The notes under the pieces: model-generated
Seen by the model: only the letters and a program-made list of their open reading frames with translations
Told to the model about the DNA's origin: nothing
The model's database searches: none
Origin: an uncultured Opitutaceae bacterium
GTDB taxonomy: Bacteria; Verrucomicrobiota; Verrucomicrobiia; Opitutales; Opitutaceae
DNA: 64,000 bases
Reading direction: 5' to 3'
Assembly (NCBI GenBank): GCA_937889545.1
Contig: CALAOT010000006.1
Coordinates: forward strand, 1 to 64,000
Position numbers and translations under genes: made by a program
Part shown: positions 1-64,000 of the stretch, one piece after another
How positions within the stretch are numbered: the first letter of the stretch is position 1
How the letters are laid out: the number at the start of each line of letters is the position of its first letter

Positions 1-770
1 CGCTGGTAGCGTTGCCGCCGGAGCACGGCTTGCAGATACCGGCCCGAGCCGCGGCGGCGCCGGGCGATCGTCCGGGCCATGCGCCGCAGGGTGCGTTCCT
101 CACCCGCCGTGGCCACAGGCAGCGATACCAGGCCGGTGCGGCCGTCGGTCGCCGCGAAAGCGGCCGAGTGCGCCACGCCGGCGTCGATACCGATGGCCGG
201 GCCGGTTGGCGCAGCGGGCACCTCATACTCTTCCTCCACGAGAACCGAGCACTGCCACCTGCCGGCGACGGACTTGACCGTGATCTGCTTGATAGTGCCG
301 GGGATCGGCCGGCCATGTCGGCGCAGCTTCACCCATCCCAACTTCGGGAGCTTGATCGCCTGGCCGTTGACCTCGAACTGCTTCGGATCCGGGAACCGGA
401 AACTCGGGGTCCAGCGGCCCTTCCTCCGGAAGTTCGGATAGCCGGCTTCCCCGCCAAAGAACCGCTCGAAGGCCGCGTCGAGGTCCTTTAGCGCATGCTG
501 GAGGCAGTGATAGGGCGCCTCCCCGAGGAAGGGATGTTCCACCCGCAGTCCGCCCAGGTATCCGGCAAGCTGGTTGTAGCCGAGCGAACCCTTGACCCCC
601 GTCGCGCCGGCGGAGCGCGCTGCCAGCCAGACGTCCTGCCGATAGCCGAGCGCCCAGTTGAAGACATACCGGCAACAGTCCCCGATCCGGCCCATGAACG
701 CCTCCTGCCCCCGGTTTGGCTCCAGCCGGAATACGAGCCCGCGCAGGCGTGAGGCGGTTGCCGCTTTCAT
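1..770 (-). CDS. tnpB: IS200/IS605-family TnpB (OrfB), 3' end outside the window
   Basis: Translation of the minus strand from the ATG at 770 gives an open frame of at least 256 residues that runs off the left edge. It has the N-terminal TnpB/OrfB helix-turn-helix region (FRLEPNRGQEAFMGR, then CCRYVFNWALGYRQ), the PNFRRKGRW segment typical of the family, and the first RuvC aspartate in GIDAGVAHSAAF. The rest of the RuvC domain and the zinc finger lie outside. TnpB proteins are RNA-guided nucleases that help keep the element in place; the guide RNA normally overlaps the 3' end of tnpB and so cannot be seen here. It is divergent from tnpA with 37 bp between the starts. Whether the full gene is intact is unknown. 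Confidence 0.85.
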   Translation of the reverse strand, partial: MKAATASRLRGLVFRLEPNRGQEAFMGRIGDCCRYVFNWALGYRQDVWLAARSAGATGVKGSLGYNQLAGYLGGLRVEHPFLGEAPYHCLQHALKDLDAAFERFFGGEAGYPNFRRKGRWTPSFRFPDPKQFEVNGQAIKLPKLGWVKLRRHGRPIPGTIKQITVKSVAGRWQCSVLVEEEYEVPAAPTGPAIGIDAGVAHSAAFAATDGRTGLVSLPVATAGEERTLRRMARTIARRRRGSGRYLQAVLRRQRYQ

Positions 771-807
771 CTTGGCAGGAGCATGGGTGTATATTAGTCT
801 TTGTTCA

Positions 808-1242
808 ATGAAAAAGGACATCCGCAGAGGAAGAAGTGTCGTCTACTCGCTCACTGTCCATTTAGTGTTTGTCACCAAGTACCGACGCAACGCCATCACC
901 GACCGGGTGCGGGATCATCTGGGGGGCACCCTCGGAGAGGTCTGCGCCAAGATGGGCTGCACCCTGCGGGAGTTCGACGGCGAGGACGACCACGTGCATC
1001 TCCTCGTCGACTATCCCCCAAAGCTGGCCATCTCCCGGCTGGTCAACTCGCTCAAGCTGGTCTCCGCCCGGTTCCTGCGCAAGCGCAACTTCCCCGAGGT
1101 CCGCCGCAAACTCTGGGGCGTCCACTTCTGGACCCCCTCCTACTACGCCGGCTCCTGCGGCGGCGCCAACCTCCAGACTGTCAAACGCTACATCCAGGCC
1201 CAGCGCATCCCGTCCCGCTGGGCGAGGGCTGACTCGGCCTAA
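808..1242 (+). CDS. tnpA: IS200/IS605-family Y1 transposase TnpA
   Basis: A 144-residue protein, the usual length for the single-strand HUH transposases of this family. The HUH motif is HVHLL (about residue 68) and the catalytic tyrosine is in TVKRYIQAQ near the C-terminus. TnpA excises and inserts the element as single-stranded DNA by recognising hairpins at its ends. The ATG at 808 was chosen because it begins the typical MKKDIRRGRSVVYSLTVHLVF start; a TATATT at 790-795 could be its -10 box. The frame is intact, so the copy may be active or may mobilise related elements. Confidence 0.92.
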   Translation: MKKDIRRGRSVVYSLTVHLVFVTKYRRNAITDRVRDHLGGTLGEVCAKMGCTLREFDGEDDHVHLLVDYPPKLAISRLVNSLKLVSARFLRKRNFPEVRRKLWGVHFWTPSYYAGSCGGANLQTVKRYIQAQRIPSRWARADSA

Positions 1243-1261
1243 GCTTCGCTTTGGCCGAGTC
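1231..1261. repeat. Imperfect hairpin overlapping the tnpA stop
   Basis: GACTCGGCC and GGCCGAGTC form a 9-bp stem. A T/T mismatch follows, then an inner AAGC/GCTT stem and a 3-base loop. It overlaps the tnpA stop codon. It could be a terminator or part of the subterminal secondary structure that IS200/IS605 transposases recognise. Confidence 0.6.
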
Positions 1262-1277
1262 AGACCTCGTCAATTGA

Positions 1278-1296
1278 TCAAGCCCTTCGGGCTCGA
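1278..1296. mobile_element. Probable right-end hairpin of the IS200/IS605 element
   Basis: AGCCC-TTC-GGGCT (1281-1293) forms a short stem flanked by TC/GA with one mismatched pair. This small foldback with a bulge is the shape bound by Y1 transposases. It lies about 40 bp after tnpA, as expected for an element end. The cleavage site itself cannot be fixed without the other end or an empty site. Confidence 0.45.
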
Positions 1297-1357
1297 GTCC
1301 AGTAGCGCCCATCAAATCGAGGTCTTCCAGCTGGAACGAACAGCCAGAGCCCCGCAA

Positions 1358-2248
1358 TCAGGGATGCCTCGGAGCCGCCTCCTTGAAAAAGGAATCCACG
1401 GTCATGTTGAACAGCGCGGCCCGCAATTTCGGGAGCCCGTGGGTGCTGTTGGCCGCGATCCAAAGCTGAGCTCCTGGAATGGCCCTCCACATCTCCACCG
1501 TGTACTCCGGCGAGACAAAATCGTGGTCGCCGGCGATGACGAGCGTGGGCGAGACGATTCCCCCGAGCTGAGCACTGCTGAAATTTGGCTGCGTCTTCCA
1601 CATCTGGTTCACGCGCGCGAAGAGTATGGGCCAATGGGCGGCCCCGTCCGGCGAAAGGCGCTCGTACGGCTCGCGGATGAACCGGGGGATGTCGTCGGCC
1701 TTTATCTCGCGGGAACCCGGCTTCGGGGGGGGCGGCGGGCTGAAATTGGCGCCCGCCGCGGCGAGCCTTATGACCAAATCGGGGTGATTGATCGCGAGGT
1801 CCAGGCCGATGATGCCGCCGTCGCTGTGACCGAGGACATAAGTCCTCCCGATCTTCAGCTGGCGCAGCAGCTCCACGGTATCCTCGGCCATCGCATGGTA
1901 ATCCATCGGCCGGCTCGGGTCGTCGGCGGTCCTTCCGTGCCCCATCTGCTCGGGCGCAATCACCTGGTACTCCCTGGAAAAGAACTCGATCGCCTCCGGC
2001 CAGACCGGGATGGAGCACATACCGCCGTGAAGGACGAGAAGCGCCGGCCCCTTCCCGTGAACCTCGTAGTACATTTTCAAACCATGCACGGAGGCATAAT
2101 GCCCCGGTTCGGTGGCAGCGGCCGTTCCGGGCGGTCCAGCAGACGAAACCGGCACGCCTCCCGTCGCGGCCGGCGCGGGAGCGCCGGCGGCACGGGAAGC
2201 CGGGAGCCAGGCAATGGCACAGGCCGCAAGGCACGCTGCAATGCGCAT
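1358..2248 (-). CDS. Secreted alpha/beta-hydrolase
   Basis: A 296-residue protein with an Ala-rich signal peptide (about residues 1-21) and a low-complexity Ala/Pro/Gly stretch before the fold. Alpha/beta-hydrolase marks are clear: the oxyanion HGG near 74-76, the nucleophile elbow GHSDGG (Ser about 142), an acid in GDHDFV (about 240) and the histidine in NSTHGLP (about 268). Its closest relatives are probably esterase or lactone-hydrolase-like proteins; no substrate is implied. It lies downstream of the mntR-like gene on the same strand with a gap of about 60 bp, so they may share a transcript, but no functional link is evident. Confidence 0.85.
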   Translation of the reverse strand: MRIAACLAACAIAWLPASRAAGAPAPAATGGVPVSSAGPPGTAAATEPGHYASVHGLKMYYEVHGKGPALLVLHGGMCSIPVWPEAIEFFSREYQVIAPEQMGHGRTADDPSRPMDYHAMAEDTVELLRQLKIGRTYVLGHSDGGIIGLDLAINHPDLVIRLAAAGANFSPPPPPKPGSREIKADDIPRFIREPYERLSPDGAAHWPILFARVNQMWKTQPNFSSAQLGGIVSPTLVIAGDHDFVSPEYTVEMWRAIPGAQLWIAANSTHGLPKLRAALFNMTVDSFFKEAAPRHP

Positions 2249-2310
2249 CTCCCAGACTTTGCGCCAGGGTCAGATCGGGTCAAGAGCCCACCCGGTCAAA
2301 GCGGCCAGCG

Positions 2311-2754
2311 TCAGCCCCGGCCTGTAAGGTGCTTTGCGAACGCGGCGAGGGTCTCTTTGCTGACATGGTGCTCCATGCCCTCGGCGTCCGCGTCCGCGAT
2401 GTCGCCCGGCACGCCGAGCGACCTGAGGAACTCGCTGACGATCTCGTGGCGCCGGCGGGAGGCCTCGGAAAGCCTCTGGCCGGCGGCCGTGAGAAAGATG
2501 GAACGGTAGGGAAGCGCGGTGACCAGGCCGTCGCGGCGGAGGCGCTGTATGGTGCGGTTGACCGTAACGTGGGTGACGCCCAGGCGGCGGGCCAGGTCGG
2601 TCACCCGCGCCTCCCCGGTGGAGGAAATGAGCTCCGCGATCATCTCCACGTAGTCCTGGGCGGTCTCCTGGGCGTTTTCCTCGCGGGTGCGCTGGATCCT
2701 GATCCTGCGCGGATCGGGACGGGTCTTTGCTGGGCTTGCCACGGCGCGATTCAT
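2311..2754 (-). CDS. mntR: MntR/DtxR-family manganese-responsive regulator
   Basis: A 147-residue protein with a winged helix (about residues 45-85: VTDLARRLGVTHVTVNRTIQ) followed by the metal-binding/dimerisation helices with the DtxR-type EGMEHHVSKET segment. MntR represses manganese uptake when Mn2+ is bound. The gene is divergent from the NRAMP transporter gene at 2822, the usual arrangement for mntR-mntH, and a perfect inverted repeat lies between them. The length fits the short MntR type without an SH3 domain. The role is well supported by sequence and context; the metal is inferred from the neighbour. Confidence 0.88.
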   Translation of the reverse strand: MNRAVASPAKTRPDPRRIRIQRTREENAQETAQDYVEMIAELISSTGEARVTDLARRLGVTHVTVNRTIQRLRRDGLVTALPYRSIFLTAAGQRLSEASRRRHEIVSEFLRSLGVPGDIADADAEGMEHHVSKETLAAFAKHLTGRG

Positions 2755-2782
2755 GCCCGGTTTCTGGGAAAAGGGAAGTCTG

Positions 2783-2819
2783 TTGACAACCTAGGCGACC
2801 GAATGTAGCTACGGCTACA
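2783..2819 (+). promoter_or_regulatory. Candidate mntH promoter with overlapping palindromic operator
   Basis: TTGACA (2783-2788) is a consensus -35. Seventeen bases downstream, TAGCTA (2806-2811) could serve as a weak -10. A perfect 6-bp inverted repeat TGTAGC-tacg-GCTACA (2804-2819) overlaps that -10, which is where a repressor would block transcription. Binding by the adjacent MntR-like protein is an inference. Confidence 0.55.
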
Positions 2820-2821
2820 GC

Positions 2822-4222
2822 TTGGAGACAAGGCAAAAAAACCCCGACGACCCGCCCCCCGGGGGGCACAGGTCCCTGGAGGGGCTGCACGGCTCGGTGA
2901 GCGTGCCGCCCCACCAGGCGGGTTTCTGGCGCCAGTGGCGGGCCTTCGTCGGGCCGGCGATCCTGATCAGCGTCGGCTACATGGACCCGGGCAACTGGGG
3001 CACCGACCTGGCGGGAGGGGCGCAGTTCAAGTACGCCCTGCTCTGGGTCGTCGCCCTGGCCAGCCTGATGGCGGTCGTCCTCCAGGTGATCTCGGCCCGC
3101 CTGGGGGTCGCGACCGGCAAGGACCTGGCCCAGTGCTGCCGCGACTACTACCCCGGGTGGATGCGCTGGCCGAACTGGATTTCCATGGAGATCGCCATCG
3201 GAATGACGGACCTGGCCGAGGCGCTCGGCAGCGCGGTGGCCCTGAACATGCTGTTCCACATCCCCCTGCAGTGGGCGATCATCATCACCGCCTTCGACGT
3301 GATTCTCCTCCTGGCCCTGCAGGGCTTTGGCGCGAGGCTGATCGAGGCGGTGGTCACGGTCTTCGTCGTGACCATCGGCGCCTGCTACGCCATCGAGATC
3401 TTCGGGCTGGCCCAGACCCGGCCCGACTTCCTGGAGATGGGCCGCGCCATGGTGCGGCCCGACTTCGCCCAGAAAGGCATGCTCTTCGTGGCCGTCGGAA
3501 TCATCGGGGCGACCGTCATGCCGCACAACCTGTACCTCCACACGGCCCTGGTGCAGACCCGCAACCTGCAGAAGGACGAGCAGTCCGTGCGCCGCGCCAT
3601 CCGCTTCAACACGATCGACACGACGGTGGCGCTAACCATCGCCTTCTTCATCAATGCGGCCATCCTGGTGCTCGCGGCGATCGTGTTCTACGGAAAGAGC
3701 AGCATAACGGTGCCCGGCTCCGGGGTGGTCATGTTCACGGCGGACAGCGACTGGATCCGCGTGGCCTACCTGACGCTCGCCCCGCTGCTGGGGACCGCGA
3801 TGGCCAGCACGCTCTTCGCGGTGGCGCTGCTCGCCAGCGGCCAGAGCAGCACGATCACCGGCACGCTGGCCGGTCAGGTCGTGATGGAGGGATTCATGCG
3901 CTGGCGGATCAAGCCGTGGGTGCGGCGCCTGATCACCCGGACCCTGGCCGTGGTGCCGGCGATCCTGATCATCAGCGTCCGCGGCAGCAGCAGCGTGACC
4001 GACCTGGTCAACCTGAGCCAGGTTGTGCTGTGCCTCGAGCTGCCCTTCGCCATGTTCCCGCTGCTGCACTTCACCAGCACGCGCAAGCGGATGGGGAAGT
4101 GGAGGAGCGGCTGGTTCCTCATGGTCACCGGCTGGGGCACGGCGCTGTTGATTACCGCGATGGACATCTATAGCCTGCCGGATGCGCTGAAGCAGGCCTG
4201 GGCCGTCATCGTCGGCGGCTGA
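2822..4222 (+). CDS. mntH: NRAMP-family Mn2+/Fe2+ transporter MntH
   Basis: A 466-residue membrane protein with the NRAMP metal-site motifs DPGN (about residues 55-58, in SVGYMDPGNWGTD) and MPHNLYLH (about 233-240), and about 11 hydrophobic segments. It imports Mn2+ (or Fe2+) with protons across the inner membrane. The start is uncertain. The frame opens with TTG at 2822, right behind the predicted promoter, which would leave almost no leader. An in-frame GTG at 2897, preceded by GGAGGGG at 2878, would remove 25 poorly conserved residues. The gene is divergent from the mntR-like regulator and followed after 35 bp by a universal stress protein gene. Confidence 0.93.
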   Translation: METRQKNPDDPPPGGHRSLEGLHGSVSVPPHQAGFWRQWRAFVGPAILISVGYMDPGNWGTDLAGGAQFKYALLWVVALASLMAVVLQVISARLGVATGKDLAQCCRDYYPGWMRWPNWISMEIAIGMTDLAEALGSAVALNMLFHIPLQWAIIITAFDVILLLALQGFGARLIEAVVTVFVVTIGACYAIEIFGLAQTRPDFLEMGRAMVRPDFAQKGMLFVAVGIIGATVMPHNLYLHTALVQTRNLQKDEQSVRRAIRFNTIDTTVALTIAFFINAAILVLAAIVFYGKSSITVPGSGVVMFTADSDWIRVAYLTLAPLLGTAMASTLFAVALLASGQSSTITGTLAGQVVMEGFMRWRIKPWVRRLITRTLAVVPAILIISVRGSSSVTDLVNLSQVVLCLELPFAMFPLLHFTSTRKRMGKWRSGWFLMVTGWGTALLITAMDIYSLPDALKQAWAVIVGG

Positions 4223-4257
4223 GAACCGGGCTCCACACACCCCTCCGAAGGCCGGAC

Positions 4258-4674
4258 ATGTACAACAAGATCCTGGTTACCCTGGACGCGACGCCCACCG
4301 ACCGGGCGATCGTCGAGCACGTCAAGGCCCTGGCCAAGGTGCTAAAGAGCCACGTCGTGCTGTTGCACGTCGCCGACGGCTGGGCGGCGCGAACCTACGG
4401 GGCCGAGGCTGTCAGTCCCGAGATCGACGAGGACACGGCGTATCTGCGCAACCTGCAGGCCGAGTTTCAGGCCGCCGGCATCCCCGCCGAGGCCGAACTG
4501 GCCTTCGGCGAGCCGGGCGATCAGATCGTCAAGTGGGTTCGGGACAAGGGATGCGACCTCGTCGCGATGAGCACGCACGGGCACCACTTCATGGCGGACC
4601 TCTTCCTCGGGTCGGCCTCCCGGCGGGTGCGGCACAGCGTCAGGGTGCCGGTGCTCCTGCTCCGGGCGAAATAA
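4258..4674 (+). CDS. Universal stress protein (UspA family)
   Basis: A 138-residue single USP domain (MYNKILVTLDATPTDRAIVE at the start, VPVLLLRAK at the end). The usual nucleotide-binding signature G-x2-G-x9-G-[ST] is altered: the segment reads STHGHHFMADLFLGS, so the second glycine is replaced. Binding of ATP is therefore doubtful. It sits 35 bp after mntH on the same strand and may be co-transcribed. USP genes beside ion transporters are common and may regulate them; that is only context. Confidence 0.88.
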   Translation: MYNKILVTLDATPTDRAIVEHVKALAKVLKSHVVLLHVADGWAARTYGAEAVSPEIDEDTAYLRNLQAEFQAAGIPAEAELAFGEPGDQIVKWVRDKGCDLVAMSTHGHHFMADLFLGSASRRVRHSVRVPVLLLRAK

Positions 4675-4770
4675 AGGCCCCGGCGGTCCTTGCGCGGATG
4701 AACGTAAGGGATTGTAAGATGCCGGTCACGGGGCCCATGTAGACGGGGCCGGGACGGCCGCGCAACCGAG

Positions 4771-5691
4771 ATGCCTAAAGGACTCCTCCATGAAGCCGTG
4801 CGGGACCGCCGCCTTGTCGCCGACGGGGCGATGGGCACCGAGCTCATGGCCGCCGGCCTTGAGGAGGGCGGGTGCGGCGATGCCTGGAACCTGACCCATC
4901 CCGAGCGGGTGCTCGCGATCCAGAGGCGGTACGCCGAGGCGGGCGCGGACTGCCTGATCACGAACACCTTCGGGGCGAACCGACTCATGCTCCTAAGGCG
5001 CGGTCACGGGGCGGAGCTGGCGCAGATCAACCTGGCCGGCGCCCGGATCGCGCGCGAGGCGTTCGGCGGCCGGCCCGGCTTCGTGCTCGGCGACATCGGG
5101 CCTCTCGGCGCGATCCTCGAGCCCTACGGCGACCTCCCTGCGGCGGAGGCGCAGTCGGCGCTCGAGGAACAGGCCGCCGCGCTCGTCGGCGCCGGTGTCG
5201 ACGCGATCATCATCGAGACGCAGACGGCGCTCGAGGAGCTGGGCATCGCGATCGACGCGGCCACGAGGGCGGGCGCGCCATGCATCATCGCGTCGCTGGC
5301 CTACGACCTGCTGCAGGACCGGATCACCTACCGGACGATGATGGGCATATCGCCCGAGCAGGCGGCCGAGTTTGCCGAGGAGAGGGGCGCGCACATCGTG
5401 GGATTGAACTGCGGGACGGGGATGGACATGGCGGGAGCCGCCAGGGTGGCGCGCCTCTACCGGCGGCATTCGACGCTTCCCGTCATGGTGCAGCCGAACG
5501 CAGGCCAGCCCTTCCTCGAGAACCTGAAGACGGTCTACAGGCAGCGCCCCTCCGACATGGCCCGGGCGGTCCCTGAGGTCCTGGAGGCCGGCGCCGGGAT
5601 CGTCGGCTCGTGCTGCGGGACGACTCCCGAGCATACCCGGGCGATCCGGCGCATGGTGGACCAGTTTCAGCCGGGCGCACCGGGTGCGTGA
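4771..5691 (+). CDS. Homocysteine S-methyltransferase-family enzyme
   Basis: A 306-residue TIM barrel of the zinc-dependent methyltransferase family that includes the N-terminal domain of MetH and MmuM/BHMT. The three zinc-ligand cysteines are present: GLNCGTG (Cys about 214) and GSCCGTTPEH (Cys about 281-282). The start VADGAMGTELMAAGL and ITNTFGAN are also typical. It would move a methyl group to homocysteine to form methionine. The donor (S-methylmethionine, betaine or other) cannot be read from the sequence, and no B12-binding domain is attached. Confidence 0.88.
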   Translation: MPKGLLHEAVRDRRLVADGAMGTELMAAGLEEGGCGDAWNLTHPERVLAIQRRYAEAGADCLITNTFGANRLMLLRRGHGAELAQINLAGARIAREAFGGRPGFVLGDIGPLGAILEPYGDLPAAEAQSALEEQAAALVGAGVDAIIIETQTALEELGIAIDAATRAGAPCIIASLAYDLLQDRITYRTMMGISPEQAAEFAEERGAHIVGLNCGTGMDMAGAARVARLYRRHSTLPVMVQPNAGQPFLENLKTVYRQRPSDMARAVPEVLEAGAGIVGSCCGTTPEHTRAIRRMVDQFQPGAPGA

Positions 5692-5868
5692 CCGGGCTTG
5701 GCGGCCTTGCGGAAGGAGATCGCGTGGCCGCGCCCGTTCGGCGCAGACCCAGGCCGGAGCGGATTGTTCACCGAGGGGCGCCCATGGAATGGGCCTCGCC
5801 TGGCGACAAACGAAGTGCGTAGCGTACGGCCCATGATCCAATCGCAGTTCTGCGGGTTCTGGGGGACG

Positions 5869-6756
5869 ATGAGTCGCAGGGGCATGTTCCTCGGGCGCCG
5901 GAGTTGGGCTCTGGTTGCAGTCGGCTGTGCGGCGTGCCTGGGGGGCTCGGCTGCGAGCGCCCAAGGCCAATCGCCCGCGCCTTCCGCGCAGCCGCAGCCC
6001 AAGGGCGCGGCGAGCGACAGGAAGACCCTCGAATCCTGGGGCTTTCGGGAGCCGGAGCCCGTGGACTTCGACGACCACGCCGGCTACGTGCCGCTTTTCG
6101 ACGGGACCAGCCTGAGGGGCTGGGACGGAGACGTTTCGATATGGAGGGTCGAGGGCGGCGCCATCGTCGGTGAATCCACAAAGGAGAAACCCGTCAGCAA
6201 CGCCTACCTTGTCTACCGCGGGGCGGAGCCGTACGACTTTGACCTGAAGCTCGAGATCAAGGTCGAGATCGGCGGGGGGAGCGGCGTCCAATACCGAAGC
6301 AAGACCGGGTTGCCCTGGAGGCGCGCGAAGGAGGGCTCCCCTCCCTTCAACCTGGATTGGATGATGACCGGGCCCCAGGCGGATTTTTGGTACCCTGTAT
6401 CCCCGATATGCTCCTCTTTTTCCGGCCAATTCTACTCGGAGAACACTCCGCTTGGCATCCTCGCCTGGCGCGGCCAGGTCGTGAACTCCTCGGCCGGATC
6501 GAAACCCAGGCTTGTCGCCAACATCGGCAGCCGCGACGCCCTCGGCGGGTATGTCAGGACCAACGACTGGAACGAATACCTGATTATGGCGCGGGGCGGC
6601 ACATTCATCCACGTCATCAACGGCCAGCTCATGGCCGTGTACATAGATGACGACCCGGCATCGTCAAACAACCAGACGGGCTTCATCGGCATCGAGATTG
6701 AGGGGGCACCGTCACGGGTGTCCGTCAGAAACGTCTGGTTGAGGAGGCTCAAGTAG
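5869..6756 (+). CDS. Secreted DUF1080 (3-keto-disaccharide hydrolase-like) protein
   Basis: A 295-residue exported protein. After a signal peptide (RSWALVAVGCAACLGG, cleaved near ASAQG) comes a single DUF1080 concanavalin-like sandwich from FDDHAGYVPLFDGTSLRGW onward, with GGGSGVQYRSK and the C-terminal SVRNVWLRRLK that close this fold. Family members are periplasmic glycoside-processing proteins abundant in Verrucomicrobiota and Planctomycetota; some cleave 3-keto-glycosides. The frame is open upstream to 5698, but ATG 5869 (or 5884) puts the signal peptide at the N-terminus. No sugar-oxidising partner is nearby. Confidence 0.85.
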   Translation: MSRRGMFLGRRSWALVAVGCAACLGGSAASAQGQSPAPSAQPQPKGAASDRKTLESWGFREPEPVDFDDHAGYVPLFDGTSLRGWDGDVSIWRVEGGAIVGESTKEKPVSNAYLVYRGAEPYDFDLKLEIKVEIGGGSGVQYRSKTGLPWRRAKEGSPPFNLDWMMTGPQADFWYPVSPICSSFSGQFYSENTPLGILAWRGQVVNSSAGSKPRLVANIGSRDALGGYVRTNDWNEYLIMARGGTFIHVINGQLMAVYIDDDPASSNNQTGFIGIEIEGAPSRVSVRNVWLRRLK

Positions 6757-6900
6757 CCCGAGGCCCGGGAGGCCCCTTGGCCGTTTCTCATGGGGCGATG
6801 CTCCGACGGCCTTTGCCGGCGCCTGCGGGCCTTCAATCTGCGCAATGAGTTCCAGCCGAAGCTTGGATGCCGTCCGGACCCTGCTTAAATCCAATCCGCC

Positions 6901-7467
6901 ATGAAAAAGTCTCTTGGGGCCAAGACCCTGGTTTACCCGACCCCGGTGTTTGTCGTGGGGACCTACGACAAGGCCGGCAAACCCAACGCGATGACGGCCG
7001 CCTGGGGCGGCATCTGCTGTTCCCAGCCCCCCTGCGTCGCCGTCTCGCTGCGCAAGGCCACCTACACGCATGGGAACATCGTCGAGCGCAGGGCGTTCAC
7101 GATCAGCATCCCGTCCGAAGCGCATGTCAGCCAGGCGGACTACCTCGGGCTGGTGTCAGGCAGGAGCGTCGACAAGTTCGCGGCGGCCAAGCTGACGCCG
7201 GTGAAAAGCGATCTCGTCGACGCGCCCTATGTGAAGGAGTTCCCGCTGGTCCTCGAATGCAGGCTGGTGCAGGCAATCGAACTGGGGTTGCACACGCAAT
7301 TCGTCGGCGAGATTCTGGACGTGAAGGCGGAGGAATCCGTGCTGGACGGAAGACAACTGATAGACATCAAGAGAATGGAGCCGCTGGTGTTTGCGCCGGA
7401 CACCCAGTCCTACTACGGCATTGGCCGGTTCGTCGGGAAGGCCTTCTCTGCAGGCAAGGCGATCTGA
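6901..7467 (+). CDS. Flavin reductase-like (FMN-binding split barrel) protein
   Basis: A 188-residue protein of the flavin reductase-like domain family. Typical features are the N-terminal [16 protein letters not shown], the flavin-contact region [16 protein letters not shown] and KATYTHGNI. Members bind FMN and act as NAD(P)H:flavin reductases or as small flavoproteins of unknown partner. It begins 144 bp after the DUF1080 gene and converges on the gene ending at 7498, with only 30 bp between. The partner oxygenase, if any, is not in the window. Confidence 0.85.
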
Positions 7468-7497
7468 GGTTCCTCCAGGATCATTTCCGCCCGGGAG

Positions 7498-10131
7498 TCA
7501 GGGGACCCCATGGGGCTGGGTGAGCATGATGGATCTCTCCACGCCGGCGGAGGCGGGCAGTTCGACGGCCTCATTCTTCCCCGTCAAACCGTCAAGGTGG
7601 AGCATGACTTTCGCGAGGCCCCGGCCGGTGAGCCGTTTCATCTTCACAAGGGCGCTGCGGCCGTCGCCGGCGACGCGGACTTCGAGCCAGAGCGGGCCAA
7701 AGGGTGTGAGCACCCCGTTTAGGCGCGTGACCATGCCGGGGCCGGCCCACTCGCGCGGAAAGCCCTCGAGCAGGTGAAGCTCGCTGCCGCGGTCGAGCTC
7801 GATCAGGTGCGTGGTGAGCCGGATGAATTCGGCGCTGGCCCAGTTGTGCGGCATGTCGCCCACCTCGTCCGAACCCTGGCCAGCCGGCTTCTGTTCCTCG
7901 CGCCATACGCGCATCGGGCACGCGTGCTGGGCGAAGGCATAGAGCGTTTCGGCCGCCTCGCGGCCGCGGCCCTGCCACAACTGTGCGTGCCCGTAGAACG
8001 AGGCGAAATACGTCCAGAGGCCGGCCGTCATCCAACCGGTGTCGAAGACCATGCCCTCGACCTTGGTGGCGCGGAGCATGGCGAGCTGGCCTTCGACGAA
8101 CGGATCGTCCTTCGGGAAGACCTGGCCGGGGTAGACGGCATGGCAGAACGCCCACTGCCCTTTCTGGGGGACGTACCCCCTGGCATTGGCCATCATGGTC
8201 GGCACGTAGGCGTTGCCGTGCCCGTCCCTGAGCGTGTCGCGCGTGCAGGCCCGGCGGAAGGCCGCGAAGAAATCGTCATATTCCTTCTGCGCGGCGGAGG
8301 CGTCGGCCTCGTAGCCCAGCCAATGCGCGGCGGCGATGAAGGAATTCATGCCCGCGAGCGTCCAGTGGATGTTGCTGTATTCCGGATCCGCTTCGGCTCC
8401 TTGGTTGTCGATGCCGCCGTCGACGAAGCCGCCGTGCAGCAGCTTGTAATTCAGGGCATTCGGATCATCGGGAGCCTCGTCTCGCAAGCGCCGGATGGCG
8501 CCCATCGCGCGCTGGAGCGCGGGCCAGTGGAGGCTGAGCCAGTCCTTGTCCTGGGTGAGGAAAGCATGCCGGGTCGCGGCCCAGAGTGCGATGCCGTTTG
8601 CCTTCCAGAAGGTGGATGGGGTGGAGCCGGCACCTGCCACGAAGCTGCCGTCCGGATTCTGGAGTCCGAGCAGGTACTCGACGCCGCTGCGCGCATCGCG
8701 GGCGCGGCCGAGGATCGCCACCGATTCCAAGAGGAAGGAACCGTCCACCAGCCACAATCCGCGGTATATGGTCGGACCGACCTGGAAGGCGGGGCCGCCG
8801 ACCTTGAGTTCGCGGGCCTGCCAGATGTTGCGCACGCAGGAATTGAGGATTCCCTGAATGCCGCGGTCGGGCACCTCGATCGTCGTGTAGGGCAGGTCGA
8901 GTTCTTCCCACCACTGGACGGCAGTGGTGCGGAGCGCGCGGGCCTGGCCGGCATTCAGCGCGCCTGCCGGCCCGGAGGAATGCCGGTCCACTGTGAACAC
9001 CGCCTCCCGCGATCCGCCGGGCGGCAGCGTCACCGCCGGCATCTGGGCGGCGTATTCGCCTTCCGTCTCCGTGCGAGCCAGCGCCAGGGGGGCGGATCCC
9101 GAGATGCGTGTTCCGCCGCCCACGTCAATGCTGGGGCCGGCTTGATTCATGCTCACGGGATATACGCTTCGTATGCGCAGGACGGGCTGCAGCGTCGCCG
9201 CCACCGGGTTTGGATTCCTAAGCGTCATCAGCACCACCGCGCGGCGCGGCGGCTGGAGAATCGCCGGAAAGCTGGCGAGGGCGGAGCCATCCGCCCGGCC
9301 GGCGATGATCGCTTCGTCCGCCGGCACGGCGCCGGAGAAGGCCCATAGCGCGTTGATCGCAGCCTGGCGGTCGCGCGCCCCGGCCGGCGCGCTGGCGTAA
9401 ATGTCGATGACGCCGTCATGGTTCGCATCGTACGCCTCCAGCTTGTAGATCCCGGGTTGGTTCGCGCCAAAGTCCTTCACCGGATCCACGGTTCTCGTCT
9501 CGCCGCCCTCGGCGCTCAACACGAGGTGACGCTCGCCCGGCTCCTTGAAGCGCCCTTCGCACAGGCCGAAGACGACCGTGACCTTCGCGCCGGGAGCAAC
9601 GGCAAGCCGGAAGTGAATGGGCTTCCCGTTGTTGTCTATCGCGCCGTCGGCAAACGCAGGCGAGCATTCGCGCGCCGGCTTGGCCCAGCCATGAAACACA
9701 TACTGGGGCTCGACCCGGGACAGAAGCGGCGGCGCGACCGCCGCGCCGGGTCCGGGTGTGACGATGAACGTCTCCTCGCCCACTTCAACTCCGCCTGCGT
9801 CCCGCCACGTCTGGATGATCGGCGCCCTCGGGGAGACCATCGCCTGCCTGAGCCACTTTGTTCCGCCTGCGACGTCGGGCCTGAGCCAAATGCCGAAACT
9901 GCGCTCGCCCGATCTCCCATAGTCGAACAGCAACTGCCCCTCCTTGCCGACCAGCGCCTTGTCGGGATCGTCGGGCAGGCAGACCGAAGTCTGCCACCAC
10001 GGCGGCGAATAGCGAAAATCGACCGGACCGAGGGCAGGCTCGGCAGGAAGCTGTGCGCGAAGCCCGGACGGTGCTGAAGCCAGTGCGAGGGCACACAAGA
10101 GAGCCGTTGTGGTTGGCGCATTGGCCTTCAT
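7498..10131 (-). CDS. Large secreted six-hairpin glycosidase-like protein
   Basis: An 877-residue protein. The ATG at 10131 gives a clear signal peptide (MKANAPTTTALLCALALASA). The N-terminal half is beta-rich (about 30-470). The C-terminal half reads as an (alpha/alpha)6 toroid of the six-hairpin glycosidase superfamily: YLLGLQNPDGSF, FWKANGIALWAATRHAF, QRAMGAIRRLRDEAPDD, HWTLAGMNSFIAAAHWLG, and a C-terminal beta segment after EFIRLTTHLIELDRG. This matches the build of alpha-L-rhamnosidase- and GH95/GH63-like enzymes, but no GH family could be named. It probably acts on plant or microbial polysaccharide in the periplasm. It lies 34 bp downstream of the Nudix gene on the same strand. Confidence 0.75.
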   Translation of the reverse strand: MKANAPTTTALLCALALASAPSGLRAQLPAEPALGPVDFRYSPPWWQTSVCLPDDPDKALVGKEGQLLFDYGRSGERSFGIWLRPDVAGGTKWLRQAMVSPRAPIIQTWRDAGGVEVGEETFIVTPGPGAAVAPPLLSRVEPQYVFHGWAKPARECSPAFADGAIDNNGKPIHFRLAVAPGAKVTVVFGLCEGRFKEPGERHLVLSAEGGETRTVDPVKDFGANQPGIYKLEAYDANHDGVIDIYASAPAGARDRQAAINALWAFSGAVPADEAIIAGRADGSALASFPAILQPPRRAVVLMTLRNPNPVAATLQPVLRIRSVYPVSMNQAGPSIDVGGGTRISGSAPLALARTETEGEYAAQMPAVTLPPGGSREAVFTVDRHSSGPAGALNAGQARALRTTAVQWWEELDLPYTTIEVPDRGIQGILNSCVRNIWQARELKVGGPAFQVGPTIYRGLWLVDGSFLLESVAILGRARDARSGVEYLLGLQNPDGSFVAGAGSTPSTFWKANGIALWAATRHAFLTQDKDWLSLHWPALQRAMGAIRRLRDEAPDDPNALNYKLLHGGFVDGGIDNQGAEADPEYSNIHWTLAGMNSFIAAAHWLGYEADASAAQKEYDDFFAAFRRACTRDTLRDGHGNAYVPTMMANARGYVPQKGQWAFCHAVYPGQVFPKDDPFVEGQLAMLRATKVEGMVFDTGWMTAGLWTYFASFYGHAQLWQGRGREAAETLYAFAQHACPMRVWREEQKPAGQGSDEVGDMPHNWASAEFIRLTTHLIELDRGSELHLLEGFPREWAGPGMVTRLNGVLTPFGPLWLEVRVAGDGRSALVKMKRLTGRGLAKVMLHLDGLTGKNEAVELPASAGVERSIMLTQPHGVP

Positions 10132-10165
10132 TGGAGATAGGTCGCTTGAGGAGGTTTCCGCGTCT

Positions 10166-10657
10166 TCACTGCTTGCCGCGTTTGGCGCGGAAATACGCCT
10201 TCGTGTTCTTGTGGACCGATCCCGACCGCAACAGGTCCCTGCGGCTGAACCAGGCCAGGCTCCTGTGCTGGCTATCCAAGCGGAGGCGGGGGTCTTTTTT
10301 GACCCGAATCTCGAATGCGAGCACCACATAATGGGTGCTGAGGGCGCGCGACCTGCTGAACACGCTGTTCCTGTAGAAATGCTCGTGGACGCCCGCAAAT
10401 GCCGCCGTGGCGGGCCTGACTTCGATTCCTGTCTCCTGGCGCGCGATCCGCACCATGGCGTCCGGTATGCGCTCCCCCTTGAAGACGCGGCCCCCGGGGA
10501 CGAACCACTTGTCCTTAGCGGGCCGGTTCGAGCGATAGCCCAGCAATACCTCGCCCGCCCTGTTGAGGAATATCAAATCGATTGAAACGATGGGCGCCCA
10601 TCGGACGAGTGTCCTGAAGGCGGCCTTAGGGATCCTTCTTGGCATTGGATGTTTCAT
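10166..10657 (-). CDS. Nudix hydrolase, GDP-mannose mannosyl hydrolase-like
   Basis: A 163-residue Nudix protein. The Nudix box region reads GGRVFKGERIPDAMVRIAR followed by QETG. The central glutamates of the standard REUxEE are changed, as in the GDP-mannose mannosyl hydrolase subgroup, which retains configuration differently from other Nudix enzymes. The N-terminus FRTLVRWAPIVSIDLIF and LLGYRSNRPAKDKWFVPGG are also typical of that subgroup. ATG 10657 is chosen because the longer frame to 10792 adds residues unlike the family. Expected activity is hydrolysis of a GDP-sugar to GDP and the free sugar. It is upstream of the glycosidase-like gene. Confidence 0.8.
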   Translation of the reverse strand: MKHPMPRRIPKAAFRTLVRWAPIVSIDLIFLNRAGEVLLGYRSNRPAKDKWFVPGGRVFKGERIPDAMVRIARQETGIEVRPATAAFAGVHEHFYRNSVFSRSRALSTHYVVLAFEIRVKKDPRLRLDSQHRSLAWFSRRDLLRSGSVHKNTKAYFRAKRGKQ

Positions 10658-10886
10658 TGGGGTCTGGTCGGCGTGTGGCTTCTTCTGGCGGATGGGCTTG
10701 GGATGGCTGGCACTGCACGGCGATGGGTGGAGGCCGGGCGGCACTGGATTCAAGAATACTGCCACAGCGCGTGCACGCCGAAAGCTGCGCACAGGGTCAC
10801 GATCTGCGTTCCGTCCGGGGCGCCCGCGGGCCCGCCCTCTTTGTGGCGGCGCGAATCCCGTGGGCCCGACCCGCGGCCATGGTGGC

Positions 10887-11756
10887 TCAAGGGGCGCCCG
10901 CCGGCTTCAGGAAGCCCCGGTCATTCAGCCAATCGGCCATCCGATCCGGCCAATGCTTCACCGCCGCGAAGCTCGATCGGCCGCCCATGTTGAAGGCGTG
11001 CTTTCCCTTGGCGATGAAATGGGCCTCAACCGAAATCTTGGCTTCGCGGAACCTCTCGAGAAGGGCCAATGTGACCGCATCGCAGCCGTACTCGTCATCG
11101 TTCGCGCAGATCAGGAAGGCGGGGGGCGTGTCAGCCGGGATGACCCTCGGGATGAGATCCGTCCCGCCGGGATAGACCATCATCAGAAAATTCGGGCGGC
11201 CGTTTAGCCGGTCGACCGGGTCCGCCGCCTTCGGATCGCCGTCACCTTTGTCGAACGCGACCATCATCACCACGGCGCCTCCGGCCGAGAACCCGAGAAT
11301 CCCGACGCGGCTCGGGTCGATGTTGAATTCGCCTGCCCTGCTCCTGACAAGCCGGAGCGCGCGGTGGGCGTCCTGGCGAACATGGTCTGGGGTGTACGGC
11401 GATCCCGCCTCGCCGGGAAGCCGGTACTTGAGGGCGAAGGCCGCGACTCCGAGGCTGTTCAGGTATTCGGCGGCCTGCTTCCCTTCCGCGTTGAAGACGA
11501 GCTCGCGGAAGCCTCCTCCGGGCGCGACAACGACGGCGCAGCCGTTCGCCTTTTCCCTGGGCGGCAGGAACACGGTGACCGAGGGGTTGTGGATGTTGCG
11601 CACCCAGTAGTCCCTTGCCTGTTCCGGCTCGTTCCTGCGGGCCTCAAAACCGGGGGCCCCGTCCTGCCAGAGGTGGATCACCTGGGGCGCGGGCCCGGCG
11701 AGAGCCAGGGTGGGGATGACGAGCGTGGCGAGGGCACGGTATTTTGGTATGCGCAT
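10887..11756 (-). CDS. Secreted alpha/beta-hydrolase, acetyl-esterase-like
   Basis: A 289-residue protein with a signal peptide (YRALATLVIPTLALAG) and an alpha/beta-hydrolase fold of the carbohydrate-esterase/xylanase-associated type. Visible marks are the oxyanion APGGGFRELVF, the nucleophile GFSAGG, the acid in ICANDDEYG and the histidine in KGKHAFNMGG. Such enzymes remove acetyl groups from plant polysaccharides, which fits the nearby polysaccharide genes; the substrate is an inference. ATG 11756 is used because residues upstream to 11903 are low-complexity and precede the signal peptide. Confidence 0.85.
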   Translation of the reverse strand: MRIPKYRALATLVIPTLALAGPAPQVIHLWQDGAPGFEARRNEPEQARDYWVRNIHNPSVTVFLPPREKANGCAVVVAPGGGFRELVFNAEGKQAAEYLNSLGVAAFALKYRLPGEAGSPYTPDHVRQDAHRALRLVRSRAGEFNIDPSRVGILGFSAGGAVVMMVAFDKGDGDPKAADPVDRLNGRPNFLMMVYPGGTDLIPRVIPADTPPAFLICANDDEYGCDAVTLALLERFREAKISVEAHFIAKGKHAFNMGGRSSFAAVKHWPDRMADWLNDRGFLKPAGAP

Positions 11757-11923
11757 GGCGAAGGCGGCGGGGATGCAGGGCGGTCTTGCTCTCGGATCTG
11801 CAGGGGTATTCCTGGCGGGGCATGGGTCGGGCGCGCCAGAATCTCCGGAGGCTCCTCCCCATGGGCCGATGGCAGCCTCGCCCGAATGGCGCGGCGGTGG
11901 CAATCCTTATCATCGCGTCGTGA

Positions 11924-11953
11924 ATGGATATCCATGAACAGGATACGATGTTC
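11924..11953. promoter_or_regulatory. Two adjacent palindromes, candidate operator
   Basis: ATGGATATCCAT (12-bp perfect palindrome) abuts GAACA-ggatacga-TGTTC (5-bp inverted repeat with 8-bp spacer). Paired dyads in a divergent promoter region suggest regulator binding. The regulator is unknown. Confidence 0.3.
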
Positions 11954-12114
11954 CCTGTGGCTTCGCCCGGGCCGGAGAACCTCGGTCGCCGCCAGTCCCC
12001 GGAAGTGCCCCGGTTGGCTGGGGGCCCCGGTTGGTCCCTCCCGGGTTCGCGCCGGGGGTTTGCCGTCTTCCGGCGGCGTCGGGCGCCGCGGCGCGTAGGC
12101 CCTGCCTCCGCCAT

Positions 12115-12142
12115 GGATGGACAACCGGCGCCAACCGTATCA
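12115..12142. repeat. Degenerate intergenic repeat, copy 1
   Basis: This stretch starts GGATGGACAACCG and ends GTATCA. It matches 14852-14879 at all but about five of 28 positions, and both copies are followed by an ACCATC-GG segment. Both lie upstream of plus-strand genes. Function unknown. Confidence 0.4.
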
Positions 12143-12201
12143 ACTTGGGTGAACCATCGGGCCGGCCGTTAGGGCGGCCGAAACGATGGGGCCAATCACC
12201 C

Positions 12202-12474
12202 ATGCCCACCGCAATCATCCTCCTCAAGAACGACCCCAAGAAGATCACAGGCACGGCCGAGAAGCTCCTGGAAATCCCCGCCGTGACCGACGTGTACTCC
12301 ATTTCCGGGAGGTACGACCTCCTGGTGATGATCAAGTGCGACTCGATCGAGATGATCGAGAGCGTGGTCACGGATCACCTGCTGAAGACCGACGGCATCG
12401 TCGACAGCGAGACGATGTTTGCCTTCAAGAGCTACGACAAGAGGGAGGGTGGGAAGGCGATAGACGTCGACTGA
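12202..12474 (+). CDS. Stand-alone Lrp/AsnC-type ligand-binding (RAM) domain protein
   Basis: A 90-residue protein that is only the RAM (ACT-like) effector domain of Lrp/AsnC regulators: MPTAIILLKNDPKKI, then VYSISGRYDLLVMIKC and a C-terminal TMFAFKSYDKREG. There is no DNA-binding helix-turn-helix. Such single-domain proteins bind amino acids or similar small ligands as ring-shaped oligomers, and may modulate full-length Lrp proteins or enzymes. The ATG at 12202 is the only start that leaves the domain clean. The next gene is 224 bp away. Confidence 0.85.
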   Translation: MPTAIILLKNDPKKITGTAEKLLEIPAVTDVYSISGRYDLLVMIKCDSIEMIESVVTDHLLKTDGIVDSETMFAFKSYDKREGGKAIDVD

Positions 12475-12698
12475 GCCGGCCTCATGGGGGGGCGCCCCGA
12501 GGAGCGGATGGGCGGCCGGCGGAGGCCCCGCGGGCGCGGGGTCCGGGAATAAGGGCCGCGCCGGGGAGGGCGGGCCGCGTTCCGGACGGCCATGCTCGCG
12601 AAACGTTGCCAAACGGGCTCCGGTTGTCTCGAATCCGGATTGTATCTCACGGCGGGCCTGTTTGCGCGTTCCCCGCGGCTGACGCTCTTCCCGACTCG

Positions 12699-14330
12699 AT
12701 GGCCACAACTCCCTCAGACTCGCTCCCGAGCGGCGACGCGCTCGATTCGATCATCCTTCGGGTCCTGATGGACAACCTCCCGGACCATATCTACTTCAAG
12801 GACCGGGAAAGCCGCATCGTCCGGAACAACGCGGGCCACGCCAGGGCCCTGGGCGCCCCTTCCCCCGAGGCCTGCGTCGGAAAGACCGACAGCGATTTCT
12901 TCACGGAGGAGCACGCATCGCGCGCGCTCGCCGACGAACGGCGGATCATGGAGACGGGCGTCCCGATGATCGCAATGCTGGAGCACATCACGCGGCTCGA
13001 CGGGAGCGTCTTCTGGGGCTCGGCCACGAAGCTGCCGTGGCGCGACTCCTCCGGCCGGATCATAGGCACGTTTGGAATCACCCGCGACGTGACCAAGCTG
13101 AAGCGCGCGGAGGATGAGCTTACCGACGAGCGGAACCTGCTGCGCACGATCATCGACCACCTCCCCAGCCGCGTCTTCGTCAAGGACGCCGGCTGCCGGT
13201 ATGTCCTCAACAACAGAGCCCACCTGGAGTCGCTGGGCATAGCGAGCCAGCAGGACACCCTGGGGCGCACCACCAGCGACTTCTATCCGGGCGCCCGCGG
13301 GCAGCAGGCCCGCGAGGACGATCAGCAGGTCCTCGGCGGGGGCCCCCCGATCCTGAGCACCGAGAGGTCCGATTTCGGGGACCAGGGCAATGTCCACTGG
13401 TCGCTCACGACCAAGGTCCCCCTGCGTGACGCCCACGGGAGGATCACGGGGATCGTCGGGATAAGCCACGACATCACCCGGCGCAAACTCGCGGAGGAGG
13501 AGCTTAAGCGCCACACGGCGGCGATGGAGGCCGACGTGAGGATGGCCTGCCGGGTCCAGGAGGCCTTCCTTCCCCGCACGTATCCCATCTTCCCCCGCGG
13601 CGTGCCGCCCGAGGCGAGCACGCTCCGGTTCGCGCACCGCTATATCCTGGCGACGACCCTCGGCGGCGACTTTGCGCACATCCTTCCGCTCTCCGACTCG
13701 CGCTGCGGCGTGCTGATCTGCGACGTCATGGGTCACGGTGTCCGGGCCGGGCTGCTGACCGCCCTCATCCGCGGGGTCGTCGAGGAGCTCGAGGAGCGCG
13801 CCTCGGATCCGGCCCACGTGATCGCCGAGATCAACCGGGGCCTGACGCCCATCAGGGAGCAGACCGGCGAGCTCGTGTTCGCCACGGCATGCTATGCCGT
13901 GATCGACACCGATTCCGGGACCCTGTCCCACTCCAACGCCGGGCATCCGTGGCCCCTGGTGCGGCGCGGCTCCTCCCGCGCCGTGGAGGCATTGGTGAGC
14001 CCGGATCCCGAGCCGGCGGCGGGCCTGGTCGAGAATTTCGGCTACACGAGCTCGACGACCCCGTTCGAGCCCGGCGATTGCCTCCTGCTGTACACCGACG
14101 GCCTGTTCGAGGCGAGCAACGCCGAGAGCGTGATGTACGGCGAGGCGAGGCTGAGGGAGTTTGTCGGCAGGGACTTTGATGTGCCCGGCGCGGTCTTGAT
14201 AGACCGGCTGATCGGCGACATCCGCGTCTTCACCGGGCGGAGCGAGTTCGAGGACGACATCTGCGCCCTCGCGGTCGAATCGACGGGGAGCGCGTGCGCG
14301 CTTCGTCCGGCGGCAACCTACGAGATCTAG
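12699..14330 (+). CDS. PAS-PAS-SpoIIE-type PP2C phosphatase
   Basis: A 543-residue cytoplasmic signalling protein. Two PAS domains in tandem (about residues 17-135 and 140-265) each start with a similar phrase (LMDNLPDHIYFKDRESRIV and IIDHLPSRVFVKDAGCRYV) and end with a PAC motif (GTFGITRDVTKLKRAE, GIVGISHDITRRKLAE). A short helix leads to a SpoIIE/RsbU phosphatase (about 290-530) with metal-site motifs LGGDFAHI, DVMGHGVRAGL, LLYTDGLFEA and DDICALAV. Such enzymes dephosphorylate anti-anti-sigma factors in partner-switching pathways in response to the PAS signal. No RsbV/RsbW partner is in the window. Confidence 0.9.
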   Translation: MATTPSDSLPSGDALDSIILRVLMDNLPDHIYFKDRESRIVRNNAGHARALGAPSPEACVGKTDSDFFTEEHASRALADERRIMETGVPMIAMLEHITRLDGSVFWGSATKLPWRDSSGRIIGTFGITRDVTKLKRAEDELTDERNLLRTIIDHLPSRVFVKDAGCRYVLNNRAHLESLGIASQQDTLGRTTSDFYPGARGQQAREDDQQVLGGGPPILSTERSDFGDQGNVHWSLTTKVPLRDAHGRITGIVGISHDITRRKLAEEELKRHTAAMEADVRMACRVQEAFLPRTYPIFPRGVPPEASTLRFAHRYILATTLGGDFAHILPLSDSRCGVLICDVMGHGVRAGLLTALIRGVVEELEERASDPAHVIAEINRGLTPIREQTGELVFATACYAVIDTDSGTLSHSNAGHPWPLVRRGSSRAVEALVSPDPEPAAGLVENFGYTSSTTPFEPGDCLLLYTDGLFEASNAESVMYGEARLREFVGRDFDVPGAVLIDRLIGDIRVFTGRSEFEDDICALAVESTGSACALRPAATYEI

Positions 14331-14409
14331 GCGGCCGGGAGCGGGAGGGGACCCGCGGGTCCTTGGATACTGAGCCGCCCAAAGGAAAGGCGCCGCCATG
14401 CCCTGCCGC

Positions 14410-14646
14410 TTACGGCCTGGCGTGCGATCCGTCGCAGAAGGCCCCGTTCTTCGAATGCTTGCAGCCGCACCAGGCGACCTTCTTCGCCTGGGCGATCTCG
14501 GTCTTCACCGGGGCAAATGCCGTGCCCTTGTGTGAGCCGTCGCAAAACGGCTGGCTCTTGGAACCGCCGCAGGCGCACCAGTAATAAGTGCCGGGCGCCA
14601 TATCCATAACATACGGGAATTTCTGGGGGGATGTGGGGTTGCTCAT
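14410..14646 (-). CDS. CDGSH iron-sulfur domain protein
   Basis: A 78-residue protein with two CDGSH-type motifs: CACGGSKSQPFCDGSH and CGCKHSKNGAFCDGSH. Each supplies three cysteines and one histidine for a [2Fe-2S] cluster, the type-3 (MiNT-like) arrangement. Role in redox or iron-sulfur handling is likely but undefined. ATG 14646 gives the compact form; an in-frame start at 14730 would add unconserved residues. It converges on the phosphatase gene. Confidence 0.9.
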   Translation of the reverse strand: MSNPTSPQKFPYVMDMAPGTYYWCACGGSKSQPFCDGSHKGTAFAPVKTEIAQAKKVAWCGCKHSKNGAFCDGSHARP

Positions 14647-14985
14647 GATATCTTGCAGGTGCGAGGCATCGGATGATGGCTTCACCCGCGGAGCATACGC
14701 CGGGATGGAGGGGCTGCCACCACGAAACACGGCAGTGGGCTTGGGGAGCAGGAATGTCGCATCAAATGAACAGCCAACATCTTGCTGTCCCGGTGGTGTT
14801 TCCGGAGCGGGGGCCGATGCTCAATGCGGCCCGGGGCCTTCCATTCACCAAGGATGGACAACCGACCTCCACTGTATCATCCACAACGGACCATCCGGAC
14901 AGGCTCGCAGTGCGGCTCGAATATCCGGAGCCGGCCGCTTGCGGCGGACGGTTGCAGTGATTCATTCCCTAACGCCCTCCTTTTT
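14647..14985. other. Intergenic region, 339 bp
   Basis: Divergent gap between the CDGSH gene and ppk2. No credible gene. It holds the second copy of the degenerate repeat (14852-14879). No clear promoter consensus was found. Confidence 0.4.
14852..14879. repeat. Degenerate intergenic repeat, copy 2
   Basis: Second copy of the sequence at 12115-12142 (GGATGGACAACCG...GTATCA), 107 bp upstream of ppk2. Confidence 0.4.
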
Positions 14986-15915
14986 ATGCCCTCAGACGAC
15001 TTAAACAGCGAAAGCAAGCTCATCAAACGCGTCCACCGCGAGCTCATCGACGACTACGACGAGGAGCTCGAAATGGAGCGCGACGACTGGGAGAAGCTCT
15101 CGCCCGACTCGCCTTTGCGTCCGTTGAAGCACGACTCGGACCTCGAGACGCGCAACCACTATTTCAAGGAGCTCTTCCGGCTGCAGGGGGAGCTGGTGAA
15201 GATGCACGACTGGGTCGTTGAATCGGGCCACCGCCTGGTGATCGTCTGCGAGGGGCGCGATGCGGCCGGCAAGGGCGGCGTCATCAAGCGCATCACGCAG
15301 CGCCTGAACCCCCGCGTGGCCCGGGTGGCGGCCCTGCCCGCGCCCTCAAACCGTGAAAAGACCCAGTGGTATTTCCAGCGGTATGTCGCGCACCTGCCGG
15401 CCGCGGGCGAGATCGTGCTCTTCGACCGCAGCTGGTACAACCGCGCCGGCGTGGAGCGCGTGATGGGCTTCTGCACGGACGCCGAATACGAGGAGTTCTT
15501 CCGCTCGGTGCCCGAATTCGAGAAAATGCTCATCCGTTCCGGGATCCAGCTGGTCAAGTACTGGTTCTCCATCCCGGACGAGGAGCAGGAGTTTCGCTTC
15601 CGCTGCCGGATCAACGATCCGCTGAAGCAGTGGAAGCTCAGCCCGATGGATCTCGAGTCGCGCAAGCGCTGGGAGCTCTACACCAAGGCCAAGGAGGTCA
15701 TGTTCGAGCGCACGCACCTGCCCGAGTCGCCGTGGTGGGTTGTCCAGGGCTCGGACAAGAAGAAGGCGCGGCTCAACTGCATCCACCACCTGCTTTCCCT
15801 GGTGAAATACACCGCGGTCAAGCACGAGCTGCTCACGCTGCCGCCGCGCGTCCACCACCCGGACTACCGGCGCGAGCCGATACGGCCGGAGATGATCATT
15901 CCGCAAATCTACTGA
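14986..15915 (+). CDS. ppk2: Polyphosphate kinase 2
   Basis: A 309-residue PPK2. The Walker A-like GRDAAGKGG (about 90-98), the Walker B LFDRSWYNRAG (Asp about 147) and lid-region DDPLKQWKLSPMDLESRKRW-like residues are all present. The N-terminal region before about residue 55 is charged and acidic. PPK2 enzymes use polyphosphate to phosphorylate nucleoside mono- or diphosphates (or the reverse). Which subclass (NDP or NMP specific) is not decided here. The ATG at 14986 begins a short leader before the conserved core. It converges on the EF-G-like gene. Confidence 0.93.
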   Translation: MPSDDLNSESKLIKRVHRELIDDYDEELEMERDDWEKLSPDSPLRPLKHDSDLETRNHYFKELFRLQGELVKMHDWVVESGHRLVIVCEGRDAAGKGGVIKRITQRLNPRVARVAALPAPSNREKTQWYFQRYVAHLPAAGEIVLFDRSWYNRAGVERVMGFCTDAEYEEFFRSVPEFEKMLIRSGIQLVKYWFSIPDEEQEFRFRCRINDPLKQWKLSPMDLESRKRWELYTKAKEVMFERTHLPESPWWVVQGSDKKKARLNCIHHLLSLVKYTAVKHELLTLPPRVHHPDYRREPIRPEMIIPQIY

Positions 15916-15978
15916 GCGGCCGGCGGGGCGGCTCCGTTTGCCTGCGCGGCGCCTTCCCCGCATCCGGCGCGTGCGTTG

Positions 15979-15990
15979 GTCGGCGCCGAC
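15979..15990. terminator. Palindrome between convergent ppk2 and EF-G-like genes
   Basis: GTCGGCGCCGAC is a perfect 12-bp palindrome in the 108-bp gap where the two genes converge. It may end transcription from both sides, though no T-run follows. Confidence 0.3.
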
Positions 15991-16023
15991 ACCGGCCGGG
16001 CCCGTCCCGCCGGCACCGGAGCG

Positions 16024-18117
16024 TCACTTCTCGGCGTGGCCATTGCGCCTCGCCTTGGCCTCGGCGAGGATGTTCTGGACCTGGTCGGCGGGCACCTCCT
16101 CGTAATGGTCGAAGTTCTCCGAATGGCGGCCCCGTCCGCTCGTCAACGACCGGACGATCGTGCTGTAATGGTAGAGTTGCTTGTAGGGCACCGTGGCGCG
16201 GATCACCTGGAAATGTCCGTCCGAGTCGACCCCGAGGATGCGCCCGCGGCGCGAGGCGAGGTCGCCCAGCACGGCGCCGACGTAATCCCCGGGCACGGTG
16301 ATGGAGACGGTGTAGATCGGCTCAAGGAGGCACGGGGAGGCGTTGGTGAAGGACTCCTTGAACGCATGGTAGCCGGCGACCTGGAATGCGATGTCCTTGG
16401 AATCCACGGGGTGCATCTTGCCGCCGTAGAAGTCGACCTGCACATCGACGATCCGGTAGCCTGCGAAGACGCCCTCGTTGGCCACCGCGCGCACGCCCTT
16501 CTCGACGGAGGGGACGAACACGCGGTCGACGTCGTTGCCGACCAGCGACTCGGCGAAGACGACGCCGCTGTCGCGCGCGCCGGGGGAGATCCGCATCCAC
16601 ACCTCCGCGAACTGGCCGGCGCCTCCGGTCTGCTTCTTGTGGCGGTAGCGCGACTCGGCCCGCCCGCGGATCGTCTCCCGGTAGGGCACGCGGGGCTCCT
16701 CCGTCTCCAAGCCGACCCCGAACCTGCGGGCCAGCCGCTCAATGATCACCTGCAGGTGGATCTCTCCCTGGCCGGAGATGATCGTCTGGTGCACCTCGTC
16801 GTCCACCCGGTAGCGGAAGGTGGGATCCTCCTGCTGGAGCATCGCCAGGCCGACCGCGAGCTTGTCCTCGTCGCCCTTGGAGCGCAGCCGGAGGGCGACG
16901 TGGATGTTCGGATGGGGATATTCCACCTTCGGCAGCTCCACGATGAAGCGCGGGCTGCTCAGGGTGTCGCCCGTGCGGGTGTCGCGCAGCTTGACGACGG
17001 CGCCGAGATCGCCCGCGCCGAGACTGGGCACCAGGACCCGCTCGCGGCCATTCAGGACGAAGAGCTGGCCCAGGCGCTCGGTCATCTGCCGGGCCCGGTT
17101 GAACAGCTCGTCCCCGCTGCGGACCTTTCCGGAGTAGATCCGGAAAAGGGACAGCTCCCCCACGCCGGGCTCGTTCATCGTCTTGAAGATGTAGACGACG
17201 GGATCGGGCTGCGAGAGCGCCACCGTGCGGGGAAGCCCGCTCGCGTCGGTGGCGGGCACCTCGGCCCTGTCCTGCGGCGACGAGCCGTATTTCGCGATGA
17301 AGTCCATCAGGCGCGCCACGCCGACATTGCGCTCCGCGGAGACCGCGAAGAGCGGGATGAACACCTGGTTCTGGACCGCCTTGTGGAGCCCGGCCCGCAG
17401 GTCGTCCTCGCCGAGGACGCCCTGGGCGAAGAATTTCTCCATCAGGGCGTCGTCGGATTCGGCGACGTATTCCATCAGCTGCCGGTGGAGCTCGTGCACG
17501 CGCTCGGCCAGCTCGCCGTCGGCGGTCTCCTCCTTGTACTGGCCGTTTCCGCCGGGCTTGTAGGTGACGACCTCGTTGCGCAGGACGTCCAGGACCCGGC
17601 TGAAGCCCGGGCCGGCGTCGAGCGGGATTGTCATGGGGAAGACGGTCCTGCCGAAGTGCTCGCGGGCCCCGGCCAGGACGGCATCGAAATCGGTGTTGGG
17701 CTTGTCCAGAGCATTCACCGCCAGGATCTTGGGCAGGCCGTAATGCGTCGCATAGTCCATTACGGCGTCGGTGCCCACCCCCAGGCCGTGGGCGGCGTTG
17801 ATGACCGCCAGCGCGAAGTCCCCGACGCGCAGGGCGCTGATCCCCTCGCTCAGGAAGTCCGCGTATCCGGGCGTGTCGATGATGTTGAACTTCTTCCCGA
17901 GCCACTCGGTGTGCAGGAGCGAGGCGTGGACCGAGATCTGGTGCTGGTGCTCGCTCGCGTGGTAGTCGGAGGCCGTCGTGCCCGCCGCGATGTTGCCCAT
18001 GCGGCCTAGCCGGCCGCTGCACACAAGCATCGCCTCGCAGAGCATCGTCTTGCCTGCAGAGGCGTGGCCGACGACGGCGAAATTCCGCAACTCGGAGGGG
18101 TTGTAATTATCCTTCAT
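16024..18117 (-). CDS. EF-G-like translation GTPase paralogue
   Basis: A 697-residue protein with the whole EF-G domain order: GTPase (1-280), domain II, III, IV and V, ending SDGHFQVIRATVP...LTSGRG. The P-loop is GHASAGKT and G3 is DTPGYAD. The G4 motif, normally NKxD, reads NALD in AVNALDKPN, so the lysine contacting the guanine ring is alanine. It is closest to the EF-G-like family found beside true FusA in several phyla, whose role is uncertain (ribosome recycling, stress or tetracycline-like protection have been proposed for relatives). ATG 18117 is preceded by no gene in frame. No other ribosomal genes adjoin it. Confidence 0.88.
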   Translation of the reverse strand: MKDNYNPSELRNFAVVGHASAGKTMLCEAMLVCSGRLGRMGNIAAGTTASDYHASEHQHQISVHASLLHTEWLGKKFNIIDTPGYADFLSEGISALRVGDFALAVINAAHGLGVGTDAVMDYATHYGLPKILAVNALDKPNTDFDAVLAGAREHFGRTVFPMTIPLDAGPGFSRVLDVLRNEVVTYKPGGNGQYKEETADGELAERVHELHRQLMEYVAESDDALMEKFFAQGVLGEDDLRAGLHKAVQNQVFIPLFAVSAERNVGVARLMDFIAKYGSSPQDRAEVPATDASGLPRTVALSQPDPVVYIFKTMNEPGVGELSLFRIYSGKVRSGDELFNRARQMTERLGQLFVLNGRERVLVPSLGAGDLGAVVKLRDTRTGDTLSSPRFIVELPKVEYPHPNIHVALRLRSKGDEDKLAVGLAMLQQEDPTFRYRVDDEVHQTIISGQGEIHLQVIIERLARRFGVGLETEEPRVPYRETIRGRAESRYRHKKQTGGAGQFAEVWMRISPGARDSGVVFAESLVGNDVDRVFVPSVEKGVRAVANEGVFAGYRIVDVQVDFYGGKMHPVDSKDIAFQVAGYHAFKESFTNASPCLLEPIYTVSITVPGDYVGAVLGDLASRRGRILGVDSDGHFQVIRATVPYKQLYHYSTIVRSLTSGRGRHSENFDHYEEVPADQVQNILAEAKARRNGHAEK

Positions 18118-18335
18118 AAGGGGGTGGGGGTGCCGGGCGCTTCGGCCCGGCCGGCATTGTGACCGAAAGGAACCTTGGAGGCGATGCCCGACTCGGCTGC
18201 CAGCTTCGTCTTCATCTCTGGATTGAGAAAGTCCATGCGCTGCGCGAACCGGGCAAGCTGTTTTTTGCACGCGCCGCCGGCCGTTTGCGGCCGCGGCCGC
18301 CACTCCAGCCGGGCGCCGCCGGCGAACCCTCTCCG

Positions 18336-19250
18336 CTATTGCGCCCGCGTGACCGTCGCGGCCCAGTCGCCGCCCGCGCTCAGGCCGTATGTCTGGGAAA
18401 AGTTGCCCATGTTGAGGGCGAAGGCGACGTTGAGCAGGCTGTTGAGGTAGAGCAGCGGGGCGCCCTCCGGCACGTCCCCGAAGGTCCGCACATAGGGCAT
18501 CGTGCCGCGGTACACCTCCCGGTTCTCGTGCCTGATGACCACCAGGAACTTCTGGCCGTACTCGGGCTTCATTCCGGCGAACAGCCCGTCGGGAATGTTG
18601 GTCCAGACGTTGCCAAAGTGGAAGTCGATGAGGGGGATGGCCCCGGTCACCCCGGCGGCGTCGCCGGCCGCATGCTGGTACGGAAGGCTGACGACCCTGG
18701 GCTCCAGCAGGGGGCCCACCTGCTCGAAGCTGATCATCCCCGAGGCCAGCCGCGCGCCCGTGTAGACGTAGACGTCGCGGCCGTGGAAGGTGTAGCTCTT
18801 TTCCGAGCCGGGCCGGCGGTTGGTAGTCTCGTCGATGCGCCGGACCGCCCCGATGCCCAGGTCCTCCGCCACGAGGGTCCATGTCCCGTTGTCCGGGCCG
18901 ACGAAATACTGGCCGGTCTTGGTCCTGAGCACGACGGAGGCCCGGGCCGTTCCCACCCCGGGATCGACCACCGAGACGAACACAGTGCCGGCCGGCCAGT
19001 ACGGGGCGGCCTGCTTGAGCCGGTAGGCGGCCTCCCAGACGTTGTACGGCGTGTTCTCGTGGGTCAGGTCGAAGATGCGCAGCCGCGGGGCGATGCCGAA
19101 CGCGACGCCCTTCATGGCGGCCACCGCGCCGTCCTTGGTCCCGAAGTCGGTCTGGAGCACGAGGGCGTTGGCGGGGCTGTCGTCGGCGGCCAGCCCGGCG
19201 GCGGTGAGGCAGGACAGAAGCGCGAGGAGGCGCGCGGGGAACAGCTTCAT
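18336..19250 (-). CDS. Exported SAM hydrolase-like protein (DUF62 / SAM hydroxide adenosyltransferase)
   Basis: A 304-residue protein of the family that includes fluorinase, chlorinase and the S-adenosylmethionine hydroxide adenosyltransferases. Conserved parts are LQTDFGTKDGAVAAMKGV, FDLTHENTPYNVWEAA, VVDPGVGTARASV (the Asp and Arg of the water-activating triad, seven residues apart) and TFHGRDVY (the His). The complete Asp-Arg-His triad indicates the hydrolase, splitting SAM to adenosine and methionine, rather than a halogenase. Unexpectedly it begins with a signal peptide (FPARLLALLSCLTAAGLA), placing it outside the cytoplasm. It is 218 bp downstream of the EF-G-like start, on the same strand. 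Confidence 0.87.
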   Translation of the reverse strand: MKLFPARLLALLSCLTAAGLAADDSPANALVLQTDFGTKDGAVAAMKGVAFGIAPRLRIFDLTHENTPYNVWEAAYRLKQAAPYWPAGTVFVSVVDPGVGTARASVVLRTKTGQYFVGPDNGTWTLVAEDLGIGAVRRIDETTNRRPGSEKSYTFHGRDVYVYTGARLASGMISFEQVGPLLEPRVVSLPYQHAAGDAAGVTGAIPLIDFHFGNVWTNIPDGLFAGMKPEYGQKFLVVIRHENREVYRGTMPYVRTFGDVPEGAPLLYLNSLLNVAFALNMGNFSQTYGLSAGGDWAATVTRAQ

Positions 19251-19364
19251 GGGCTGGAGGAATGCGGAAACGCTCTCCTGCTCAAGCCAATATCGCCGCC
19301 GGCGCACGGGCCCTCCCCGAGAAATGCGTCGCAACGCCAATTCGGCGATGATAGCACGGCCGCC

Positions 19365-19853
19365 ATGACCAGCGACGTTTCCATCCACGACCGCCTCGTG
19401 AGCTACCTGACGGAGGCCGGGGTCAGCTTCCGCCAGCTCCACCATGAGCCGACGCCGACGTCCGCGGACGCGGCGCGCGTCCGGGGCGAGCCGATCGGCA
19501 GCGGGGCCAAGGCCCTGCTGCTCAAGGCGGACGACCAGTTCCGGGTGTTCGTGCTGCCGGGGGACCGGCGGCTGGACTCTGCCTCCGTGAAGAGGCAGCT
19601 CGGCGTGGACCGGCTGCGCTTCGCCTCGAAGGAGGAACTCCTGGCCCAGACGGGCCTGATCCCGGGCGCCATGCCCCCCTTCGGGCGGCCCATCCTGCCG
19701 TTTGAGCTGACGGCGGACGTGTCGGTCGGCGAGGCCTACCCCACGGTGGCCTTCAACGCCGGCAGCGTCACCGATTCGATCATCATGTCCGCGGCCGACT
19801 GGGATCGCGTGGCGAAGCCTGTACGGCTCCGGATAACCGAGGCCGAAGGCTGA
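19365..19853 (+). CDS. YbaK/ProX-type aminoacyl-tRNA deacylase
   Basis: A 162-residue single YbaK domain: HDRLVSYLTEAGVSFRQLHH at the start, then KALLLKADDQFRVFVLPGDRRLD with the conserved lysine, and FNAGSVTDSIIMSAADW at the end. These enzymes hydrolyse mischarged tRNAs (such as Ala- or Cys-tRNA-Pro) in trans. The ATG at 19365 gives the family N-terminus. It is divergent from the SAM hydrolase-like gene with 114 bp between them. Confidence 0.85.
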   Translation: MTSDVSIHDRLVSYLTEAGVSFRQLHHEPTPTSADAARVRGEPIGSGAKALLLKADDQFRVFVLPGDRRLDSASVKRQLGVDRLRFASKEELLAQTGLIPGAMPPFGRPILPFELTADVSVGEAYPTVAFNAGSVTDSIIMSAADWDRVAKPVRLRITEAEG

Positions 19854-20179
19854 GCAGGCAGTTTGCCCCTTTAGGCAGGCCGCCGTGTCAGATCGGCATT
19901 TCCGCGGCCTTTGAACTTGCGAGCGAAAAGTCCAATGCCCTTTGCCCAAGAGGAGCGGCGCAACCCGGGCCCCGCAGGGACCTGCGCGCGGATTCCCCGT
20001 TGACTCACGGAATATGGGCTCTCACGTTCTGCGTGCGCGCCGTCCCGGAGATCGAACGGTCGATGTCCGCACCCCTCGAGACACAGCGCCCACACCATCA
20101 TCCCGGTCCCCTCGGAAAAGTATTGTGGTTCCCTGCTCTGCAGGAGCGCGAGCCGCAGCCGCCCAATCCCGAACACCCC
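19854..20179. other. Intergenic region, 326 bp, upstream of the sigma factor gene
   Basis: No credible gene. A TTGACT at about 19999 lies 5' of the sigma-factor gene, but no good -10 is spaced from it. GGAAAAGTATTGTGGTTCC at about 20114 could be an ECF-type or other promoter; this is a guess. Confidence 0.3.
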
Positions 20180-20737
20180 ATGAGCGAGATCACGCGAATG
20201 CTGCAAGAAGGCGGGCTCGCGGATGCCCGCGCCTCCGAGGAGCTGCTGCCGCTGCTCTACAATGAATTGCGCCGGCATGCGGCGGTCAGGATGGCGGGGG
20301 AGGCCCCGGGCCAGACGCTGCAGCCGACGGCCCTTGTGCACGAGGCGTGGCTGCGGATGTCCGGCCAGGACGGCCGGGTGTGGCAGAACCGGGCGCATTT
20401 TTTCGGGGCGGCCTCCACGGCGATGCGGCGCATCCTGATCGAGAGGGCGCGACACAAGGCCACGCTCAAGCGCGGAGGAAACCCGCTCAGGCTCGACATC
20501 GAGAAGCTGGACCCCTGCGCCGCGTCGCCGGATGAGAAGGCGATCCTGATAGACGAGGCCCTGGGGCGCCTGGAGGAGCACGACCCGGAGAAGGCCCGCG
20601 TCGTCGTCATGAAATTCTTCGAGGGGCTCACCAACAGGGAGGTCGCGGAATCCCTGAACGTCACCGAGCGCACCGTCGAGCGCCACTGGGCCTACGCGAA
20701 GGTCTGGCTGTATCAGAGCATCCGGGCCCGCGAATGA
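20180..20737 (+). CDS. ECF-type RNA polymerase sigma factor
   Basis: A 185-residue sigma factor of the subfamily common in Planctomycetota, Acidobacteriota and Verrucomicrobiota next to protein kinases. Region 2 has LQPTALVHEAWLRM and WQNRAHFFGAASTAMRRIL; region 4 is a helix-turn-helix, GLTNREVAESLNVTERTVER. No anti-sigma factor gene follows. Instead a membrane Ser/Thr kinase begins 47 bp downstream, so activation by phosphorylation is plausible. ATG 20180 starts at the family position (MSEITRMLQEGG); the open frame to 20000 adds unconserved residues. Confidence 0.9.
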   Translation: MSEITRMLQEGGLADARASEELLPLLYNELRRHAAVRMAGEAPGQTLQPTALVHEAWLRMSGQDGRVWQNRAHFFGAASTAMRRILIERARHKATLKRGGNPLRLDIEKLDPCAASPDEKAILIDEALGRLEEHDPEKARVVVMKFFEGLTNREVAESLNVTERTVERHWAYAKVWLYQSIRARE

Positions 20738-20784
20738 TTCGCCCCCGGGGCAATTGAACTGCCGCCTTCCGGGCAACCCGACTC

Positions 20785-22998
20785 ATGAACCCGACGAGGC
20801 ATGGCGAGGAGGAGCTTTTCGACGCGGCCCGGAGGCTGGCTGATCCCGGGGAGCGAAAGACGTTCCTCGACGGGGCCTGCGAGAGGGATTCCGGCCTCCG
20901 CGAGAGGGTGGACGAACTCCTGGCCGCGGAGGCCGAGGCGGAACAGTTCTTCACCGAGGGCAGCGTGGCCATGAGCCTTCCCAGGTCCGCGGCGCCCGCC
21001 TCATGGAGCGCATCCACGGCTTCCGGGGCCGCCTCCCGGGAACTGTCGGAGGAGGAGTCCGTCGGCACCCGGATCGGGCGCTACAAGCTGGTTCAGAAGA
21101 TCGGGGAGGGCGGCTGCGGCGTTGTCTACATGGCCGAGCAGGAGGAGCCGGTCCGCCGCCGGGTCGCACTCAAGATCATCAAGCTCGGCATGGAGACGAG
21201 CAGCGTGATCGCCCGCTTCGAGGCCGAACGCCAGGCGCTGGCGATGATGGACCATCCCAACATCGCCCGCGTGTTCGATGCCGGCGCGACCGACCGCGGA
21301 TCGCCCTATTTCGTGATGGAGCTGGTCCGGGGGGTGCGGATCACGAAGTACTGCGACAAGAACCGCCTGAGCATCCGGCAGCGGCTGGATCTCTTCGTGC
21401 AGGTCTGCCACGCGATCCAGCATGCGCACCAAAAGGGGATCATCCACCGCGACATCAAGCCCTCCAACATCATAATCGCCCTGCACGACGGAGTGCCGAT
21501 GCCCAAGGTCATCGATTTTGGCATCTCGAAGGCGACCGACACGCGGCTTTCCGACCGGCTTTCATTCACCGCCTATGCCCAGCTGATCGGGACCCCGGAC
21601 TACATGAGCCCCGAGCAGGCCGAGATGAGCGGCCTGGACATCGACACACGCAGCGACATCTACAGCCTGGGGGTGCTGCTCTACGAGCTGCTCACGGGCA
21701 GGACGCCATTCAACACAAAGGAGCTCCTCGGATCCTGCCTCGATGACTTCCGCAGGACGCTGAGGGAGCGGGCTCCGCCCCGGCCGTCCGACCGGCTTGC
21801 GATGCTGGAGCCCGCGGATGCGATTGTCGCGGCCGAATGCCGCCAGACGGAGCCGTCAAGGCTGGCCTCGCTGCTCCGCGACGACCTCGACTGGGTCGTG
21901 ATGAAGGCGCTGGAAAAGGACCACAGGCGCCGGTACGAGACGGCCAACGGCCTGGCGATGGACATCCAGCGGCACCTGAGCTGCGAGCCCGTCTCGGCGC
22001 ACCCGAAGACCGGGCTCTATCAGTTCAAGAAGCTGGTTCGAAGAAATCGGGTGGTGTTCGCAACCGGGGGCGCCGTGGCCGTTGCGCTGATCTTCGGCCT
22101 GGGCACTTCCACCTGGCTCTTCCTCAAGGAGAAGGACGCCCGCCAGCGGGCCGTGATCGCCGAGCAGCAGCAGGCGCACCTGCGCATGGAGGCCGAGTCA
22201 AGGGCAAGGATGTCGCAGGCCGCTCTTCTGGTCAGCCAGGGGAAATTTGACGATGCCGATCGACTGCTGGGCGAGATCCCCCTGACCCAGCCGACCGTGG
22301 AGGGCGCGGCGGTGCTTCGCTCCGTGGGGGAATGGCATGCCCTCCAGGGGCACTGGAAGCTGGCGGCAGACCGATTTTCCCGGCTCCTCCAGGTCGACCT
22401 TCTCGACGGCTGGGACGTGTACACGCTGGACTACCTCAGGCTCGGCCCGGCGTACGTCGAGATGGGCGACACCGTGGGCTACGAGCGCTTCCGCGAGGAC
22501 GCCGTTGCGCGCTTCGAGGGCGCCTCCTGTCCCGCCGCCGACCGCATCCTGAAGATCTGCCTTCTCTTGCCGGCGGACAAGCGCTTCCTGGGCTCGCTAA
22601 AGTCGATCGCGGCGGACACCGCGAAGTCGTTCGCCGAGTCCGATGCGGGCGGCGACGTCTTCAAGGCGGCCTGGGATTCCGTCTCGCTGGCCCTCTGGGA
22701 ATTCCGGCAGGGCAACTACGCCAAGGCGGCGGAGTGGTCGCAGCGGTGCCTTTCCTGCCCCGAGAAGAATGCCCCCCGGGCCGCCGCCGCCAGGGCGATC
22801 CTCGCCATGTCCTATTACAGGCAGGGTCGCACGGCAGAGGCCGGCCCCGAGCTCGTGGCCGGGGAGGGGATCGTCGAGGGCGCGCTGAAGGGCCGCATCG
22901 ATCTCGGCACGCCTGTCCAGGGCTTTTGGTTCGACCGGGCATTTGCCCAGATCCTGCTGCGCGAGTCGAAGGACCTGATCGACCCGCGCAGCCCCTGA
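20785..22998 (+). CDS. Membrane-bound Ser/Thr protein kinase (PknB-like)
   Basis: A 737-residue kinase. The N-terminal 55 residues form the small helical domain often seen before these kinases (FDAARRLADPGERKTFLDGAC). The kinase domain runs about 98-400 with GEGGCGVVY, catalytic Lys 130 in VALK, HRDIKPSN (Asp about 223) and DFG (about 244). One transmembrane helix follows (about 422-445), then an extracytoplasmic helical, TPR-like C-terminal region. It is paired with the ECF sigma gene 47 bp upstream. Such pairs are thought to link a periplasmic signal to transcription by phosphorylating the sigma factor; here that is inferred from context. Confidence 0.92.
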   Translation: MNPTRHGEEELFDAARRLADPGERKTFLDGACERDSGLRERVDELLAAEAEAEQFFTEGSVAMSLPRSAAPASWSASTASGAASRELSEEESVGTRIGRYKLVQKIGEGGCGVVYMAEQEEPVRRRVALKIIKLGMETSSVIARFEAERQALAMMDHPNIARVFDAGATDRGSPYFVMELVRGVRITKYCDKNRLSIRQRLDLFVQVCHAIQHAHQKGIIHRDIKPSNIIIALHDGVPMPKVIDFGISKATDTRLSDRLSFTAYAQLIGTPDYMSPEQAEMSGLDIDTRSDIYSLGVLLYELLTGRTPFNTKELLGSCLDDFRRTLRERAPPRPSDRLAMLEPADAIVAAECRQTEPSRLASLLRDDLDWVVMKALEKDHRRRYETANGLAMDIQRHLSCEPVSAHPKTGLYQFKKLVRRNRVVFATGGAVAVALIFGLGTSTWLFLKEKDARQRAVIAEQQQAHLRMEAESRARMSQAALLVSQGKFDDADRLLGEIPLTQPTVEGAAVLRSVGEWHALQGHWKLAADRFSRLLQVDLLDGWDVYTLDYLRLGPAYVEMGDTVGYERFREDAVARFEGASCPAADRILKICLLLPADKRFLGSLKSIAADTAKSFAESDAGGDVFKAAWDSVSLALWEFRQGNYAKAAEWSQRCLSCPEKNAPRAAAARAILAMSYYRQGRTAEAGPELVAGEGIVEGALKGRIDLGTPVQGFWFDRAFAQILLRESKDLIDPRSP

Positions 22999-23003
22999 CA
23001 ACG

Positions 23004-23050
23004 GCCCCCGGGGGCTGATTCCATGGCCGCCGACCCGCGGGTTCCGGCGG
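23004..23050 (+). terminator. Tandem hairpins after the kinase gene
   Basis: The 12-bp palindrome GCCCCCGGGGGC (23004-23015) can also pair with CAGCCCC at the end of the gene. A second hairpin, CCGCCG-ACCCGCGGGT-tc-CGGCGG (23027-23050), follows. No T-run. Likely a terminator separating the kinase from the arabinanase gene. Confidence 0.5.
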
Positions 23051-23197
23051 AATAGCAGGCCGTGCTTGTCGGGTTTGGCCCCCGGACGGCGCATGAATGG
23101 GAGCAGAACACAGCCAGCCGCGAGATTGGGCGCCGTTGCCCAGGCGCGGCAGCCGCCAGAGATTCCCGCCTGGGTCAATCCCCCCCCCGACCGAGCA

Positions 23198-25276
23198 ATG
23201 CCCCCAACTTTCACCATGGTCCCGCCCTGGAAAGCGTCCCCGCTTTTGGGAGGCCTCGCGGCTGCCGGCCTCCTCCTTATCGCATCCGCCTGTCCGGCCC
23301 CGGGGGCGGACTGGGCGCTTACGGGGTCCCTGGGTGCGCACGATCCCAGCATAATTGAGGAGGGAAGCACATGGTGGGTGTTCAGCACAGGCGCCGGGCT
23401 GCCTGTGAAACACTCGGCCGACGGGCTCAACTGGGTCCAGGGGGCGCCGCTCTTCGCCTCGGAGCTTCCCTGGTGGCGGACCTACGCGCCCACGATGGGC
23501 CTGCTCGATGTCTGGGCGCCGGACGTCCACAGGTTTGCGGGAAGGTATTGGTGCTATTACTGTGTCTCGGAGTTCGGCACCAACAACTCGGCCATCGGCC
23601 TGACGTCCTGCACGAGCATCGCCCTGGGGGACTGGCGCGACGACGGCCTGGTGATCAGCTCGGAAAACGGGGCCAACGCGTACAATGCCCTCGACCCGGA
23701 CCTGGCGATTGATGCCTCCGGCAATCCCTGGCTGGTGTTCGGCTCCTGGTTCGACGGCATCCATGTCGTGAAACTGGATCCAGCGACCATGAAGCCGGCG
23801 GGCACTATCTATTCCATCGCGGAAAGGGCGAACGGCATCGAGGCATCCAATATCCTCTACAACAACGGGTACTACTACCTGTTCGTGTCCATCGACAAAT
23901 GCTGCCTGGGCGTGGACAGCACCTACAAGATCGCCTATGGCCGGTCCACGAGCATCACGGGCCCGTATGGGGACAAGGGGAATGCCGCGATGCTGGACGC
24001 CGGGGGAACAGTCCTCGACTCGGGCGGACCCCGGTGGGTCGGGCCCGGAGGCCAAAGCGTCTATCATGACAATTCCGGGGGGTGGATCATCGCCTTCCAT
24101 GCCTACGATGCCCTGAACAACGGCGACCCGACGCTGATGATAAGCGACCTGTATTGGGATTCCGGCAACTGGCCCACGTTCACGGGCGCCGGCCCGCCTG
24201 CGTCGCCGGTGTTCACGACGCAGCCGATCCCCGCGACGGTGACCGGGGGCACCGTCGCCCTGGATGCCGTGGCGACCAACTCGCCAGCGTACCAATGGAT
24301 GCTCAACGGCGCGGCGGTTCCCGGTGCGACGGGCCCGATCCTCCTGATAGGCAATGCGGCCGCCGCCGCGGGGACCTACACGTGCGTCGCCACGAACTCC
24401 TCGGGATCGGCGACCAGCAGCGCCGCGACGATCGGGCTGACCAGCACGGCCGACATAGGCCGGCTGACCAACATATCCTGCCGGGCGGGGGTCGGGACGG
24501 GGGGGAACATCCTGATCGCCGGGTTTGTGGTGGGCGGGGCGGGGACGTCGGGCCAGGAGTCGCTCCTTGTCCGCGCGTCGGGCCCGGCGCTTGTCCCATT
24601 CGGCGTCGCCGGCACGCTCCCCGATCCTCAGCTGCAGGTCCTCTCGGGCTCCACCGTGCTGGCGACCGACAGCGGCTGGGCCGGGAACGCCCAGGTCGCG
24701 AGCGCCGCGGCCTCCGTGGGCGCATTCGCCTGGACCAGCCCCGCGAGCCACGACTCGGCGCTCCTGGAGACGCTTTCCCCGGGCGCCTACACCGCCCAGA
24801 TAGCCGGCCAGGTCGGCGACACCGGGGTCGCGCTCGCCGAGCTCTACGACGCAACGGCGGCGGGCACGTACACGCCGGCGACTCCCCGGCTCGTCAACAT
24901 CTCGACGCGCGCCCAGGTCGGGACCGGGGGCACGATCCTTATCGCCGGCTTTGTGATCGGGGGCTCCACGTCGAGGACGGTCCTCATCCGCGCCTCCGGC
25001 CCGGCTCTCGCCCCATTCGGGATCGCCGGGACGCTGCCCGATCCCCAGCTCAAGCTCTTCTCCGGCTCCGCCGTGATCGAGAGCGACAACGGCTGGGCCG
25101 GCAACCCGCAGATTTCGGCCACGGCCGCCTCGGTCGGCGCGTTCGCATGGAACAATCCGATGAGCGGCGACTCGGCGATCCTGGTCGCGCTGCCCCCCGG
25201 CGCCTACACGGCGCAGGTGTCCGGCGCCAGCGGCGACACGGGCGTCGCGCTCATCGAGGTCTACGAGGTCCCCTGA
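23198..25276 (+). CDS. Secreted GH43 arabinanase with Ig-like and tandem repeat domains
   Basis: A 692-residue protein. After a signal peptide comes a five-bladed GH43 domain (about 38-335) of the endo-1,5-alpha-L-arabinanase type: catalytic base in GAHDPS (Asp about 49), the pKa-tuning Asp in NALDPD (about 166) and the acid in GIEASN (about 215). An Ig-like domain follows (about 345-415), then two copies of a 130-residue beta domain (from RLTNIS at 24461 and RLVNIS at 24887). The second half probably binds sugar or the cell surface. The start is uncertain between 23198 and 23216. It is a longer paralogue of the arabinanase at 30984, with the same enzyme module. Confidence 0.88.
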   Translation: MPPTFTMVPPWKASPLLGGLAAAGLLLIASACPAPGADWALTGSLGAHDPSIIEEGSTWWVFSTGAGLPVKHSADGLNWVQGAPLFASELPWWRTYAPTMGLLDVWAPDVHRFAGRYWCYYCVSEFGTNNSAIGLTSCTSIALGDWRDDGLVISSENGANAYNALDPDLAIDASGNPWLVFGSWFDGIHVVKLDPATMKPAGTIYSIAERANGIEASNILYNNGYYYLFVSIDKCCLGVDSTYKIAYGRSTSITGPYGDKGNAAMLDAGGTVLDSGGPRWVGPGGQSVYHDNSGGWIIAFHAYDALNNGDPTLMISDLYWDSGNWPTFTGAGPPASPVFTTQPIPATVTGGTVALDAVATNSPAYQWMLNGAAVPGATGPILLIGNAAAAAGTYTCVATNSSGSATSSAATIGLTSTADIGRLTNISCRAGVGTGGNILIAGFVVGGAGTSGQESLLVRASGPALVPFGVAGTLPDPQLQVLSGSTVLATDSGWAGNAQVASAAASVGAFAWTSPASHDSALLETLSPGAYTAQIAGQVGDTGVALAELYDATAAGTYTPATPRLVNISTRAQVGTGGTILIAGFVIGGSTSRTVLIRASGPALAPFGIAGTLPDPQLKLFSGSAVIESDNGWAGNPQISATAASVGAFAWNNPMSGDSAILVALPPGAYTAQVSGASGDTGVALIEVYEVP
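24461..25273 (+). repeat. Tandem duplicated C-terminal domain in the GH43 protein
   Basis: Two in-frame copies 426 bp apart. Shared phrases include GTGG-x-ILIAGFV-x-GG, RASGPAL-x-PFG-x-AGTLPDPQL and SGWAGN/NGWAGN. This domain is frequent at the C-terminus of secreted Opitutaceae proteins; its function is unknown. Confidence 0.8.
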
Positions 25277-25292
25277 TCTGAGGAGCGATGCA

Positions 25293-25703
25293 ATGACCCG
25301 GAACCCCGTCCAATTGGCCCTGCTCCTGTGCTTTCTGGGGGTGTCAACGTCGCCGGCCGAGGGATTGGTATGGGAACGCACGTGCATCAGGATAACCGCG
25401 CAGCCGGGCCAGCGGGTCATAAATGTCGATTTCCCGTTTCGGAACGAGGGAGGCAGGACCGTGGCCCTGGTCTCGATCGAGACCAGCTGCCGATGCCTCG
25501 CTGCCGATGTTTCCAGGAACACGTACAATCCCGGGGAAAGGGGCGTCGTGGTGGCGGCCTTCTCGGTCGGCAACCAGAAAGGGAGCCAGGAGAAGTCCAT
25601 AACTGTTGTGACGGATGAGCCGGATGCGAAGCCGGTGAGGCTGCTGCTCTTTGTCGACATTCCCGGTTCCCCTGATGGCGACGGGCCCGCGGGGAAACGG
25701 TGA
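25293..25703 (+). CDS. Secreted DUF1573 protein
   Basis: A 136-residue protein with a signal peptide (QLALLLCFLGVSTSPAEG) and an Ig-like DUF1573 fold: NVDFPFRNEGGRTVALVSIE, then the characteristic TSCRC cysteine motif, then YNPGERGVVVAAF. Many Bacteroidota and Verrucomicrobiota proteins of this family are periplasmic; the function is unknown. It starts 16 bp after the arabinanase gene with a GGAG ribosome-binding site, so it is probably made with it. Confidence 0.82.
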   Translation: MTRNPVQLALLLCFLGVSTSPAEGLVWERTCIRITAQPGQRVINVDFPFRNEGGRTVALVSIETSCRCLAADVSRNTYNPGERGVVVAAFSVGNQKGSQEKSITVVTDEPDAKPVRLLLFVDIPGSPDGDGPAGKR

Positions 25704-26032
25704 CCTTGCCGCGCTGGGGATCGCGGCGGCCCGCCCGCCTCCGATGTCCAGGCTCCCTTTGCGAGGACGTTCTTGAACGCCGCGGCCTGGAGCCCGGTCG
25801 CCATCGCGCCAGGCATGCCGGGATCCCCGTCGCCATTCGTCCTCGTCCCTCGGGGAACGGATCCGGTTCATGAAGGTTCCGCGGGGGCTGATCTTCAAGG
25901 AGCGCAAGATGATCGATGTTAGGGAGTTAAATAACATCGATGCTTTCCGGGGACGCCGATGTCGGGTTTCGGGGGCGGATGGCGCATATAGGACCGATTC
26001 CCATACACCAACACCTGCGACACTTACCCCCC
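25704..26032. other. Intergenic region, 329 bp, upstream of the TonB receptor
   Basis: No credible gene. It carries the perfect 10-bp inverted repeat at 25912-25941, and an AT-richer stretch with CATATA (about 25985) that could be a -10 for the receptor gene. Confidence 0.45.
25912..25941. promoter_or_regulatory. Perfect inverted repeat upstream of the TonB receptor gene
   Basis: ATCGATGTTA - 10 bases - TAACATCGAT, ending 91 bp before the receptor ATG. The AT-rich symmetric dyad in very GC-rich surroundings is a good candidate operator for a sugar-responsive regulator. Confidence 0.55.
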
Positions 26033-28822
26033 ATGACCACGATCGCACACTCCAAGCCCCGCCGCTCCCTCCTCCCGTTTGCCGGAGGAACATCGGCGCT
26101 TCTCACATCCGCCTTGCTGTCCCTGCTGCTCGGGACCGCGCCTTCGCGCGCACAGCAGGCGACGACGACCACGACGACGACCACGACCCAACCGGCTGCC
26201 GCGGACGCAAAGGCGCCCGAATCCGCCGCCTTGCAGACGCCGGTGGTCCTGGAAGCGGTGACCGTGTCGGGCGTCCGCGCCAGCTTGATCACCGCGCAGG
26301 AGATAAAGGAGAACAGCCCTGAGTTCGTCGACTCCATCGTCGCCCAGGACATCGGCAAGCTACCCGACAATTCCGTGGCTGACGCCCTCCAGCGCGTGCC
26401 CGGCGTCCAGGTCGCCCGCGCCAACGGCGAGGTGGAACCCGTGGTCATCCGCGGCCTCCCGAACATCGAAACGACCCTGAACGGCCACGAGGTGTTCACG
26501 GGCACCGGGCGCGGCGTCGCGTACGAGGACATCCCGGCGGAAATGCTCGCGGGCCTTGATGTCTACAAGTCCGTCGGCGCCGACAAGATTGAGGGCGGCG
26601 TCGCCGGGCTGATCGACGTCCGGCTGCACCGTCCGTTCGACTTTAACGGCCCCGAGTTCGCCGTCACCTCCCGCGGATACTACAGCGACCAGGCCAAGAA
26701 GGACAGTTACAACCTGAGTTTCCTGGCCAGTGACCGCTGGAAGACCTCCAGTGGCGAGTTCGGCGCGCTTGTCGATGTCTCCTACTCGCGCCAGTTCTAC
26801 GAGGACCAGATCGCCGACAACTACGTTCATTTCGGGGCGAACGGCGAGCAGTTTGACCTCGCGACCGATCCGTCGGGAACCCGCGGATATTACGCGGACA
26901 ATTACGGATTGCAGCTCATCCCGGGAACGCGAACCCGCCCGGCGGCGTCCATGGTCCTGCAATGGAAGAACGACGCCGGCCTCAGCTTTTACTGGGACAA
27001 TCTGTTCACCGGCTACCGCAACACCCACCAGGTCGACTTCTTCATACCGATCCCAAGCTTCGGCGGCTACACCTCCAACGTCACCCTTTGGCCGGCGGGC
27101 TATGAAGGTTACACCGTTCCCGAGACGTACGATTCGCTCGGCACCCCGGCGCGATTCGTCGAGAGCCTTGTGGCCCACAACACAAACACCATCGCCAGCG
27201 AGCAGTCGTTCAGCGACTCGACCGACACCTACCAGGGGGCATTCGGCGGGGTATGGGACAAGGACCGGATCAGGCTGGACGCAGAGGTGAGCTACAACTT
27301 CACGACCGTCAGGACGCGTGGCATGATCTTGGACACGATCATCATCACGCCTACGATGGACGTCGCGTACAACCTGAACGCCCCGACCACGATGATCCTG
27401 TCGGGGACCGACTACACGAACCCTTCCAATTTCCACCTCAGCCAGTATTTTGACCAGTGGGACCGCGACCACAGCATCCAGTACGCCCTGAAGAGCGATG
27501 TCCTTGTGCGCCTCGACGGGCCGGTGATCAAATCGCTGAAGTTCGGTGTGCGCTATTCCGACCGCGACGTGGACTCCCACTCGGCCAATCCGGGCAGCAC
27601 GGGTTTGCCGTTTGCCACGCTGACCTCGAGCATTCCGGGGCTCGAGAGCCTCTCCCCGTCCACGCCGTTCGTCGGATCAAGCCAGCTCAACATCACGCAA
27701 TGGGTTGCCCCAAATCCAAGCTTCCTCCTGAGCAACGCTGACACGATTCGCGCACTTGCCGGCCAGCCCGACGGACTGCGGCCCGTCGACCCGTCGCGGA
27801 CGTTCCTGGACTCCGAGAAGGACTTTGCCAACTTTGCGATGGCTTCCTACCACGCGGACTTGGGGGGATTGCCCCTGGACGGTGAATTCGGACTCCGGTT
27901 CGTCGATTCCCACAACGGCCTCGGAGGCTACCAGCATCAGACGGTCAACGGCTCGACAACCGGGCCCTTCCTGCTGACGACGGCGGAGACAGCCCGGTGG
28001 GACACCCTCCCGACCGCGAACGGCCGCCTGAAGCTGACCGACGACCTGCTTCTGCGCGGCTCGTTCACAAAGACCATCACGCGCCCGGACTTCGCGAGCC
28101 TGAACCCGGCGGTGAGCCTGACCTCGCCCGGGCCCACGCTTCAGGGATCGGGTTCCGGAGGCAACCCGGACCTGGAGCCGATTCAGTCCACCAACTACGA
28201 CCTGTCGCTCGAGTATTATCCCGCGAAGTCGAGCCAGGTGTCGGTCGCCGGGTTTTACCGCACGATAGAGGGCTACATCCAGAACTATGCCGACGAGGAG
28301 ACTATCGGCGGAAACCCGTACAGCATCACCCGCCCGCAAAGCACCCACGGCGGAAAGTTGTCGGGCCTGGAGGCAGGCTACCAGCAGTTCTTCGACTTCC
28401 TGCCGGACTCATTCAAGGGACTCGGCATGCAGATCAACTTCACCTACGTCGACGGCACGACGGAAAACCCGATGAACCTCCAGAGGACCCCCCTGGCGCA
28501 GGTGTCCAAGAAGAATTACAACATAGTCGGGATCTACGAGAGGGGGCCGGTCTCCATCCGGCTCGCCTACAACTGGCGCGACCGGTACATCGACAGCTTC
28601 AACCAGCCGGGCATCCAGCCGACGACGGTCTGGGTGCAGCCGAATGACCGGCTCGATTTCTCGATGGACTACGACGTCACCAAGAACTTCACCCTCACCT
28701 TCGACGCCACCAACATACTGGACCACAAGTATCACGACAATTTCGGCAACCTCTCGATGTTCACTCGAGACGTCCGCAACTATGACAGGACCTACGGGGT
28801 CGGCTTGAGATACCGCTACTGA
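26033..28822 (+). CDS. TonB-dependent outer-membrane receptor
   Basis: A 929-residue outer-membrane protein. The signal peptide is cleaved near PSRAQQ. A nine-threonine run and an Ala-rich linker precede the TonB-box region and the plug (about 70-190: EFVDSIVAQDIGKLPDNSVADALQR, GLPNIETTLNGHEVF, GVAGLIDVRL). The 22-strand barrel ends with the expected aromatic C-terminus GVGLRYRY. The plug type (VSGVRASLITAQEIK) is that of Caulobacter-like sugar receptors, which work without SusD. Lying between arabinanase and arabinofuranosidase genes, it probably imports arabino-oligosaccharides. A strong hairpin follows the gene. Confidence 0.9.
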   Translation: MTTIAHSKPRRSLLPFAGGTSALLTSALLSLLLGTAPSRAQQATTTTTTTTTQPAAADAKAPESAALQTPVVLEAVTVSGVRASLITAQEIKENSPEFVDSIVAQDIGKLPDNSVADALQRVPGVQVARANGEVEPVVIRGLPNIETTLNGHEVFTGTGRGVAYEDIPAEMLAGLDVYKSVGADKIEGGVAGLIDVRLHRPFDFNGPEFAVTSRGYYSDQAKKDSYNLSFLASDRWKTSSGEFGALVDVSYSRQFYEDQIADNYVHFGANGEQFDLATDPSGTRGYYADNYGLQLIPGTRTRPAASMVLQWKNDAGLSFYWDNLFTGYRNTHQVDFFIPIPSFGGYTSNVTLWPAGYEGYTVPETYDSLGTPARFVESLVAHNTNTIASEQSFSDSTDTYQGAFGGVWDKDRIRLDAEVSYNFTTVRTRGMILDTIIITPTMDVAYNLNAPTTMILSGTDYTNPSNFHLSQYFDQWDRDHSIQYALKSDVLVRLDGPVIKSLKFGVRYSDRDVDSHSANPGSTGLPFATLTSSIPGLESLSPSTPFVGSSQLNITQWVAPNPSFLLSNADTIRALAGQPDGLRPVDPSRTFLDSEKDFANFAMASYHADLGGLPLDGEFGLRFVDSHNGLGGYQHQTVNGSTTGPFLLTTAETARWDTLPTANGRLKLTDDLLLRGSFTKTITRPDFASLNPAVSLTSPGPTLQGSGSGGNPDLEPIQSTNYDLSLEYYPAKSSQVSVAGFYRTIEGYIQNYADEETIGGNPYSITRPQSTHGGKLSGLEAGYQQFFDFLPDSFKGLGMQINFTYVDGTTENPMNLQRTPLAQVSKKNYNIVGIYERGPVSIRLAYNWRDRYIDSFNQPGIQPTTVWVQPNDRLDFSMDYDVTKNFTLTFDATNILDHKYHDNFGNLSMFTRDVRNYDRTYGVGLRYRY
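26161..26190 (+). repeat. ACG/ACC trinucleotide repeat encoding poly-threonine
   Basis: About ten ACG/ACC codons in a row code for nine consecutive threonines right after the receptor signal peptide. Such tracts can change length by slippage without shifting the frame. Confidence 0.8.
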
Positions 28823-28837
28823 GCGGCCTGCCGGGGG

Positions 28838-28860
28838 CAACCCCCGCATTGCGGGGGTTG
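28838..28860 (+). terminator. Hairpin after the TonB receptor gene
   Basis: CAACCCCCGC-att-GCGGGGGTTG, a perfect 10-bp stem with 3-base loop, 15 bp after the stop codon. There is no strong T-run after it. Best terminator candidate in the arabinan locus. Confidence 0.7.
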
Positions 28861-28978
28861 TCCGTCGCCGTTTGCGGCAGGCAGGGGGAGGCAACCTGAC
28901 TCGTCGTTGCGGACACAACCCACGTTGATTTCGCCACTGATTGCCTTCATAACCCGCCCAACGCCCGATTTGTAACCC

Positions 28979-30943
28979 ATGAAAATTCGGCAGTCGCTCT
29001 CTTTGCTGCTTTTGCTCATGGCGAGTCCCCTGGCGAATGCCGGCGCCGTGGTGAGCGTTCGCACCGACCAGCCAGGCGCGCGGATCAACCCGGCCATGTG
29101 GGGGGTCTTTTTCGAGGACATCAACTTCGGGGCGGACGGCGGGCTCTATGCCGAGCTGCTCAAGAACCGCGGATTCGAGTTTCCCGAGCCCCTGATGGGC
29201 TGGATCAAGATAAGCCCATCCCTGGCGAAGGGGGAGCTGTCGGTGCGCACGGATGCGCCGTTTGCCCCGGCGAATCCCCACTACGTCCGCATCATGTCCG
29301 AGGGGACGGCGCCCTTTGGCCTTTCCAACGAGGGGTTCCGCGGCATCGGCGTGCGCCAGGGCGAGGCCTACAATTTCTCGGCCGAGATACGCGGCGTTTC
29401 CGGAACGCCAAAATTGTCGGTTCGCCTCTACGGCGGCGACGGAGCGGTTCTGGACTCCGCCGACCTTCAGAATTTCACGGACACCTGGCAGAAATACACC
29501 GCCACCCTCCATCCCGCCGACACCGACCCCAAGGCGCGATTGGCGGTCTTGCTCATTGGCAAGGGCACGCTGGACGTGGATTTTGTCTCCCTTTTCCCGG
29601 AACACACGTGGAAGGACCGTCCGGGCGGCCTGCGCGCGGACATGGTGCAGGCATTGGCTGACATGCACCCGGGATTCATCCGTTTTCCCGGCGGCTGCAT
29701 CGTGGAGGGAAGCGTGCTTGCCCGCCGCTACCAGTGGAAGAACACCATTGGCCCGCTGGAGGACCGAAAAGTTCTCATCAACCGCTGGAACTACGAGTTC
29801 GTCCACCGGCCGACGCCGGACTATTTCCAGTCGTTCGGCCTCGGCTTCTACGAGTATTTCCAGCTGTGCGAGGACATAGGGGCCCAGCCGCTGCCTATCC
29901 TGAACTGCGGCATGGCCTGCCAGTTCAATTCCGGCGAGCTTTGCCCGATGGACCAGCTCGACGTCTACATTCAGGACGCCCTCGACCTTGTCGAGTTCGC
30001 GAACGGGTCCGCCACGAGCGAGTGGGGGGCCAGGCGGGCGGCGATGGGACACCCGGGGCCGTTCCACATGACCATGCTTGGTGTTGGGAACGAGCAATGG
30101 GGGCCCCAGTACATGGAGCGGTACGCCCGATTCTCGGAGGTATTCCGGGTAAAGCACCCGGAGATCACCCTGGTCGCCGCCGCGGGCCCCTCGCCCAGCG
30201 ACCAGCGCTTCATCTACGCATGGCAGCAAATGCGCTCGCTGAAGGCCGATCTCATCGACGAGCACTGCTATGCCGAGCCGAGATGGTTTCTGGACCATGC
30301 GAACCGCTACGACTCCTACGAGCGGAGCGGCCCGAGGGTTTTCATGGGCGAATACGCCGCCCAGAGCGTCGCCACCGTCAGCCCGAAGAACCGAAACAAC
30401 CTGGAATGCGCACTGGCCGAGGCCGCCTTCATGACCGGTCTCGAGCGCAATGCCGACGTCGTCCGCATGGCGTCCTATGCGCCGCTGTTCGCAAACACCG
30501 AGGCCTGGCAGTGGACTCCCGACCTCATCTGGGTGGACAGCTTGCGCGTGGTCCTCACCCCCAGTTATCATGTCCAAAGCCTGTTCGCCCGGAACCGTGG
30601 AGACCGGGTCCTGCCAGTCGCTTTGGACTCCATGGCCCCGGAAGAAGCGCGGCGGGTATATGTGTCGTCGGTTCTCGATGAGTCCTCGGGCGCGGTGATC
30701 CTGAAACTGGTGAACGCCGGGCCGAGGGAGTCCGCGCTCTCGGTTCAGCTGGACGGGATCCGGCACCTGACGAAGGGAACCATGACGGTCATCCGCGCCG
30801 ACAGCCTGGGGGAGGTGAACTCCCTGGATTATCCCGACAGGGTGTCGCCAACCCAGTCCGACTTTTCACCCACCGATGCGAAGTTTGAAGTCACGCTTCC
30901 GGCAAATTCGTTCACCGTCCTGCGTGTCGGCACCGCAAAATGA
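28979..30943 (+). CDS. Secreted GH51 alpha-L-arabinofuranosidase
   Basis: A 654-residue protein with a signal peptide (SLSLLLLLMASPLANA). The GH51 barrel starts at INPAMWGVFFEDINFGADGG. A carbohydrate-binding beta domain (about 80-207) is inserted in it. The catalytic acid/base is the Glu in GVGNEQWG (about 372) and the nucleophile the Glu in FMGEYAAQ (about 458). A C-terminal beta-sandwich follows. It removes terminal arabinofuranose from arabinan or arabinoxylan, working with the GH43 enzymes on both sides. Export distinguishes it from the common cytoplasmic GH51 enzymes. Confidence 0.92.
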   Translation: MKIRQSLSLLLLLMASPLANAGAVVSVRTDQPGARINPAMWGVFFEDINFGADGGLYAELLKNRGFEFPEPLMGWIKISPSLAKGELSVRTDAPFAPANPHYVRIMSEGTAPFGLSNEGFRGIGVRQGEAYNFSAEIRGVSGTPKLSVRLYGGDGAVLDSADLQNFTDTWQKYTATLHPADTDPKARLAVLLIGKGTLDVDFVSLFPEHTWKDRPGGLRADMVQALADMHPGFIRFPGGCIVEGSVLARRYQWKNTIGPLEDRKVLINRWNYEFVHRPTPDYFQSFGLGFYEYFQLCEDIGAQPLPILNCGMACQFNSGELCPMDQLDVYIQDALDLVEFANGSATSEWGARRAAMGHPGPFHMTMLGVGNEQWGPQYMERYARFSEVFRVKHPEITLVAAAGPSPSDQRFIYAWQQMRSLKADLIDEHCYAEPRWFLDHANRYDSYERSGPRVFMGEYAAQSVATVSPKNRNNLECALAEAAFMTGLERNADVVRMASYAPLFANTEAWQWTPDLIWVDSLRVVLTPSYHVQSLFARNRGDRVLPVALDSMAPEEARRVYVSSVLDESSGAVILKLVNAGPRESALSVQLDGIRHLTKGTMTVIRADSLGEVNSLDYPDRVSPTQSDFSPTDAKFEVTLPANSFTVLRVGTAK

Positions 30944-30983
30944 CCGGCTCGCGCCGCGCGGCGCGCGTTGAGTCGCGCGACTA

Positions 30984-32024
30984 ATGGCGCCGTCGCCCGC
31001 CTTCCCCGGCCGATTCACGACGGCCTGCCTGATGCTGGCGCTCGCTGCGAGTTCCGCCACGGCGGCGGATTGGGCTCTCACGGGCGCGCTGCTCGTCCAT
31101 GACCCCAGCATTGCCGAGGACGGGGGCGCGTGGTGGGTCTTCGGCACGGGTCCCGGCATCAGGGTGAAACATTCGACAGACGGCTCGAAATGGATCCAGG
31201 GCGAGCCGCTGATCAAGGCTGAGCCGCAGTGGTGGCGGACCTATGCCCCGGCCATGAGGAAGTTGGACGTCTGGGCGCCCGACGTGCACAGGTTCAACGG
31301 CAGGTTCTGGTGCTACTACAGCGTCTCCGAGTTCGCCACGAACCACTCGGCAATCGGCCTGCTGTCCTGCAGCAGCCTTGCGAAGGGCGACTGGCGCGAT
31401 GACGGGTTCGTGATCAGCTCGGTGAGCGCGGCCCAGGCCCGCGCCGCATCCAACCCCGAGACCAGGCTGGATCCGTCGGGCACACCCTGGTTCAACACGA
31501 TAGACCCAAGCCTGGCGACCGACGTGTCGGGCGCCCCCTGGCTGGTGTTCGGCTCATGGTTCGACGGCATCCATGTCGTGCGGCTCGATCCCGCCACGAT
31601 GAAACCTTCCGGCGCGCCATACTCGATCGCATACAAGCCCAACGGCATCGAGGCGCCCAACATCGTCCGCCATCGCGGGTTCTATTACCTCTTCGTGTCC
31701 ATCGATAAATGCTGCCAGGGGGTGAAGAGCACGTACAAGATCGCCTACGGCAGGTCCACGGGCATCACGGGGCCCTACGTCGACCAGGCAGGCGTCCCGA
31801 TGCTGAGCAGCGGCGGCTCCATATTGATCGCAGGGGGGCCCAGGTGGAAGGGCCCCGGCGGCCAGACCGTCTATGAAAACTCCAATGGGTGGATCGTTGT
31901 CTATCACTCGTATGACGCGGAGAACAAAGGCGCCCCGACGCTAAGGATCGGCGACCTGTATTGGGATGCCGATGAATGGCCCACCATCACGAACGCGGAC
32001 TCGCGCGCGGCCCACGGGAACTAA
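30984..32024 (+). CDS. Secreted GH43 endo-arabinanase
   Basis: A 346-residue enzyme: a signal peptide, then a single five-bladed propeller. Catalytic residues are the base in LVHDPS (Asp about 40), Asp about 174 in NTIDPS, and the acid in GIEAPN (Glu about 223). It is clearly a paralogue of the module at 23198 but lacks the C-terminal domains and has an insertion of about 25 residues before the second aspartate. It starts 40 bp after the GH51 gene and ends the arabinan locus. Confidence 0.9.
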   Translation: MAPSPAFPGRFTTACLMLALAASSATAADWALTGALLVHDPSIAEDGGAWWVFGTGPGIRVKHSTDGSKWIQGEPLIKAEPQWWRTYAPAMRKLDVWAPDVHRFNGRFWCYYSVSEFATNHSAIGLLSCSSLAKGDWRDDGFVISSVSAAQARAASNPETRLDPSGTPWFNTIDPSLATDVSGAPWLVFGSWFDGIHVVRLDPATMKPSGAPYSIAYKPNGIEAPNIVRHRGFYYLFVSIDKCCQGVKSTYKIAYGRSTGITGPYVDQAGVPMLSSGGSILIAGGPRWKGPGGQTVYENSNGWIVVYHSYDAENKGAPTLRIGDLYWDADEWPTITNADSRAAHGN

Positions 32025-32042
32025 CCGCGTGGTTCCTGGGAT

Positions 32043-32088
32043 CCGGGCCGCTTGGAGGATTGGCCCGGGCAGGGGCGCGAACCGCCCC
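32043..32088. terminator. Two hairpins between convergent GH43 and hutI
   Basis: CCGGGCC (32043-32049) pairs with GGCCCGG (32062-32068). Next, GGGGCG-cgaac-CGCCCC (32072-32088) lies 3 bp from the hutI stop. Together they probably end transcription from both sides. Confidence 0.5.
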
Positions 32089-32090
32089 GG

Positions 32091-33305
32091 CTAGGGTGAG
32101 ACCTTGACGACATTCCCGCCGCAGATGACAAGATCGACCGGGTTGCCTCCGACTTGATAGGCGAGCATGCGCTCGTCGGCATGGTGCAGGAGGACAAGGT
32201 CGGCCCGCTTCCCAATCTCGACCGTGCCGCGGTCCGGGAGCCCGAGGACAGCCGCGGCGTTTACCGTGCAGGCGGCGATCGCCTCCTGCGGCGTCAGCCC
32301 GCAGCCCCGCACCGCGAGGGCGATGGCGAACGGCATTGAATGCGTCGGCGCCGAGCCCGAGTTGAAGTTGGTCGCCAGCGCCACGGCGCCTCCCTGGTCC
32401 ACCAGGAAGCCGGCCCGGGCGAAGCGCCCGCCGGTATGGAAGCCCGTGCAGGGCAGGATGACGCCGCATGTCTGGGATCCGGCCAGGGCGACGAGGTCGG
32501 CCTTGGTCGAGGCCTCGAGGTGGTCGACGCTGCGCGCATGGAGCCGGATCGCCTCCGGGATCATGCCGAGGGAGCTGAATTGGTCGGCGTGGACGCGGAG
32601 CGGATGGTGCCTCGAGGCCCTTTCGAAGAGCCGCACGCAGGCCTCCCTCGACCAGGCGCCCTCCTCAACGCGGGCATCCACGGTTGTGCCTGGGAACTCG
32701 CGTGAAACCTCCGGCAGCATCTCCTTAACGACCATCCTGGCGTAGTCGTCCGGGGTTCCCTCATAGGCGTGCCCCAGGAGCGCGGTCGGCACCACTGTCC
32801 CCGCCCAGTCCTGGCCCGCGCGGACAATCGCCCTGAGCATCTTGAGCTCCCCTTCGGTCGTGAGCCCGTAGCCGCTCTTGACCTCCACGGTCGTCGTCCC
32901 TTCGCACAGCATCCTCGTGAGCCTCTCCCTGAGTCCCGCGGCCAGCTGCTTCTTGGTCGCCTCGCTGACCGCGAGCACCGTGGCATGGAGGCCGCTGCCT
33001 TTTTCCAGGATCTCGAGGTACGGGACCCCCTGCAGCATCTCGGCCCATTCATCCAGCCTGTTTCCGGCCCAGCAGGCGTGCGTGTGGCAGTCCACGAAGC
33101 CCGGCATGAGCACACGGCCGTTGGCGTCGATGACCTCCGCCCCCTCGGGGGCCTCCACCTTGGGCCCGACGGCGGCGATCGCGCCGTCGGCCACGAGCAC
33201 GTCGCCGCGGGGGATGACGGACAATTCACGCAACTCCCTGCCCCGGCGCGGGCGTGCCCCGGCCGCCAGGGTCAGGATGCGGGCGTTGCGGACGAGCAGG
33301 TTCAC
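32091..33305 (-). CDS. hutI: Imidazolonepropionase
   Basis: A 404-residue amidohydrolase of normal HutI length. Metal ligands are in DCHTHACW (His about 73 and 75); KSGYGLTTEGELKML, LGHAYEGTPDDY, LRVHADQFSS and ATNFNSGSAPTHSM are characteristic. HutI opens imidazolone-5-propionate to N-formimino-glutamate, the third step of histidine breakdown. The other hut genes are not in the window, so the pathway is split or partial here. It is divergent from the tyrosine phenol-lyase gene. Confidence 0.93.
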   Translation of the reverse strand: MNLLVRNARILTLAAGARPRRGRELRELSVIPRGDVLVADGAIAAVGPKVEAPEGAEVIDANGRVLMPGFVDCHTHACWAGNRLDEWAEMLQGVPYLEILEKGSGLHATVLAVSEATKKQLAAGLRERLTRMLCEGTTTVEVKSGYGLTTEGELKMLRAIVRAGQDWAGTVVPTALLGHAYEGTPDDYARMVVKEMLPEVSREFPGTTVDARVEEGAWSREACVRLFERASRHHPLRVHADQFSSLGMIPEAIRLHARSVDHLEASTKADLVALAGSQTCGVILPCTGFHTGGRFARAGFLVDQGGAVALATNFNSGSAPTHSMPFAIALAVRGCGLTPQEAIAACTVNAAAVLGLPDRGTVEIGKRADLVLLHHADERMLAYQVGGNPVDLVICGGNVVKVSP

Positions 33306-33453
33306 GGTCGGTGGGCGGCTCCCGGTGGAAAAATGAGGACCAAGTGTGCCGCGGGAAGGGCGGTGCGTCCACCCTGGCCATGGTCGGGGAAAAGCTCAAA
33401 CAAAACGCAACGGCGCCCCGCGATGGGCCGGGTGGTCCCGAGGGCGCGGTTGA

Positions 33454-34980
<1,527 letters not shown>

Positions 34981-35055
34981 GCCCCCGGGTCCCGCCCCGG
35001 CCCGCGCCTGCCCTGAGATCTTGCGCGGGAGTTTTCGGGGGCCCATACACATTGG

Positions 35056-35475
35056 ATGGTCAGTGACGAACAGGCCCACGGGGTTGGCGACCGGCCGTTC
35101 TTCCGGGTGGCCCTGAACCTGCCGCACGCGGGGCGGATCGCGCGGCGGATCGTGCTGCTGCTGCCGGCGCGCGGGGCGCCGGGTGGCGCGGAGGCGGCGG
35201 CGGCCCGGAAGGTGGCGGTTGAGCTCCTGGAGTTTCTCGACCCGTGCCTGGACTCTGACGAGAGTCCGCCGGGCGAGGAGGGCGAGCGGCTGCGCGACCA
35301 CGCGGCAGCGCTGGGGCGCAGGCTGGTCGGGCACATCGAGCGCGGCCGGTTCGGCCACGACCGGCTCGGGCAATGCGTGCGCAACCTGTTCGAGTGCCTG
35401 GAACTGGGCCGCGAGGGCGCGGACATTTCGCTCCGCGCCGGGGAGGACCCCCGGTCGCTCCAGCGCCCGATCTGA
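35056..35475 (+). CDS. Hypothetical protein, 139 residues
   Basis: An open frame starting ATG at 35056, with no family recognised. The predicted protein is rich in Ala, Arg, Glu and Gly. It looks mostly helical from about residue 20 on, with no signal peptide or membrane segment. The placement, between the phenol-lyase and CBM6 genes on the same strand with clean spacing, supports it, but GC-rich DNA opens false frames easily. Confidence 0.45.
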   Translation: MVSDEQAHGVGDRPFFRVALNLPHAGRIARRIVLLLPARGAPGGAEAAAARKVAVELLEFLDPCLDSDESPPGEEGERLRDHAAALGRRLVGHIERGRFGHDRLGQCVRNLFECLELGREGADISLRAGEDPRSLQRPI

Positions 35476-35502
35476 CCGCCCCCGACCAATCGCCGGTTCC
35501 CC

Positions 35503-36180
35503 ATGAAAACCCCAAAAGGTAAGCCATCCGTCCTGGCCTGCGCCCTTCTGACAGGCGTCGCAAACGCTGCGGTGCCCCCCGACTACAAGGGCAGGCCCTT
35601 CGAGGACTCGGCCTACCAGGCCGGCGCGCAATCGATCCCGGGCGTCGTGCAATGCGCCTGCTACGACCTGGGAGGGAAGGGGGTCGCCTACCACGACACG
35701 GATGCGATCAACCACGGAAGTGGGGAGCTGAACCAGCAGGCGCTGCACCAGCGCCCGCACGCCGGCCCCTACATCTGGGGGTTTCGCAAGGACGAGGGCG
35801 TCGACATATCCTACGTGAAGGACTTCGCCGACCTGAACCACCCGAACCTCGTGAGCCCGCTGGTCAACCAGCTCTACGTCGGATGGACGGACGACGGCGA
35901 GTGGTGCAACTACACGGTCGACGTGAAGGCCCCGGGCACCTACCGGGTGAGCGCGATGTACTCCAACCAGGCGAATCCGATCCAGTTCTCGATCAACCGC
36001 CGCCACGCCTCCGACTGCCGCCTTCCGGTGGACACCGGCCACTGGCACAGGTGGAACTACGCCGAGATAGGGAAGATCGAGTTCCCGGAGGCGGGCCCGC
36101 AGCTGCTCACCTTCCACTACAACAAGGGGAACAACTTCGCGTACTTCGTCTTTGAGCGGCTGGAGCCGGCCAAGCCCTGA
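35503..36180 (+). CDS. Secreted CBM6-like carbohydrate-binding protein
   Basis: A 225-residue protein with a signal peptide (SVLACALLTGVANA) followed by one carbohydrate-binding-module-6-like beta-sandwich. Typical marks are AGAQSIPGVVQCACYDLGGKGVAYHDTD at the start, the GWTDDGEWCNYTVDV loop, and FHYNKGNNFAYFVFERL at the end. There is no catalytic domain. It may bind polysaccharide at the cell surface or be an orphan module. A strong hairpin lies 36 bp after its stop. Confidence 0.8.
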   Translation: MKTPKGKPSVLACALLTGVANAAVPPDYKGRPFEDSAYQAGAQSIPGVVQCACYDLGGKGVAYHDTDAINHGSGELNQQALHQRPHAGPYIWGFRKDEGVDISYVKDFADLNHPNLVSPLVNQLYVGWTDDGEWCNYTVDVKAPGTYRVSAMYSNQANPIQFSINRRHASDCRLPVDTGHWHRWNYAEIGKIEFPEAGPQLLTFHYNKGNNFAYFVFERLEPAKP

Positions 36181-36216
36181 TGCAGCGGTGGGTGGCGCCG
36201 GGCCGGGGCATTCGGC

Positions 36217-36236
36217 GCGGCCTGCTGGCAGGCCGC
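36217..36236. terminator. Bidirectional hairpin terminator
   Basis: GCGGCCTGC-tg-GCAGGCCGC is a 9-bp perfect stem, in the 65-bp gap between the convergent CBM6 and Rid-like genes. In the plus direction it is followed by CGTTTC. Confidence 0.6.
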
Positions 36237-36245
36237 CGTTTCAAC

Positions 36246-37505
36246 TCAGACCGTTGCGACCGCCTCCATTTCCACCAGCAGGTCATGCCGGCAGACATCG
36301 GCCATAACACAGATCTTGGGGAACGCCGGGACCTTCAGCAGGCGGCTGACGCGGTTCCATGCCTCCCACGCGTCGCGGTCCTTGCAGAACAGCGTGGCCG
36401 AAGTGATGTTTGCCAGGCCCGCCCCCTGTTCCTCGAGGATCGCGGCGATGCACATCATCGTCTCCAGGCTCTGCAGCTCGGCATTGCCGCCGTGGACGCT
36501 CTCGCCCTCCGCGTTGATGCTTGCCGTGCCGGAGATGTGCACCGTCCGACGCCCTTCGATCTCGAACGCCATTCCCCGGGAAAACGCGGAACCGTAGTTG
36601 AACGAGGCGTCCTGGCGCGGGCTCCGGCAGATGGGAAGCGCGGCCGCGTACGCGGGCCCCTCGGTGTCCAACGCCAGCACGTCCATCAGGCACTCCTCGT
36701 CGCCTGAGCGCCCCTGGATGCCCGTGCTCGCCGGGAACGCGGCGCCGCCTTCCTTCCCAAACCCGGCCGGCTGGTAGTGCGCGGTCCGCACGCGGTTGAA
36801 CTCGCCGTACCACTCGAGCAGGCGGGCCAGGTAGATCCAGGTTCGCCGGACGTTTCGGTAATCCATCCCGTGGGCCCTCAGGCCGAGGCCGGCGTTGGTG
36901 AACATCTGGTCCGCCTGGGCGGGGGCGTCGCCGGCCAGCCCGCCTCCGGGTTTGATCCCGCGGACCGATGGCAGGTGCAGCATGCGGAAGCCGCGGCCGG
37001 TCCAGAGCCGGCCGGGCCCCGTCGCCGGATTCGCGACCGTCGTTACGCCGGTCCTGTTGTCGCGGGGCACGATGCCCCATATCTGCAGGCCGACAAAGTC
37101 GCCGCCCTTAAGGGGCGTGCCCTGGATCCACGTGACCGGCACGTTCAGGTCCAGCTCCTCCCTCCGGTAAGCCGCCTCGCGCCTCTTCAACACGGCGTCC
37201 TGGGCACCCGCCAGGCCATAGAATTTCTCCTGGATCGGCTGGATGCCCCGCTCGGCCACCGCTGCGGCCACCTGCGCCAGCAGCTCGTCGGTCCCGCCCT
37301 TGTCCGGCCCGACCGTTCCGGTCACGTAATATTCCGTGAAGGAAGCCCGCTCGGTCGCATGCACCTCGACGCGGCAGCCCGGTTGCGCTGCCCCGGGCTG
37401 GCGCTCCGGCTCTGGGCTAACGCGGAGGACCGCCTCGCCTTGAACCGCGATCGGCCTGATATCGTCCGAAGGCGTCTCGCATCGTGCTTGCTCGGTGGTT
37501 TTCAT
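36246..37505 (-). CDS. Two-domain Rid/YjgF-like protein
   Basis: A 419-residue protein. The C-terminal third has the RidA/YjgF fold with MAFEIEGRRTVHISGTASIN and SLETMMCIAAILEEQGAGLANITSATLF. The N-terminal half (FTEYYVTGTVGPDKGG, VAERGIQPIQEKFYG) resembles a second, diverged Rid-type domain. This pseudo-dimer build recalls chorismatases (FkbO/Hyg5 type) but the sequence match is not strong enough to assign that reaction. No signal peptide is seen. A TATAAT at 37544-37539 (minus strand) lies just upstream. Confidence 0.7.
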   Translation of the reverse strand: MKTTEQARCETPSDDIRPIAVQGEAVLRVSPEPERQPGAAQPGCRVEVHATERASFTEYYVTGTVGPDKGGTDELLAQVAAAVAERGIQPIQEKFYGLAGAQDAVLKRREAAYRREELDLNVPVTWIQGTPLKGGDFVGLQIWGIVPRDNRTGVTTVANPATGPGRLWTGRGFRMLHLPSVRGIKPGGGLAGDAPAQADQMFTNAGLGLRAHGMDYRNVRRTWIYLARLLEWYGEFNRVRTAHYQPAGFGKEGGAAFPASTGIQGRSGDEECLMDVLALDTEGPAYAAALPICRSPRQDASFNYGSAFSRGMAFEIEGRRTVHISGTASINAEGESVHGGNAELQSLETMMCIAAILEEQGAGLANITSATLFCKDRDAWEAWNRVSRLLKVPAFPKICVMADVCRHDLLVEMEAVATV

Positions 37506-37881
37506 GGCGCCGACCTGTCTGCTGGGGTTAGGTCTGGCATTATAAATTCATCTTTAGGATCAGGATGTGGTTTATTAGGCGCGGCCTGCCCGCAAGTGAG
37601 AAAATGGATTTTGGGACGAATCGCGGATATTCAGTGGTGAACCGCGATCCCTTTCTGGCGAATTTGCTCCATATTCCGACCGGATTTTTCCCTCGTCTCC
37701 GATTCCGGACAAGGTCCGACGGCAGCGCGGGGGCCAGGAATCCTCCGGTCGCACTGATCCTGCCGAAACCCTGCCGCCGGAGCCGGCCCGGGCCGGTCGC
37801 CCAAGGCCGACGGCTAAGGGGCCGCCCGACTGCGCCGGGAGGTGCCGAAACTGACGATGGCGAGCTGGAAGCGTTCCGCTC
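37506..37881. other. Intergenic region, 376 bp
   Basis: No credible gene. It is less GC-rich near the Rid-like gene, where a minus-strand TATAAT (37544-37539) could be its -10. The other end carries the hairpin after the radical-SAM gene (37862-37881). Confidence 0.45.
37862..37881 (-). terminator. Hairpin just after the radical-SAM gene
   Basis: On the minus strand GAGC-GGAA-cgc-TTCC-a-GCTC forms an 8-bp stem with one bulged base, immediately after the stop codon. No T-run follows, so this is only a candidate. Confidence 0.4.
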
Positions 37882-38856
37882 TCAAGATCCGCCGCAGACC
37901 TCGCAGCGGACCGGGGGCACGTCGCGCTGCGTGCGGTTCACCGTCTCCAGCCGTTCGCGCCGGGCGGCGAGGCAATGGGGACAAGCGGAGACCGACTCCA
38001 GCGCCCAGGTATCCGCGAAGACCCGGCCGCGGCCCAGCGCGAGCGCGGCCCGCTGGGCCGCCTCGAGCATCGCGAGGGTCGGCGGAACGAACTCGCCCGA
38101 CTCGCGGAGCCGCTCCATCGCGCCGTTGCCGGCGCGGGTTGGTATCAGCACGACCGCGCCCGCGCCGCACGCAAACGCGAACTCGGCCGATTTCACCGCC
38201 CATTCCAGACCCGACCGCTCGTCGAGGAAAGGCGGATTCACCAGGATGAACGCGCGCATCGCGATCCGCTCGGCCGCCAGGTATTCGGCGGCCCGCGCAA
38301 ACTGGGCCAGGTCGAACTTCTTGTTCAGCTTTTCCAGCACCCCCTGGTGCGCCGTCTCGAGTCCCAGGGCGACCTCGAGCGAACCGGCCAGCAGGTCGCG
38401 CAGCACCCTGGCCCGATCCCCGACGAGGAGCGGATGCGATTCCACCACGACCTGGCGCGCGAAAGCGATCCGCCGGGCGACCGGCGCGTAGTCGGCCGGG
38501 GGGATCGCCGCGGGATCGAAGAAGCTGCCGCTGTTGTAAAGCTTCACCTGCACCGGGAGGGCCCCCGAGTCCGACCATGTGCGGACCGCGAACTCGACCT
38601 GCCGTGGAATCGCCCCCTGCGGGACGGAATCGCGGGTGGTATCCTTCCACAGGTCGCACATCAGGCAGCGCCAGGGGCACTCGCGGTTGGTCAGCAACAC
38701 GACGCCGGAATCAACGACCGCGCCGGACGCCAGGCGCTCCCGTTCGAGGAAGACGCCATGGGGCGCGTCCGGATCGGGTGCAACGGGCCGCGCCGGACGT
38801 TGCGCGAGAATCCACGCGGTGCGGCCCCGCGCCGGGTACGCGGAGACCATTTCCAT
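37882..38856 (-). CDS. Radical-SAM protein of the TIGR01210/RaSEA-like family
   Basis: A 324-residue protein. The [4Fe-4S] cluster motif is CPWRCLMC (Cys about 60, 64, 67). Family-defining segments are KLYNSGSFFDPAAIP, VVVESHPLLV, LEVALGLETAHQGV and FILVNPPFL; two CxxC pairs at the C-terminus (CPHC, CEVC) look like a zinc site. Relatives in archaea (RaSEA) take part in archaeosine formation in tRNA; bacterial members have no settled role. Its start overlaps the stop of the upstream asparagine-synthetase-like gene (TGATG), so the two are translationally coupled and probably act together. Confidence 0.82.
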   Translation of the reverse strand: MEMVSAYPARGRTAWILAQRPARPVAPDPDAPHGVFLERERLASGAVVDSGVVLLTNRECPWRCLMCDLWKDTTRDSVPQGAIPRQVEFAVRTWSDSGALPVQVKLYNSGSFFDPAAIPPADYAPVARRIAFARQVVVESHPLLVGDRARVLRDLLAGSLEVALGLETAHQGVLEKLNKKFDLAQFARAAEYLAAERIAMRAFILVNPPFLDERSGLEWAVKSAEFAFACGAGAVVLIPTRAGNGAMERLRESGEFVPPTLAMLEAAQRAALALGRGRVFADTWALESVSACPHCLAARRERLETVNRTQRDVPPVRCEVCGGS

Positions 38857-40175
38857 CACTGATAGGTCGCGAGATACTGCCGGCGGTAGTCGGATTCCAG
38901 CGTGCCGAGCCGGCGGCGAAGGCGCTCGACGGGAATCGCCCCATGCTGGAACCGGCGCTTCGCGAAGATCGGCATGTCGACGCCGAAATGGGCCTTGATG
39001 CCGCGCCGGGCGACTTCGCCCTTGAGCGAGTAGAGCCGGTCGACCGACATGCTGCTGAGCGTCGCGAACGGGATGCCCTCGGCGACGGAGATGACGGCCG
39101 GCCGCGTGAAGGGGCTGAAGCCCTCGAACCCGCAGTGCCGGGCGGGTGCGTAGGTGCGCGCGTAACTGCGGCTGAGCCCGCCGCTGTAGGTGAGCGAATG
39201 CTTGATCCGGCCGACCCCCCAGCCCTCCTGGTAGAGCATCAGGTTGTTGACCACGCTGCGGATCGTCAGCTCGGGATTCTCCTCGATCGGATAGTCCTTC
39301 AGGTTCTCGTCGCCGCCGTCGCCGTCGACCAGGAACCGCCACTCCGGATAGCGGGCGCGGATGCCGCGGCAAAGGGCAAGCCCCATCGATGCGCACTCGA
39401 CGTCGAGAGGCTTGTAGTCCTCGAGGACGCGCAGCGTCTCCGCCGCGTCGAGCGACGCCGGATCGGCCTCGATCGTCTCCAGGAAGAGGCCGAGCCCGAG
39501 CCGGTCGAGGAAATCGCGCGCCTGGCGCAGGTCGGGGCCGTCGCCGAAGTTAAGGGTGAACGCCTTGAGCCGCGCCGGATTCAGGCCGAGCCTGCGCATC
39601 ACGTGGTAGACGGTGAGGAAGACGGAGCCGCTATCGACCCCGCCGGAGAAGCACACGCCGACCGGCTCGCGCTCCGGCAGGCCGCCGAGCCATTTCGCCG
39701 TTTCGTCCGCCAGGGCGCCGATGTAGCTCCGGCCGATCACGTCGAGGTCGGCCGGGAGAGCGTTGCGCGTGGGCGTAAAGAAGCGCGTGTAGGTGGGGTC
39801 GGGGTCGGGGCAGCCGACGAGCTGGAGCTCGACCACGTGGTGCGCAGGCACCATCCGCGTGTAGCTGGGGTGAAACTGCCGGTCCAGCCCCTCGCTCCGC
39901 AGATGCAGGTGGATCGTGTCGATCCGGTCGGAGACGATGAGCGCGGGGCCCTCGCGGCGCTTGGCGAGGAAGTAGCGCATCGGCCGGTCGAGCGAACGCG
40001 CCATCCGCACGCGCTTGCCCTCCCGCGCCACGAGCGCGAAGGAGCCGTCGATCTCACGGACCGCGTCGGCGGAGCCGTGCAGGATGCGCTCGCGGGCCTC
40101 CTCCACGGTCATGTTGCGCAGGCGAAGGGTTGCCGGATCGATCAGGTCGACGAGTCGTTCGATGTATTCGTCCAT
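38856..40175 (-). CDS. Asparagine-synthetase-like PP-loop protein lacking the glutaminase cysteine
   Basis: A 439-residue protein. The PP-loop ATPase motif SGGVDSGS (about 177-184) and a following GDGGDEN match the synthetase half of AsnB/beta-lactam synthetase. The N-terminal 110 residues (REIDGSFALVARE, MARSLDRPMRYFL, LIVSDRIDTI) keep the look of a class-II glutamine amidotransferase fold, but there is no N-terminal Cys: the protein begins MDEYIERLV. It should adenylate a carboxylate and use ammonia or another amine rather than glutamine. The substrate is unknown. It is coupled to the radical-SAM gene. Confidence 0.8.
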   Translation of the reverse strand: MDEYIERLVDLIDPATLRLRNMTVEEARERILHGSADAVREIDGSFALVAREGKRVRMARSLDRPMRYFLAKRREGPALIVSDRIDTIHLHLRSEGLDRQFHPSYTRMVPAHHVVELQLVGCPDPDPTYTRFFTPTRNALPADLDVIGRSYIGALADETAKWLGGLPEREPVGVCFSGGVDSGSVFLTVYHVMRRLGLNPARLKAFTLNFGDGPDLRQARDFLDRLGLGLFLETIEADPASLDAAETLRVLEDYKPLDVECASMGLALCRGIRARYPEWRFLVDGDGGDENLKDYPIEENPELTIRSVVNNLMLYQEGWGVGRIKHSLTYSGGLSRSYARTYAPARHCGFEGFSPFTRPAVISVAEGIPFATLSSMSVDRLYSLKGEVARRGIKAHFGVDMPIFAKRRFQHGAIPVERLRRRLGTLESDYRRQYLATYQ

Positions 40176-40203
40176 GGAAGGAGGGGGAAGTCGGGGTTGA
40201 TCA

Positions 40204-40231
40204 CCGGTGCCACCGGAGTGGATCGCGATCC
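40204..40231. promoter_or_regulatory. Palindromes in the divergent promoter region
   Basis: CCGGT-gcc-ACCGG (40204-40216) and the perfect 12-bp palindrome GGATCGCGATCC (40220-40231) lie close together in the 255-bp gap between the asparagine-synthetase-like gene and the FG-GAP gene. Candidate regulator sites only. Confidence 0.3.
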
Positions 40232-40430
40232 GGAATGCGGGCGGATGCCGGACCGAACGCGCAACCGTACTGCGCGCTGTTCGCAGGACAAGGCGAAACG
40301 ATCCGGGAGGCGCGGCGGCGAAAATCATTCCGGCGACTGGCCCCGCGTTTGTGGCGATTCGCCCCTTTTCTATTACGCGCCCGACGAATGACAGTTGTTG
40401 AACCGCGTTCCTTTTATTAACGAGAGGAGT

Positions 40431-43400
40431 ATGTCCAAGCGCCTGATCTGGGTATGCGGAGCGTTTCTGGCGGTCGCGATCGCCACGGGCGTCTTTTGGC
40501 TTCGCCGGCCCTCGTCATCGTCCGGCGCGTTCACGCGGCTGATGAATCGCGGCAACGGCCTGCTGGAAAAGGGCGATGCGGCCGTCGCGATCGGCGTCTA
40601 CACCCAGGCTCTCCGGCTCTCGCCGGGGAGCACCGATGTCCGGCTCAACCTGGCCAACGCCTTTCTGCTGGCCGACCGGCCGGACGACGCGGCGCGGATG
40701 TGCCGGCAGACGCTCGAGCTCGATTCCAACAGCGCGGCGGCGTACTACCTGCTGGGCTGCGCGCTTCTCCGGGCGAACCGGCCCGAGCCGGCGGCGGAGG
40801 CCTTCCAACAGTCGTGGAAGATCGAGCCAGCGGTGCCGGCGCTCGATTTCCAGATGGGCATGGCGCAGGAGGAGCTCGGACAGATCCCCGACGCGATCCG
40901 CGATTTCGAGGGCGTGATCCGGGCCGTGCCCGACCATCCGTCGGCGCATTACCAGCTGAGCCGGCTTTACCGGAGGATCGACCGAACCGGCGACGCGGCG
41001 CGCGAGCTGGAGGAGCACCGAAGAATCCAGACCCGCTTGTCCAGCCCGGTCATCACCGTGGCCGCGCTGGAAAGCTGCCAGTACACCCGGCCGCTTTCGC
41101 CGTTCGTCCTGAGCCAGCCGGATCCGCACGGGAATGCGGTCCGTTTCGTGGAGGAGACCGCCGCGGCGTTTGGCGCGCTGGCGACCGGTTGCCGGGGTCC
41201 GCTGGCCGTCATCGATTATGATCACGACGGGCGCCCGAGCATTTTCGCACAGGAGGCGGGCGGCGGTTTTCTCCTGCTCGACGACCGCGGCGGCCATTTC
41301 TCGGCGCTCGGCCGGCCGCTGCCCGCGCCCGCCGGGGCCGGGTACCGCGTCGCCCTGACCGGAGACCTGGACAACGACGGCTTCGACGACGTGGTCGTGC
41401 TCGGCGAGCAGGATTCGCGCGTGTTCAAGTTCTACGCGCACGGCCGGATCCGCGACGCGACCCGCGCGGCGGGGCTCGAGGGACTCAAGGCGAGCGCCGG
41501 CCTTCTGGCCGACCTCGATTTCACCGGGAACCTGGACCTGGTCGTGGTGCAGCCGGGCGGGGCCGGCCTCGGCCTGTACCGCAATCTCGGCAACTTCTAT
41601 TTCGACGGCAACTGGAACGACTCCGGGCTGCCAAGGGCGTTTGCGGGCGCCGCGCAGGTGATGACGGATGACTGGAGCAACGAGGGCCTGCCGGGGGTGT
41701 TCATCGCGCGCGCGGACGCCGCTCCCGTGTTCTATGCGAAAAAGCGCGCGGCGGCGTTCACGGCGAGCAACCTGGCCCAGGGGTGGCCCACCGGGGCGGT
41801 GATGGCCACGGGCGACCTCGGCAACGACCTCCACCCGGAGGCGGTGATCGCGACGGCCACCGCGCTCGAGGTCATCGGTCGCGACCAAAGCCGTAGGGTG
41901 AGCCTGCCGCTCAACGGCTTTCAAGTCTCGGGGCTGCTGCTGGAGGACTACGACAACGACGGCTGGCTCGACCTCTTCGCCTACGGCAGCAGAGGCGTGC
42001 GGGTCTGGCGCAACGCCGGCCACGCCGGATTCACCGACGTGACGAAGGAACTCGGGCTGGACCGCGTCGGCCCGGTTGACGGGATGGTCGCCGCCGACTT
42101 CGGCGGCAACGGGGACATCGACCTGGTGACGAGCTCGGACGCCGGGCTGCGCTTCTGGCGGAACGACGGCGGCAATCGGAACCTGCAGCTGAAGCTGCGC
42201 CTCGCCGGCAACCGCTCCAACACGAGCTCGTTGGGGGTCCGCGTCGAGGTGCTGGCGGGCGACTGGCGCACCAGCCGCACGGTCCGGCGGATTCCGCTGG
42301 AGATCGGGGTCGGGCAGCACCGGCAGCTCGACGCGCTCAAGGTGCACTGGTTCGACCTGTCCACGGCGCAGGTCGACGTGCCGGTCGGGCGGGACGTGCA
42401 TACGGTGACCGAGCCGACGCTCCCGAGCGGCTCCTGCCCATATCTGTACGCGTGGGACGGGCATGCGTTCGCGTTCGTGACGGACATCCTCGGCGCCGCC
42501 CCGCTCGGACTGCCGCAGAACGAGAAACGGTACGTGCCGGCCGACTCGGAGGAGCTGCTGGCGCTCGGCGATGAAACGAGGTTCCCGCCGCGGAACGGCG
42601 CCTACGAAATCCGCATCACCGACGAGCTGCGCGAAGTGCTTTACCTGGACGAGGCCCGGCTTATCGCCGTCGACCACCCGGCAGGCACGGTCGTCCACCC
42701 GACCAGCAAGATGCGCGCCGCCCCGCCGTTCCCGCCGCACGAGCTGTGGACGCTGCGTCCGCTCGCCGCGCCCCGGCAAGCGGTGCGCAGCGACGGCCTC
42801 GACGTGACGGAGGCGCTGGCCCGGGTCGACAACCAGATGGTCTCCCCGGTGCGGCTGCGCCGGCCGCAACTGCGCGGGCTGGCCGAGCCGTTTTCGGTCA
42901 CGCTCGATTTCGGCCCGCTGCCGGTGACGCGTCCATTGGTGCTGGCGCTGACGGGCTGGCTCCATTTCGGCGGCGGGATGGCCAACATCGCCGCGTCGCT
43001 GGATCCGACGCTGCCGTACCCCTTCCCCGTGCTCGAGGCGGAGCTCGCGGACGGAACCTGGCGGAATGTGGACGTCGAGGTCGGAACCCCCGCCGGCAAG
43101 ACCAAGACCATCCTCGTTGACCTGGAGAACAGGCTGCCCTCCGGGACGCAGCGGCTCCGGCTGTCCACCGCCTTCGAGATCTACTGGGATTGCGCGCTGC
43201 TGTGCGAGAAGGCCGGTGCGGCGGACACGCGCGACTACAACCTGCAACCCGAGCGCACCGACCTGCGCTGGCGCGGGTACAGCCGCTTCGCCGACCTGCC
43301 GCCGTCGCTTCCCCTCACGCCGGTCTACGCGGAAGTCTCGCCGACGCCGCCGTGGGACCGGACGCCGGCCGGCTGGTTCACCCGGTACGGCGCGGTGGGG

Positions 43401-43733
43401 GATCTCGTGGCGCGGCGCGACGACCGGCTGGTGCTGCTCGACGGCGGCGATGAACTGGCGCTGTCGTTCGACGCCGCGCGGCTGCCGCCGCCGGCGCCGG
43501 GCATGGCGCGCGACTTTTTCCTGCACGTGGTCGGATGGGACAAGGACGCCGACTTCCACGTGGGACAGGGCTGGCAGCTCGAACCGTTGCCGTTCCAGGG
43601 GATGGACGACCAGGCCTACGGGCGCGAGCCGAGGCCCGGCCGGATCGACGACTCCTGGATCAAGGCGTGCAACACCCGCTGGGTCGGCCCGGTCTTGGTG
43701 AGCCCGGGCGGCAAGGTGCGCCAGACCCCCTGA
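40431..43733 (+). CDS. Membrane-anchored TPR + FG-GAP/VCBS protein
   Basis: A 1100-residue protein. An N-terminal hydrophobic helix (about 3-22) anchors or exports it. TPR repeats fill about 35-210 (LMNRGNGLLEKGDAAVAIGVYTQALRLSP). Next comes a seven-bladed FG-GAP/VCBS propeller with calcium-binding DxDxDG loops (DYDHDGRPS, GDLDNDGFDDVV, DYDNDGWLDLF), then a C-terminal beta region (LYAWDGHAFAFVTDILG) seen in CRTAC1-like proteins. ATG 40431 follows GAGAGGAG directly. It is divergent from the asparagine-synthetase-like gene and opens the long run of exported proteins. Likely a surface adhesion or scaffold protein. Confidence 0.85.
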   Translation: MSKRLIWVCGAFLAVAIATGVFWLRRPSSSSGAFTRLMNRGNGLLEKGDAAVAIGVYTQALRLSPGSTDVRLNLANAFLLADRPDDAARMCRQTLELDSNSAAAYYLLGCALLRANRPEPAAEAFQQSWKIEPAVPALDFQMGMAQEELGQIPDAIRDFEGVIRAVPDHPSAHYQLSRLYRRIDRTGDAARELEEHRRIQTRLSSPVITVAALESCQYTRPLSPFVLSQPDPHGNAVRFVEETAAAFGALATGCRGPLAVIDYDHDGRPSIFAQEAGGGFLLLDDRGGHFSALGRPLPAPAGAGYRVALTGDLDNDGFDDVVVLGEQDSRVFKFYAHGRIRDATRAAGLEGLKASAGLLADLDFTGNLDLVVVQPGGAGLGLYRNLGNFYFDGNWNDSGLPRAFAGAAQVMTDDWSNEGLPGVFIARADAAPVFYAKKRAAAFTASNLAQGWPTGAVMATGDLGNDLHPEAVIATATALEVIGRDQSRRVSLPLNGFQVSGLLLEDYDNDGWLDLFAYGSRGVRVWRNAGHAGFTDVTKELGLDRVGPVDGMVAADFGGNGDIDLVTSSDAGLRFWRNDGGNRNLQLKLRLAGNRSNTSSLGVRVEVLAGDWRTSRTVRRIPLEIGVGQHRQLDALKVHWFDLSTAQVDVPVGRDVHTVTEPTLPSGSCPYLYAWDGHAFAFVTDILGAAPLGLPQNEKRYVPADSEELLALGDETRFPPRNGAYEIRITDELREVLYLDEARLIAVDHPAGTVVHPTSKMRAAPPFPPHELWTLRPLAAPRQAVRSDGLDVTEALARVDNQMVSPVRLRRPQLRGLAEPFSVTLDFGPLPVTRPLVLALTGWLHFGGGMANIAASLDPTLPYPFPVLEAELADGTWRNVDVEVGTPAGKTKTILVDLENRLPSGTQRLRLSTAFEIYWDCALLCEKAGAADTRDYNLQPERTDLRWRGYSRFADLPPSLPLTPVYAEVSPTPPWDRTPAGWFTRYGAVGDLVARRDDRLVLLDGGDELALSFDAARLPPPAPGMARDFFLHVVGWDKDADFHVGQGWQLEPLPFQGMDDQAYGREPRPGRIDDSWIKACNTRWVGPVLVSPGGKVRQTP

Positions 43734-43739
43734 AGCGTC

Positions 43740-46700
43740 ATGCAAGGCGCGACACGTCTCCCCAGGTTCGGCCGGGTGCGGCCTGGGACTCGCTCCGGCG
43801 CGGTGCTGGCCGGGGTGCTGGCGGTGCTTGCCTTCGGCTGCTCCGGGACCCGGGCCGCGGCCGATCCGGGCCCGGCATCCGCCGGCGGCATCGAGGAGCA
43901 GCCGCTCGCCCCGCGATCAGGCCCGCGCGGCAAGACCCTCTTCACGGTCATCCCCCCCGAGGAAAGCGGCGTTCGCACCGAGAACACTTACGACGACCCG
44001 GAGATATGGGGCCGGCTTTCGCGCGAGTTCGACCTCGGGGCGGTCGGCACCGGGGTGGCCATCGGCGACTACGACAACGACGGCCTTCCGGACATCTTTG
44101 TCGTGAGCAAGACCGGGAGCTGCCGGCTCTTTCACAATCTCGGCAACTGGAAGTTCGAGGACGTCACGGAAAAGGCCGGGGTCGGCGACCACGGCGCGGC
44201 CGCCCGGATCTGGAAGCAGGGCGCGACGTTCGTCGACGTGAACAATGACGGGCTGCTGGACATCTACGTCTGCCGGTTCAATGCGCCGAACCTGCTCTAC
44301 ATCAACCAGGGAGACGGCACGTTCAAGGAGGAGGCGCACGCGTACGGGCTCGACGTGACGGACGGCAGCGTCATGGCCTACTTCTACGACTACGATCGCG
44401 ACGGCTGGCTCGATGTCTTCATCCAGACCAATGTGCTCGACGCGGCGGCCCATCCGGAGGGTCAGCGGGACTATCTCTTCCACAACAACCGCAACGGCAC
44501 GTTCACCAACGTGACGGACCGCGCCGGCGTCGTCCCGGGGCGGGCGCACGGGAACTCGGCGGTCTGGTGGGACTTCGATGGCGACGGCTGGCCGGGCCTG
44601 TATGTCGCGAACGACTTCGATGTGCCCGATGCGCTGTACCGCAACAACCGCGACGGCACGTTCACGGATGTCATCGCCCACCTCGTGCCGCACACGCCCT
44701 ATTCGTCGATGGGCTCGGACCTCTGCGACGTGAACAACGACGGCCGGCTCGGCCTGTTCGTCGCGGACATGGCGGCGGCCGACCACGTCGGTGACCAACG
44801 CGCGATGGCGGCATCACGGGCGCGGATGCGCGTTCCCGAGGAAGGCTCGGGGGAAGTCCGCCAGTTTCCCTGCAACGCCCTCTACCTGAACACCGGGGCC
44901 GGCCGGTGCCTGGAGGCGGCGCACCTCGCCGGGTTGGACGCGACCGACTGGACCTGGTCGCCTCTCTGGGAGGACCTGGACAACGACGGGCGGCTCGACC
45001 TGTTTGTCACGAACGGGATGTATCGGGAGATCCACAACCAGGACCTGATCGCGCGCCGGACCATGGCCGGCAGCGTGCTCGCCGGCGGGCAGATCGTGCG
45101 GAACAGCCCGGTGTTCGCCAACAGACACCTCGCGTTCCGCAACCTGGGCGGCCTGCGCTTCGAAAACGTCTCGAGCGCCTGGGGGCTCGACCAGAAGGGG
45201 GTGAGCTTCGGGGCTGCCCTCGGCGACCTCGGCGGCGATGGCAACATGGACCTGGTGTACAGCAATTACCAAGGGGGGGTGACGCTGCTGCGCAACAACG
45301 GCGACACCGGGCACCGGGTCATCTGCGCGCTGCGCGGCACCCGGTCCAACCGGTTCGGCGTCGGGGCGAAGGTGACGCTCGAAAGCGTGGCGGGCATCCA
45401 GGCCCGGTCCCTGACGCTCGGGCGCGGGTTCATGTCGAGCAGCGAGCCGATCGTTCATTTCGGACTGGGAGAGGATGCGTTGATCCGGCGGCTTACGGTG
45501 TCGTGGCCGAGCGGCGCGGTGCAGGCGTTTGAGAACCTTCCTGCTGATCGACGGTTCACGATCACCGAACCCTCGGCGCCGCCGGCGGCGCCGGCGCCGG
45601 CGCCGCCGGCAATCCGGCCTGAGCCCCAGTTCACCGAAACGAGCCAGGGCGCCCATCTATCCTGGACGGCGGCCGAGGACTCCTACGACGAGTTCCTCGA
45701 CCAGCGGCTGCTCCCGGCGGGGTTCAACCGCCGCGGACCGGCGGTCGCCGTGGGCGACCTCGACGGCAGCGGACGCGACGGAGTGTGCATCGGAGGGACC
45801 ACGCGGGAGGCCCGGCGGGTCCTCCTGCCGCAGGGCGCTGAGGCGTGGGCGCCCGCGGCTTCGCCGGCGTTGGCCGCGCCGCCCGCCGTGGATGACGGGC
45901 CGCTCTTGCTGTTCGACGCCACCGGCGAAGGCCGGGCGGACCTGCTCGTCACGGCCGGCGGAGCCAGTCAGCCCGCGGGCGCGCCCGAGTACCAGCCGCG
46001 CCTGTTCCTGAATGACGGGCACGGACAATTCCGGCCGGCGCCGGATGGCACGCTCCCGCCGCTGTCCATCAGCGCCGGCGCGGTCTGCGCCGCCGACTTC
46101 GACCACAGCGGCCGCCTGGGGTTGTTCATCGGGGGGAGGGTCTCGCCCGGACTTTACCCGGCGGCGCCGCAGAGCGCGCTGCTGGCAAGCCGCGGGGGGA
46201 AGTTCGTGGACGTCACCGATGCCGTGGCCCCGATGCTGCGCAACGTCGGCATGGTCACCGCTGCACTCTGGAGCGACGTCGACGGCGACGGCTGGCCGGA
46301 CCTGTTGCTGACGCTCGAATGGGGTCAGGTGAAGTATTTCCACAATGCCGGCGGCAAGAGGTTCGAGGACTGGACGGAGAAGGCGGGCTTCGCCTCGGCG
46401 GGCACGGGCTGGTGGCGGTCGATCGCGACGGCGGACTTCAACGGCGATGGACGCCCCGATTACGTGGTGGGAAACGTGGGCCTGAACACGCAATACCGCG
46501 CCGATCCGGAACATCCTGCGTTGCTCTTCTGCGGTGACTTTGCCGGCCGCGGCTCCGACGAGATCGTCGAGGCGTATTACGAGAACGGCCAGCTGTATCC
46601 GTGGCGCAGCCGCACGGACCTCGGCGCCGCGATTCCTTCCGTGCTCCGGCGCTACCGATGGAACAACGATTACGCCCGCGCGACGCTGCCGGAGATCCTG

Positions 46701-47408
46701 GGAGCCGACCGGCTGGCCGCGGCGACGCGCCTGGCGGCCACGGAACTGCGCAGCGGCGTGTTCCTTAGCCAGCCGGGCGGCCGGTACCGATTCGAGCCCT
46801 TGCCGCTCATCGCGCAGATCGCTCCGGCCGACGGCCTCGTGGCCGGCGATTTCGACGGCGACGGGCACGCCGACATCTACGTCGTGCAGAACTCCTACGC
46901 GCCGGCACCCGCGATCGGCCGTTTCGACGGCGGCTTGAGCCAGCTCCTTCGCGGAGATGGCTACGGCCATTTCGCGCCGGCGCCCCCGATCGAGAGCGGG
47001 CTGGTGGTGCCCGGCGATGCCAAGGCGCTGGCGGTGCTCGACCTCGGCAACGACGGCTGGCCGGGTTTCCTGGTCTCGCGCAACGGAGAAGCGACGCTCG
47101 CATTTCACAACCGGGGCGTAGCGGGCCGGCATTCCCTTCGCGTTGTCCTGCAGGGGCGGCCTGGCAACCCGCAGGCGGTGGGGGCGCGCGTTACGGCGGA
47201 GTACGCCGACGGCGCGACCCAAACGGGCGAAGTCTGCGCCGGCTCCGGCTACTACAGCCAGTCGACTGCGGCCCTATTCTTCGGCTCCACGGAACAGAAT
47301 CCGCTGCGACGCGTGCGTGTTCAATGGCCGTCTGGCGCGACGACGACGAGTCCCGATTGGGGAGGCAGGATTCCAACGACTGTCCGGCTGGTCGCGCCGG
47401 AACCTTGA
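43740..47408 (+). CDS. Giant CRTAC1-like lipoprotein with two FG-GAP/UnbV halves
   Basis: A 1222-residue protein starting 7 bp after the previous gene. A signal peptide leads to a probable lipobox (LAFGC). The first half (about 60-611) is an FG-GAP propeller ending with an ASPIC/UnbV domain (GTRSNRFGVGAKVTLES, HFGLGEDALIRRLTVSWPSG). A Pro/Ala linker (about 612-625) joins a second propeller plus UnbV half (LQGRPGNPQAVGARVTAEY, RRVRVQWPSG). Both halves carry many calcium-type DxDxDG loops. The doubled build suggests internal duplication or fusion. Function of the family is unknown; the surface location is inferred. Confidence 0.87.
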   Translation: MQGATRLPRFGRVRPGTRSGAVLAGVLAVLAFGCSGTRAAADPGPASAGGIEEQPLAPRSGPRGKTLFTVIPPEESGVRTENTYDDPEIWGRLSREFDLGAVGTGVAIGDYDNDGLPDIFVVSKTGSCRLFHNLGNWKFEDVTEKAGVGDHGAAARIWKQGATFVDVNNDGLLDIYVCRFNAPNLLYINQGDGTFKEEAHAYGLDVTDGSVMAYFYDYDRDGWLDVFIQTNVLDAAAHPEGQRDYLFHNNRNGTFTNVTDRAGVVPGRAHGNSAVWWDFDGDGWPGLYVANDFDVPDALYRNNRDGTFTDVIAHLVPHTPYSSMGSDLCDVNNDGRLGLFVADMAAADHVGDQRAMAASRARMRVPEEGSGEVRQFPCNALYLNTGAGRCLEAAHLAGLDATDWTWSPLWEDLDNDGRLDLFVTNGMYREIHNQDLIARRTMAGSVLAGGQIVRNSPVFANRHLAFRNLGGLRFENVSSAWGLDQKGVSFGAALGDLGGDGNMDLVYSNYQGGVTLLRNNGDTGHRVICALRGTRSNRFGVGAKVTLESVAGIQARSLTLGRGFMSSSEPIVHFGLGEDALIRRLTVSWPSGAVQAFENLPADRRFTITEPSAPPAAPAPAPPAIRPEPQFTETSQGAHLSWTAAEDSYDEFLDQRLLPAGFNRRGPAVAVGDLDGSGRDGVCIGGTTREARRVLLPQGAEAWAPAASPALAAPPAVDDGPLLLFDATGEGRADLLVTAGGASQPAGAPEYQPRLFLNDGHGQFRPAPDGTLPPLSISAGAVCAADFDHSGRLGLFIGGRVSPGLYPAAPQSALLASRGGKFVDVTDAVAPMLRNVGMVTAALWSDVDGDGWPDLLLTLEWGQVKYFHNAGGKRFEDWTEKAGFASAGTGWWRSIATADFNGDGRPDYVVGNVGLNTQYRADPEHPALLFCGDFAGRGSDEIVEAYYENGQLYPWRSRTDLGAAIPSVLRRYRWNNDYARATLPEILGADRLAAATRLAATELRSGVFLSQPGGRYRFEPLPLIAQIAPADGLVAGDFDGDGHADIYVVQNSYAPAPAIGRFDGGLSQLLRGDGYGHFAPAPPIESGLVVPGDAKALAVLDLGNDGWPGFLVSRNGEATLAFHNRGVAGRHSLRVVLQGRPGNPQAVGARVTAEYADGATQTGEVCAGSGYYSQSTAALFFGSTEQNPLRRVRVQWPSGATTTSPDWGGRIPTTVRLVAPEP
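45575..45610 (+). repeat. GCC/GGC-rich repeat encoding a Pro/Ala linker
   Basis: A run of GCGCCG/GCCGGC units codes for the Pro/Ala linker between the two halves of the giant FG-GAP protein. It is nearly self-complementary and could form hairpins. Confidence 0.7.
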
Positions 47409-47748
47409 GCGGGGCCCATTCGCCGGCCCCCCGACGGACCAAAGGCGATCCGCGGCTGGCACCTGCGCGTCGCCGGTGCATCCGGCCAAGGCCGAATGAC
47501 GTTTCACCCCTCAGTTCGGTCAATCCGCCACGCCTTGCTGGAAAACTGGATATCAAGTTGCCAACAAGGAGCATACCCAAGATGTCCTGCACGTCAGACC
47601 GAACGACCAAGTGGAATAGGGCGGAGCAAGCGGCAGCAATTGTATCAGGGACGGGGACATCGGTTTTGCTACTGGGTGACCTAGGATCTTCGGGAGTACG
47701 CGTGCCCTTCTCTGTTGGCCCGGTGCAGCTGAACCAATTTTTGCTTTT
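47409..47748. other. Intergenic region, 340 bp, within the exported-protein run
   Basis: No credible gene. It is markedly less GC-rich than its surroundings. This is the one sizeable gap in the plus-strand run, so it probably holds a promoter for the genes from 47749 onward. GGGACGGGGACATCGGTTTTGC at about 47650 resembles the ends of some insertion-sequence remnants, but no second end was found. Confidence 0.4.
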
Positions 47749-49467
47749 ATGAAACCGACGAAACGGGACACCGGATTCAAGGCTCACGGACGCTTCGCGC
47801 TGCTGGTGCTGCTCGCGCTGACACTGGCGGCATGCAAGCCGCAGTCCTACGAGCCGGCGAGCGACGCCGCTCGGCCGCCGTCCTTCTCCGTTACTCCTCC
47901 GATCCCCGCCGACCCCAATGACCTATTCGAGGACGCCACCGCCAAGGCGAAGATTGATTTCGTCCAGCAGTTTTGCGACGACCGCATCGCCAACATCCTG
48001 GAATCCAATGGCTCGGGCGTGGTCGTCTTCGACTACGACAACGACGGGTACATGGACCTCTACTTCGTCAACCCGGGTCCGCTGCCGGGTGTGACCCACG
48101 AGCCGCCGGGAACCCGGCGCCAGCCCAATCGGCTCTTCCACAACAATGGGGACGGCACGTTCACCGACGTGACGGAGAAGGCCGGAGTCGGCGGCGCAGG
48201 GTTCGGCATTGGGGCCGCGGCGGCCGATTACGACGGCGACGGCTGGACGGACCTTTATGTCGTCAACGCCGGCAAGAACATCCTCTACCACAACAACGGG
48301 GACGGCACGTTCACCGACGTGACCGACAAGGCCGGAGTGGGCTACCCGGGGACGGGCATCGGCGCCACCTGGCTGGATGTCAACAACAGCGGCCGGCTGG
48401 ACCTGTACGTGGGCAACTACCTGAGTTACGACCCGGACTATCATCTCTACTACAACCCGACCAGCTATCCCGGTCCGCTGGCATATAAGCCGGAGCGGGA
48501 CGTGCTCTATCTCAACAACGGCGACGGGACCTTCACCAACGCCAGTGAGTCGGCGGGCATCTGGGCGCTGCCTCCGCATCGGACGATGTCCGTGCATGCG
48601 CTGGACTACAACCGGGACGGCCATGAGGACCTCTATATCTGCAACGACGCGACGCCGAACATGCTGCTCATCAACGACGGCCACGGGCATTTTCACGACG
48701 AAGCCATGAAGCTGGGCGTCGCGTTCAACGCCCTGGGCGAGGCGGCAGGCTCGATGACCGCCGCCATCGGCGACTGCGATGGCGATCAGATCCCGGACAT
48801 CCTGGTCTCGCGCCTGGGATATGGCTCACTGTACATGGGCACGAAGCAGGGCGACTTCGTTGATCGCATGATGGCCTCGGGAATCGGCGTGCTGACGGCG
48901 CAGTATGTCGGGTGGGGGTCCAACTTCATCGATTTCGACAACGCCGGGAAACTGGACGTCTTCATCGCCAACGGTGATCCCTTCCGGATGGTGGGCTGGC
49001 AAAGCCTACTGCTGGAGAACGATGGTCACGGCAATTTTCGCAATGCGGTGGACAAGGGCGGCGCCTATTTCCGAACGCCGGTCCGGGCGCGCCCGAGCGT
49101 CGTGCTGGATTATGACAACGACGGCCGGATGGACCTGCTGGTGGGCCTGATGGGGGACCGGCCGGTCCTGCTTCACAACCGCGACCGCTCAGGCAACCAC
49201 TGGATCACCCTGGCGCTGCGCGGAACCAAGAGCAACCCTGCGGGCTGGGGATCGTTCATCGAGCTGATGGCGGGAGGGAAGACCTACGTCCAGGAAAGCC
49301 GCTGCCCCTCGGCATTCCTGAGCCAAGGGGATCCGCGAGTCCACTTCGGGCTCGGCCAGGCGCCGATCGTGCAGCGGATCCAGATCAAGTGGCCGAGCGG
49401 CACGGTCCAGACGCTGACCGACGTCCGGGTCGACCAGATCCTCAAGGTGACCGAGCCACGATCCTGA
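47749..49467 (+). CDS. CRTAC1-like FG-GAP/UnbV lipoprotein
   Basis: A 572-residue protein with a signal peptide ending in a lipobox (LTLAAC). One FG-GAP propeller with repeated FDYDNDGYMDLY and DYDGDGWTDLYV loops is followed by a C-terminal ASPIC/UnbV domain (GTKSNPAGWGSFIEL, VHFGLGQAPIVQRIQIKWPSG). It is the compact, standard form of the protein doubled at 43740. Its stop overlaps the next start (TGATG). Relatives occur widely in Verrucomicrobiota, Planctomycetota and Acidobacteriota with no known function. Confidence 0.9.
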   Translation: MKPTKRDTGFKAHGRFALLVLLALTLAACKPQSYEPASDAARPPSFSVTPPIPADPNDLFEDATAKAKIDFVQQFCDDRIANILESNGSGVVVFDYDNDGYMDLYFVNPGPLPGVTHEPPGTRRQPNRLFHNNGDGTFTDVTEKAGVGGAGFGIGAAAADYDGDGWTDLYVVNAGKNILYHNNGDGTFTDVTDKAGVGYPGTGIGATWLDVNNSGRLDLYVGNYLSYDPDYHLYYNPTSYPGPLAYKPERDVLYLNNGDGTFTNASESAGIWALPPHRTMSVHALDYNRDGHEDLYICNDATPNMLLINDGHGHFHDEAMKLGVAFNALGEAAGSMTAAIGDCDGDQIPDILVSRLGYGSLYMGTKQGDFVDRMMASGIGVLTAQYVGWGSNFIDFDNAGKLDVFIANGDPFRMVGWQSLLLENDGHGNFRNAVDKGGAYFRTPVRARPSVVLDYDNDGRMDLLVGLMGDRPVLLHNRDRSGNHWITLALRGTKSNPAGWGSFIELMAGGKTYVQESRCPSAFLSQGDPRVHFGLGQAPIVQRIQIKWPSGTVQTLTDVRVDQILKVTEPRS

Positions 49468-50927
49468 TGAGTTCGCGCACGAGCGTGTTGTCTGGAGCGG
49501 CGGCATTCCTGCTGGCTGGCTGCAATCCGGCGGCGCCGGAAGGCTCCCTGGCCCTGACGCAGACGCCCGTGGGTGTCCCTCCTCCACCGGCCGCCACGGT
49601 GCTGGATGTCCTTTACCCGCCGGGAAGCCGGGTGGTCTTGCTGGCTCCCCCGTTTCGCACGGACACGGTTCGCGAGCTTTCCGGCGGGCTGGTCGCCGCC
49701 GGTGATCCCTGCGTTTCATGGGACGGCCGCTGGGTCTACTTCGCCGGCAAGAGCTCGGACGGAGCCGACTGGCAGATCTACAAGGTCGATGCGGGCGGCG
49801 GTCGGGCCCAGCTCGTGACCGAGATGCCTGGCGGGGCGATGGATCCCGCCATTGCGGCCCATGATGAGCTGGTTTTCAGCTCCCCCGTACCAAAAGGGGG
49901 CCGGCTCTGGACCACCCCGACGCCGGCCGCGCTCTACGGGCAGATGCCGGGCCAGGCGCCCCGCCGGCTCACATTCGGCCCGGACAGCGCCGTCGGCGCC
50001 ACCGTCCTGCGCGATGGACGGGTCCTCTTCGTGACCGCCGAGGCCCGTGACGACCGCCACGCTCCGCGGCATCTGTGCCTCTTCACGATCAACAACGACG
50101 GCACCGAGGTCACCGCCTATGCCTGCCAGGAGGACGGGGTGGACTATGTCCGGCGCCCGCGCGAGCTGGGCGACGGCCGGGTCGCCTTTATCGCCGCTCG
50201 CGTGGAGAAACCGGGACCCACGGGCTGGGCGGAGTGCGTGAGATCGGCCGCTCCGTTCGCAACGCGCAGCAACCTGTTCGCATTCCGGAGCGTCGGCTGC
50301 CGCTCCGTGGAGCCGATGCAGGGAAACGACGTGCTGGCCTGTGTCGATACAACCGGCTGGGCCGGGCGTTCGATGGTGGGCAACGCGGCGGTTTATCGCG
50401 TCGCGGCCGACGCCGCCGCGATCGGCGCTCCGCTCTTTGACGACCCGCAATGGGACAGCATCGAAGCCACCCCTGTCGCAGCGCGGGCCGAACCCGCCGG
50501 ACACACGTCCGTTGTGATGCCGGGAGCGCCCCACGGCACGCTGTTGTGCCTCAACGTCAACGACGGCAGCGAGCCGGCGGCCGACCGGAACCCGGCTCCC
50601 GCCGCCGAGCTTCGGGTCTTTGCGTTGGTGGGTTCGGGGCAGCAGCGCACCGTGGGAAAGGTGCCGGTGGATTCCGACGGTTCCGTGATCGTGCAGCTTC
50701 CCGTGGACGTGCCCCTGGGCCTCGACACCCTCGACGCCCAGGGACGGATACTCCGGCATCAGCCGGCGTTTCTTTGGCTCCGGCCCGGAGAGAACCGCGC
50801 ATGCGTCGGCTGCCACGAGTCGCGCAACCACGCGCCCCGAAACGTCCGCCCTCTGGCGACGATGCACAAACCGGAGCACCTGGAGTTCACCGAACAAACG
50901 GCCGCCCCCCGCGCCGCCGCCCCATGA
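49467..50927 (+). CDS. Lipoprotein of the hydrazine-synthase-alpha-like family with one CxxCH
   Basis: A 486-residue protein with a lipobox (FLLAGC). A WD40-like propeller (about 40-330) is followed by a beta domain matching the family named after hydrazine synthase alpha: VGKVPVDSDGSVIVQLP, then LWLRPGENRACVGCHESRN with one haem-type CxxCH (Cys 446 to His 450). The family is spread far beyond anammox bacteria, so hydrazine synthesis is not implied. Start and stop overlap the neighbours by 1 and 4 bases, so it is translated with them. It probably binds one c-type haem and passes electrons in the periplasm. Confidence 0.85.
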   Translation: MSSRTSVLSGAAAFLLAGCNPAAPEGSLALTQTPVGVPPPPAATVLDVLYPPGSRVVLLAPPFRTDTVRELSGGLVAAGDPCVSWDGRWVYFAGKSSDGADWQIYKVDAGGGRAQLVTEMPGGAMDPAIAAHDELVFSSPVPKGGRLWTTPTPAALYGQMPGQAPRRLTFGPDSAVGATVLRDGRVLFVTAEARDDRHAPRHLCLFTINNDGTEVTAYACQEDGVDYVRRPRELGDGRVAFIAARVEKPGPTGWAECVRSAAPFATRSNLFAFRSVGCRSVEPMQGNDVLACVDTTGWAGRSMVGNAAVYRVAADAAAIGAPLFDDPQWDSIEATPVAARAEPAGHTSVVMPGAPHGTLLCLNVNDGSEPAADRNPAPAAELRVFALVGSGQQRTVGKVPVDSDGSVIVQLPVDVPLGLDTLDAQGRILRHQPAFLWLRPGENRACVGCHESRNHAPRNVRPLATMHKPEHLEFTEQTAAPRAAAP

Positions 50928-52897
50928 AGCTGAAACGAATCATCCTGTTCGGGACGCCGCTGGTGCTGGCGGGGGCCGGGGCCGCAACGGGCGGACACTT
51001 CGCGGCGCGCACGCACGAGCGCCGGATGTCGGGCTTGCCCCATCTCAATGTCGTCTCCTGCAACCATTGCCACCAAAGCAGCCTGAGCAGGTTGCCCTGG
51101 GCGAAGCCCCGCCCGCACCATGACGCGCCAGGCGGGATCGTCGTTTCCCCGGACGGGAAGACGTTGTTCATCGCCTTGGATGACAGGGACGAGGTGGCCG
51201 AGGCCGACGTGGCTTCGCTCGCGGTGACCCGCCGGGCGAAGGTCCCGGGCGGGCCGTTCGGCTTGGCGCTGGACGCGACGGGAAAACACCTGTTTGCGGC
51301 TTGCCGGCATCAGGACCGGATCGCGGTGCTCGATACGCGCGACCTCAGGGAGGAGGCCAGCATCGCAGTCGGCATTCGCCCGACCGACGTCGCGTATTGC
51401 CAGACTCCGGCCGGGGAGCGGTTGATTGTCCCCAACTCCGGCAGCGACGACATCTCCGTGCTTTCGGTCACGCCGCTGCGCGAGTTGACCCGGCCGGCGG
51501 CGGGCCGCGAGCCGTATGCCGTAGCGGTGTCCGGCGACGGCGGGCGCGTTTACATCGCCAATCGATTGGCGGTCCACGACCAGATCCTCAGTCAGCCTGC
51601 CTCCGAGGTGACGGTCCTCGACCCGGCCAATGGGCACGTCCTCGACCGCGAAGCGCTTCATTCGGCCCACTTGGCGGAAGGCATCGCCGACGTGCCCACG
51701 CGGGGGTGGGTGCTGAATTCGATGGTCCGGGTTCGCAATCTGGTCCCGATCACACAAGTGAAGGATGGGTGGGTCATGTCCACCGGCGTGGCGATCTCCC
51801 AGAAGGGTGGCGAGGTGACGCAGATCCCGCTGGATGAGGCGAACGCCTATTTTCCCGATCCCTCGGGCGTCGTGGCCAGCCCCGATGGAAGGCGGGCCTA
51901 CGTGGCGTCCGGGGGCGCCGACGTGGTGACGGTCCTCGACCTCGACCGGTTGGGCGCGTGGCTGACCCAGGCCGGTGAAGCGGAGCGGAGCGACGCCAGC
52001 GAGAACATGGCGCTGTCCTACCGTTACGTGGCCGCCCGGATCCCGACCGGCTGCAACCCCCAGCATCTGGCGCTTTCCCCGGACGGCCGCCGGCTGTTCG
52101 TGGCCGAACGACTCGAGGACCGGGTGCTCGTTGTGGACACAACCAGCCTCAAGCCGGTTGGCCGGATCGTGTTGGGTGACGGCGGGCTGGACGACCCCGT
52201 CCGTCTGGGTGAGCGGGTCTTCACGCGGGCGCGCTACACGTTTCAAGGGCAATTCTCCTGTCGCTCGTGCCACCCGGACGGCCAGATGGACGGGCTCTCC
52301 TATGATTTCGACGGAGCCGGGGTTGGCGATAATCTGCTGGCCAACCGAACCCTGTGCGGCGTGGCCGGCACGGAACCGTTCAAGTGGAACGGGAAGAACC
52401 CCACGTTGCAGTTCCAGGACGGCCCGCGGTTTGCGCGGGTGCTGATGCGGACCGACCCGATCCCCCAGCCGCAGCTGGACCAGCTGGCGACGTTTATCAA
52501 ACATCTCCCGCCGACGCGCATGATCCCGTGGAGCCGAGTGGGCCAGCCGCTCACGCCCGCCGAGGAACGCGGGCGCAAGCTCTTCTTCGCGACGCGGCGA
52601 ACCGACGGCACGCCGATTCCCCGGGCGCTCCAGTGCCAGACGTGCCATCGGCCCCCGCTGTTCACGGATCGGCTGATGACCTCGGTGGGCACGCAAGGTG
52701 CCCGCGATTCGTCGGGCGTGTTTGACACGCCGCACCTGATCGGGGTCGGCGCCATGGCCCCCTATCTGCACGATGGCCGGGCGCGGACGCTGGAGGAGAT
52801 CTGGACCACCTATCAGAAGGACGATCTGCACGGCGTCAGCAGCTACTGGTCCAAGGAGCAACTGAACGACCTGGTCGAGTTCCTCAAAACGATCTAA
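50924..52897 (+). CDS. Propeller-cytochrome c peroxidase/MauG-like triheme protein
   Basis: A 657-residue exported protein with three CxxCH sites: CNHCH (about 46-50), CRSCH (about 446-450) and CQTCH (about 571-575). The middle is a YVTN-type propeller (GIVVSPDGKTLFIALDDRDEV, GPFGLALDATGKHLFAACR); the C-terminal 220 residues resemble the dihaem cytochrome c peroxidase/MauG region (FKWNGKNPTLQFQDGPRF, GRKLFFATRR, FDTPHLIGVGAMAPYLHDGR). It should oxidise a small molecule or protein partner or act as an electron relay. Its start overlaps the previous stop (ATGA). The partner is likely the upstream CxxCH lipoprotein. Confidence 0.88.
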   Translation: MKLKRIILFGTPLVLAGAGAATGGHFAARTHERRMSGLPHLNVVSCNHCHQSSLSRLPWAKPRPHHDAPGGIVVSPDGKTLFIALDDRDEVAEADVASLAVTRRAKVPGGPFGLALDATGKHLFAACRHQDRIAVLDTRDLREEASIAVGIRPTDVAYCQTPAGERLIVPNSGSDDISVLSVTPLRELTRPAAGREPYAVAVSGDGGRVYIANRLAVHDQILSQPASEVTVLDPANGHVLDREALHSAHLAEGIADVPTRGWVLNSMVRVRNLVPITQVKDGWVMSTGVAISQKGGEVTQIPLDEANAYFPDPSGVVASPDGRRAYVASGGADVVTVLDLDRLGAWLTQAGEAERSDASENMALSYRYVAARIPTGCNPQHLALSPDGRRLFVAERLEDRVLVVDTTSLKPVGRIVLGDGGLDDPVRLGERVFTRARYTFQGQFSCRSCHPDGQMDGLSYDFDGAGVGDNLLANRTLCGVAGTEPFKWNGKNPTLQFQDGPRFARVLMRTDPIPQPQLDQLATFIKHLPPTRMIPWSRVGQPLTPAEERGRKLFFATRRTDGTPIPRALQCQTCHRPPLFTDRLMTSVGTQGARDSSGVFDTPHLIGVGAMAPYLHDGRARTLEEIWTTYQKDDLHGVSSYWSKEQLNDLVEFLKTI

Positions 52898-52906
52898 GCG
52901 CCCACC

Positions 52907-54091
52907 ATGAAAACCCAACTCACTCCGTCAATTCGCGTCATCGCCGGTATTGTATCCATCCTTTCGCTACTCCCGTGGGCCTGCGCATCCGCGCGGGCTG
53001 CGACAACGCCCGCGGAAACAACCGGCCTTCCGTTTCCCGTTGTGACGCGGTTCGAGAACTTCGGCGAAAAGGATGGCCTCCCGTCGCACAAGGTGCATTG
53101 CGTCTTAAAAACCAAGGACGGCAAACTGTGGCTCGGCACTACTAACGGACTGTGTGTGCGCGAACCGGACGGAAAATTCCGGCGTTACGGACCGGAGGAT
53201 GGGCTGAGCCATCCGGTGGTGCTGAGCATGGCCGAGGACCCCGGCACCGGCGACTTGTGGCTCGCGACCATGCAGGGACTGACCCGCCTCAGCGGGGGAA
53301 GGTTCACCGTCTTCACGCAGACCAACAGCGGCCTGCCCAACAACGTCGTCTACGGGGTAGCAGTTATGGACGACACGGTCTGGGCCGCGACGCCCGCCGG
53401 CGCAGGCGCATACCATATCAAAACCAAGAGTTGGACCATGTACGACCAGAACAACGCGGACATGGAAGAACCCTGGTGCTACGCCATCGCCCCGGGCGAC
53501 GGAGTAGTCTACATCGGCGTCTGGGCCGGCGGCATTGTGGAGCACGATCCACGGACCGGCAGCTTCAAGGCCTATCGCGATCCCGACGGTGATTTTCAGT
53601 TCCAGCTGACCCCCGACAGCGGGCCCATAGCCGACATCACCTCTTGGGTTGCGTACCAGGACGGCATTCTCTGGCAGTCCACCTACTTCGGGCTTTCCCG
53701 GTATGACACGAAGGAGGCGACGTGGCGGACGTGGGTCCAGGACAAGACGCCTTTGGCCTCCAACTTCATAAACACCGTCTTTGCCCGTGGCCGCGTCGCC
53801 TGGGTCGCCACCGACCGCGGCGTATCCGTCACCGACGGCAACGACTGGGTCAACTATCTCGTCGATGGGAACGGCCGGGGCGTGGTCCGGACTTATCGGC
53901 CTGGACAGGAACCCCAGACCCGCACCATGACGACGGCGTTGGCGGACGGCTTTGTGTTGGGCGTCTGGGCCGACGACCACGAAGCCTGGTTTGCCACCTC
54001 CAATGGTTTGAGCCACGGCATCTTCGACGTGCCGACCGCATCAACGGCCGCCACGGCGACCACCTCACCGACCGTCGCGTCAAATCTCTAG
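52907..54091 (+). CDS. Secreted seven-bladed propeller (two-component-regulator type)
   Basis: A 394-residue protein with a signal peptide (IVSILSLLPWACASARA) and a propeller of the type used as sensor in hybrid two-component proteins: FENFGEKDGLPSHKVHCVL, KLWLGTTNGLCVREPDGKF, DLWLATMQGLTRLSGGRF, VWAATPAGAGAYH. No kinase or membrane domain is attached. It starts 9 bp after the cytochrome gene. As a free propeller it may bind a ligand or another protein of this run. Confidence 0.85.
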   Translation: MKTQLTPSIRVIAGIVSILSLLPWACASARAATTPAETTGLPFPVVTRFENFGEKDGLPSHKVHCVLKTKDGKLWLGTTNGLCVREPDGKFRRYGPEDGLSHPVVLSMAEDPGTGDLWLATMQGLTRLSGGRFTVFTQTNSGLPNNVVYGVAVMDDTVWAATPAGAGAYHIKTKSWTMYDQNNADMEEPWCYAIAPGDGVVYIGVWAGGIVEHDPRTGSFKAYRDPDGDFQFQLTPDSGPIADITSWVAYQDGILWQSTYFGLSRYDTKEATWRTWVQDKTPLASNFINTVFARGRVAWVATDRGVSVTDGNDWVNYLVDGNGRGVVRTYRPGQEPQTRTMTTALADGFVLGVWADDHEAWFATSNGLSHGIFDVPTASTAATATTSPTVASNL

Positions 54092-54117
54092 GACGGTTCA
54101 TCCTTTAGGAGGCTCTC

Positions 54118-55503
54118 ATGAAGATCTTCGAATTCTGTCTGATGGTTCTTATCGCCGCCGCGCCCGCTGGCGCCGCTTCTGTCGACGCCGCCAAGGGAGA
54201 GATCCCCGTCGCCCCGACTGCGACGCCTCTGGAGGTCCGATCGTCGGAGGCCGCCCCGGCGGCGTCCCGTTTCATCTTCGGCACGCCCGACGAGCAGTAT
54301 CCGTACTACGCTGGGGTACCCAAGGAACTCTGGCCTTACCGCAATACCGAGCCTTACGTGAAATTCTTTGTCACCCGCATGCCCTTCCGCGGTCCCGGCC
54401 GGGATTACCCGCCTCCACCCGACCTGAAATCACTTAAGATCGGCCTGCTCGATTCCCCGAAGTACGGTCCCAATTGGGACCGCAGCGTGCGCCAGCGGGA
54501 GGGCATTATCCTGGCGGTTGAAGAGGCAAACCACGCGTGCCAGCCGGGCCAACTCCCCTTTGAACTCATTGAACGGGAAGGCATCGCCCAATGGGGCGGC
54601 GCCGCCAACCTAACGGCGGAGTTCGCCGACCAAGGCGTGCTCGGGTTCATGGGCACGGTCGACGGGGGCGAAGCCCACGTCGCGCTGCGCGTCACCCTTA
54701 AGACCGAAGTCGTCATGGTCAACACCTCGGATCCGGACCCGACCTTGACCGAAACGAGCATTCCCTGGCTTCTCCGGGTCCTTCCCGATCATCGAGTAGA
54801 AGAAGCGAGGCTGGCCGAGCTGATCGTGCACAAGTTCGGCTGCAAGCGCATTGCCATCCTGCGCGCGGGTGACCGCTTTGGACGCCTCGGGGTACACACG
54901 TTCATGAATTTCGCCCGCCGTCTGGGCTGCCCTGCGGTGCAGGAACTGCTCTTCAAACCCGGCGGAACCGACATTCCCCACCAGATTGCCGCGATCAAGG
55001 ACTCCCAACCGGACGCGATCTTCTTCGTCGGCGAGCCGGACGATGTCGGCCGTTTTGCCAAACAATTCCGCCAGGCCGGCATCCAGGCCCGGTTCTTCGG
55101 CACCGACCTTCTGATGGAGGATAGCTTCCTGCGGGAAGCCGGCGACGCTGCGGAGGGCACGATGATCACGTGCCTCTTTGATCCCGCCCGCCAGGACCCC
55201 CTCTGGGTCAGCTTCGTGGCTCGATTCCGGGAGCGCTGGGGTCACGAGCCTGACGCCTATGCCGCCTACGCTTACGACGGCGCCCAGATCATGATCCACG
55301 CCATTCAAAGCGCGGGCCCGAATCGCTGGCGCGTCCGGGACCAGGTGTGCAACCTGGACTATTATCAAGGCGTCACCGGCTGGATGCAGTTTGACGGCAC
55401 CGGTAGCAATATCGCACCGGTGCGGCTCGTGCGGTTTGATCACGGGCGCCGCGTCTTCGAACCGGAACCGGAATTCTCGCCTTCTGCCGCCCAACGCCTC
55501 TAG
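54118..55503 (+). CDS. Type-1 periplasmic binding protein (branched-chain amino acid ABC type)
   Basis: A 461-residue exported protein. After a signal peptide and a 90-residue linker, the LivJ-type fold starts at LKIGLLDSPKYGPNWDRSVRQREGI and runs through GVLGFMGTVDGGEAHVALRV, FGCKRIAILRAGDRFGRLGV and DAIFFVGEPDDVGRFAKQF to AYAAYAYDGAQIMIHAI. Such proteins capture amino acids, amides or aromatic acids, or serve as receptors. No ABC permease or ATPase gene is present. A second protein of the same fold follows after 13 bp. The ligand is unknown. Confidence 0.87.
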   Translation: MKIFEFCLMVLIAAAPAGAASVDAAKGEIPVAPTATPLEVRSSEAAPAASRFIFGTPDEQYPYYAGVPKELWPYRNTEPYVKFFVTRMPFRGPGRDYPPPPDLKSLKIGLLDSPKYGPNWDRSVRQREGIILAVEEANHACQPGQLPFELIEREGIAQWGGAANLTAEFADQGVLGFMGTVDGGEAHVALRVTLKTEVVMVNTSDPDPTLTETSIPWLLRVLPDHRVEEARLAELIVHKFGCKRIAILRAGDRFGRLGVHTFMNFARRLGCPAVQELLFKPGGTDIPHQIAAIKDSQPDAIFFVGEPDDVGRFAKQFRQAGIQARFFGTDLLMEDSFLREAGDAAEGTMITCLFDPARQDPLWVSFVARFRERWGHEPDAYAAYAYDGAQIMIHAIQSAGPNRWRVRDQVCNLDYYQGVTGWMQFDGTGSNIAPVRLVRFDHGRRVFEPEPEFSPSAAQRL

Positions 55504-55516
55504 CCCGACAAAGCCC

Positions 55517-56620
55517 ATGCAAGTCGGATTGCGCTGCCCGCTCGCTTGGCTGCTCCTCGCCCCGTTTGCCGGCGGCGCCGGTGCGCCCCAGGTGACGCTG
55601 GGGCTCGTGGCGCCGCCGTCCGAACCGGATGCGACCAGTCTGCTGCGCGGCGTGCAACTGGCTGTCGCCGAGACAAACGAAACCGGCGACGCGCCAGTCG
55701 GGCTTGAAGTGCGAAGCGAGGACGGCCAGTGGGGGACTGTCGGCAACGATGCGGTGGCGCTGGTCTCCAACCGCCACGTGGACGCGATCATCACCCCGTC
55801 CGACGGCGCCGCCAGCCATCTCATCCTGCAAGTTTCCGGCCGCACCCGGGTGCCGGTGGCAAGCCTCTGCCCGGATTCGTCGGTCACGGAAGCCGGCGTG
55901 CCTTGGACCGTGCGCGTGGTGCCGCGCACCGATCAGGAGGCCAAGGCGCTGTTCGCCGCCACGCGGCGACCGGACCGTCCCCCTCTCCATTGGTGGGCGG
56001 TCGTTCCGGCGGGACGGCCGGGACGTGCGGTCCGCCGCGATCTTGAAACGGCAGCCCGCTTGACCGTAGCCCTGCTGGACCGGATCGTCGAGGGCGGCGA
56101 GCCGAAGACGGACCTCGCCTCCCTGGTTCGCACGATCGTCGTGGCCGCTCCGGACGGCGTGCTCCTTTGGCTGCGGCCTTCGCGGGCCGGAACGGTTGCC
56201 GCGGCGCTGCGGGCCGCGGGCTATGGCGGTTGCGTGGCCGGGCCGAGCCCGCTTGATTCTCCGGCATTCGTCGCCGCCGCGGGCGCCGCCGCGACCGGAG
56301 TACTGGTGACGGAGTTTCGGGAAGACGCCGGTCTACGCGCGCGAGCGGACCAGTTCGAGAGGCAGTATCGGCAGAGATATGACGCCAAACCGGACTTCAG
56401 CGCGGCGGCGGCGCATGATGCCGCGCAGGTGCTGATCGAGGCCCTTCGTCGCGCCGGGGATGGCGGCGGCTATCGCCAGTTTCCCCTTGCCCTCCCCACC
56501 GCGGGCGTCACCGGAGTTCTCCATTTCGACAGTTCCGGCAACCGAACGGATGCGCTGCAGGTGCTTACCTGCCAGGAAGGCCGGTTCGTTCCCATTCCCC
56601 CCACCGACACATTACCATGA
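55517..56620 (+). CDS. Second type-1 periplasmic binding protein
   Basis: A 367-residue exported protein: signal peptide (CPLAWLLLAPFAGGAG), then VTLGLVAPPSEPDATSLLRGVQLAVAE, DAIITPSDGAASHLILQVSG, GVPWTVRVVPRTDQEAKAL and AAAAHDAAQVLIEALRRAG. It is shorter and more diverged than its neighbour and has lost some loops around the ligand pocket. Its stop overlaps the next start (ATGA). The pair may form a heterodimeric sensor, or one may have lost binding. Confidence 0.82.
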   Translation: MQVGLRCPLAWLLLAPFAGGAGAPQVTLGLVAPPSEPDATSLLRGVQLAVAETNETGDAPVGLEVRSEDGQWGTVGNDAVALVSNRHVDAIITPSDGAASHLILQVSGRTRVPVASLCPDSSVTEAGVPWTVRVVPRTDQEAKALFAATRRPDRPPLHWWAVVPAGRPGRAVRRDLETAARLTVALLDRIVEGGEPKTDLASLVRTIVVAAPDGVLLWLRPSRAGTVAAALRAAGYGGCVAGPSPLDSPAFVAAAGAAATGVLVTEFREDAGLRARADQFERQYRQRYDAKPDFSAAAAHDAAQVLIEALRRAGDGGGYRQFPLALPTAGVTGVLHFDSSGNRTDALQVLTCQEGRFVPIPPTDTLP

Positions 56621-57255
56621 AGGCTCCAAATCGGGTCGCGCTGCCGACCGCAGTGTCTCTTGTCGCCCTGCTGATTGTCCTCGCCCTGGCCACCCTGGGC
56701 GCCGGCCCCAGCTCGGCGACCAGCCCCGGCGACGCCCCGGCGCTGCCCCCGCCGTCCAACGGGGCCATCAGCCCGCAGGATCAGGCTGACGCCTTGCACC
56801 TCGTCATCGCGGCGGACCGAGAGATCTATTGCCGGATGTACGTGGCGCTGCAGGCCGGAGCCGCTCCATCACCGAACGCCTCCGCCGGCGGAAAGCCGGG
56901 TGAAACGCGGCCGTCGCCGTGCGGGATGTTTCGGCGCGCTTCCGAGTTGATTCAGAGCAGAGGGGCGGAGTTCAGCTACGCCCTGCGCTCCCTTCGTCCG
57001 ATCGACCAGCGAAACGGACCCCAGACCGAACTGGAGCAGCGCGGGCTGGCTTTCGTCGCAAGCCACCCCACCCAGAGCTACTATGGCCAGGAGATGCTGG
57101 GAGGCCGGCGATACCTTACCGCCGTCTATCCGGACATCCCGGCGGTCGCCGCCTGCGTTGAATGCCACAATCGGGGATCGGCACCGATCCCGCAACGCTA
57201 CCAGGTCGGCGAGGTCATGGGTGGCATCGTGGTGCGCGTGCCGCTCGAGTTTTGA
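56617..57255 (+). CDS. Tll0287-like (DUF3365) c-type haem domain protein
   Basis: A 212-residue protein with an N-terminal membrane helix (SLVALLIVLALATLGAG). It resembles the Tll0287-like/DUF3365 domain, a PAS-like fold that binds one haem c: ALRSLRPIDQRNGPQTELEQ, then AVYPDIPAVAACVECHNRG with CxxCH (about 180-184), and a final VGEVMGGIVVRVPLEF. In other proteins this domain is the periplasmic sensor of kinases or chemoreceptors; here it stands alone. It overlaps the binding-protein gene by 4 bases and closes the run. Confidence 0.82.
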   Translation: MKAPNRVALPTAVSLVALLIVLALATLGAGPSSATSPGDAPALPPPSNGAISPQDQADALHLVIAADREIYCRMYVALQAGAAPSPNASAGGKPGETRPSPCGMFRRASELIQSRGAEFSYALRSLRPIDQRNGPQTELEQRGLAFVASHPTQSYYGQEMLGGRRYLTAVYPDIPAVAACVECHNRGSAPIPQRYQVGEVMGGIVVRVPLEF

Positions 57256-57260
57256 TCCCA

Positions 57261-57276
57261 CCGGCGCCCTTGCCGG
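57261..57276 (+). terminator. Hairpin after the haem-domain gene
   Basis: CCGGC-gccctt-GCCGG, 5-bp stem, 5 bp after the stop codon. Weak terminator candidate without a T-run. Confidence 0.3.
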
Positions 57277-57441
57277 CATCGATCGACGTCGCATGGCCCG
57301 GCGGCACGCGGAGCACGCACCCGTTCCAGCCGGGCGCGTCCCGGATCGTCCTGCGGAAGGGCCCCTGAGCCCGGCCGGCGGATTCCGGTTGTAAGGCTGG
57401 GGGATTAGGCCACGGTGGCCTCGCTCTCAACCGGGCCGAAT

Positions 57442-57927
57442 ATGGCGCATCAATTCTACATGACGTTCAAGGGGACAAAACAGGGGACCTTCAAGGGCCA
57501 GGGGACGAAACAGAAGGAAGGCAGGATCCCGGGGGTGGCCTTTGAGTTCGGTGCCGAGGTGGCGTTCGATCCCGCGAGCGGGCAATCCACCGGAAGGCAC
57601 CAGCATACGCCCATTGTCATCAAGAAGGAGGTGGATGCCGCCTCACCCCAGCTCCTTCAGGCCCTGGCCACGAACGAAGTGCTCAAGTTGGTCCAGCTCG
57701 TTTTCTTTGATACCCCTGGGGACGGAAAGGAAGTGGTTTACCACACCATCACGCTGACCAATGCCATGATCTGCAGGTTCAGGGAGTTCCTGCAGCTCGG
57801 CGAAAAGGGCGGGCCGGTGGTCGATTCGCGGCTCTTGGACGAGATTTCGCTGACGTATCAGAAGATCGAGATGGAAAACGTCCTGGGAGGGACGCAGGCG
57901 TCCGATGATTGGCTGGCAACTTCGTAG
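57442..57927 (+). CDS. hcp: Orphan Hcp-family (type VI secretion tube) protein
   Basis: A 161-residue protein with the Hcp fold: MAHQFYMTFKGTKQGTFKGQ, then AFDPASGQSTGRHQHTPIVI, VDAASPQLLQALATNEVLK and a C-terminal DEISLTYQKIEME. Hcp hexamers build the tube of type VI secretion systems. No other T6SS gene is in the window, so it is either an orphan exported with a remote system or a phage-tail/other use of the fold. ATG 57442 is preferred over the upstream in-frame start at 57415. It converges on the transglycosylase gene 36 bp away. Confidence 0.87.
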   Translation: MAHQFYMTFKGTKQGTFKGQGTKQKEGRIPGVAFEFGAEVAFDPASGQSTGRHQHTPIVIKKEVDAASPQLLQALATNEVLKLVQLVFFDTPGDGKEVVYHTITLTNAMICRFREFLQLGEKGGPVVDSRLLDEISLTYQKIEMENVLGGTQASDDWLATS

Positions 57928-57963
57928 CCGTCGGGCCTTCTGGGCGCAGGAACCCGGCGCGGC

Positions 57964-58899
57964 TCAGGCCCGGGGCGGCGGGAGTGCCTCGGGCCCGACG
58001 CCGGTCCGGACGGCGACCAGGGCGCAGACCTTGGGGACGTACATGCGCGTCTGCGCCGGCAGGGCCGACGCCACGTCGGCGAAGTCGCTCGCGCGGTGCG
58101 AGGCGAGCTCGCGGCTCACCCGCCCCTCGCCGGCGTTGTAGGCGGCGAGCGCGAGCGGCCAGCTGCCGAACCTGGCGTACAGCGTGCGCAGGTAGCCCGC
58201 CGCGGCGCGGGCGGACTTTTCCGGGTCAGTCCGCTCGTCCGGCAGGAACGTGCCCAGGCCGAGGCTGTGCGCCGTGCCGGGCATGAGCTGGAACAATCCT
58301 CTGGCCCCGGCCGGGCTCCGCGCCGAGGGGTTGAGGGACGATTCCGCCTCGGCGAGCCAAGCCAGCTCGGGCGGCACCCCCTCGGCGGCAAAGGCCTTGC
58401 GCAGCCGCGGCATCAGGTCGGCCGCGCCCGCCGGCACCGGCCGGGCGCGTTCGCGTGCCAGCCAAAGGCTGTAGAGCGGAATCCCGGCCGGTGCACCGCG
58501 GGCCAGAGGCGGCTCGGGTGCGGTGGAGCGCGCCAGGGCCACCGCCTGCTTGGCGGCTTCGATCTCGTCGATCCGCAGCTCAAGCCAGTCCGCGTAGTCG
58601 CCATAGCCCGGAAGGGTGCGCAGGGCCGCGAGCGCGGAGCGGGCCTCGGGCTCGTAGGCCGCGAGTTCCTCGAGGGAATTGTTCTCCAGCGCATGCTGGA
58701 GCCGCGCGGCAAACGCGTCCCACGGCTCCCTCGACGGAAACTCGTACTGCTCCTTTACTTCGGGAGGGGCATACTGATCGAAGAGCTGCTGGCCGAGCTT
58801 GTAGAGCTCGTCGGTGTTTGCGGGCGGCGTGGGTGACGGCGGGTCCGCGCCCGCCGTCAGGGCTCCGCCCGCGAGCAGGAGAATCCATCGCAGGCGCAT
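57964..58899 (-). CDS. Periplasmic lytic transglycosylase (SLT domain)
   Basis: A 311-residue protein with a signal peptide (MRLRWILLLAGGALTAGA), a helical N-terminal region (about 25-170) and a C-terminal SLT/GH23 domain: PPELAWLAEAESSLNPSAR with the catalytic Glu, then SPAGARGLFQLMPGTAHSLGL and ALAAYNAGEGRVSRELA. It cleaves peptidoglycan strands. It is convergent with hcp, so a shared role (opening the wall for tube assembly) is possible but not shown; these enzymes are common on their own. Confidence 0.9.
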   Translation of the reverse strand: MRLRWILLLAGGALTAGADPPSPTPPANTDELYKLGQQLFDQYAPPEVKEQYEFPSREPWDAFAARLQHALENNSLEELAAYEPEARSALAALRTLPGYGDYADWLELRIDEIEAAKQAVALARSTAPEPPLARGAPAGIPLYSLWLARERARPVPAGAADLMPRLRKAFAAEGVPPELAWLAEAESSLNPSARSPAGARGLFQLMPGTAHSLGLGTFLPDERTDPEKSARAAAGYLRTLYARFGSWPLALAAYNAGEGRVSRELASHRASDFADVASALPAQTRMYVPKVCALVAVRTGVGPEALPPPRA

Positions 58900-59209
58900 G
58901 ACCGCCGGAAGCTATCCGGGCCCTTCCCGCCGCGCGAGCTTTGTCAGCGCCGCGGGGGGGCCTCACCCGGTGTGCACCGGAATGAACCCGCGGCAGGGAC
59001 CCCAGGTCGTTGCCGGAATCCCGCAACATCTTGGCGAATCGCCCACCTGAGCCCGTAAACGCGGGAAGATCCGGGCCATTACATGATTTTACGTATTCTT
59101 TTGCTTCCTTTTCACTGAAGGCCGTTGCATCCGAATCCTCCGTGGCCAGATTGCCTGACCGCGATCCAAGTTTACTGGAAACGACAACACCCTAAAACAG
59201 GACTCAAAA
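58900..59209. other. Divergent intergenic region, 310 bp
   Basis: No credible gene. It should hold the promoters of the transglycosylase and S53 peptidase genes. An AT-richer stretch (about 59080-59110, TTTTACGTATTCTTTTGC) is the best promoter candidate for the peptidase, without a clear -35. Confidence 0.35.
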
Positions 59210-60826
59210 ATGCCCGCCAAAAACAAGAAATCCAACCCCATTGCAGGCAGCGAGCGCTCGCTTCGGTCGGGGTCCCGTCTCATCGGCCCGTGCAATCCGG
59301 AGGAGCGCATCGAGATCACGATGCGGGTCCGCTCGCGCGGGATACTGCCCCGGCCGGAAAAGACCGGGGCTCTCCTTCCTCTCAAGCGGCGCTACCTTAG
59401 CCGGGAGGAATTCGCCAAGGTCTATGGGGCGGCCCAGGCGGACCTGGCCAAGGTCAGGGCCTTTGCCGCGAAACACGGGCTTAAGGTCGTCTCGGTGAGC
59501 GCCTTCGAGCGCAACATCAAGCTCTCCGGCACCGTCAGGGCGCTCAGCGCCGCGTTAGACGTGAAGCTGATGGAGTATGCGCACGAGGATGGGAATTACC
59601 GCGGGCGCATCGGCGCTGTCCACCTGCCCGCGGGCCTCGTCAAGGTAGTGACGGGCTTGTTCGGGCTGGACAACCGCCCGCAGGCGCGGCCGCACATATC
59701 CAGGGCCATGGAGCACAGCGAGGCTCTTGCCAGGGGCGGGGCCACCTTCACGGCGCCGCAGGTCGCCCAGCTCTATAATTTCCCGGCGGGCCTCGACGGC
59801 ACCGGGGAATGCATCGGGCTGCTGGAGTTTGGCGGCGGCTACAGCGCGTCCGACCTGGCCACGTATTTCAAAAACCTGGGGATCGCGGAGCCATCCGTCA
59901 CGAGCGTGCCGGTGGATGGCGTCAGCAACAGCCCCGGGAAGGATCCCAATTCCGACGGCGAGGTTGCGCTGGACATCGAGGTGGCGGGCTCGGTGGCGCC
60001 CGGCGCGAAGATCGTCGTCTATTTCGCCCCGTTCACGGAGCGGGGCTGGGTGGACTCCCTGACGGCGGCCATGAACGACAGCGTGAACAAGCCTTCCGTG
60101 ATCTCGATCAGCTGGGGGTTTGCCGAGGGAGAGCCAGTCCAGGGCTTTGAATGGACCCAGCAGACGGTCCTGGCGGTGAATGAATCTCTTCAGGCCGCAG
60201 CGGCAATGGGGGTGACGGTATGCGTCGCCTCCGGCGACAACGGCTCGGACGATGGGATCAATGACGGCCACGCGCACGTCGATTTCCCGGCGTCCAGTCC
60301 CTACGCATTGGGGTGCGGCGGCACGAGGCTGACAGCCCAGAACAACAAGGTTGCAAGCGAGGTGGTGTGGAACGACGGGGTAAAGTCCGGGGAAGCGGGA
60401 GGAGGAGGCATCAGCGCCATGAATCCCCTGCCGGCCTGGCAGACGGGCATCGTCCCGCCATCGGTCAATCCCGGCCACGCTGTCGGCCGAGGTGTTCCCG
60501 ATGTCTGCGGGAACGCCGACCCCGTTTCGGGCTACCAGATCTTCTACGCGGGCAGGCTTACCGTCGTAGGAGGCACCAGCGCGGTGGCCCCGCTTTGGGC
60601 GGGGCTGCTCGCCAGGATCAACCAGAAGCTCGGCAAGCCGGTCGGGTACATTAACCCGCTGCTTTACAGCAAACTGGGCAAGTCGGTTGCCTTCAAGGAC
60701 ATCGTGAAGGGCAACAACGACACCACCGGTCACATCGGCGGCTACTCGGCTGGCAAGGGCTGGGATTGCTGCACGGGCTGGGGCAGCCCGAACGGAACCT
60801 CACTGCTCACGGGCCTAGGGGGTTGA
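59210..60826 (+). CDS. S53 (sedolisin/kumamolisin-type) serine-carboxyl peptidase
   Basis: A 538-residue acid peptidase. Propeptide about 30-160, catalytic domain about 180-538. The Glu-Asp pair is in DGEVALDIEVAG (about 251 and 255), the oxyanion Asp in ASGDNGSDD and the nucleophile in GGTSAVAPLWAG. The calcium-site region lies near the C-terminus (FKDIVKGNNDT). There is no N-terminal signal peptide; the protein begins with a charged MPAKNKKSNPIAGSERS segment. It is followed after 32 bp by a metallophosphatase gene with an AAAGGAG ribosome-binding site. Confidence 0.9.
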   Translation: MPAKNKKSNPIAGSERSLRSGSRLIGPCNPEERIEITMRVRSRGILPRPEKTGALLPLKRRYLSREEFAKVYGAAQADLAKVRAFAAKHGLKVVSVSAFERNIKLSGTVRALSAALDVKLMEYAHEDGNYRGRIGAVHLPAGLVKVVTGLFGLDNRPQARPHISRAMEHSEALARGGATFTAPQVAQLYNFPAGLDGTGECIGLLEFGGGYSASDLATYFKNLGIAEPSVTSVPVDGVSNSPGKDPNSDGEVALDIEVAGSVAPGAKIVVYFAPFTERGWVDSLTAAMNDSVNKPSVISISWGFAEGEPVQGFEWTQQTVLAVNESLQAAAAMGVTVCVASGDNGSDDGINDGHAHVDFPASSPYALGCGGTRLTAQNNKVASEVVWNDGVKSGEAGGGGISAMNPLPAWQTGIVPPSVNPGHAVGRGVPDVCGNADPVSGYQIFYAGRLTVVGGTSAVAPLWAGLLARINQKLGKPVGYINPLLYSKLGKSVAFKDIVKGNNDTTGHIGGYSAGKGWDCCTGWGSPNGTSLLTGLGG

Positions 60827-60858
60827 GCCGCGGGGCAAGTCACAAAGGAGATCTTCCT

Positions 60859-62316
60859 ATGGCAAAGAAGACTTCAAAGCATCCCAAGGCTTCCAAGCCC
60901 GCCAAACCGGCCAAGCCAGGCAAACCTGCCGGGCCTGCCAAGCCTGCGAGTCCCGCAAAGCCTGCAAGCCCAGCCAAACCCGCCAGTCCCCCCAATCTGA
61001 TTGGCGGAGGTGGGCGGCTTTTCGCGAACCCGGTCCCCGGCGCGGACGAGCCGTCCTTCCAGGTCAACAACACGAGCAGCGCCTACTACAACTCGCCCTA
61101 TTACCTGCAGCATCAGACGCAGCTCCAGCCGGTGCCGCCGCCGAGCATGCCGCAGCCAACGATGGATCTGTCCGACGTGGTCGGCGCCGACCTGATCGCC
61201 CAGATCCAATCGGCAAAGACGATCGTGTTTCACGCCGTGGGAGACACGGGCGCCGCCAAGGTGTCCGCGACACAGTCCGCCGGCACCGCCATCGCCCACG
61301 AGGGAAGCGTTGCGGACGCGATGGCTGCGGACGTGGCAACGGGGGGGGCCGGCGCCCCGGCGTTCTTCTTCCACCTGGGCGACATCGTTTATAACTTCGG
61401 CGAGGGCCAATACTACTACGACCAGTTCTTCGAGCCGTTCCGGGCCTACGACCGGCCGATCTTCGCGGTCCCCGGCAACCACGACGGCATGGTGTTCGGC
61501 CAGAACCCCGGCACCCCCCAGGTGCCCACGCTTCAGGCGTTCCTGCGCAATTTCTGCGCCGCGGAGCCGGGGCCATCGCCGGACGCGGGGGGCCTCATGC
61601 GCAGCGTGATGACCCAGCCGGGGGTCTACTTCACCCTCGACGCCCCATTCGTTTCCATCATCGGCCTTTACAGCAACGTGCTCGACGGGCCGGGCGTCAT
61701 CTCCTCGCAGGGTGGGGCGTACCCGACGATGACCGACGACCAACTGACATTCCTCCAGGCGGAACTGACCCGGCTCAAGCCCGCGCACGACGCGGGCCAG
61801 CAGGCGGTCCTCCTGGCCGTGCATCACCCCCCGGCGTCGGTGGACAGCCTGCACGGCGGGACGGTCGGCCTTGCGAGCGACATCGACAAGACGTGCCAGG
61901 CCGCCGGCCTCTGGCCCGACGCCGTGCTGTCGGGGCATGCGCACCTGTACCAGCGGTTCTCCCGCAGCGTTCCGGGTTTGGGCCGGGCGATCCCCTACGT
62001 CGTCTCAGGGAGCGGGGGTTTCGCGGCGACGGCGCCGCAGACCGCCGCCCCGGCCGCGGGCACGACCATCGGCGAATACACGCTGGTGACACCCCCGATC
62101 GTCGATTTCGGGTATCTCACCCTCACCGTGGACATGACGGGCCAGGCCGGGTCGCTGACGATCAGCTACCGGTCCGTGAACCAGGCCAATGCGCGCGACA
62201 GCGTCACGGTCAGCCTCGCCCCGGCGGGCGGCGCGGCCGCCGCAAAGGCGGCCTTGGCCGTGAGGAAGGGCGCCTCCGGCAAGCCGGGAGCGGCCCGCAC
62301 GCGCCGGCGGCGCTGA
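60859..62316 (+). CDS. Calcineurin-like metallophosphatase with Lys/Ala/Pro-rich N-terminal tail
   Basis: A 485-residue protein. Residues 1-50 are a histone-H1-like repeat of AKP/SKP/GKP units. The phosphoesterase domain (about 115-420) has HAVGDTG, FFFHLGDIVYNFGE, VPGNHDG, VHHPPAS and SGHAHLYQRF, the five metal-binding motifs. The C-terminus is again basic (TRRRR). No signal peptide is seen. The AAAGGAG at 60844 is the strongest ribosome-binding site nearby and fixes the start. It is probably co-transcribed with the S53 peptidase. The substrate is unknown. Confidence 0.85.
   Translation: MAKKTSKHPKASKPAKPAKPGKPAGPAKPASPAKPASPAKPASPPNLIGGGGRLFANPVPGADEPSFQVNNTSSAYYNSPYYLQHQTQLQPVPPPSMPQPTMDLSDVVGADLIAQIQSAKTIVFHAVGDTGAAKVSATQSAGTAIAHEGSVADAMAADVATGGAGAPAFFFHLGDIVYNFGEGQYYYDQFFEPFRAYDRPIFAVPGNHDGMVFGQNPGTPQVPTLQAFLRNFCAAEPGPSPDAGGLMRSVMTQPGVYFTLDAPFVSIIGLYSNVLDGPGVISSQGGAYPTMTDDQLTFLQAELTRLKPAHDAGQQAVLLAVHHPPASVDSLHGGTVGLASDIDKTCQAAGLWPDAVLSGHAHLYQRFSRSVPGLGRAIPYVVSGSGGFAATAPQTAAPAAGTTIGEYTLVTPPIVDFGYLTLTVDMTGQAGSLTISYRSVNQANARDSVTVSLAPAGGAAAAKAALAVRKGASGKPGAARTRRRR
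60892..60999 (+). repeat. Repeat coding for Lys/Ala/Pro tail
   Basis: Direct repeats of about 9-18 bp (variants of GCCAAGCCTGCAAGCCCC) code for the N-terminal KPAKPAKPGKPAGPAKPASP-type tail of the phosphatase. Copy number could vary between strains. Confidence 0.65.
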
Positions 62317-62352
62317 GGGCCGCCAACGCGCGCGCCGGGCCTCCCGGTTCCG

Positions 62353-62370
62353 TCCGTAGGGGGACGGACC
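62353..62370 (+). promoter_or_regulatory. Short hairpin upstream of queF
   Basis: GTCCGT-aggggg-ACGGAC, a 6-bp stem in the 204-bp leader between the phosphatase and queF genes. It may end transcription of the upstream operon. It does not show the A-rich tail of a preQ1 riboswitch. Confidence 0.35.
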
Positions 62371-62520
62371 AGGGCAGGCGGGCGTGCGCCCGGATCCCCG
62401 CGGCCCCGGGAGCCTTTGGCCTCGCAATATCATCCCCCCGGGGTCAGATCGTTTCGCCTTGGAGCCCGGGGCAGCGGGGGGAATCCCCGGCTGGAACCCC
62501 GGGCTTGAGATCCCGCCACC

Positions 62521-62886
62521 ATGTCCGACGCAAGAATCCTCCGCACCTTCCCCAACCCCGCGCCGAAGCGCGACTACGTGATCGAGCACACGCACCATGA
62601 GTTCACCTCGGTCTGCCCGGTCACGGGGCACCCGGATTTCGGGACGATCGCCGTGCGCTACGTTGCCGGCAGGACGTGCGTCGAGCTCAAGTCGCTGAAG
62701 CTCTACTTCCACGCTTTCCGCAACCAGGGGATCTATTTCGAGGCCGTGACGAACAAGATCTGCGACGACCTCGGGTCCCTGCTCAGGCCGCGGAGGCTGA
62801 CGGTCACCTCGGACTGGAAGGGCCGCGGCGGCATCACATCGGTAGTCACCGCCGAGTGGAAGCCGAGGGGCGGGTCGCGCGCCTGA
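62521..62886 (+). CDS. queF: NADPH-dependent 7-cyano-7-deazaguanine reductase QueF
   Basis: A 121-residue short-form (type I) QueF. The nucleophilic Cys is in FTSVCPVTGHPDFGT, the family motif is ELKSLKLYFHAFRNQG and the C-terminal SDWKGRGGI closes the fold. It reduces preQ0 to preQ1 in queuosine synthesis. No other que gene adjoins it. The gene starts soon after a shared intergenic stretch and ends 22 bp before the convergent isomerase-like gene. Confidence 0.93.
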   Translation: MSDARILRTFPNPAPKRDYVIEHTHHEFTSVCPVTGHPDFGTIAVRYVAGRTCVELKSLKLYFHAFRNQGIYFEAVTNKICDDLGSLLRPRRLTVTSDWKGRGGITSVVTAEWKPRGGSRA

Positions 62887-62908
62887 CGCCGGCCGCCGGG
62901 CCCGGCTG

Positions 62909-63754
62909 TCAGAGACTGAGCGACTTCAGGTAGGCGATGCTCTGCGGGATGTTCTGCAGGGGGGTGGGGGACTCGTCCTCGATGAAGTACCACTCGACGC
63001 CGATGGACTGGGCCTGCCTGAGCACGGAGGGCCAGTCGACCTGGCCGGAGCCGACCGGCACGTCGTCCGTCCCCGGGGCGTGCCCGGTGTAGATCCCGGT
63101 GGAAGCCCCCTTCCGGATATCCTTCACGTGCATCAGCTTCCAGCGGCCCGGGTACTTCGCGAGCAGCGCGGCCGGGTTCTGGCCTCCATGCGTGGCCCAG
63201 AATACGTCCATCTCGAAGTGCACGGACTCGGGGTTCGTCGAGCGCACCAGGACGTCGAAGGGGGTGTCCCCGTTGCCGGCTGGGCGGAACTCGTAGCCAT
63301 GAGGATGGTAGGCGAACGTGATTCCCGCTGCCCTGAAGGCGGCGCCCCAGGCGTTGAAGTCGGCCGCGGCCTTCCTTGCGTCGTCGTCCGTGAACGGGTC
63401 GGCGTCCTTGTGCGGGATCCACGCGACGGCAGCGTACTGCACGCCGAGCTCCCTGGCCTGGGCCACGGCGCCGGCGATGTCCTTCGCCAGCTGCTCGTAT
63501 GCAAACCCGGCGCTGACCAGCCTCAGGCCGCGCGCCGCCAGGTCGGCCTTGTACGCCGCCGCCGTCACGTTCCTGGGCGGCCCGCCGCCCTCGATGACCT
63601 TGAAGCCGAGGGCCTTGGCCTGGTCCAGCGCGGCGCGCCACCCCTGCTGCATGCTCTGGACGCGCAAGCTGTACATTTGCAGGCCGAGATGGTCGGCGAC
63701 CGTGGCGGCCGGGGCCGAGGCCGCAACAAGAAGGGCGAGCAGGAGGGCTTTCAT
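62909..63754 (-). CDS. Secreted xylose-isomerase-like TIM-barrel protein
   Basis: A 281-residue protein with a signal peptide (LLLALLVAASAPAATVA) and an AP-endonuclease-2/sugar isomerase-like TIM barrel: LGLQMYSLRVQSM, LGFKVIEGGG, FAYHPHGYEF, HFEMDVFW, LMHVKDIRKG and WYFIEDES, with the metal-binding His, Glu and Asp residues in place. Exported members are very common in Verrucomicrobiota and Planctomycetota beside DUF1080 proteins and may process 3-keto sugars. There is no DUF1080 partner next to it here (one is at 5869). Confidence 0.86.
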   Translation of the reverse strand: MKALLLALLVAASAPAATVADHLGLQMYSLRVQSMQQGWRAALDQAKALGFKVIEGGGPPRNVTAAAYKADLAARGLRLVSAGFAYEQLAKDIAGAVAQARELGVQYAAVAWIPHKDADPFTDDDARKAAADFNAWGAAFRAAGITFAYHPHGYEFRPAGNGDTPFDVLVRSTNPESVHFEMDVFWATHGGQNPAALLAKYPGRWKLMHVKDIRKGASTGIYTGHAPGTDDVPVGSGQVDWPSVLRQAQSIGVEWYFIEDESPTPLQNIPQSIAYLKSLSL

Positions 63755-63808
63755 TCGGGGTGGCCGATACGAAAGGCCCGGATCCGCGCCGTTACAACCG
63801 TATTGAGC

Positions 63809-64000
63809 TCAGGGCTTCGCCCACCACTCCTTGATGGAATCCACGGCCCGGTGCACCTCGTGCGGAAGGTTTCTCACCGCATCGTGCACCTGGACGGAGT
63901 GGTGGTGCGCGAACCAGGCGAGCAGCGCGATGAATCCCAGGAATGCGACGGCGTTCCAAAGGTGCACCCAGCCGGCATACATGGGCTCGTAGCGGCCGCC
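63809..64000 (-). CDS. Small membrane protein, 5' end outside the window
   Basis: The last 63 residues are visible, reading in from the right edge to a stop at 63811-63809. One transmembrane helix (WVHLWNAVAFLGFIALLAWF) is followed by a charged tail (HHHSVQVHDAVRNLPHEVHR). An internal ATG would give a complete 57-residue protein, so truncation is likely but not certain. Not assigned to a family. Confidence 0.55.
   Translation of the reverse strand, partial: GGRYEPMYAGWVHLWNAVAFLGFIALLAWFAHHHSVQVHDAVRNLPHEVHRAVDSIKEWWAKP

Follow-up and report, generated by a model that had tools for sequence, protein, structure and literature searches.

This locus raises the question whether a compact run of genes for exported proteins in an uncultured Opitutaceae bacterium encodes one functional unit and, if so, of which kind. 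The window, by which we mean the whole stretch of DNA analyzed, comprises 64,000 nucleotides, and the original prediction placed in it an undescribed extracytoplasmic module combining redox proteins with ligand capture. Comparison with the open reading frames of the window confirms that the run is real: the seven tightly packed genes C to I are all found on the plus strand (Table 1), with intergenic distances from C to I of -1, -4, 9, 26, 13 and -4 bases. The overlaps TGATG (49465-49469) and ATGA (50924 and 56617) are all present in the sequence. Export signals can be seen by eye at the N-termini of all seven proteins; lipoboxes occur in B, C and D, and signal peptides or anchors in the remaining genes. 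Also the predicted five c-haems (1+3+1) agree with the CxxCH count in D, E and I, the single motif of I being CVECH. Pfam annotation identifies neither a permease nor an ATPase family in the run, as had been claimed, and none beside the solute-binding proteins among the nine annotated genes A to I. A Hcp gene (57415-57927) was considered as a further part and rejected, with one match overall, in the set containing the window itself.

Table 1. Genes of the run and its upstream neighbours, with their annotation in the window.
Gene	Coordinates	Strand	Annotation
A	40431..43733	+	TPR and FG-GAP protein; Pfam TPR, FG-GAP_3; membrane-anchored by eye; doubtful member
B	43740..47408	+	Double FG-GAP/UnbV lipoprotein; multicopy Opitutaceae family; doubtful member
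C	47749..49467	+	CRTAC1-type FG-GAP/UnbV lipoprotein (Pfam)
D	49467..50927	+	Hydrazine synthase (HZS) alpha-like lipoprotein, 486 aa, PF18582 (HZS_alpha)
E	50924..52897	+	HZS beta-gamma fusion-like; CCP_MauG plus propeller; NF052342
F	52907..54091	+	Exported beta-propeller, Reg_prop (Pfam)
G	54118..55503	+	LIV-type solute-binding protein (SBP) 1, Peripla_BP_6
H	55517..56620	+	LIV-type SBP 2, Peripla_BP_6
I	56617..57255	+	Tll0287-like, PF11845; accessory

As judged from sequence comparison, D and E are an HZS-like pair of alpha and beta-gamma proteins, homologous to all three HZS subunits. D matches HZS alpha (family profile against 5c2v_A: 9.5e-69; model against 5c2v in structure comparison: TMq 0.75-0.77) and carries a single c-haem motif, CVGCH at residues 446-450, without a second haem domain. 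For E, a search yields 1.4e-32 against 5c2v_B and 5.1e-14 against 5c2v_C, and the family profile reaches 3.7e-69 for HZS beta and 3e-37 for gamma. The protein has three c-haem motifs (CNHCH, CRSCH and CQTCH), and its gamma-like domain matches both the CCP_MauG and the MbnH/MauG models. The original prediction had read D as HZS-alpha-like and E as a propeller/peroxidase-like cytochrome. Both readings hold as far as they go, the latter through the propeller and CCP_MauG domains, but the HZS beta-gamma fusion was missed and with it the correspondence of D plus E to all three subunits. We consider the composition of the module and its kinship with HZS highly probable.

The likeness to HZS (5C2V) extends along the first 577 chain residues of alpha and includes the overall plan, in which an alpha haem domain goes together with a beta propeller and a gamma domain with two haems; fused beta-gamma proteins are also found in two fetched anammox loci (L199, L202). 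Nonetheless, the gene order of the module is reversed, its alpha protein is shorter, and critical residues differ. The CxxCH of haem alphaI is kept in 68 of 68 alpha homologues, while HZS Ser590 and Tyr591 are deleted in all 68, window included. Tyr591, a ligand of haem alphaI, is tyrosine in 10/10 anammox alpha proteins (picked by CxxCH count and length). D lacks haem alphaII, against two CxxCH motifs in all ten long anammox alpha frames. In the gamma-like domain the two CxxCH motifs are kept, but His144 is replaced by Trp in 79 of 79 relatives; the histidine is retained in both aligned fused anammox proteins, and an FRHEG motif occurs in 10 anammox frames. A Gln is conserved (79/79) at the position matching the distal motif of CCP/MauG, and we take it to be the second part of that motif. 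The site of gamma Cys165, the third covalent haem link, is Asp499 in the window, and the 79 rows show Cys 62, Asp 11 and Glu 6 times. According to the available text of PMC12758564, Trp at the His144 site corresponds to the CCP/MauG position.

That the module is a true hydrazine synthase outside the anammox bacteria, as the presence of all three subunits in adjacent genes might suggest, is very improbable. Scores of the window stay far under the curated NCBIfam equivalog cut-offs (79.2 of 800, 159.2 of 1250 for E against the beta-gamma fusion model NF052342, 125.1 of 560 and 62.9 of 625 bits). Similarly, the HZS beta model gives at most 196 bits in the five relative-bearing Planctomycetota genomes tested, compared to best matches of 632-766 bits in the 21 genomes above cut-off. 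The module is not a hydrazine synthase, since the residues that serve HZS as ligands and in its active site are replaced; this candidate was rejected on residues and cut-offs together. Moreover, F, SBP, CRTAC1 (C) and Tll0287 genes are found at none of 12 true anammox HZS regions (two of which, L191 and L192, share one genome), and the module partners F, G and H thus set it apart. A search for the HAO/HDH family (PF13447) found 0/11 genomes, but also 0/14 control genomes.

Conservation of the neighbourhood was analyzed in the best 80 of 97 confirmed E relatives, covering at least eight phyla. Since these loci were collected by an E pattern, the linkage counts, taken from matched positions, are conditional on E. 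Among the best 80 of 97, alpha precedes beta-gamma in 61 of the 62 loci that allow the test, and F follows E in 72 of 72, three times as a fusion, supporting the view that these families travel together. All testable loci but one in this set link D, E, F and at least one LIV-type SBP domain. A C-type or B-type FG-GAP gene precedes E in 43 of the 54 loci (again from the best 80 of 97) with at least 5 kb upstream, and two separate SBPs follow E in 39 of the 53 with at least 6 kb downstream. The Tll0287 gene is present in only 16 of the best 80 of 97; gene I is accessory.

Similar tendencies are observed in an even draw of 387 Verrucomicrobiota genomes: the four with E at 1e-60 or better are the same four with D above 265 bits, and D, C and E are clustered in the window and in the stretches from the other three of these genomes (L043, L044 and L046). 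Among 132 genomes of the order, 11 others encode E-like proteins at 25-31% identity. Given that an alpha-domain match lies beside the E-like gene in only one of these 11 (G111), the wider E family is not always part of such a module. Mirror trees correlate with r = 0.89 for E-D (67 rows), 0.71 for E-F (70) and 0.62 for D-F (63); 0 of 999 permutations were as high, though r partly reflects shared species history. Out of 81 rows, the trees hold 79 for E (at least 500 aa), 68 for D (at least 350) and 72 for F (at least 250). Alignments are based on 31 chosen loci of the 80: A2 leaves out L092 and L106 (partial), A4 comprises 25 loci (27 listed minus L083 and L126) and A5 leaves out L089 and L094.

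The two upstream FG-GAP genes at 40431 and 43740, earlier proposed as possible members, are accessory at most. The A-B pair precedes the module in 6 of the best 80 of 97 loci (L049, L050, L053, L054, L056 and L090), all from Opitutaceae or Opitutia, and single B-type genes are seen also at L066, L068 and L079 in that set. At 1e-150, B occurs in 23 of 100 family genomes, often in several copies (at least six in the source genome), and 8 of these 23 carry a module-type E. A and B were rejected as core members because B is multicopy and occurs in genomes without the module; A is a lineage-specific neighbour and a doubtful member.

The number of haems varies within the E family. Beyond the two CxxCH motifs of the gamma domain, E carries 0, 1, 4 or 8 further motifs among the best 80 of 97 loci. 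The c554 domain is either fused to E or separately encoded: a related c554 gene is found in the cluster of 6 of the 9 loci (best 80 of 97) with an intact two-haem E. At most seven changes in haem number are needed on the E tree, where L055 and L077, cut by a contig edge, are scored as two-haem.

The propeller F has its PDB relatives among two-component sensor proteins (4a2l, 3v9f and 3ott; profile against 4a2l: 2.2e-54). In 17 of the best 80 of 97 loci F and an SBP domain form one polypeptide, a state that calls for a minimum of three changes along the E tree (scored for 67 of 79 rows). G adopts the LIV-type fold shared with LivJ/LivK, the SBPs of ABC transporters (Foldseek TMt 0.80-0.84, top three matches), but differs from them in a stretch of some 100 additional residues at its N-terminus. 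Its structural neighbours bind, by their PDB titles, leucine, other amino acids, urea or aromatic acids, and because these ligands are so varied no ligand can be named for G. A reading of G and H as importer parts only is disfavoured: SBPs can work with a permease encoded elsewhere, but an SBP domain is fused to the propeller in those 17 loci, and a permease is absent from the nine annotated genes of the window. In view of these fusions, ligand capture and haem proteins plausibly form one device. Fusion and linkage are association, not electron coupling. The co-travelling genes and the F-SBP fusions lend partial support to the redox/ligand idea of the original prediction; the label 'undescribed' does not stand.

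HZS homologues of clades I to IV were described in December 2025 by Haegglund et al. (PMC12758564). Its available text gives for clade III an FG-GAP gene upstream of alpha, an alpha without alphaII, a beta-gamma protein with one extra haem and two SBP genes downstream. By this printed description the window matches clade III: alpha lies upstream of the fused beta-gamma with FG-GAP upstream of alpha, E has one extra haem motif, D lacks alphaII, and two SBPs follow. That text, as far as available, does not mention the Reg_prop propeller, the F-SBP fusion or the Tll0287-like gene. On the E tree the window belongs to two starred groups, one of 33 and one of 37 rows, in which three haem motifs and the order C-D-E prevail; L086, L087, L088 and L093 have the same haem count and order, yet lie in the other half. 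For clade IV the available text reports no ABC-transporter genes identified nearby, whereas our group resembling it, its identity being presumed, has the SBP domain fused to the propeller.

The hzsABC-like genes of Phycisphaerae MAGs, proposed in 2023 as possible anammox (PMC10732223), likewise have alpha directly upstream of fused beta-gamma. All seven MAGs (OFTM5, 174, 250, 285, 286, 321 and 371) are represented among our best 80 of 97 loci. Six show the F-SBP fusion (L110, L111, L113, L115, L116 and L127), the seventh locus (L120) ends inside F, and all seven have Trp in place of gamma His144. The module shares with bacterial di-haem cytochrome c peroxidases and MauG the gamma-like domain with two CxxCH and the conserved Trp and Gln; in the module, however, this domain is joined in one protein to a propeller of the HZS type and accompanied by an HZS-alpha protein.

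In our best reading, to which we give about an even chance, the module is not HZS but a multihaem oxidoreductase of the periplasm that has a ligand-capture subunit of its own. The electron and ligand mechanism proposed for it is somewhat more tentative. Genes C to H would encode a periplasmic or cell-surface complex with alpha-like D and fusion E as its core, and the SBP-propeller unit would take up a small solute and dock on this haem core. Electrons may be exchanged between a cytochrome partner, the haem(s) at the N-terminus and the gamma-like domain's outer haem, and so reach the CCP/MauG-like haem site, in which distal Trp and Gln are retained. By analogy with HZS, for which the available text of PMC12607021 offers a mechanistic frame, the alpha-like haem, lying across the beta loop, could complete the chemistry or take a share in it. 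In the source genome, I may serve as an additional carrier of electrons or as a redox switch.

In a maturation device in the style of MauG/MbnH, E would use its di-haem part to oxidise the side chains of a partner (propeller, CRTAC1 or SBP), with D as scaffold. Such a device would fit the model matches of the gamma-like domain and the invariant distal Trp and Gln. It is unlikely, as conservation extends to the alpha-like protein, whose haem motif is invariant, and to the HZS-like beta region, and N-terminal c554 domains with up to eight haem motifs suggest sustained electron flow over maturation in a single turnover. Rather more unlikely is a sensor, with solute detection by the SBPs and the Reg_prop propeller and a readout of redox state by the haem proteins. 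The sensor relatives of F and the Tll0287-like protein of the window version favour it, but neither the nine annotated genes nor five recurrent neighbours show a kinase, transducer or regulator by Pfam, and an HZS-like enzyme core would seem costly for sensing.

A quite improbable joint reading holds that the module is a widespread second HZS-type enzyme class and the ancestral setting of anammox HZS. An SBP-delivered solute would be joined to or transformed with a reactive intermediate from the gamma-like haem in periplasmic chemistry that has gone unrecognised and may form N-N, C-N or N-O bonds; anammox HZS would have arisen by loss of the SBP-propeller and gain of Tyr591 and His144. A surface complex for extracellular electron transfer with structural SBP-like parts, suggested by several lipoproteins seen by eye, multihaem domains and propellers, is hardly probable given the retained LIV-type fold and a run in which Pfam detects no porin or outer-membrane conduit family.

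Summarizing, the oxidoreductase reading bears on an enzyme that, according to the available text of PMC12758564, had been taken to lack recognisable relatives and whose origin is an open question. The relatives of HZS now obtain a defined composition of alpha, beta-gamma, propeller and SBP, the last two not being seen at the 12 true HZS regions, and this points to a widespread HZS relative with a different job. This composition provides concrete proteins to purify, and the natural fusions predict a physical interaction between F and G. Finally, residue-level markers separate HZS from its relatives and can guard against labelling such genomes 'anammox'.

The window covers bases 1-64000 of contig 6 in a 4.33-Mb assembly; the named records closest to it are from Opitutaceae/Opitutia. 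The starts, stops and overlaps of the seven genes C to I are all as originally predicted, and so are their five CxxCH motifs. They encode a CRTAC1-type FG-GAP/UnbV lipoprotein (C), a lipoprotein resembling hydrazine synthase (HZS) alpha (D), a protein resembling an HZS beta-gamma fusion (E), a Reg_prop beta-propeller (F), two LIV-type solute-binding proteins (SBPs; G, with a LIV-type fold, and H) and a Tll0287-like protein (I). The gap between B and C is 340 bases, and spacings from C to I are -4 to 26 bases, so C to I could be one transcript. The Hcp gene behind the run is not conserved with the module: it gave one match, in a set including the window itself.

Coordinates of the features in the window and at one related locus
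Feature	Coordinates	Strand	Remark
Radical-SAM-like CxxxCxxC frame	37882-39396	-	upstream of run; overlaps the next frame; by eye
Asparagine-synthase-like frame	38856-40328	-	upstream of run; by eye
A, FG-GAP gene	40431-43733	+	
B, double FG-GAP/UnbV family	43740-47408	+	multicopy in Opitutaceae; at least six matches in the window's genome
C to I, seven-gene run	47749-57255		
Hcp-type T6SS tube protein gene	57415-57927		directly 3' of run
856-aa frame (locus L121)	11249-13816	-	near D-E-F cluster; also at eight other Planctomycetota loci; no Pfam match

D and E are one HZS-type pair, as the following matches show. D matches PF18582 and scores 79 bits against the HZS alpha model (cut-off 800), while E scores 159 bits against the beta-gamma fusion model (cut-off 1250) and also matches the separate beta and gamma models. 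A PDB search links D to 5c2v_A and E to 5c2v_B and 5c2v_C; profiles of diverse relatives match PDB 5c2v at 9.5e-69 over 453 positions for alpha, 3.7e-69 for beta and 3e-37 for gamma. With the predicted model of D (mean pLDDT 88), the top two Foldseek matches are 5c2v_A/D (TM-score by query 0.75-0.77), followed by TolB in third place (0.47). The two genes first described as 'HzsA-like' and 'triheme propeller/peroxidase' thus make up this pair.

Conservation was assessed by scanning 84,980 species genomes for the E family and taking the best 80 of 97 confirmed loci. By record title or NCBI rank these derive from Verrucomicrobiota, Acidobacteriota, Planctomycetota, Elusimicrobiota and Latescibacterota, and further from Poribacteria, Marinimicrobia/Fidelibacterota, KSB1 and one record that bears the title Deltaproteobacteria and the rank Myxococcota. 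All frames were searched with profiles of the window genes, and linkage was scored at matched positions on the same strand (at least 60 bits, fixed distance limits). Among these best 80 of 97, the loci with 3.5 kb of sequence upstream of E number 62, and D precedes E in 61 of them (L096 is the exception). Those with 1.3 kb of downstream sequence number 72, and F follows E in 69; the remaining three are F-SBP fusions, which makes 72 of 72. An FG-GAP gene of type C or B is found upstream in 43/54 loci. Separate SBPs follow downstream as two genes in 39, one in 5 and none in 9 of 53 loci; in eight of these nine the SBP is fused to F, and in the ninth (L123) F continues into what looks like the start of an SBP, after which the sequence is masked. 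At L042 and L069, E of one relative is split between two open frames, which may reflect a frameshift or an assembly error. A membrane protein of about 160 aa (by eye) lies 3' of the SBP genes in L065, L066, L067, L068, L071 and L072, without a confident Pfam family in the two copies scanned.

Since the loci were chosen by E, these counts are conditional on E, and even draws of genomes were therefore used too. Four of 387 Verrucomicrobiota genomes contain an E match of 1e-60 or better, and these are also the four with the highest D scores (at least 265 bits); the next-best alpha-domain proteins reach at most 227 bits, in frames of 669-1713 aa. The window and the stretches from the other three genomes (L043, L044, L046) each have D, C and E in a single cluster. 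Among 100 Opitutaceae genomes, ten have E at 1e-40 or better, eight of module type; the other two (G126, G510; E 30-31% identical) show no full-length D match beside E, the alpha-domain match at L048 covering 129 residues. The module occurs in one of three other genomes drawn from the window's own genus. At order level, 11 other genomes of 132 have E-like proteins of 25-31% identity, with an alpha-domain match alongside in G111 only. From these counts, and from the E-like proteins mostly lacking an alpha-domain neighbour, the module occurs sporadically and holds together where E is of the close type. The gene-neighbourhood check proposed with the original prediction supports it in that the genes travel together around a close-type E; more distant E-like proteins do not always stand in such a module.

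Between the window (40431-57255) and the Opitutaceae loci L043, L045 and L046, A and B are about 70-76% identical, whereas identity in the adjoining C to H is no more than about 23-45%, and the type of E found at these three loci belongs to a different group on the E tree. For these reasons the module core appears to have been exchanged at a fixed locus next to A and B in these genomes.

F and an SBP domain form a single open frame in 17 of the best 80 of 97 loci: L076, L087, L088, L093 and 13 rows of a Planctomycetota group of 15 in which D and E occur but no C-type gene does (the remaining two are L120, where the sequence stops within F, and the masked L123). On the tree of 79 E proteins, the fused state requires at least three changes. 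Its natural occurrence in several lineages is the strongest indication obtained here that the propeller and the SBP act together. The CxxCH number of E also varies (2, 3, 6 or 10), with up to seven changes on a tree in which two rows end at a contig edge. Nine loci have a two-haem E that is intact, and at six of them (L092, L096, L104, L106, L112, L114) a c554-type multihaem gene stands in the cluster; none was seen within 0.8-2.6 kb downstream at L094, L109 and L124. The L114 gene can be aligned, at 173 bits, with the N-terminal domain that E carries in ten-haem loci. Because haem number varies and a c554-type domain is fused or encoded nearby, E probably exchanges electrons. Tree distances correlate at 0.89 for E and D, 0.71 for E and F and 0.62 for D and F, values that were not reached in any of 999 permutations, in part through shared ancestry of the hosts.

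The relatives differ from true anammox HZS. Whereas 21 of 372 Planctomycetota genomes pass the HzsB cut-off (560 bits), five relative-bearing genomes reach at most 196 bits. In a profile search of twelve regions (10.4-20 kb, 11 genomes) around true HzsB genes, F, the SBPs, C, B and I had no match, though HZS genes were present; L200, L201 and L202 are weaker tests because on one side their sequence stops shortly after the HZS gene. Two matches (143 and 131 bits) came from the A profile, which, given the make-up of A, may have matched through its TPR part. Ser590-Tyr591 is present in 10/10 anammox alpha chains and deleted in 68/68 relatives, 66 of which have Glu after CxxCH. The zinc-ligand site Cys303, itself Cys in only 7/10 anammox alpha chains, is His in 23/68 relatives and Glu in the window. 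In all 79 E relatives the gamma His144 position is Trp, and the position that corresponds to the distal Gln of the CCP/MauG motif is Gln (the two aligned anammox fusion proteins have Val). The Cys165 site of the third haem link is Cys in 62, Asp in 11 and Glu in 6 of 79, with Asp in the window; the column, E residue 499, holds solely these three. With an acidic residue at this site, an ester-type haem link could form. The beta region around K-N-L-V-P..G-W is kept, with P275 and G282 in 79/79. Overall, the relatives retain the two haem domains along with the beta region, replace residues defining HZS chemistry and add an SBP/propeller unit.

The module cannot be called undescribed, as was first suggested, since the available part of PMC12758564 reports that homologues of alpha and of fused beta-gamma lie together in clades I-IV, and the window locus agrees with the description of clade III on every point testable here. 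That part states that ABC-transporter genes were not identified around clade IV; our presumed clade-IV-like group has an SBP domain fused to the propeller. Our Tyr591, Cys303 and His144 results agree with it; the extra Cys differs, being found here well beyond the ten-haem group. 'Two-component', 'regulator' and 'Tll0287' are absent from its main text. Such Phycisphaerae have been proposed as possible anammox bacteria (PMC10732223, available part). No paper pairing the propeller with hydrazine synthase was found in the open-licence literature. As far as literature searches go, the constant propeller, its repeated fusion with SBPs and the free-standing c554 gene are new, as is the finding that F and SBP partners are not seen at true HZS loci.

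In the HZS mechanism proposed in PMC12607021 (available part), haem gammaII is supplied by a cytochrome partner, NO is reduced at gammaI, and what is formed there travels via a tunnel to haem alphaI. Since both haem domains and the beta region are kept, a two-site core is likely in the relatives as well. The observation is real, conserved and more interesting than could be seen at first, although it has already been published in outline. We favour a periplasmic oxidoreductase that would act on a captured solute, as HZS-defining residues are replaced and a solute-binding/propeller unit is added.
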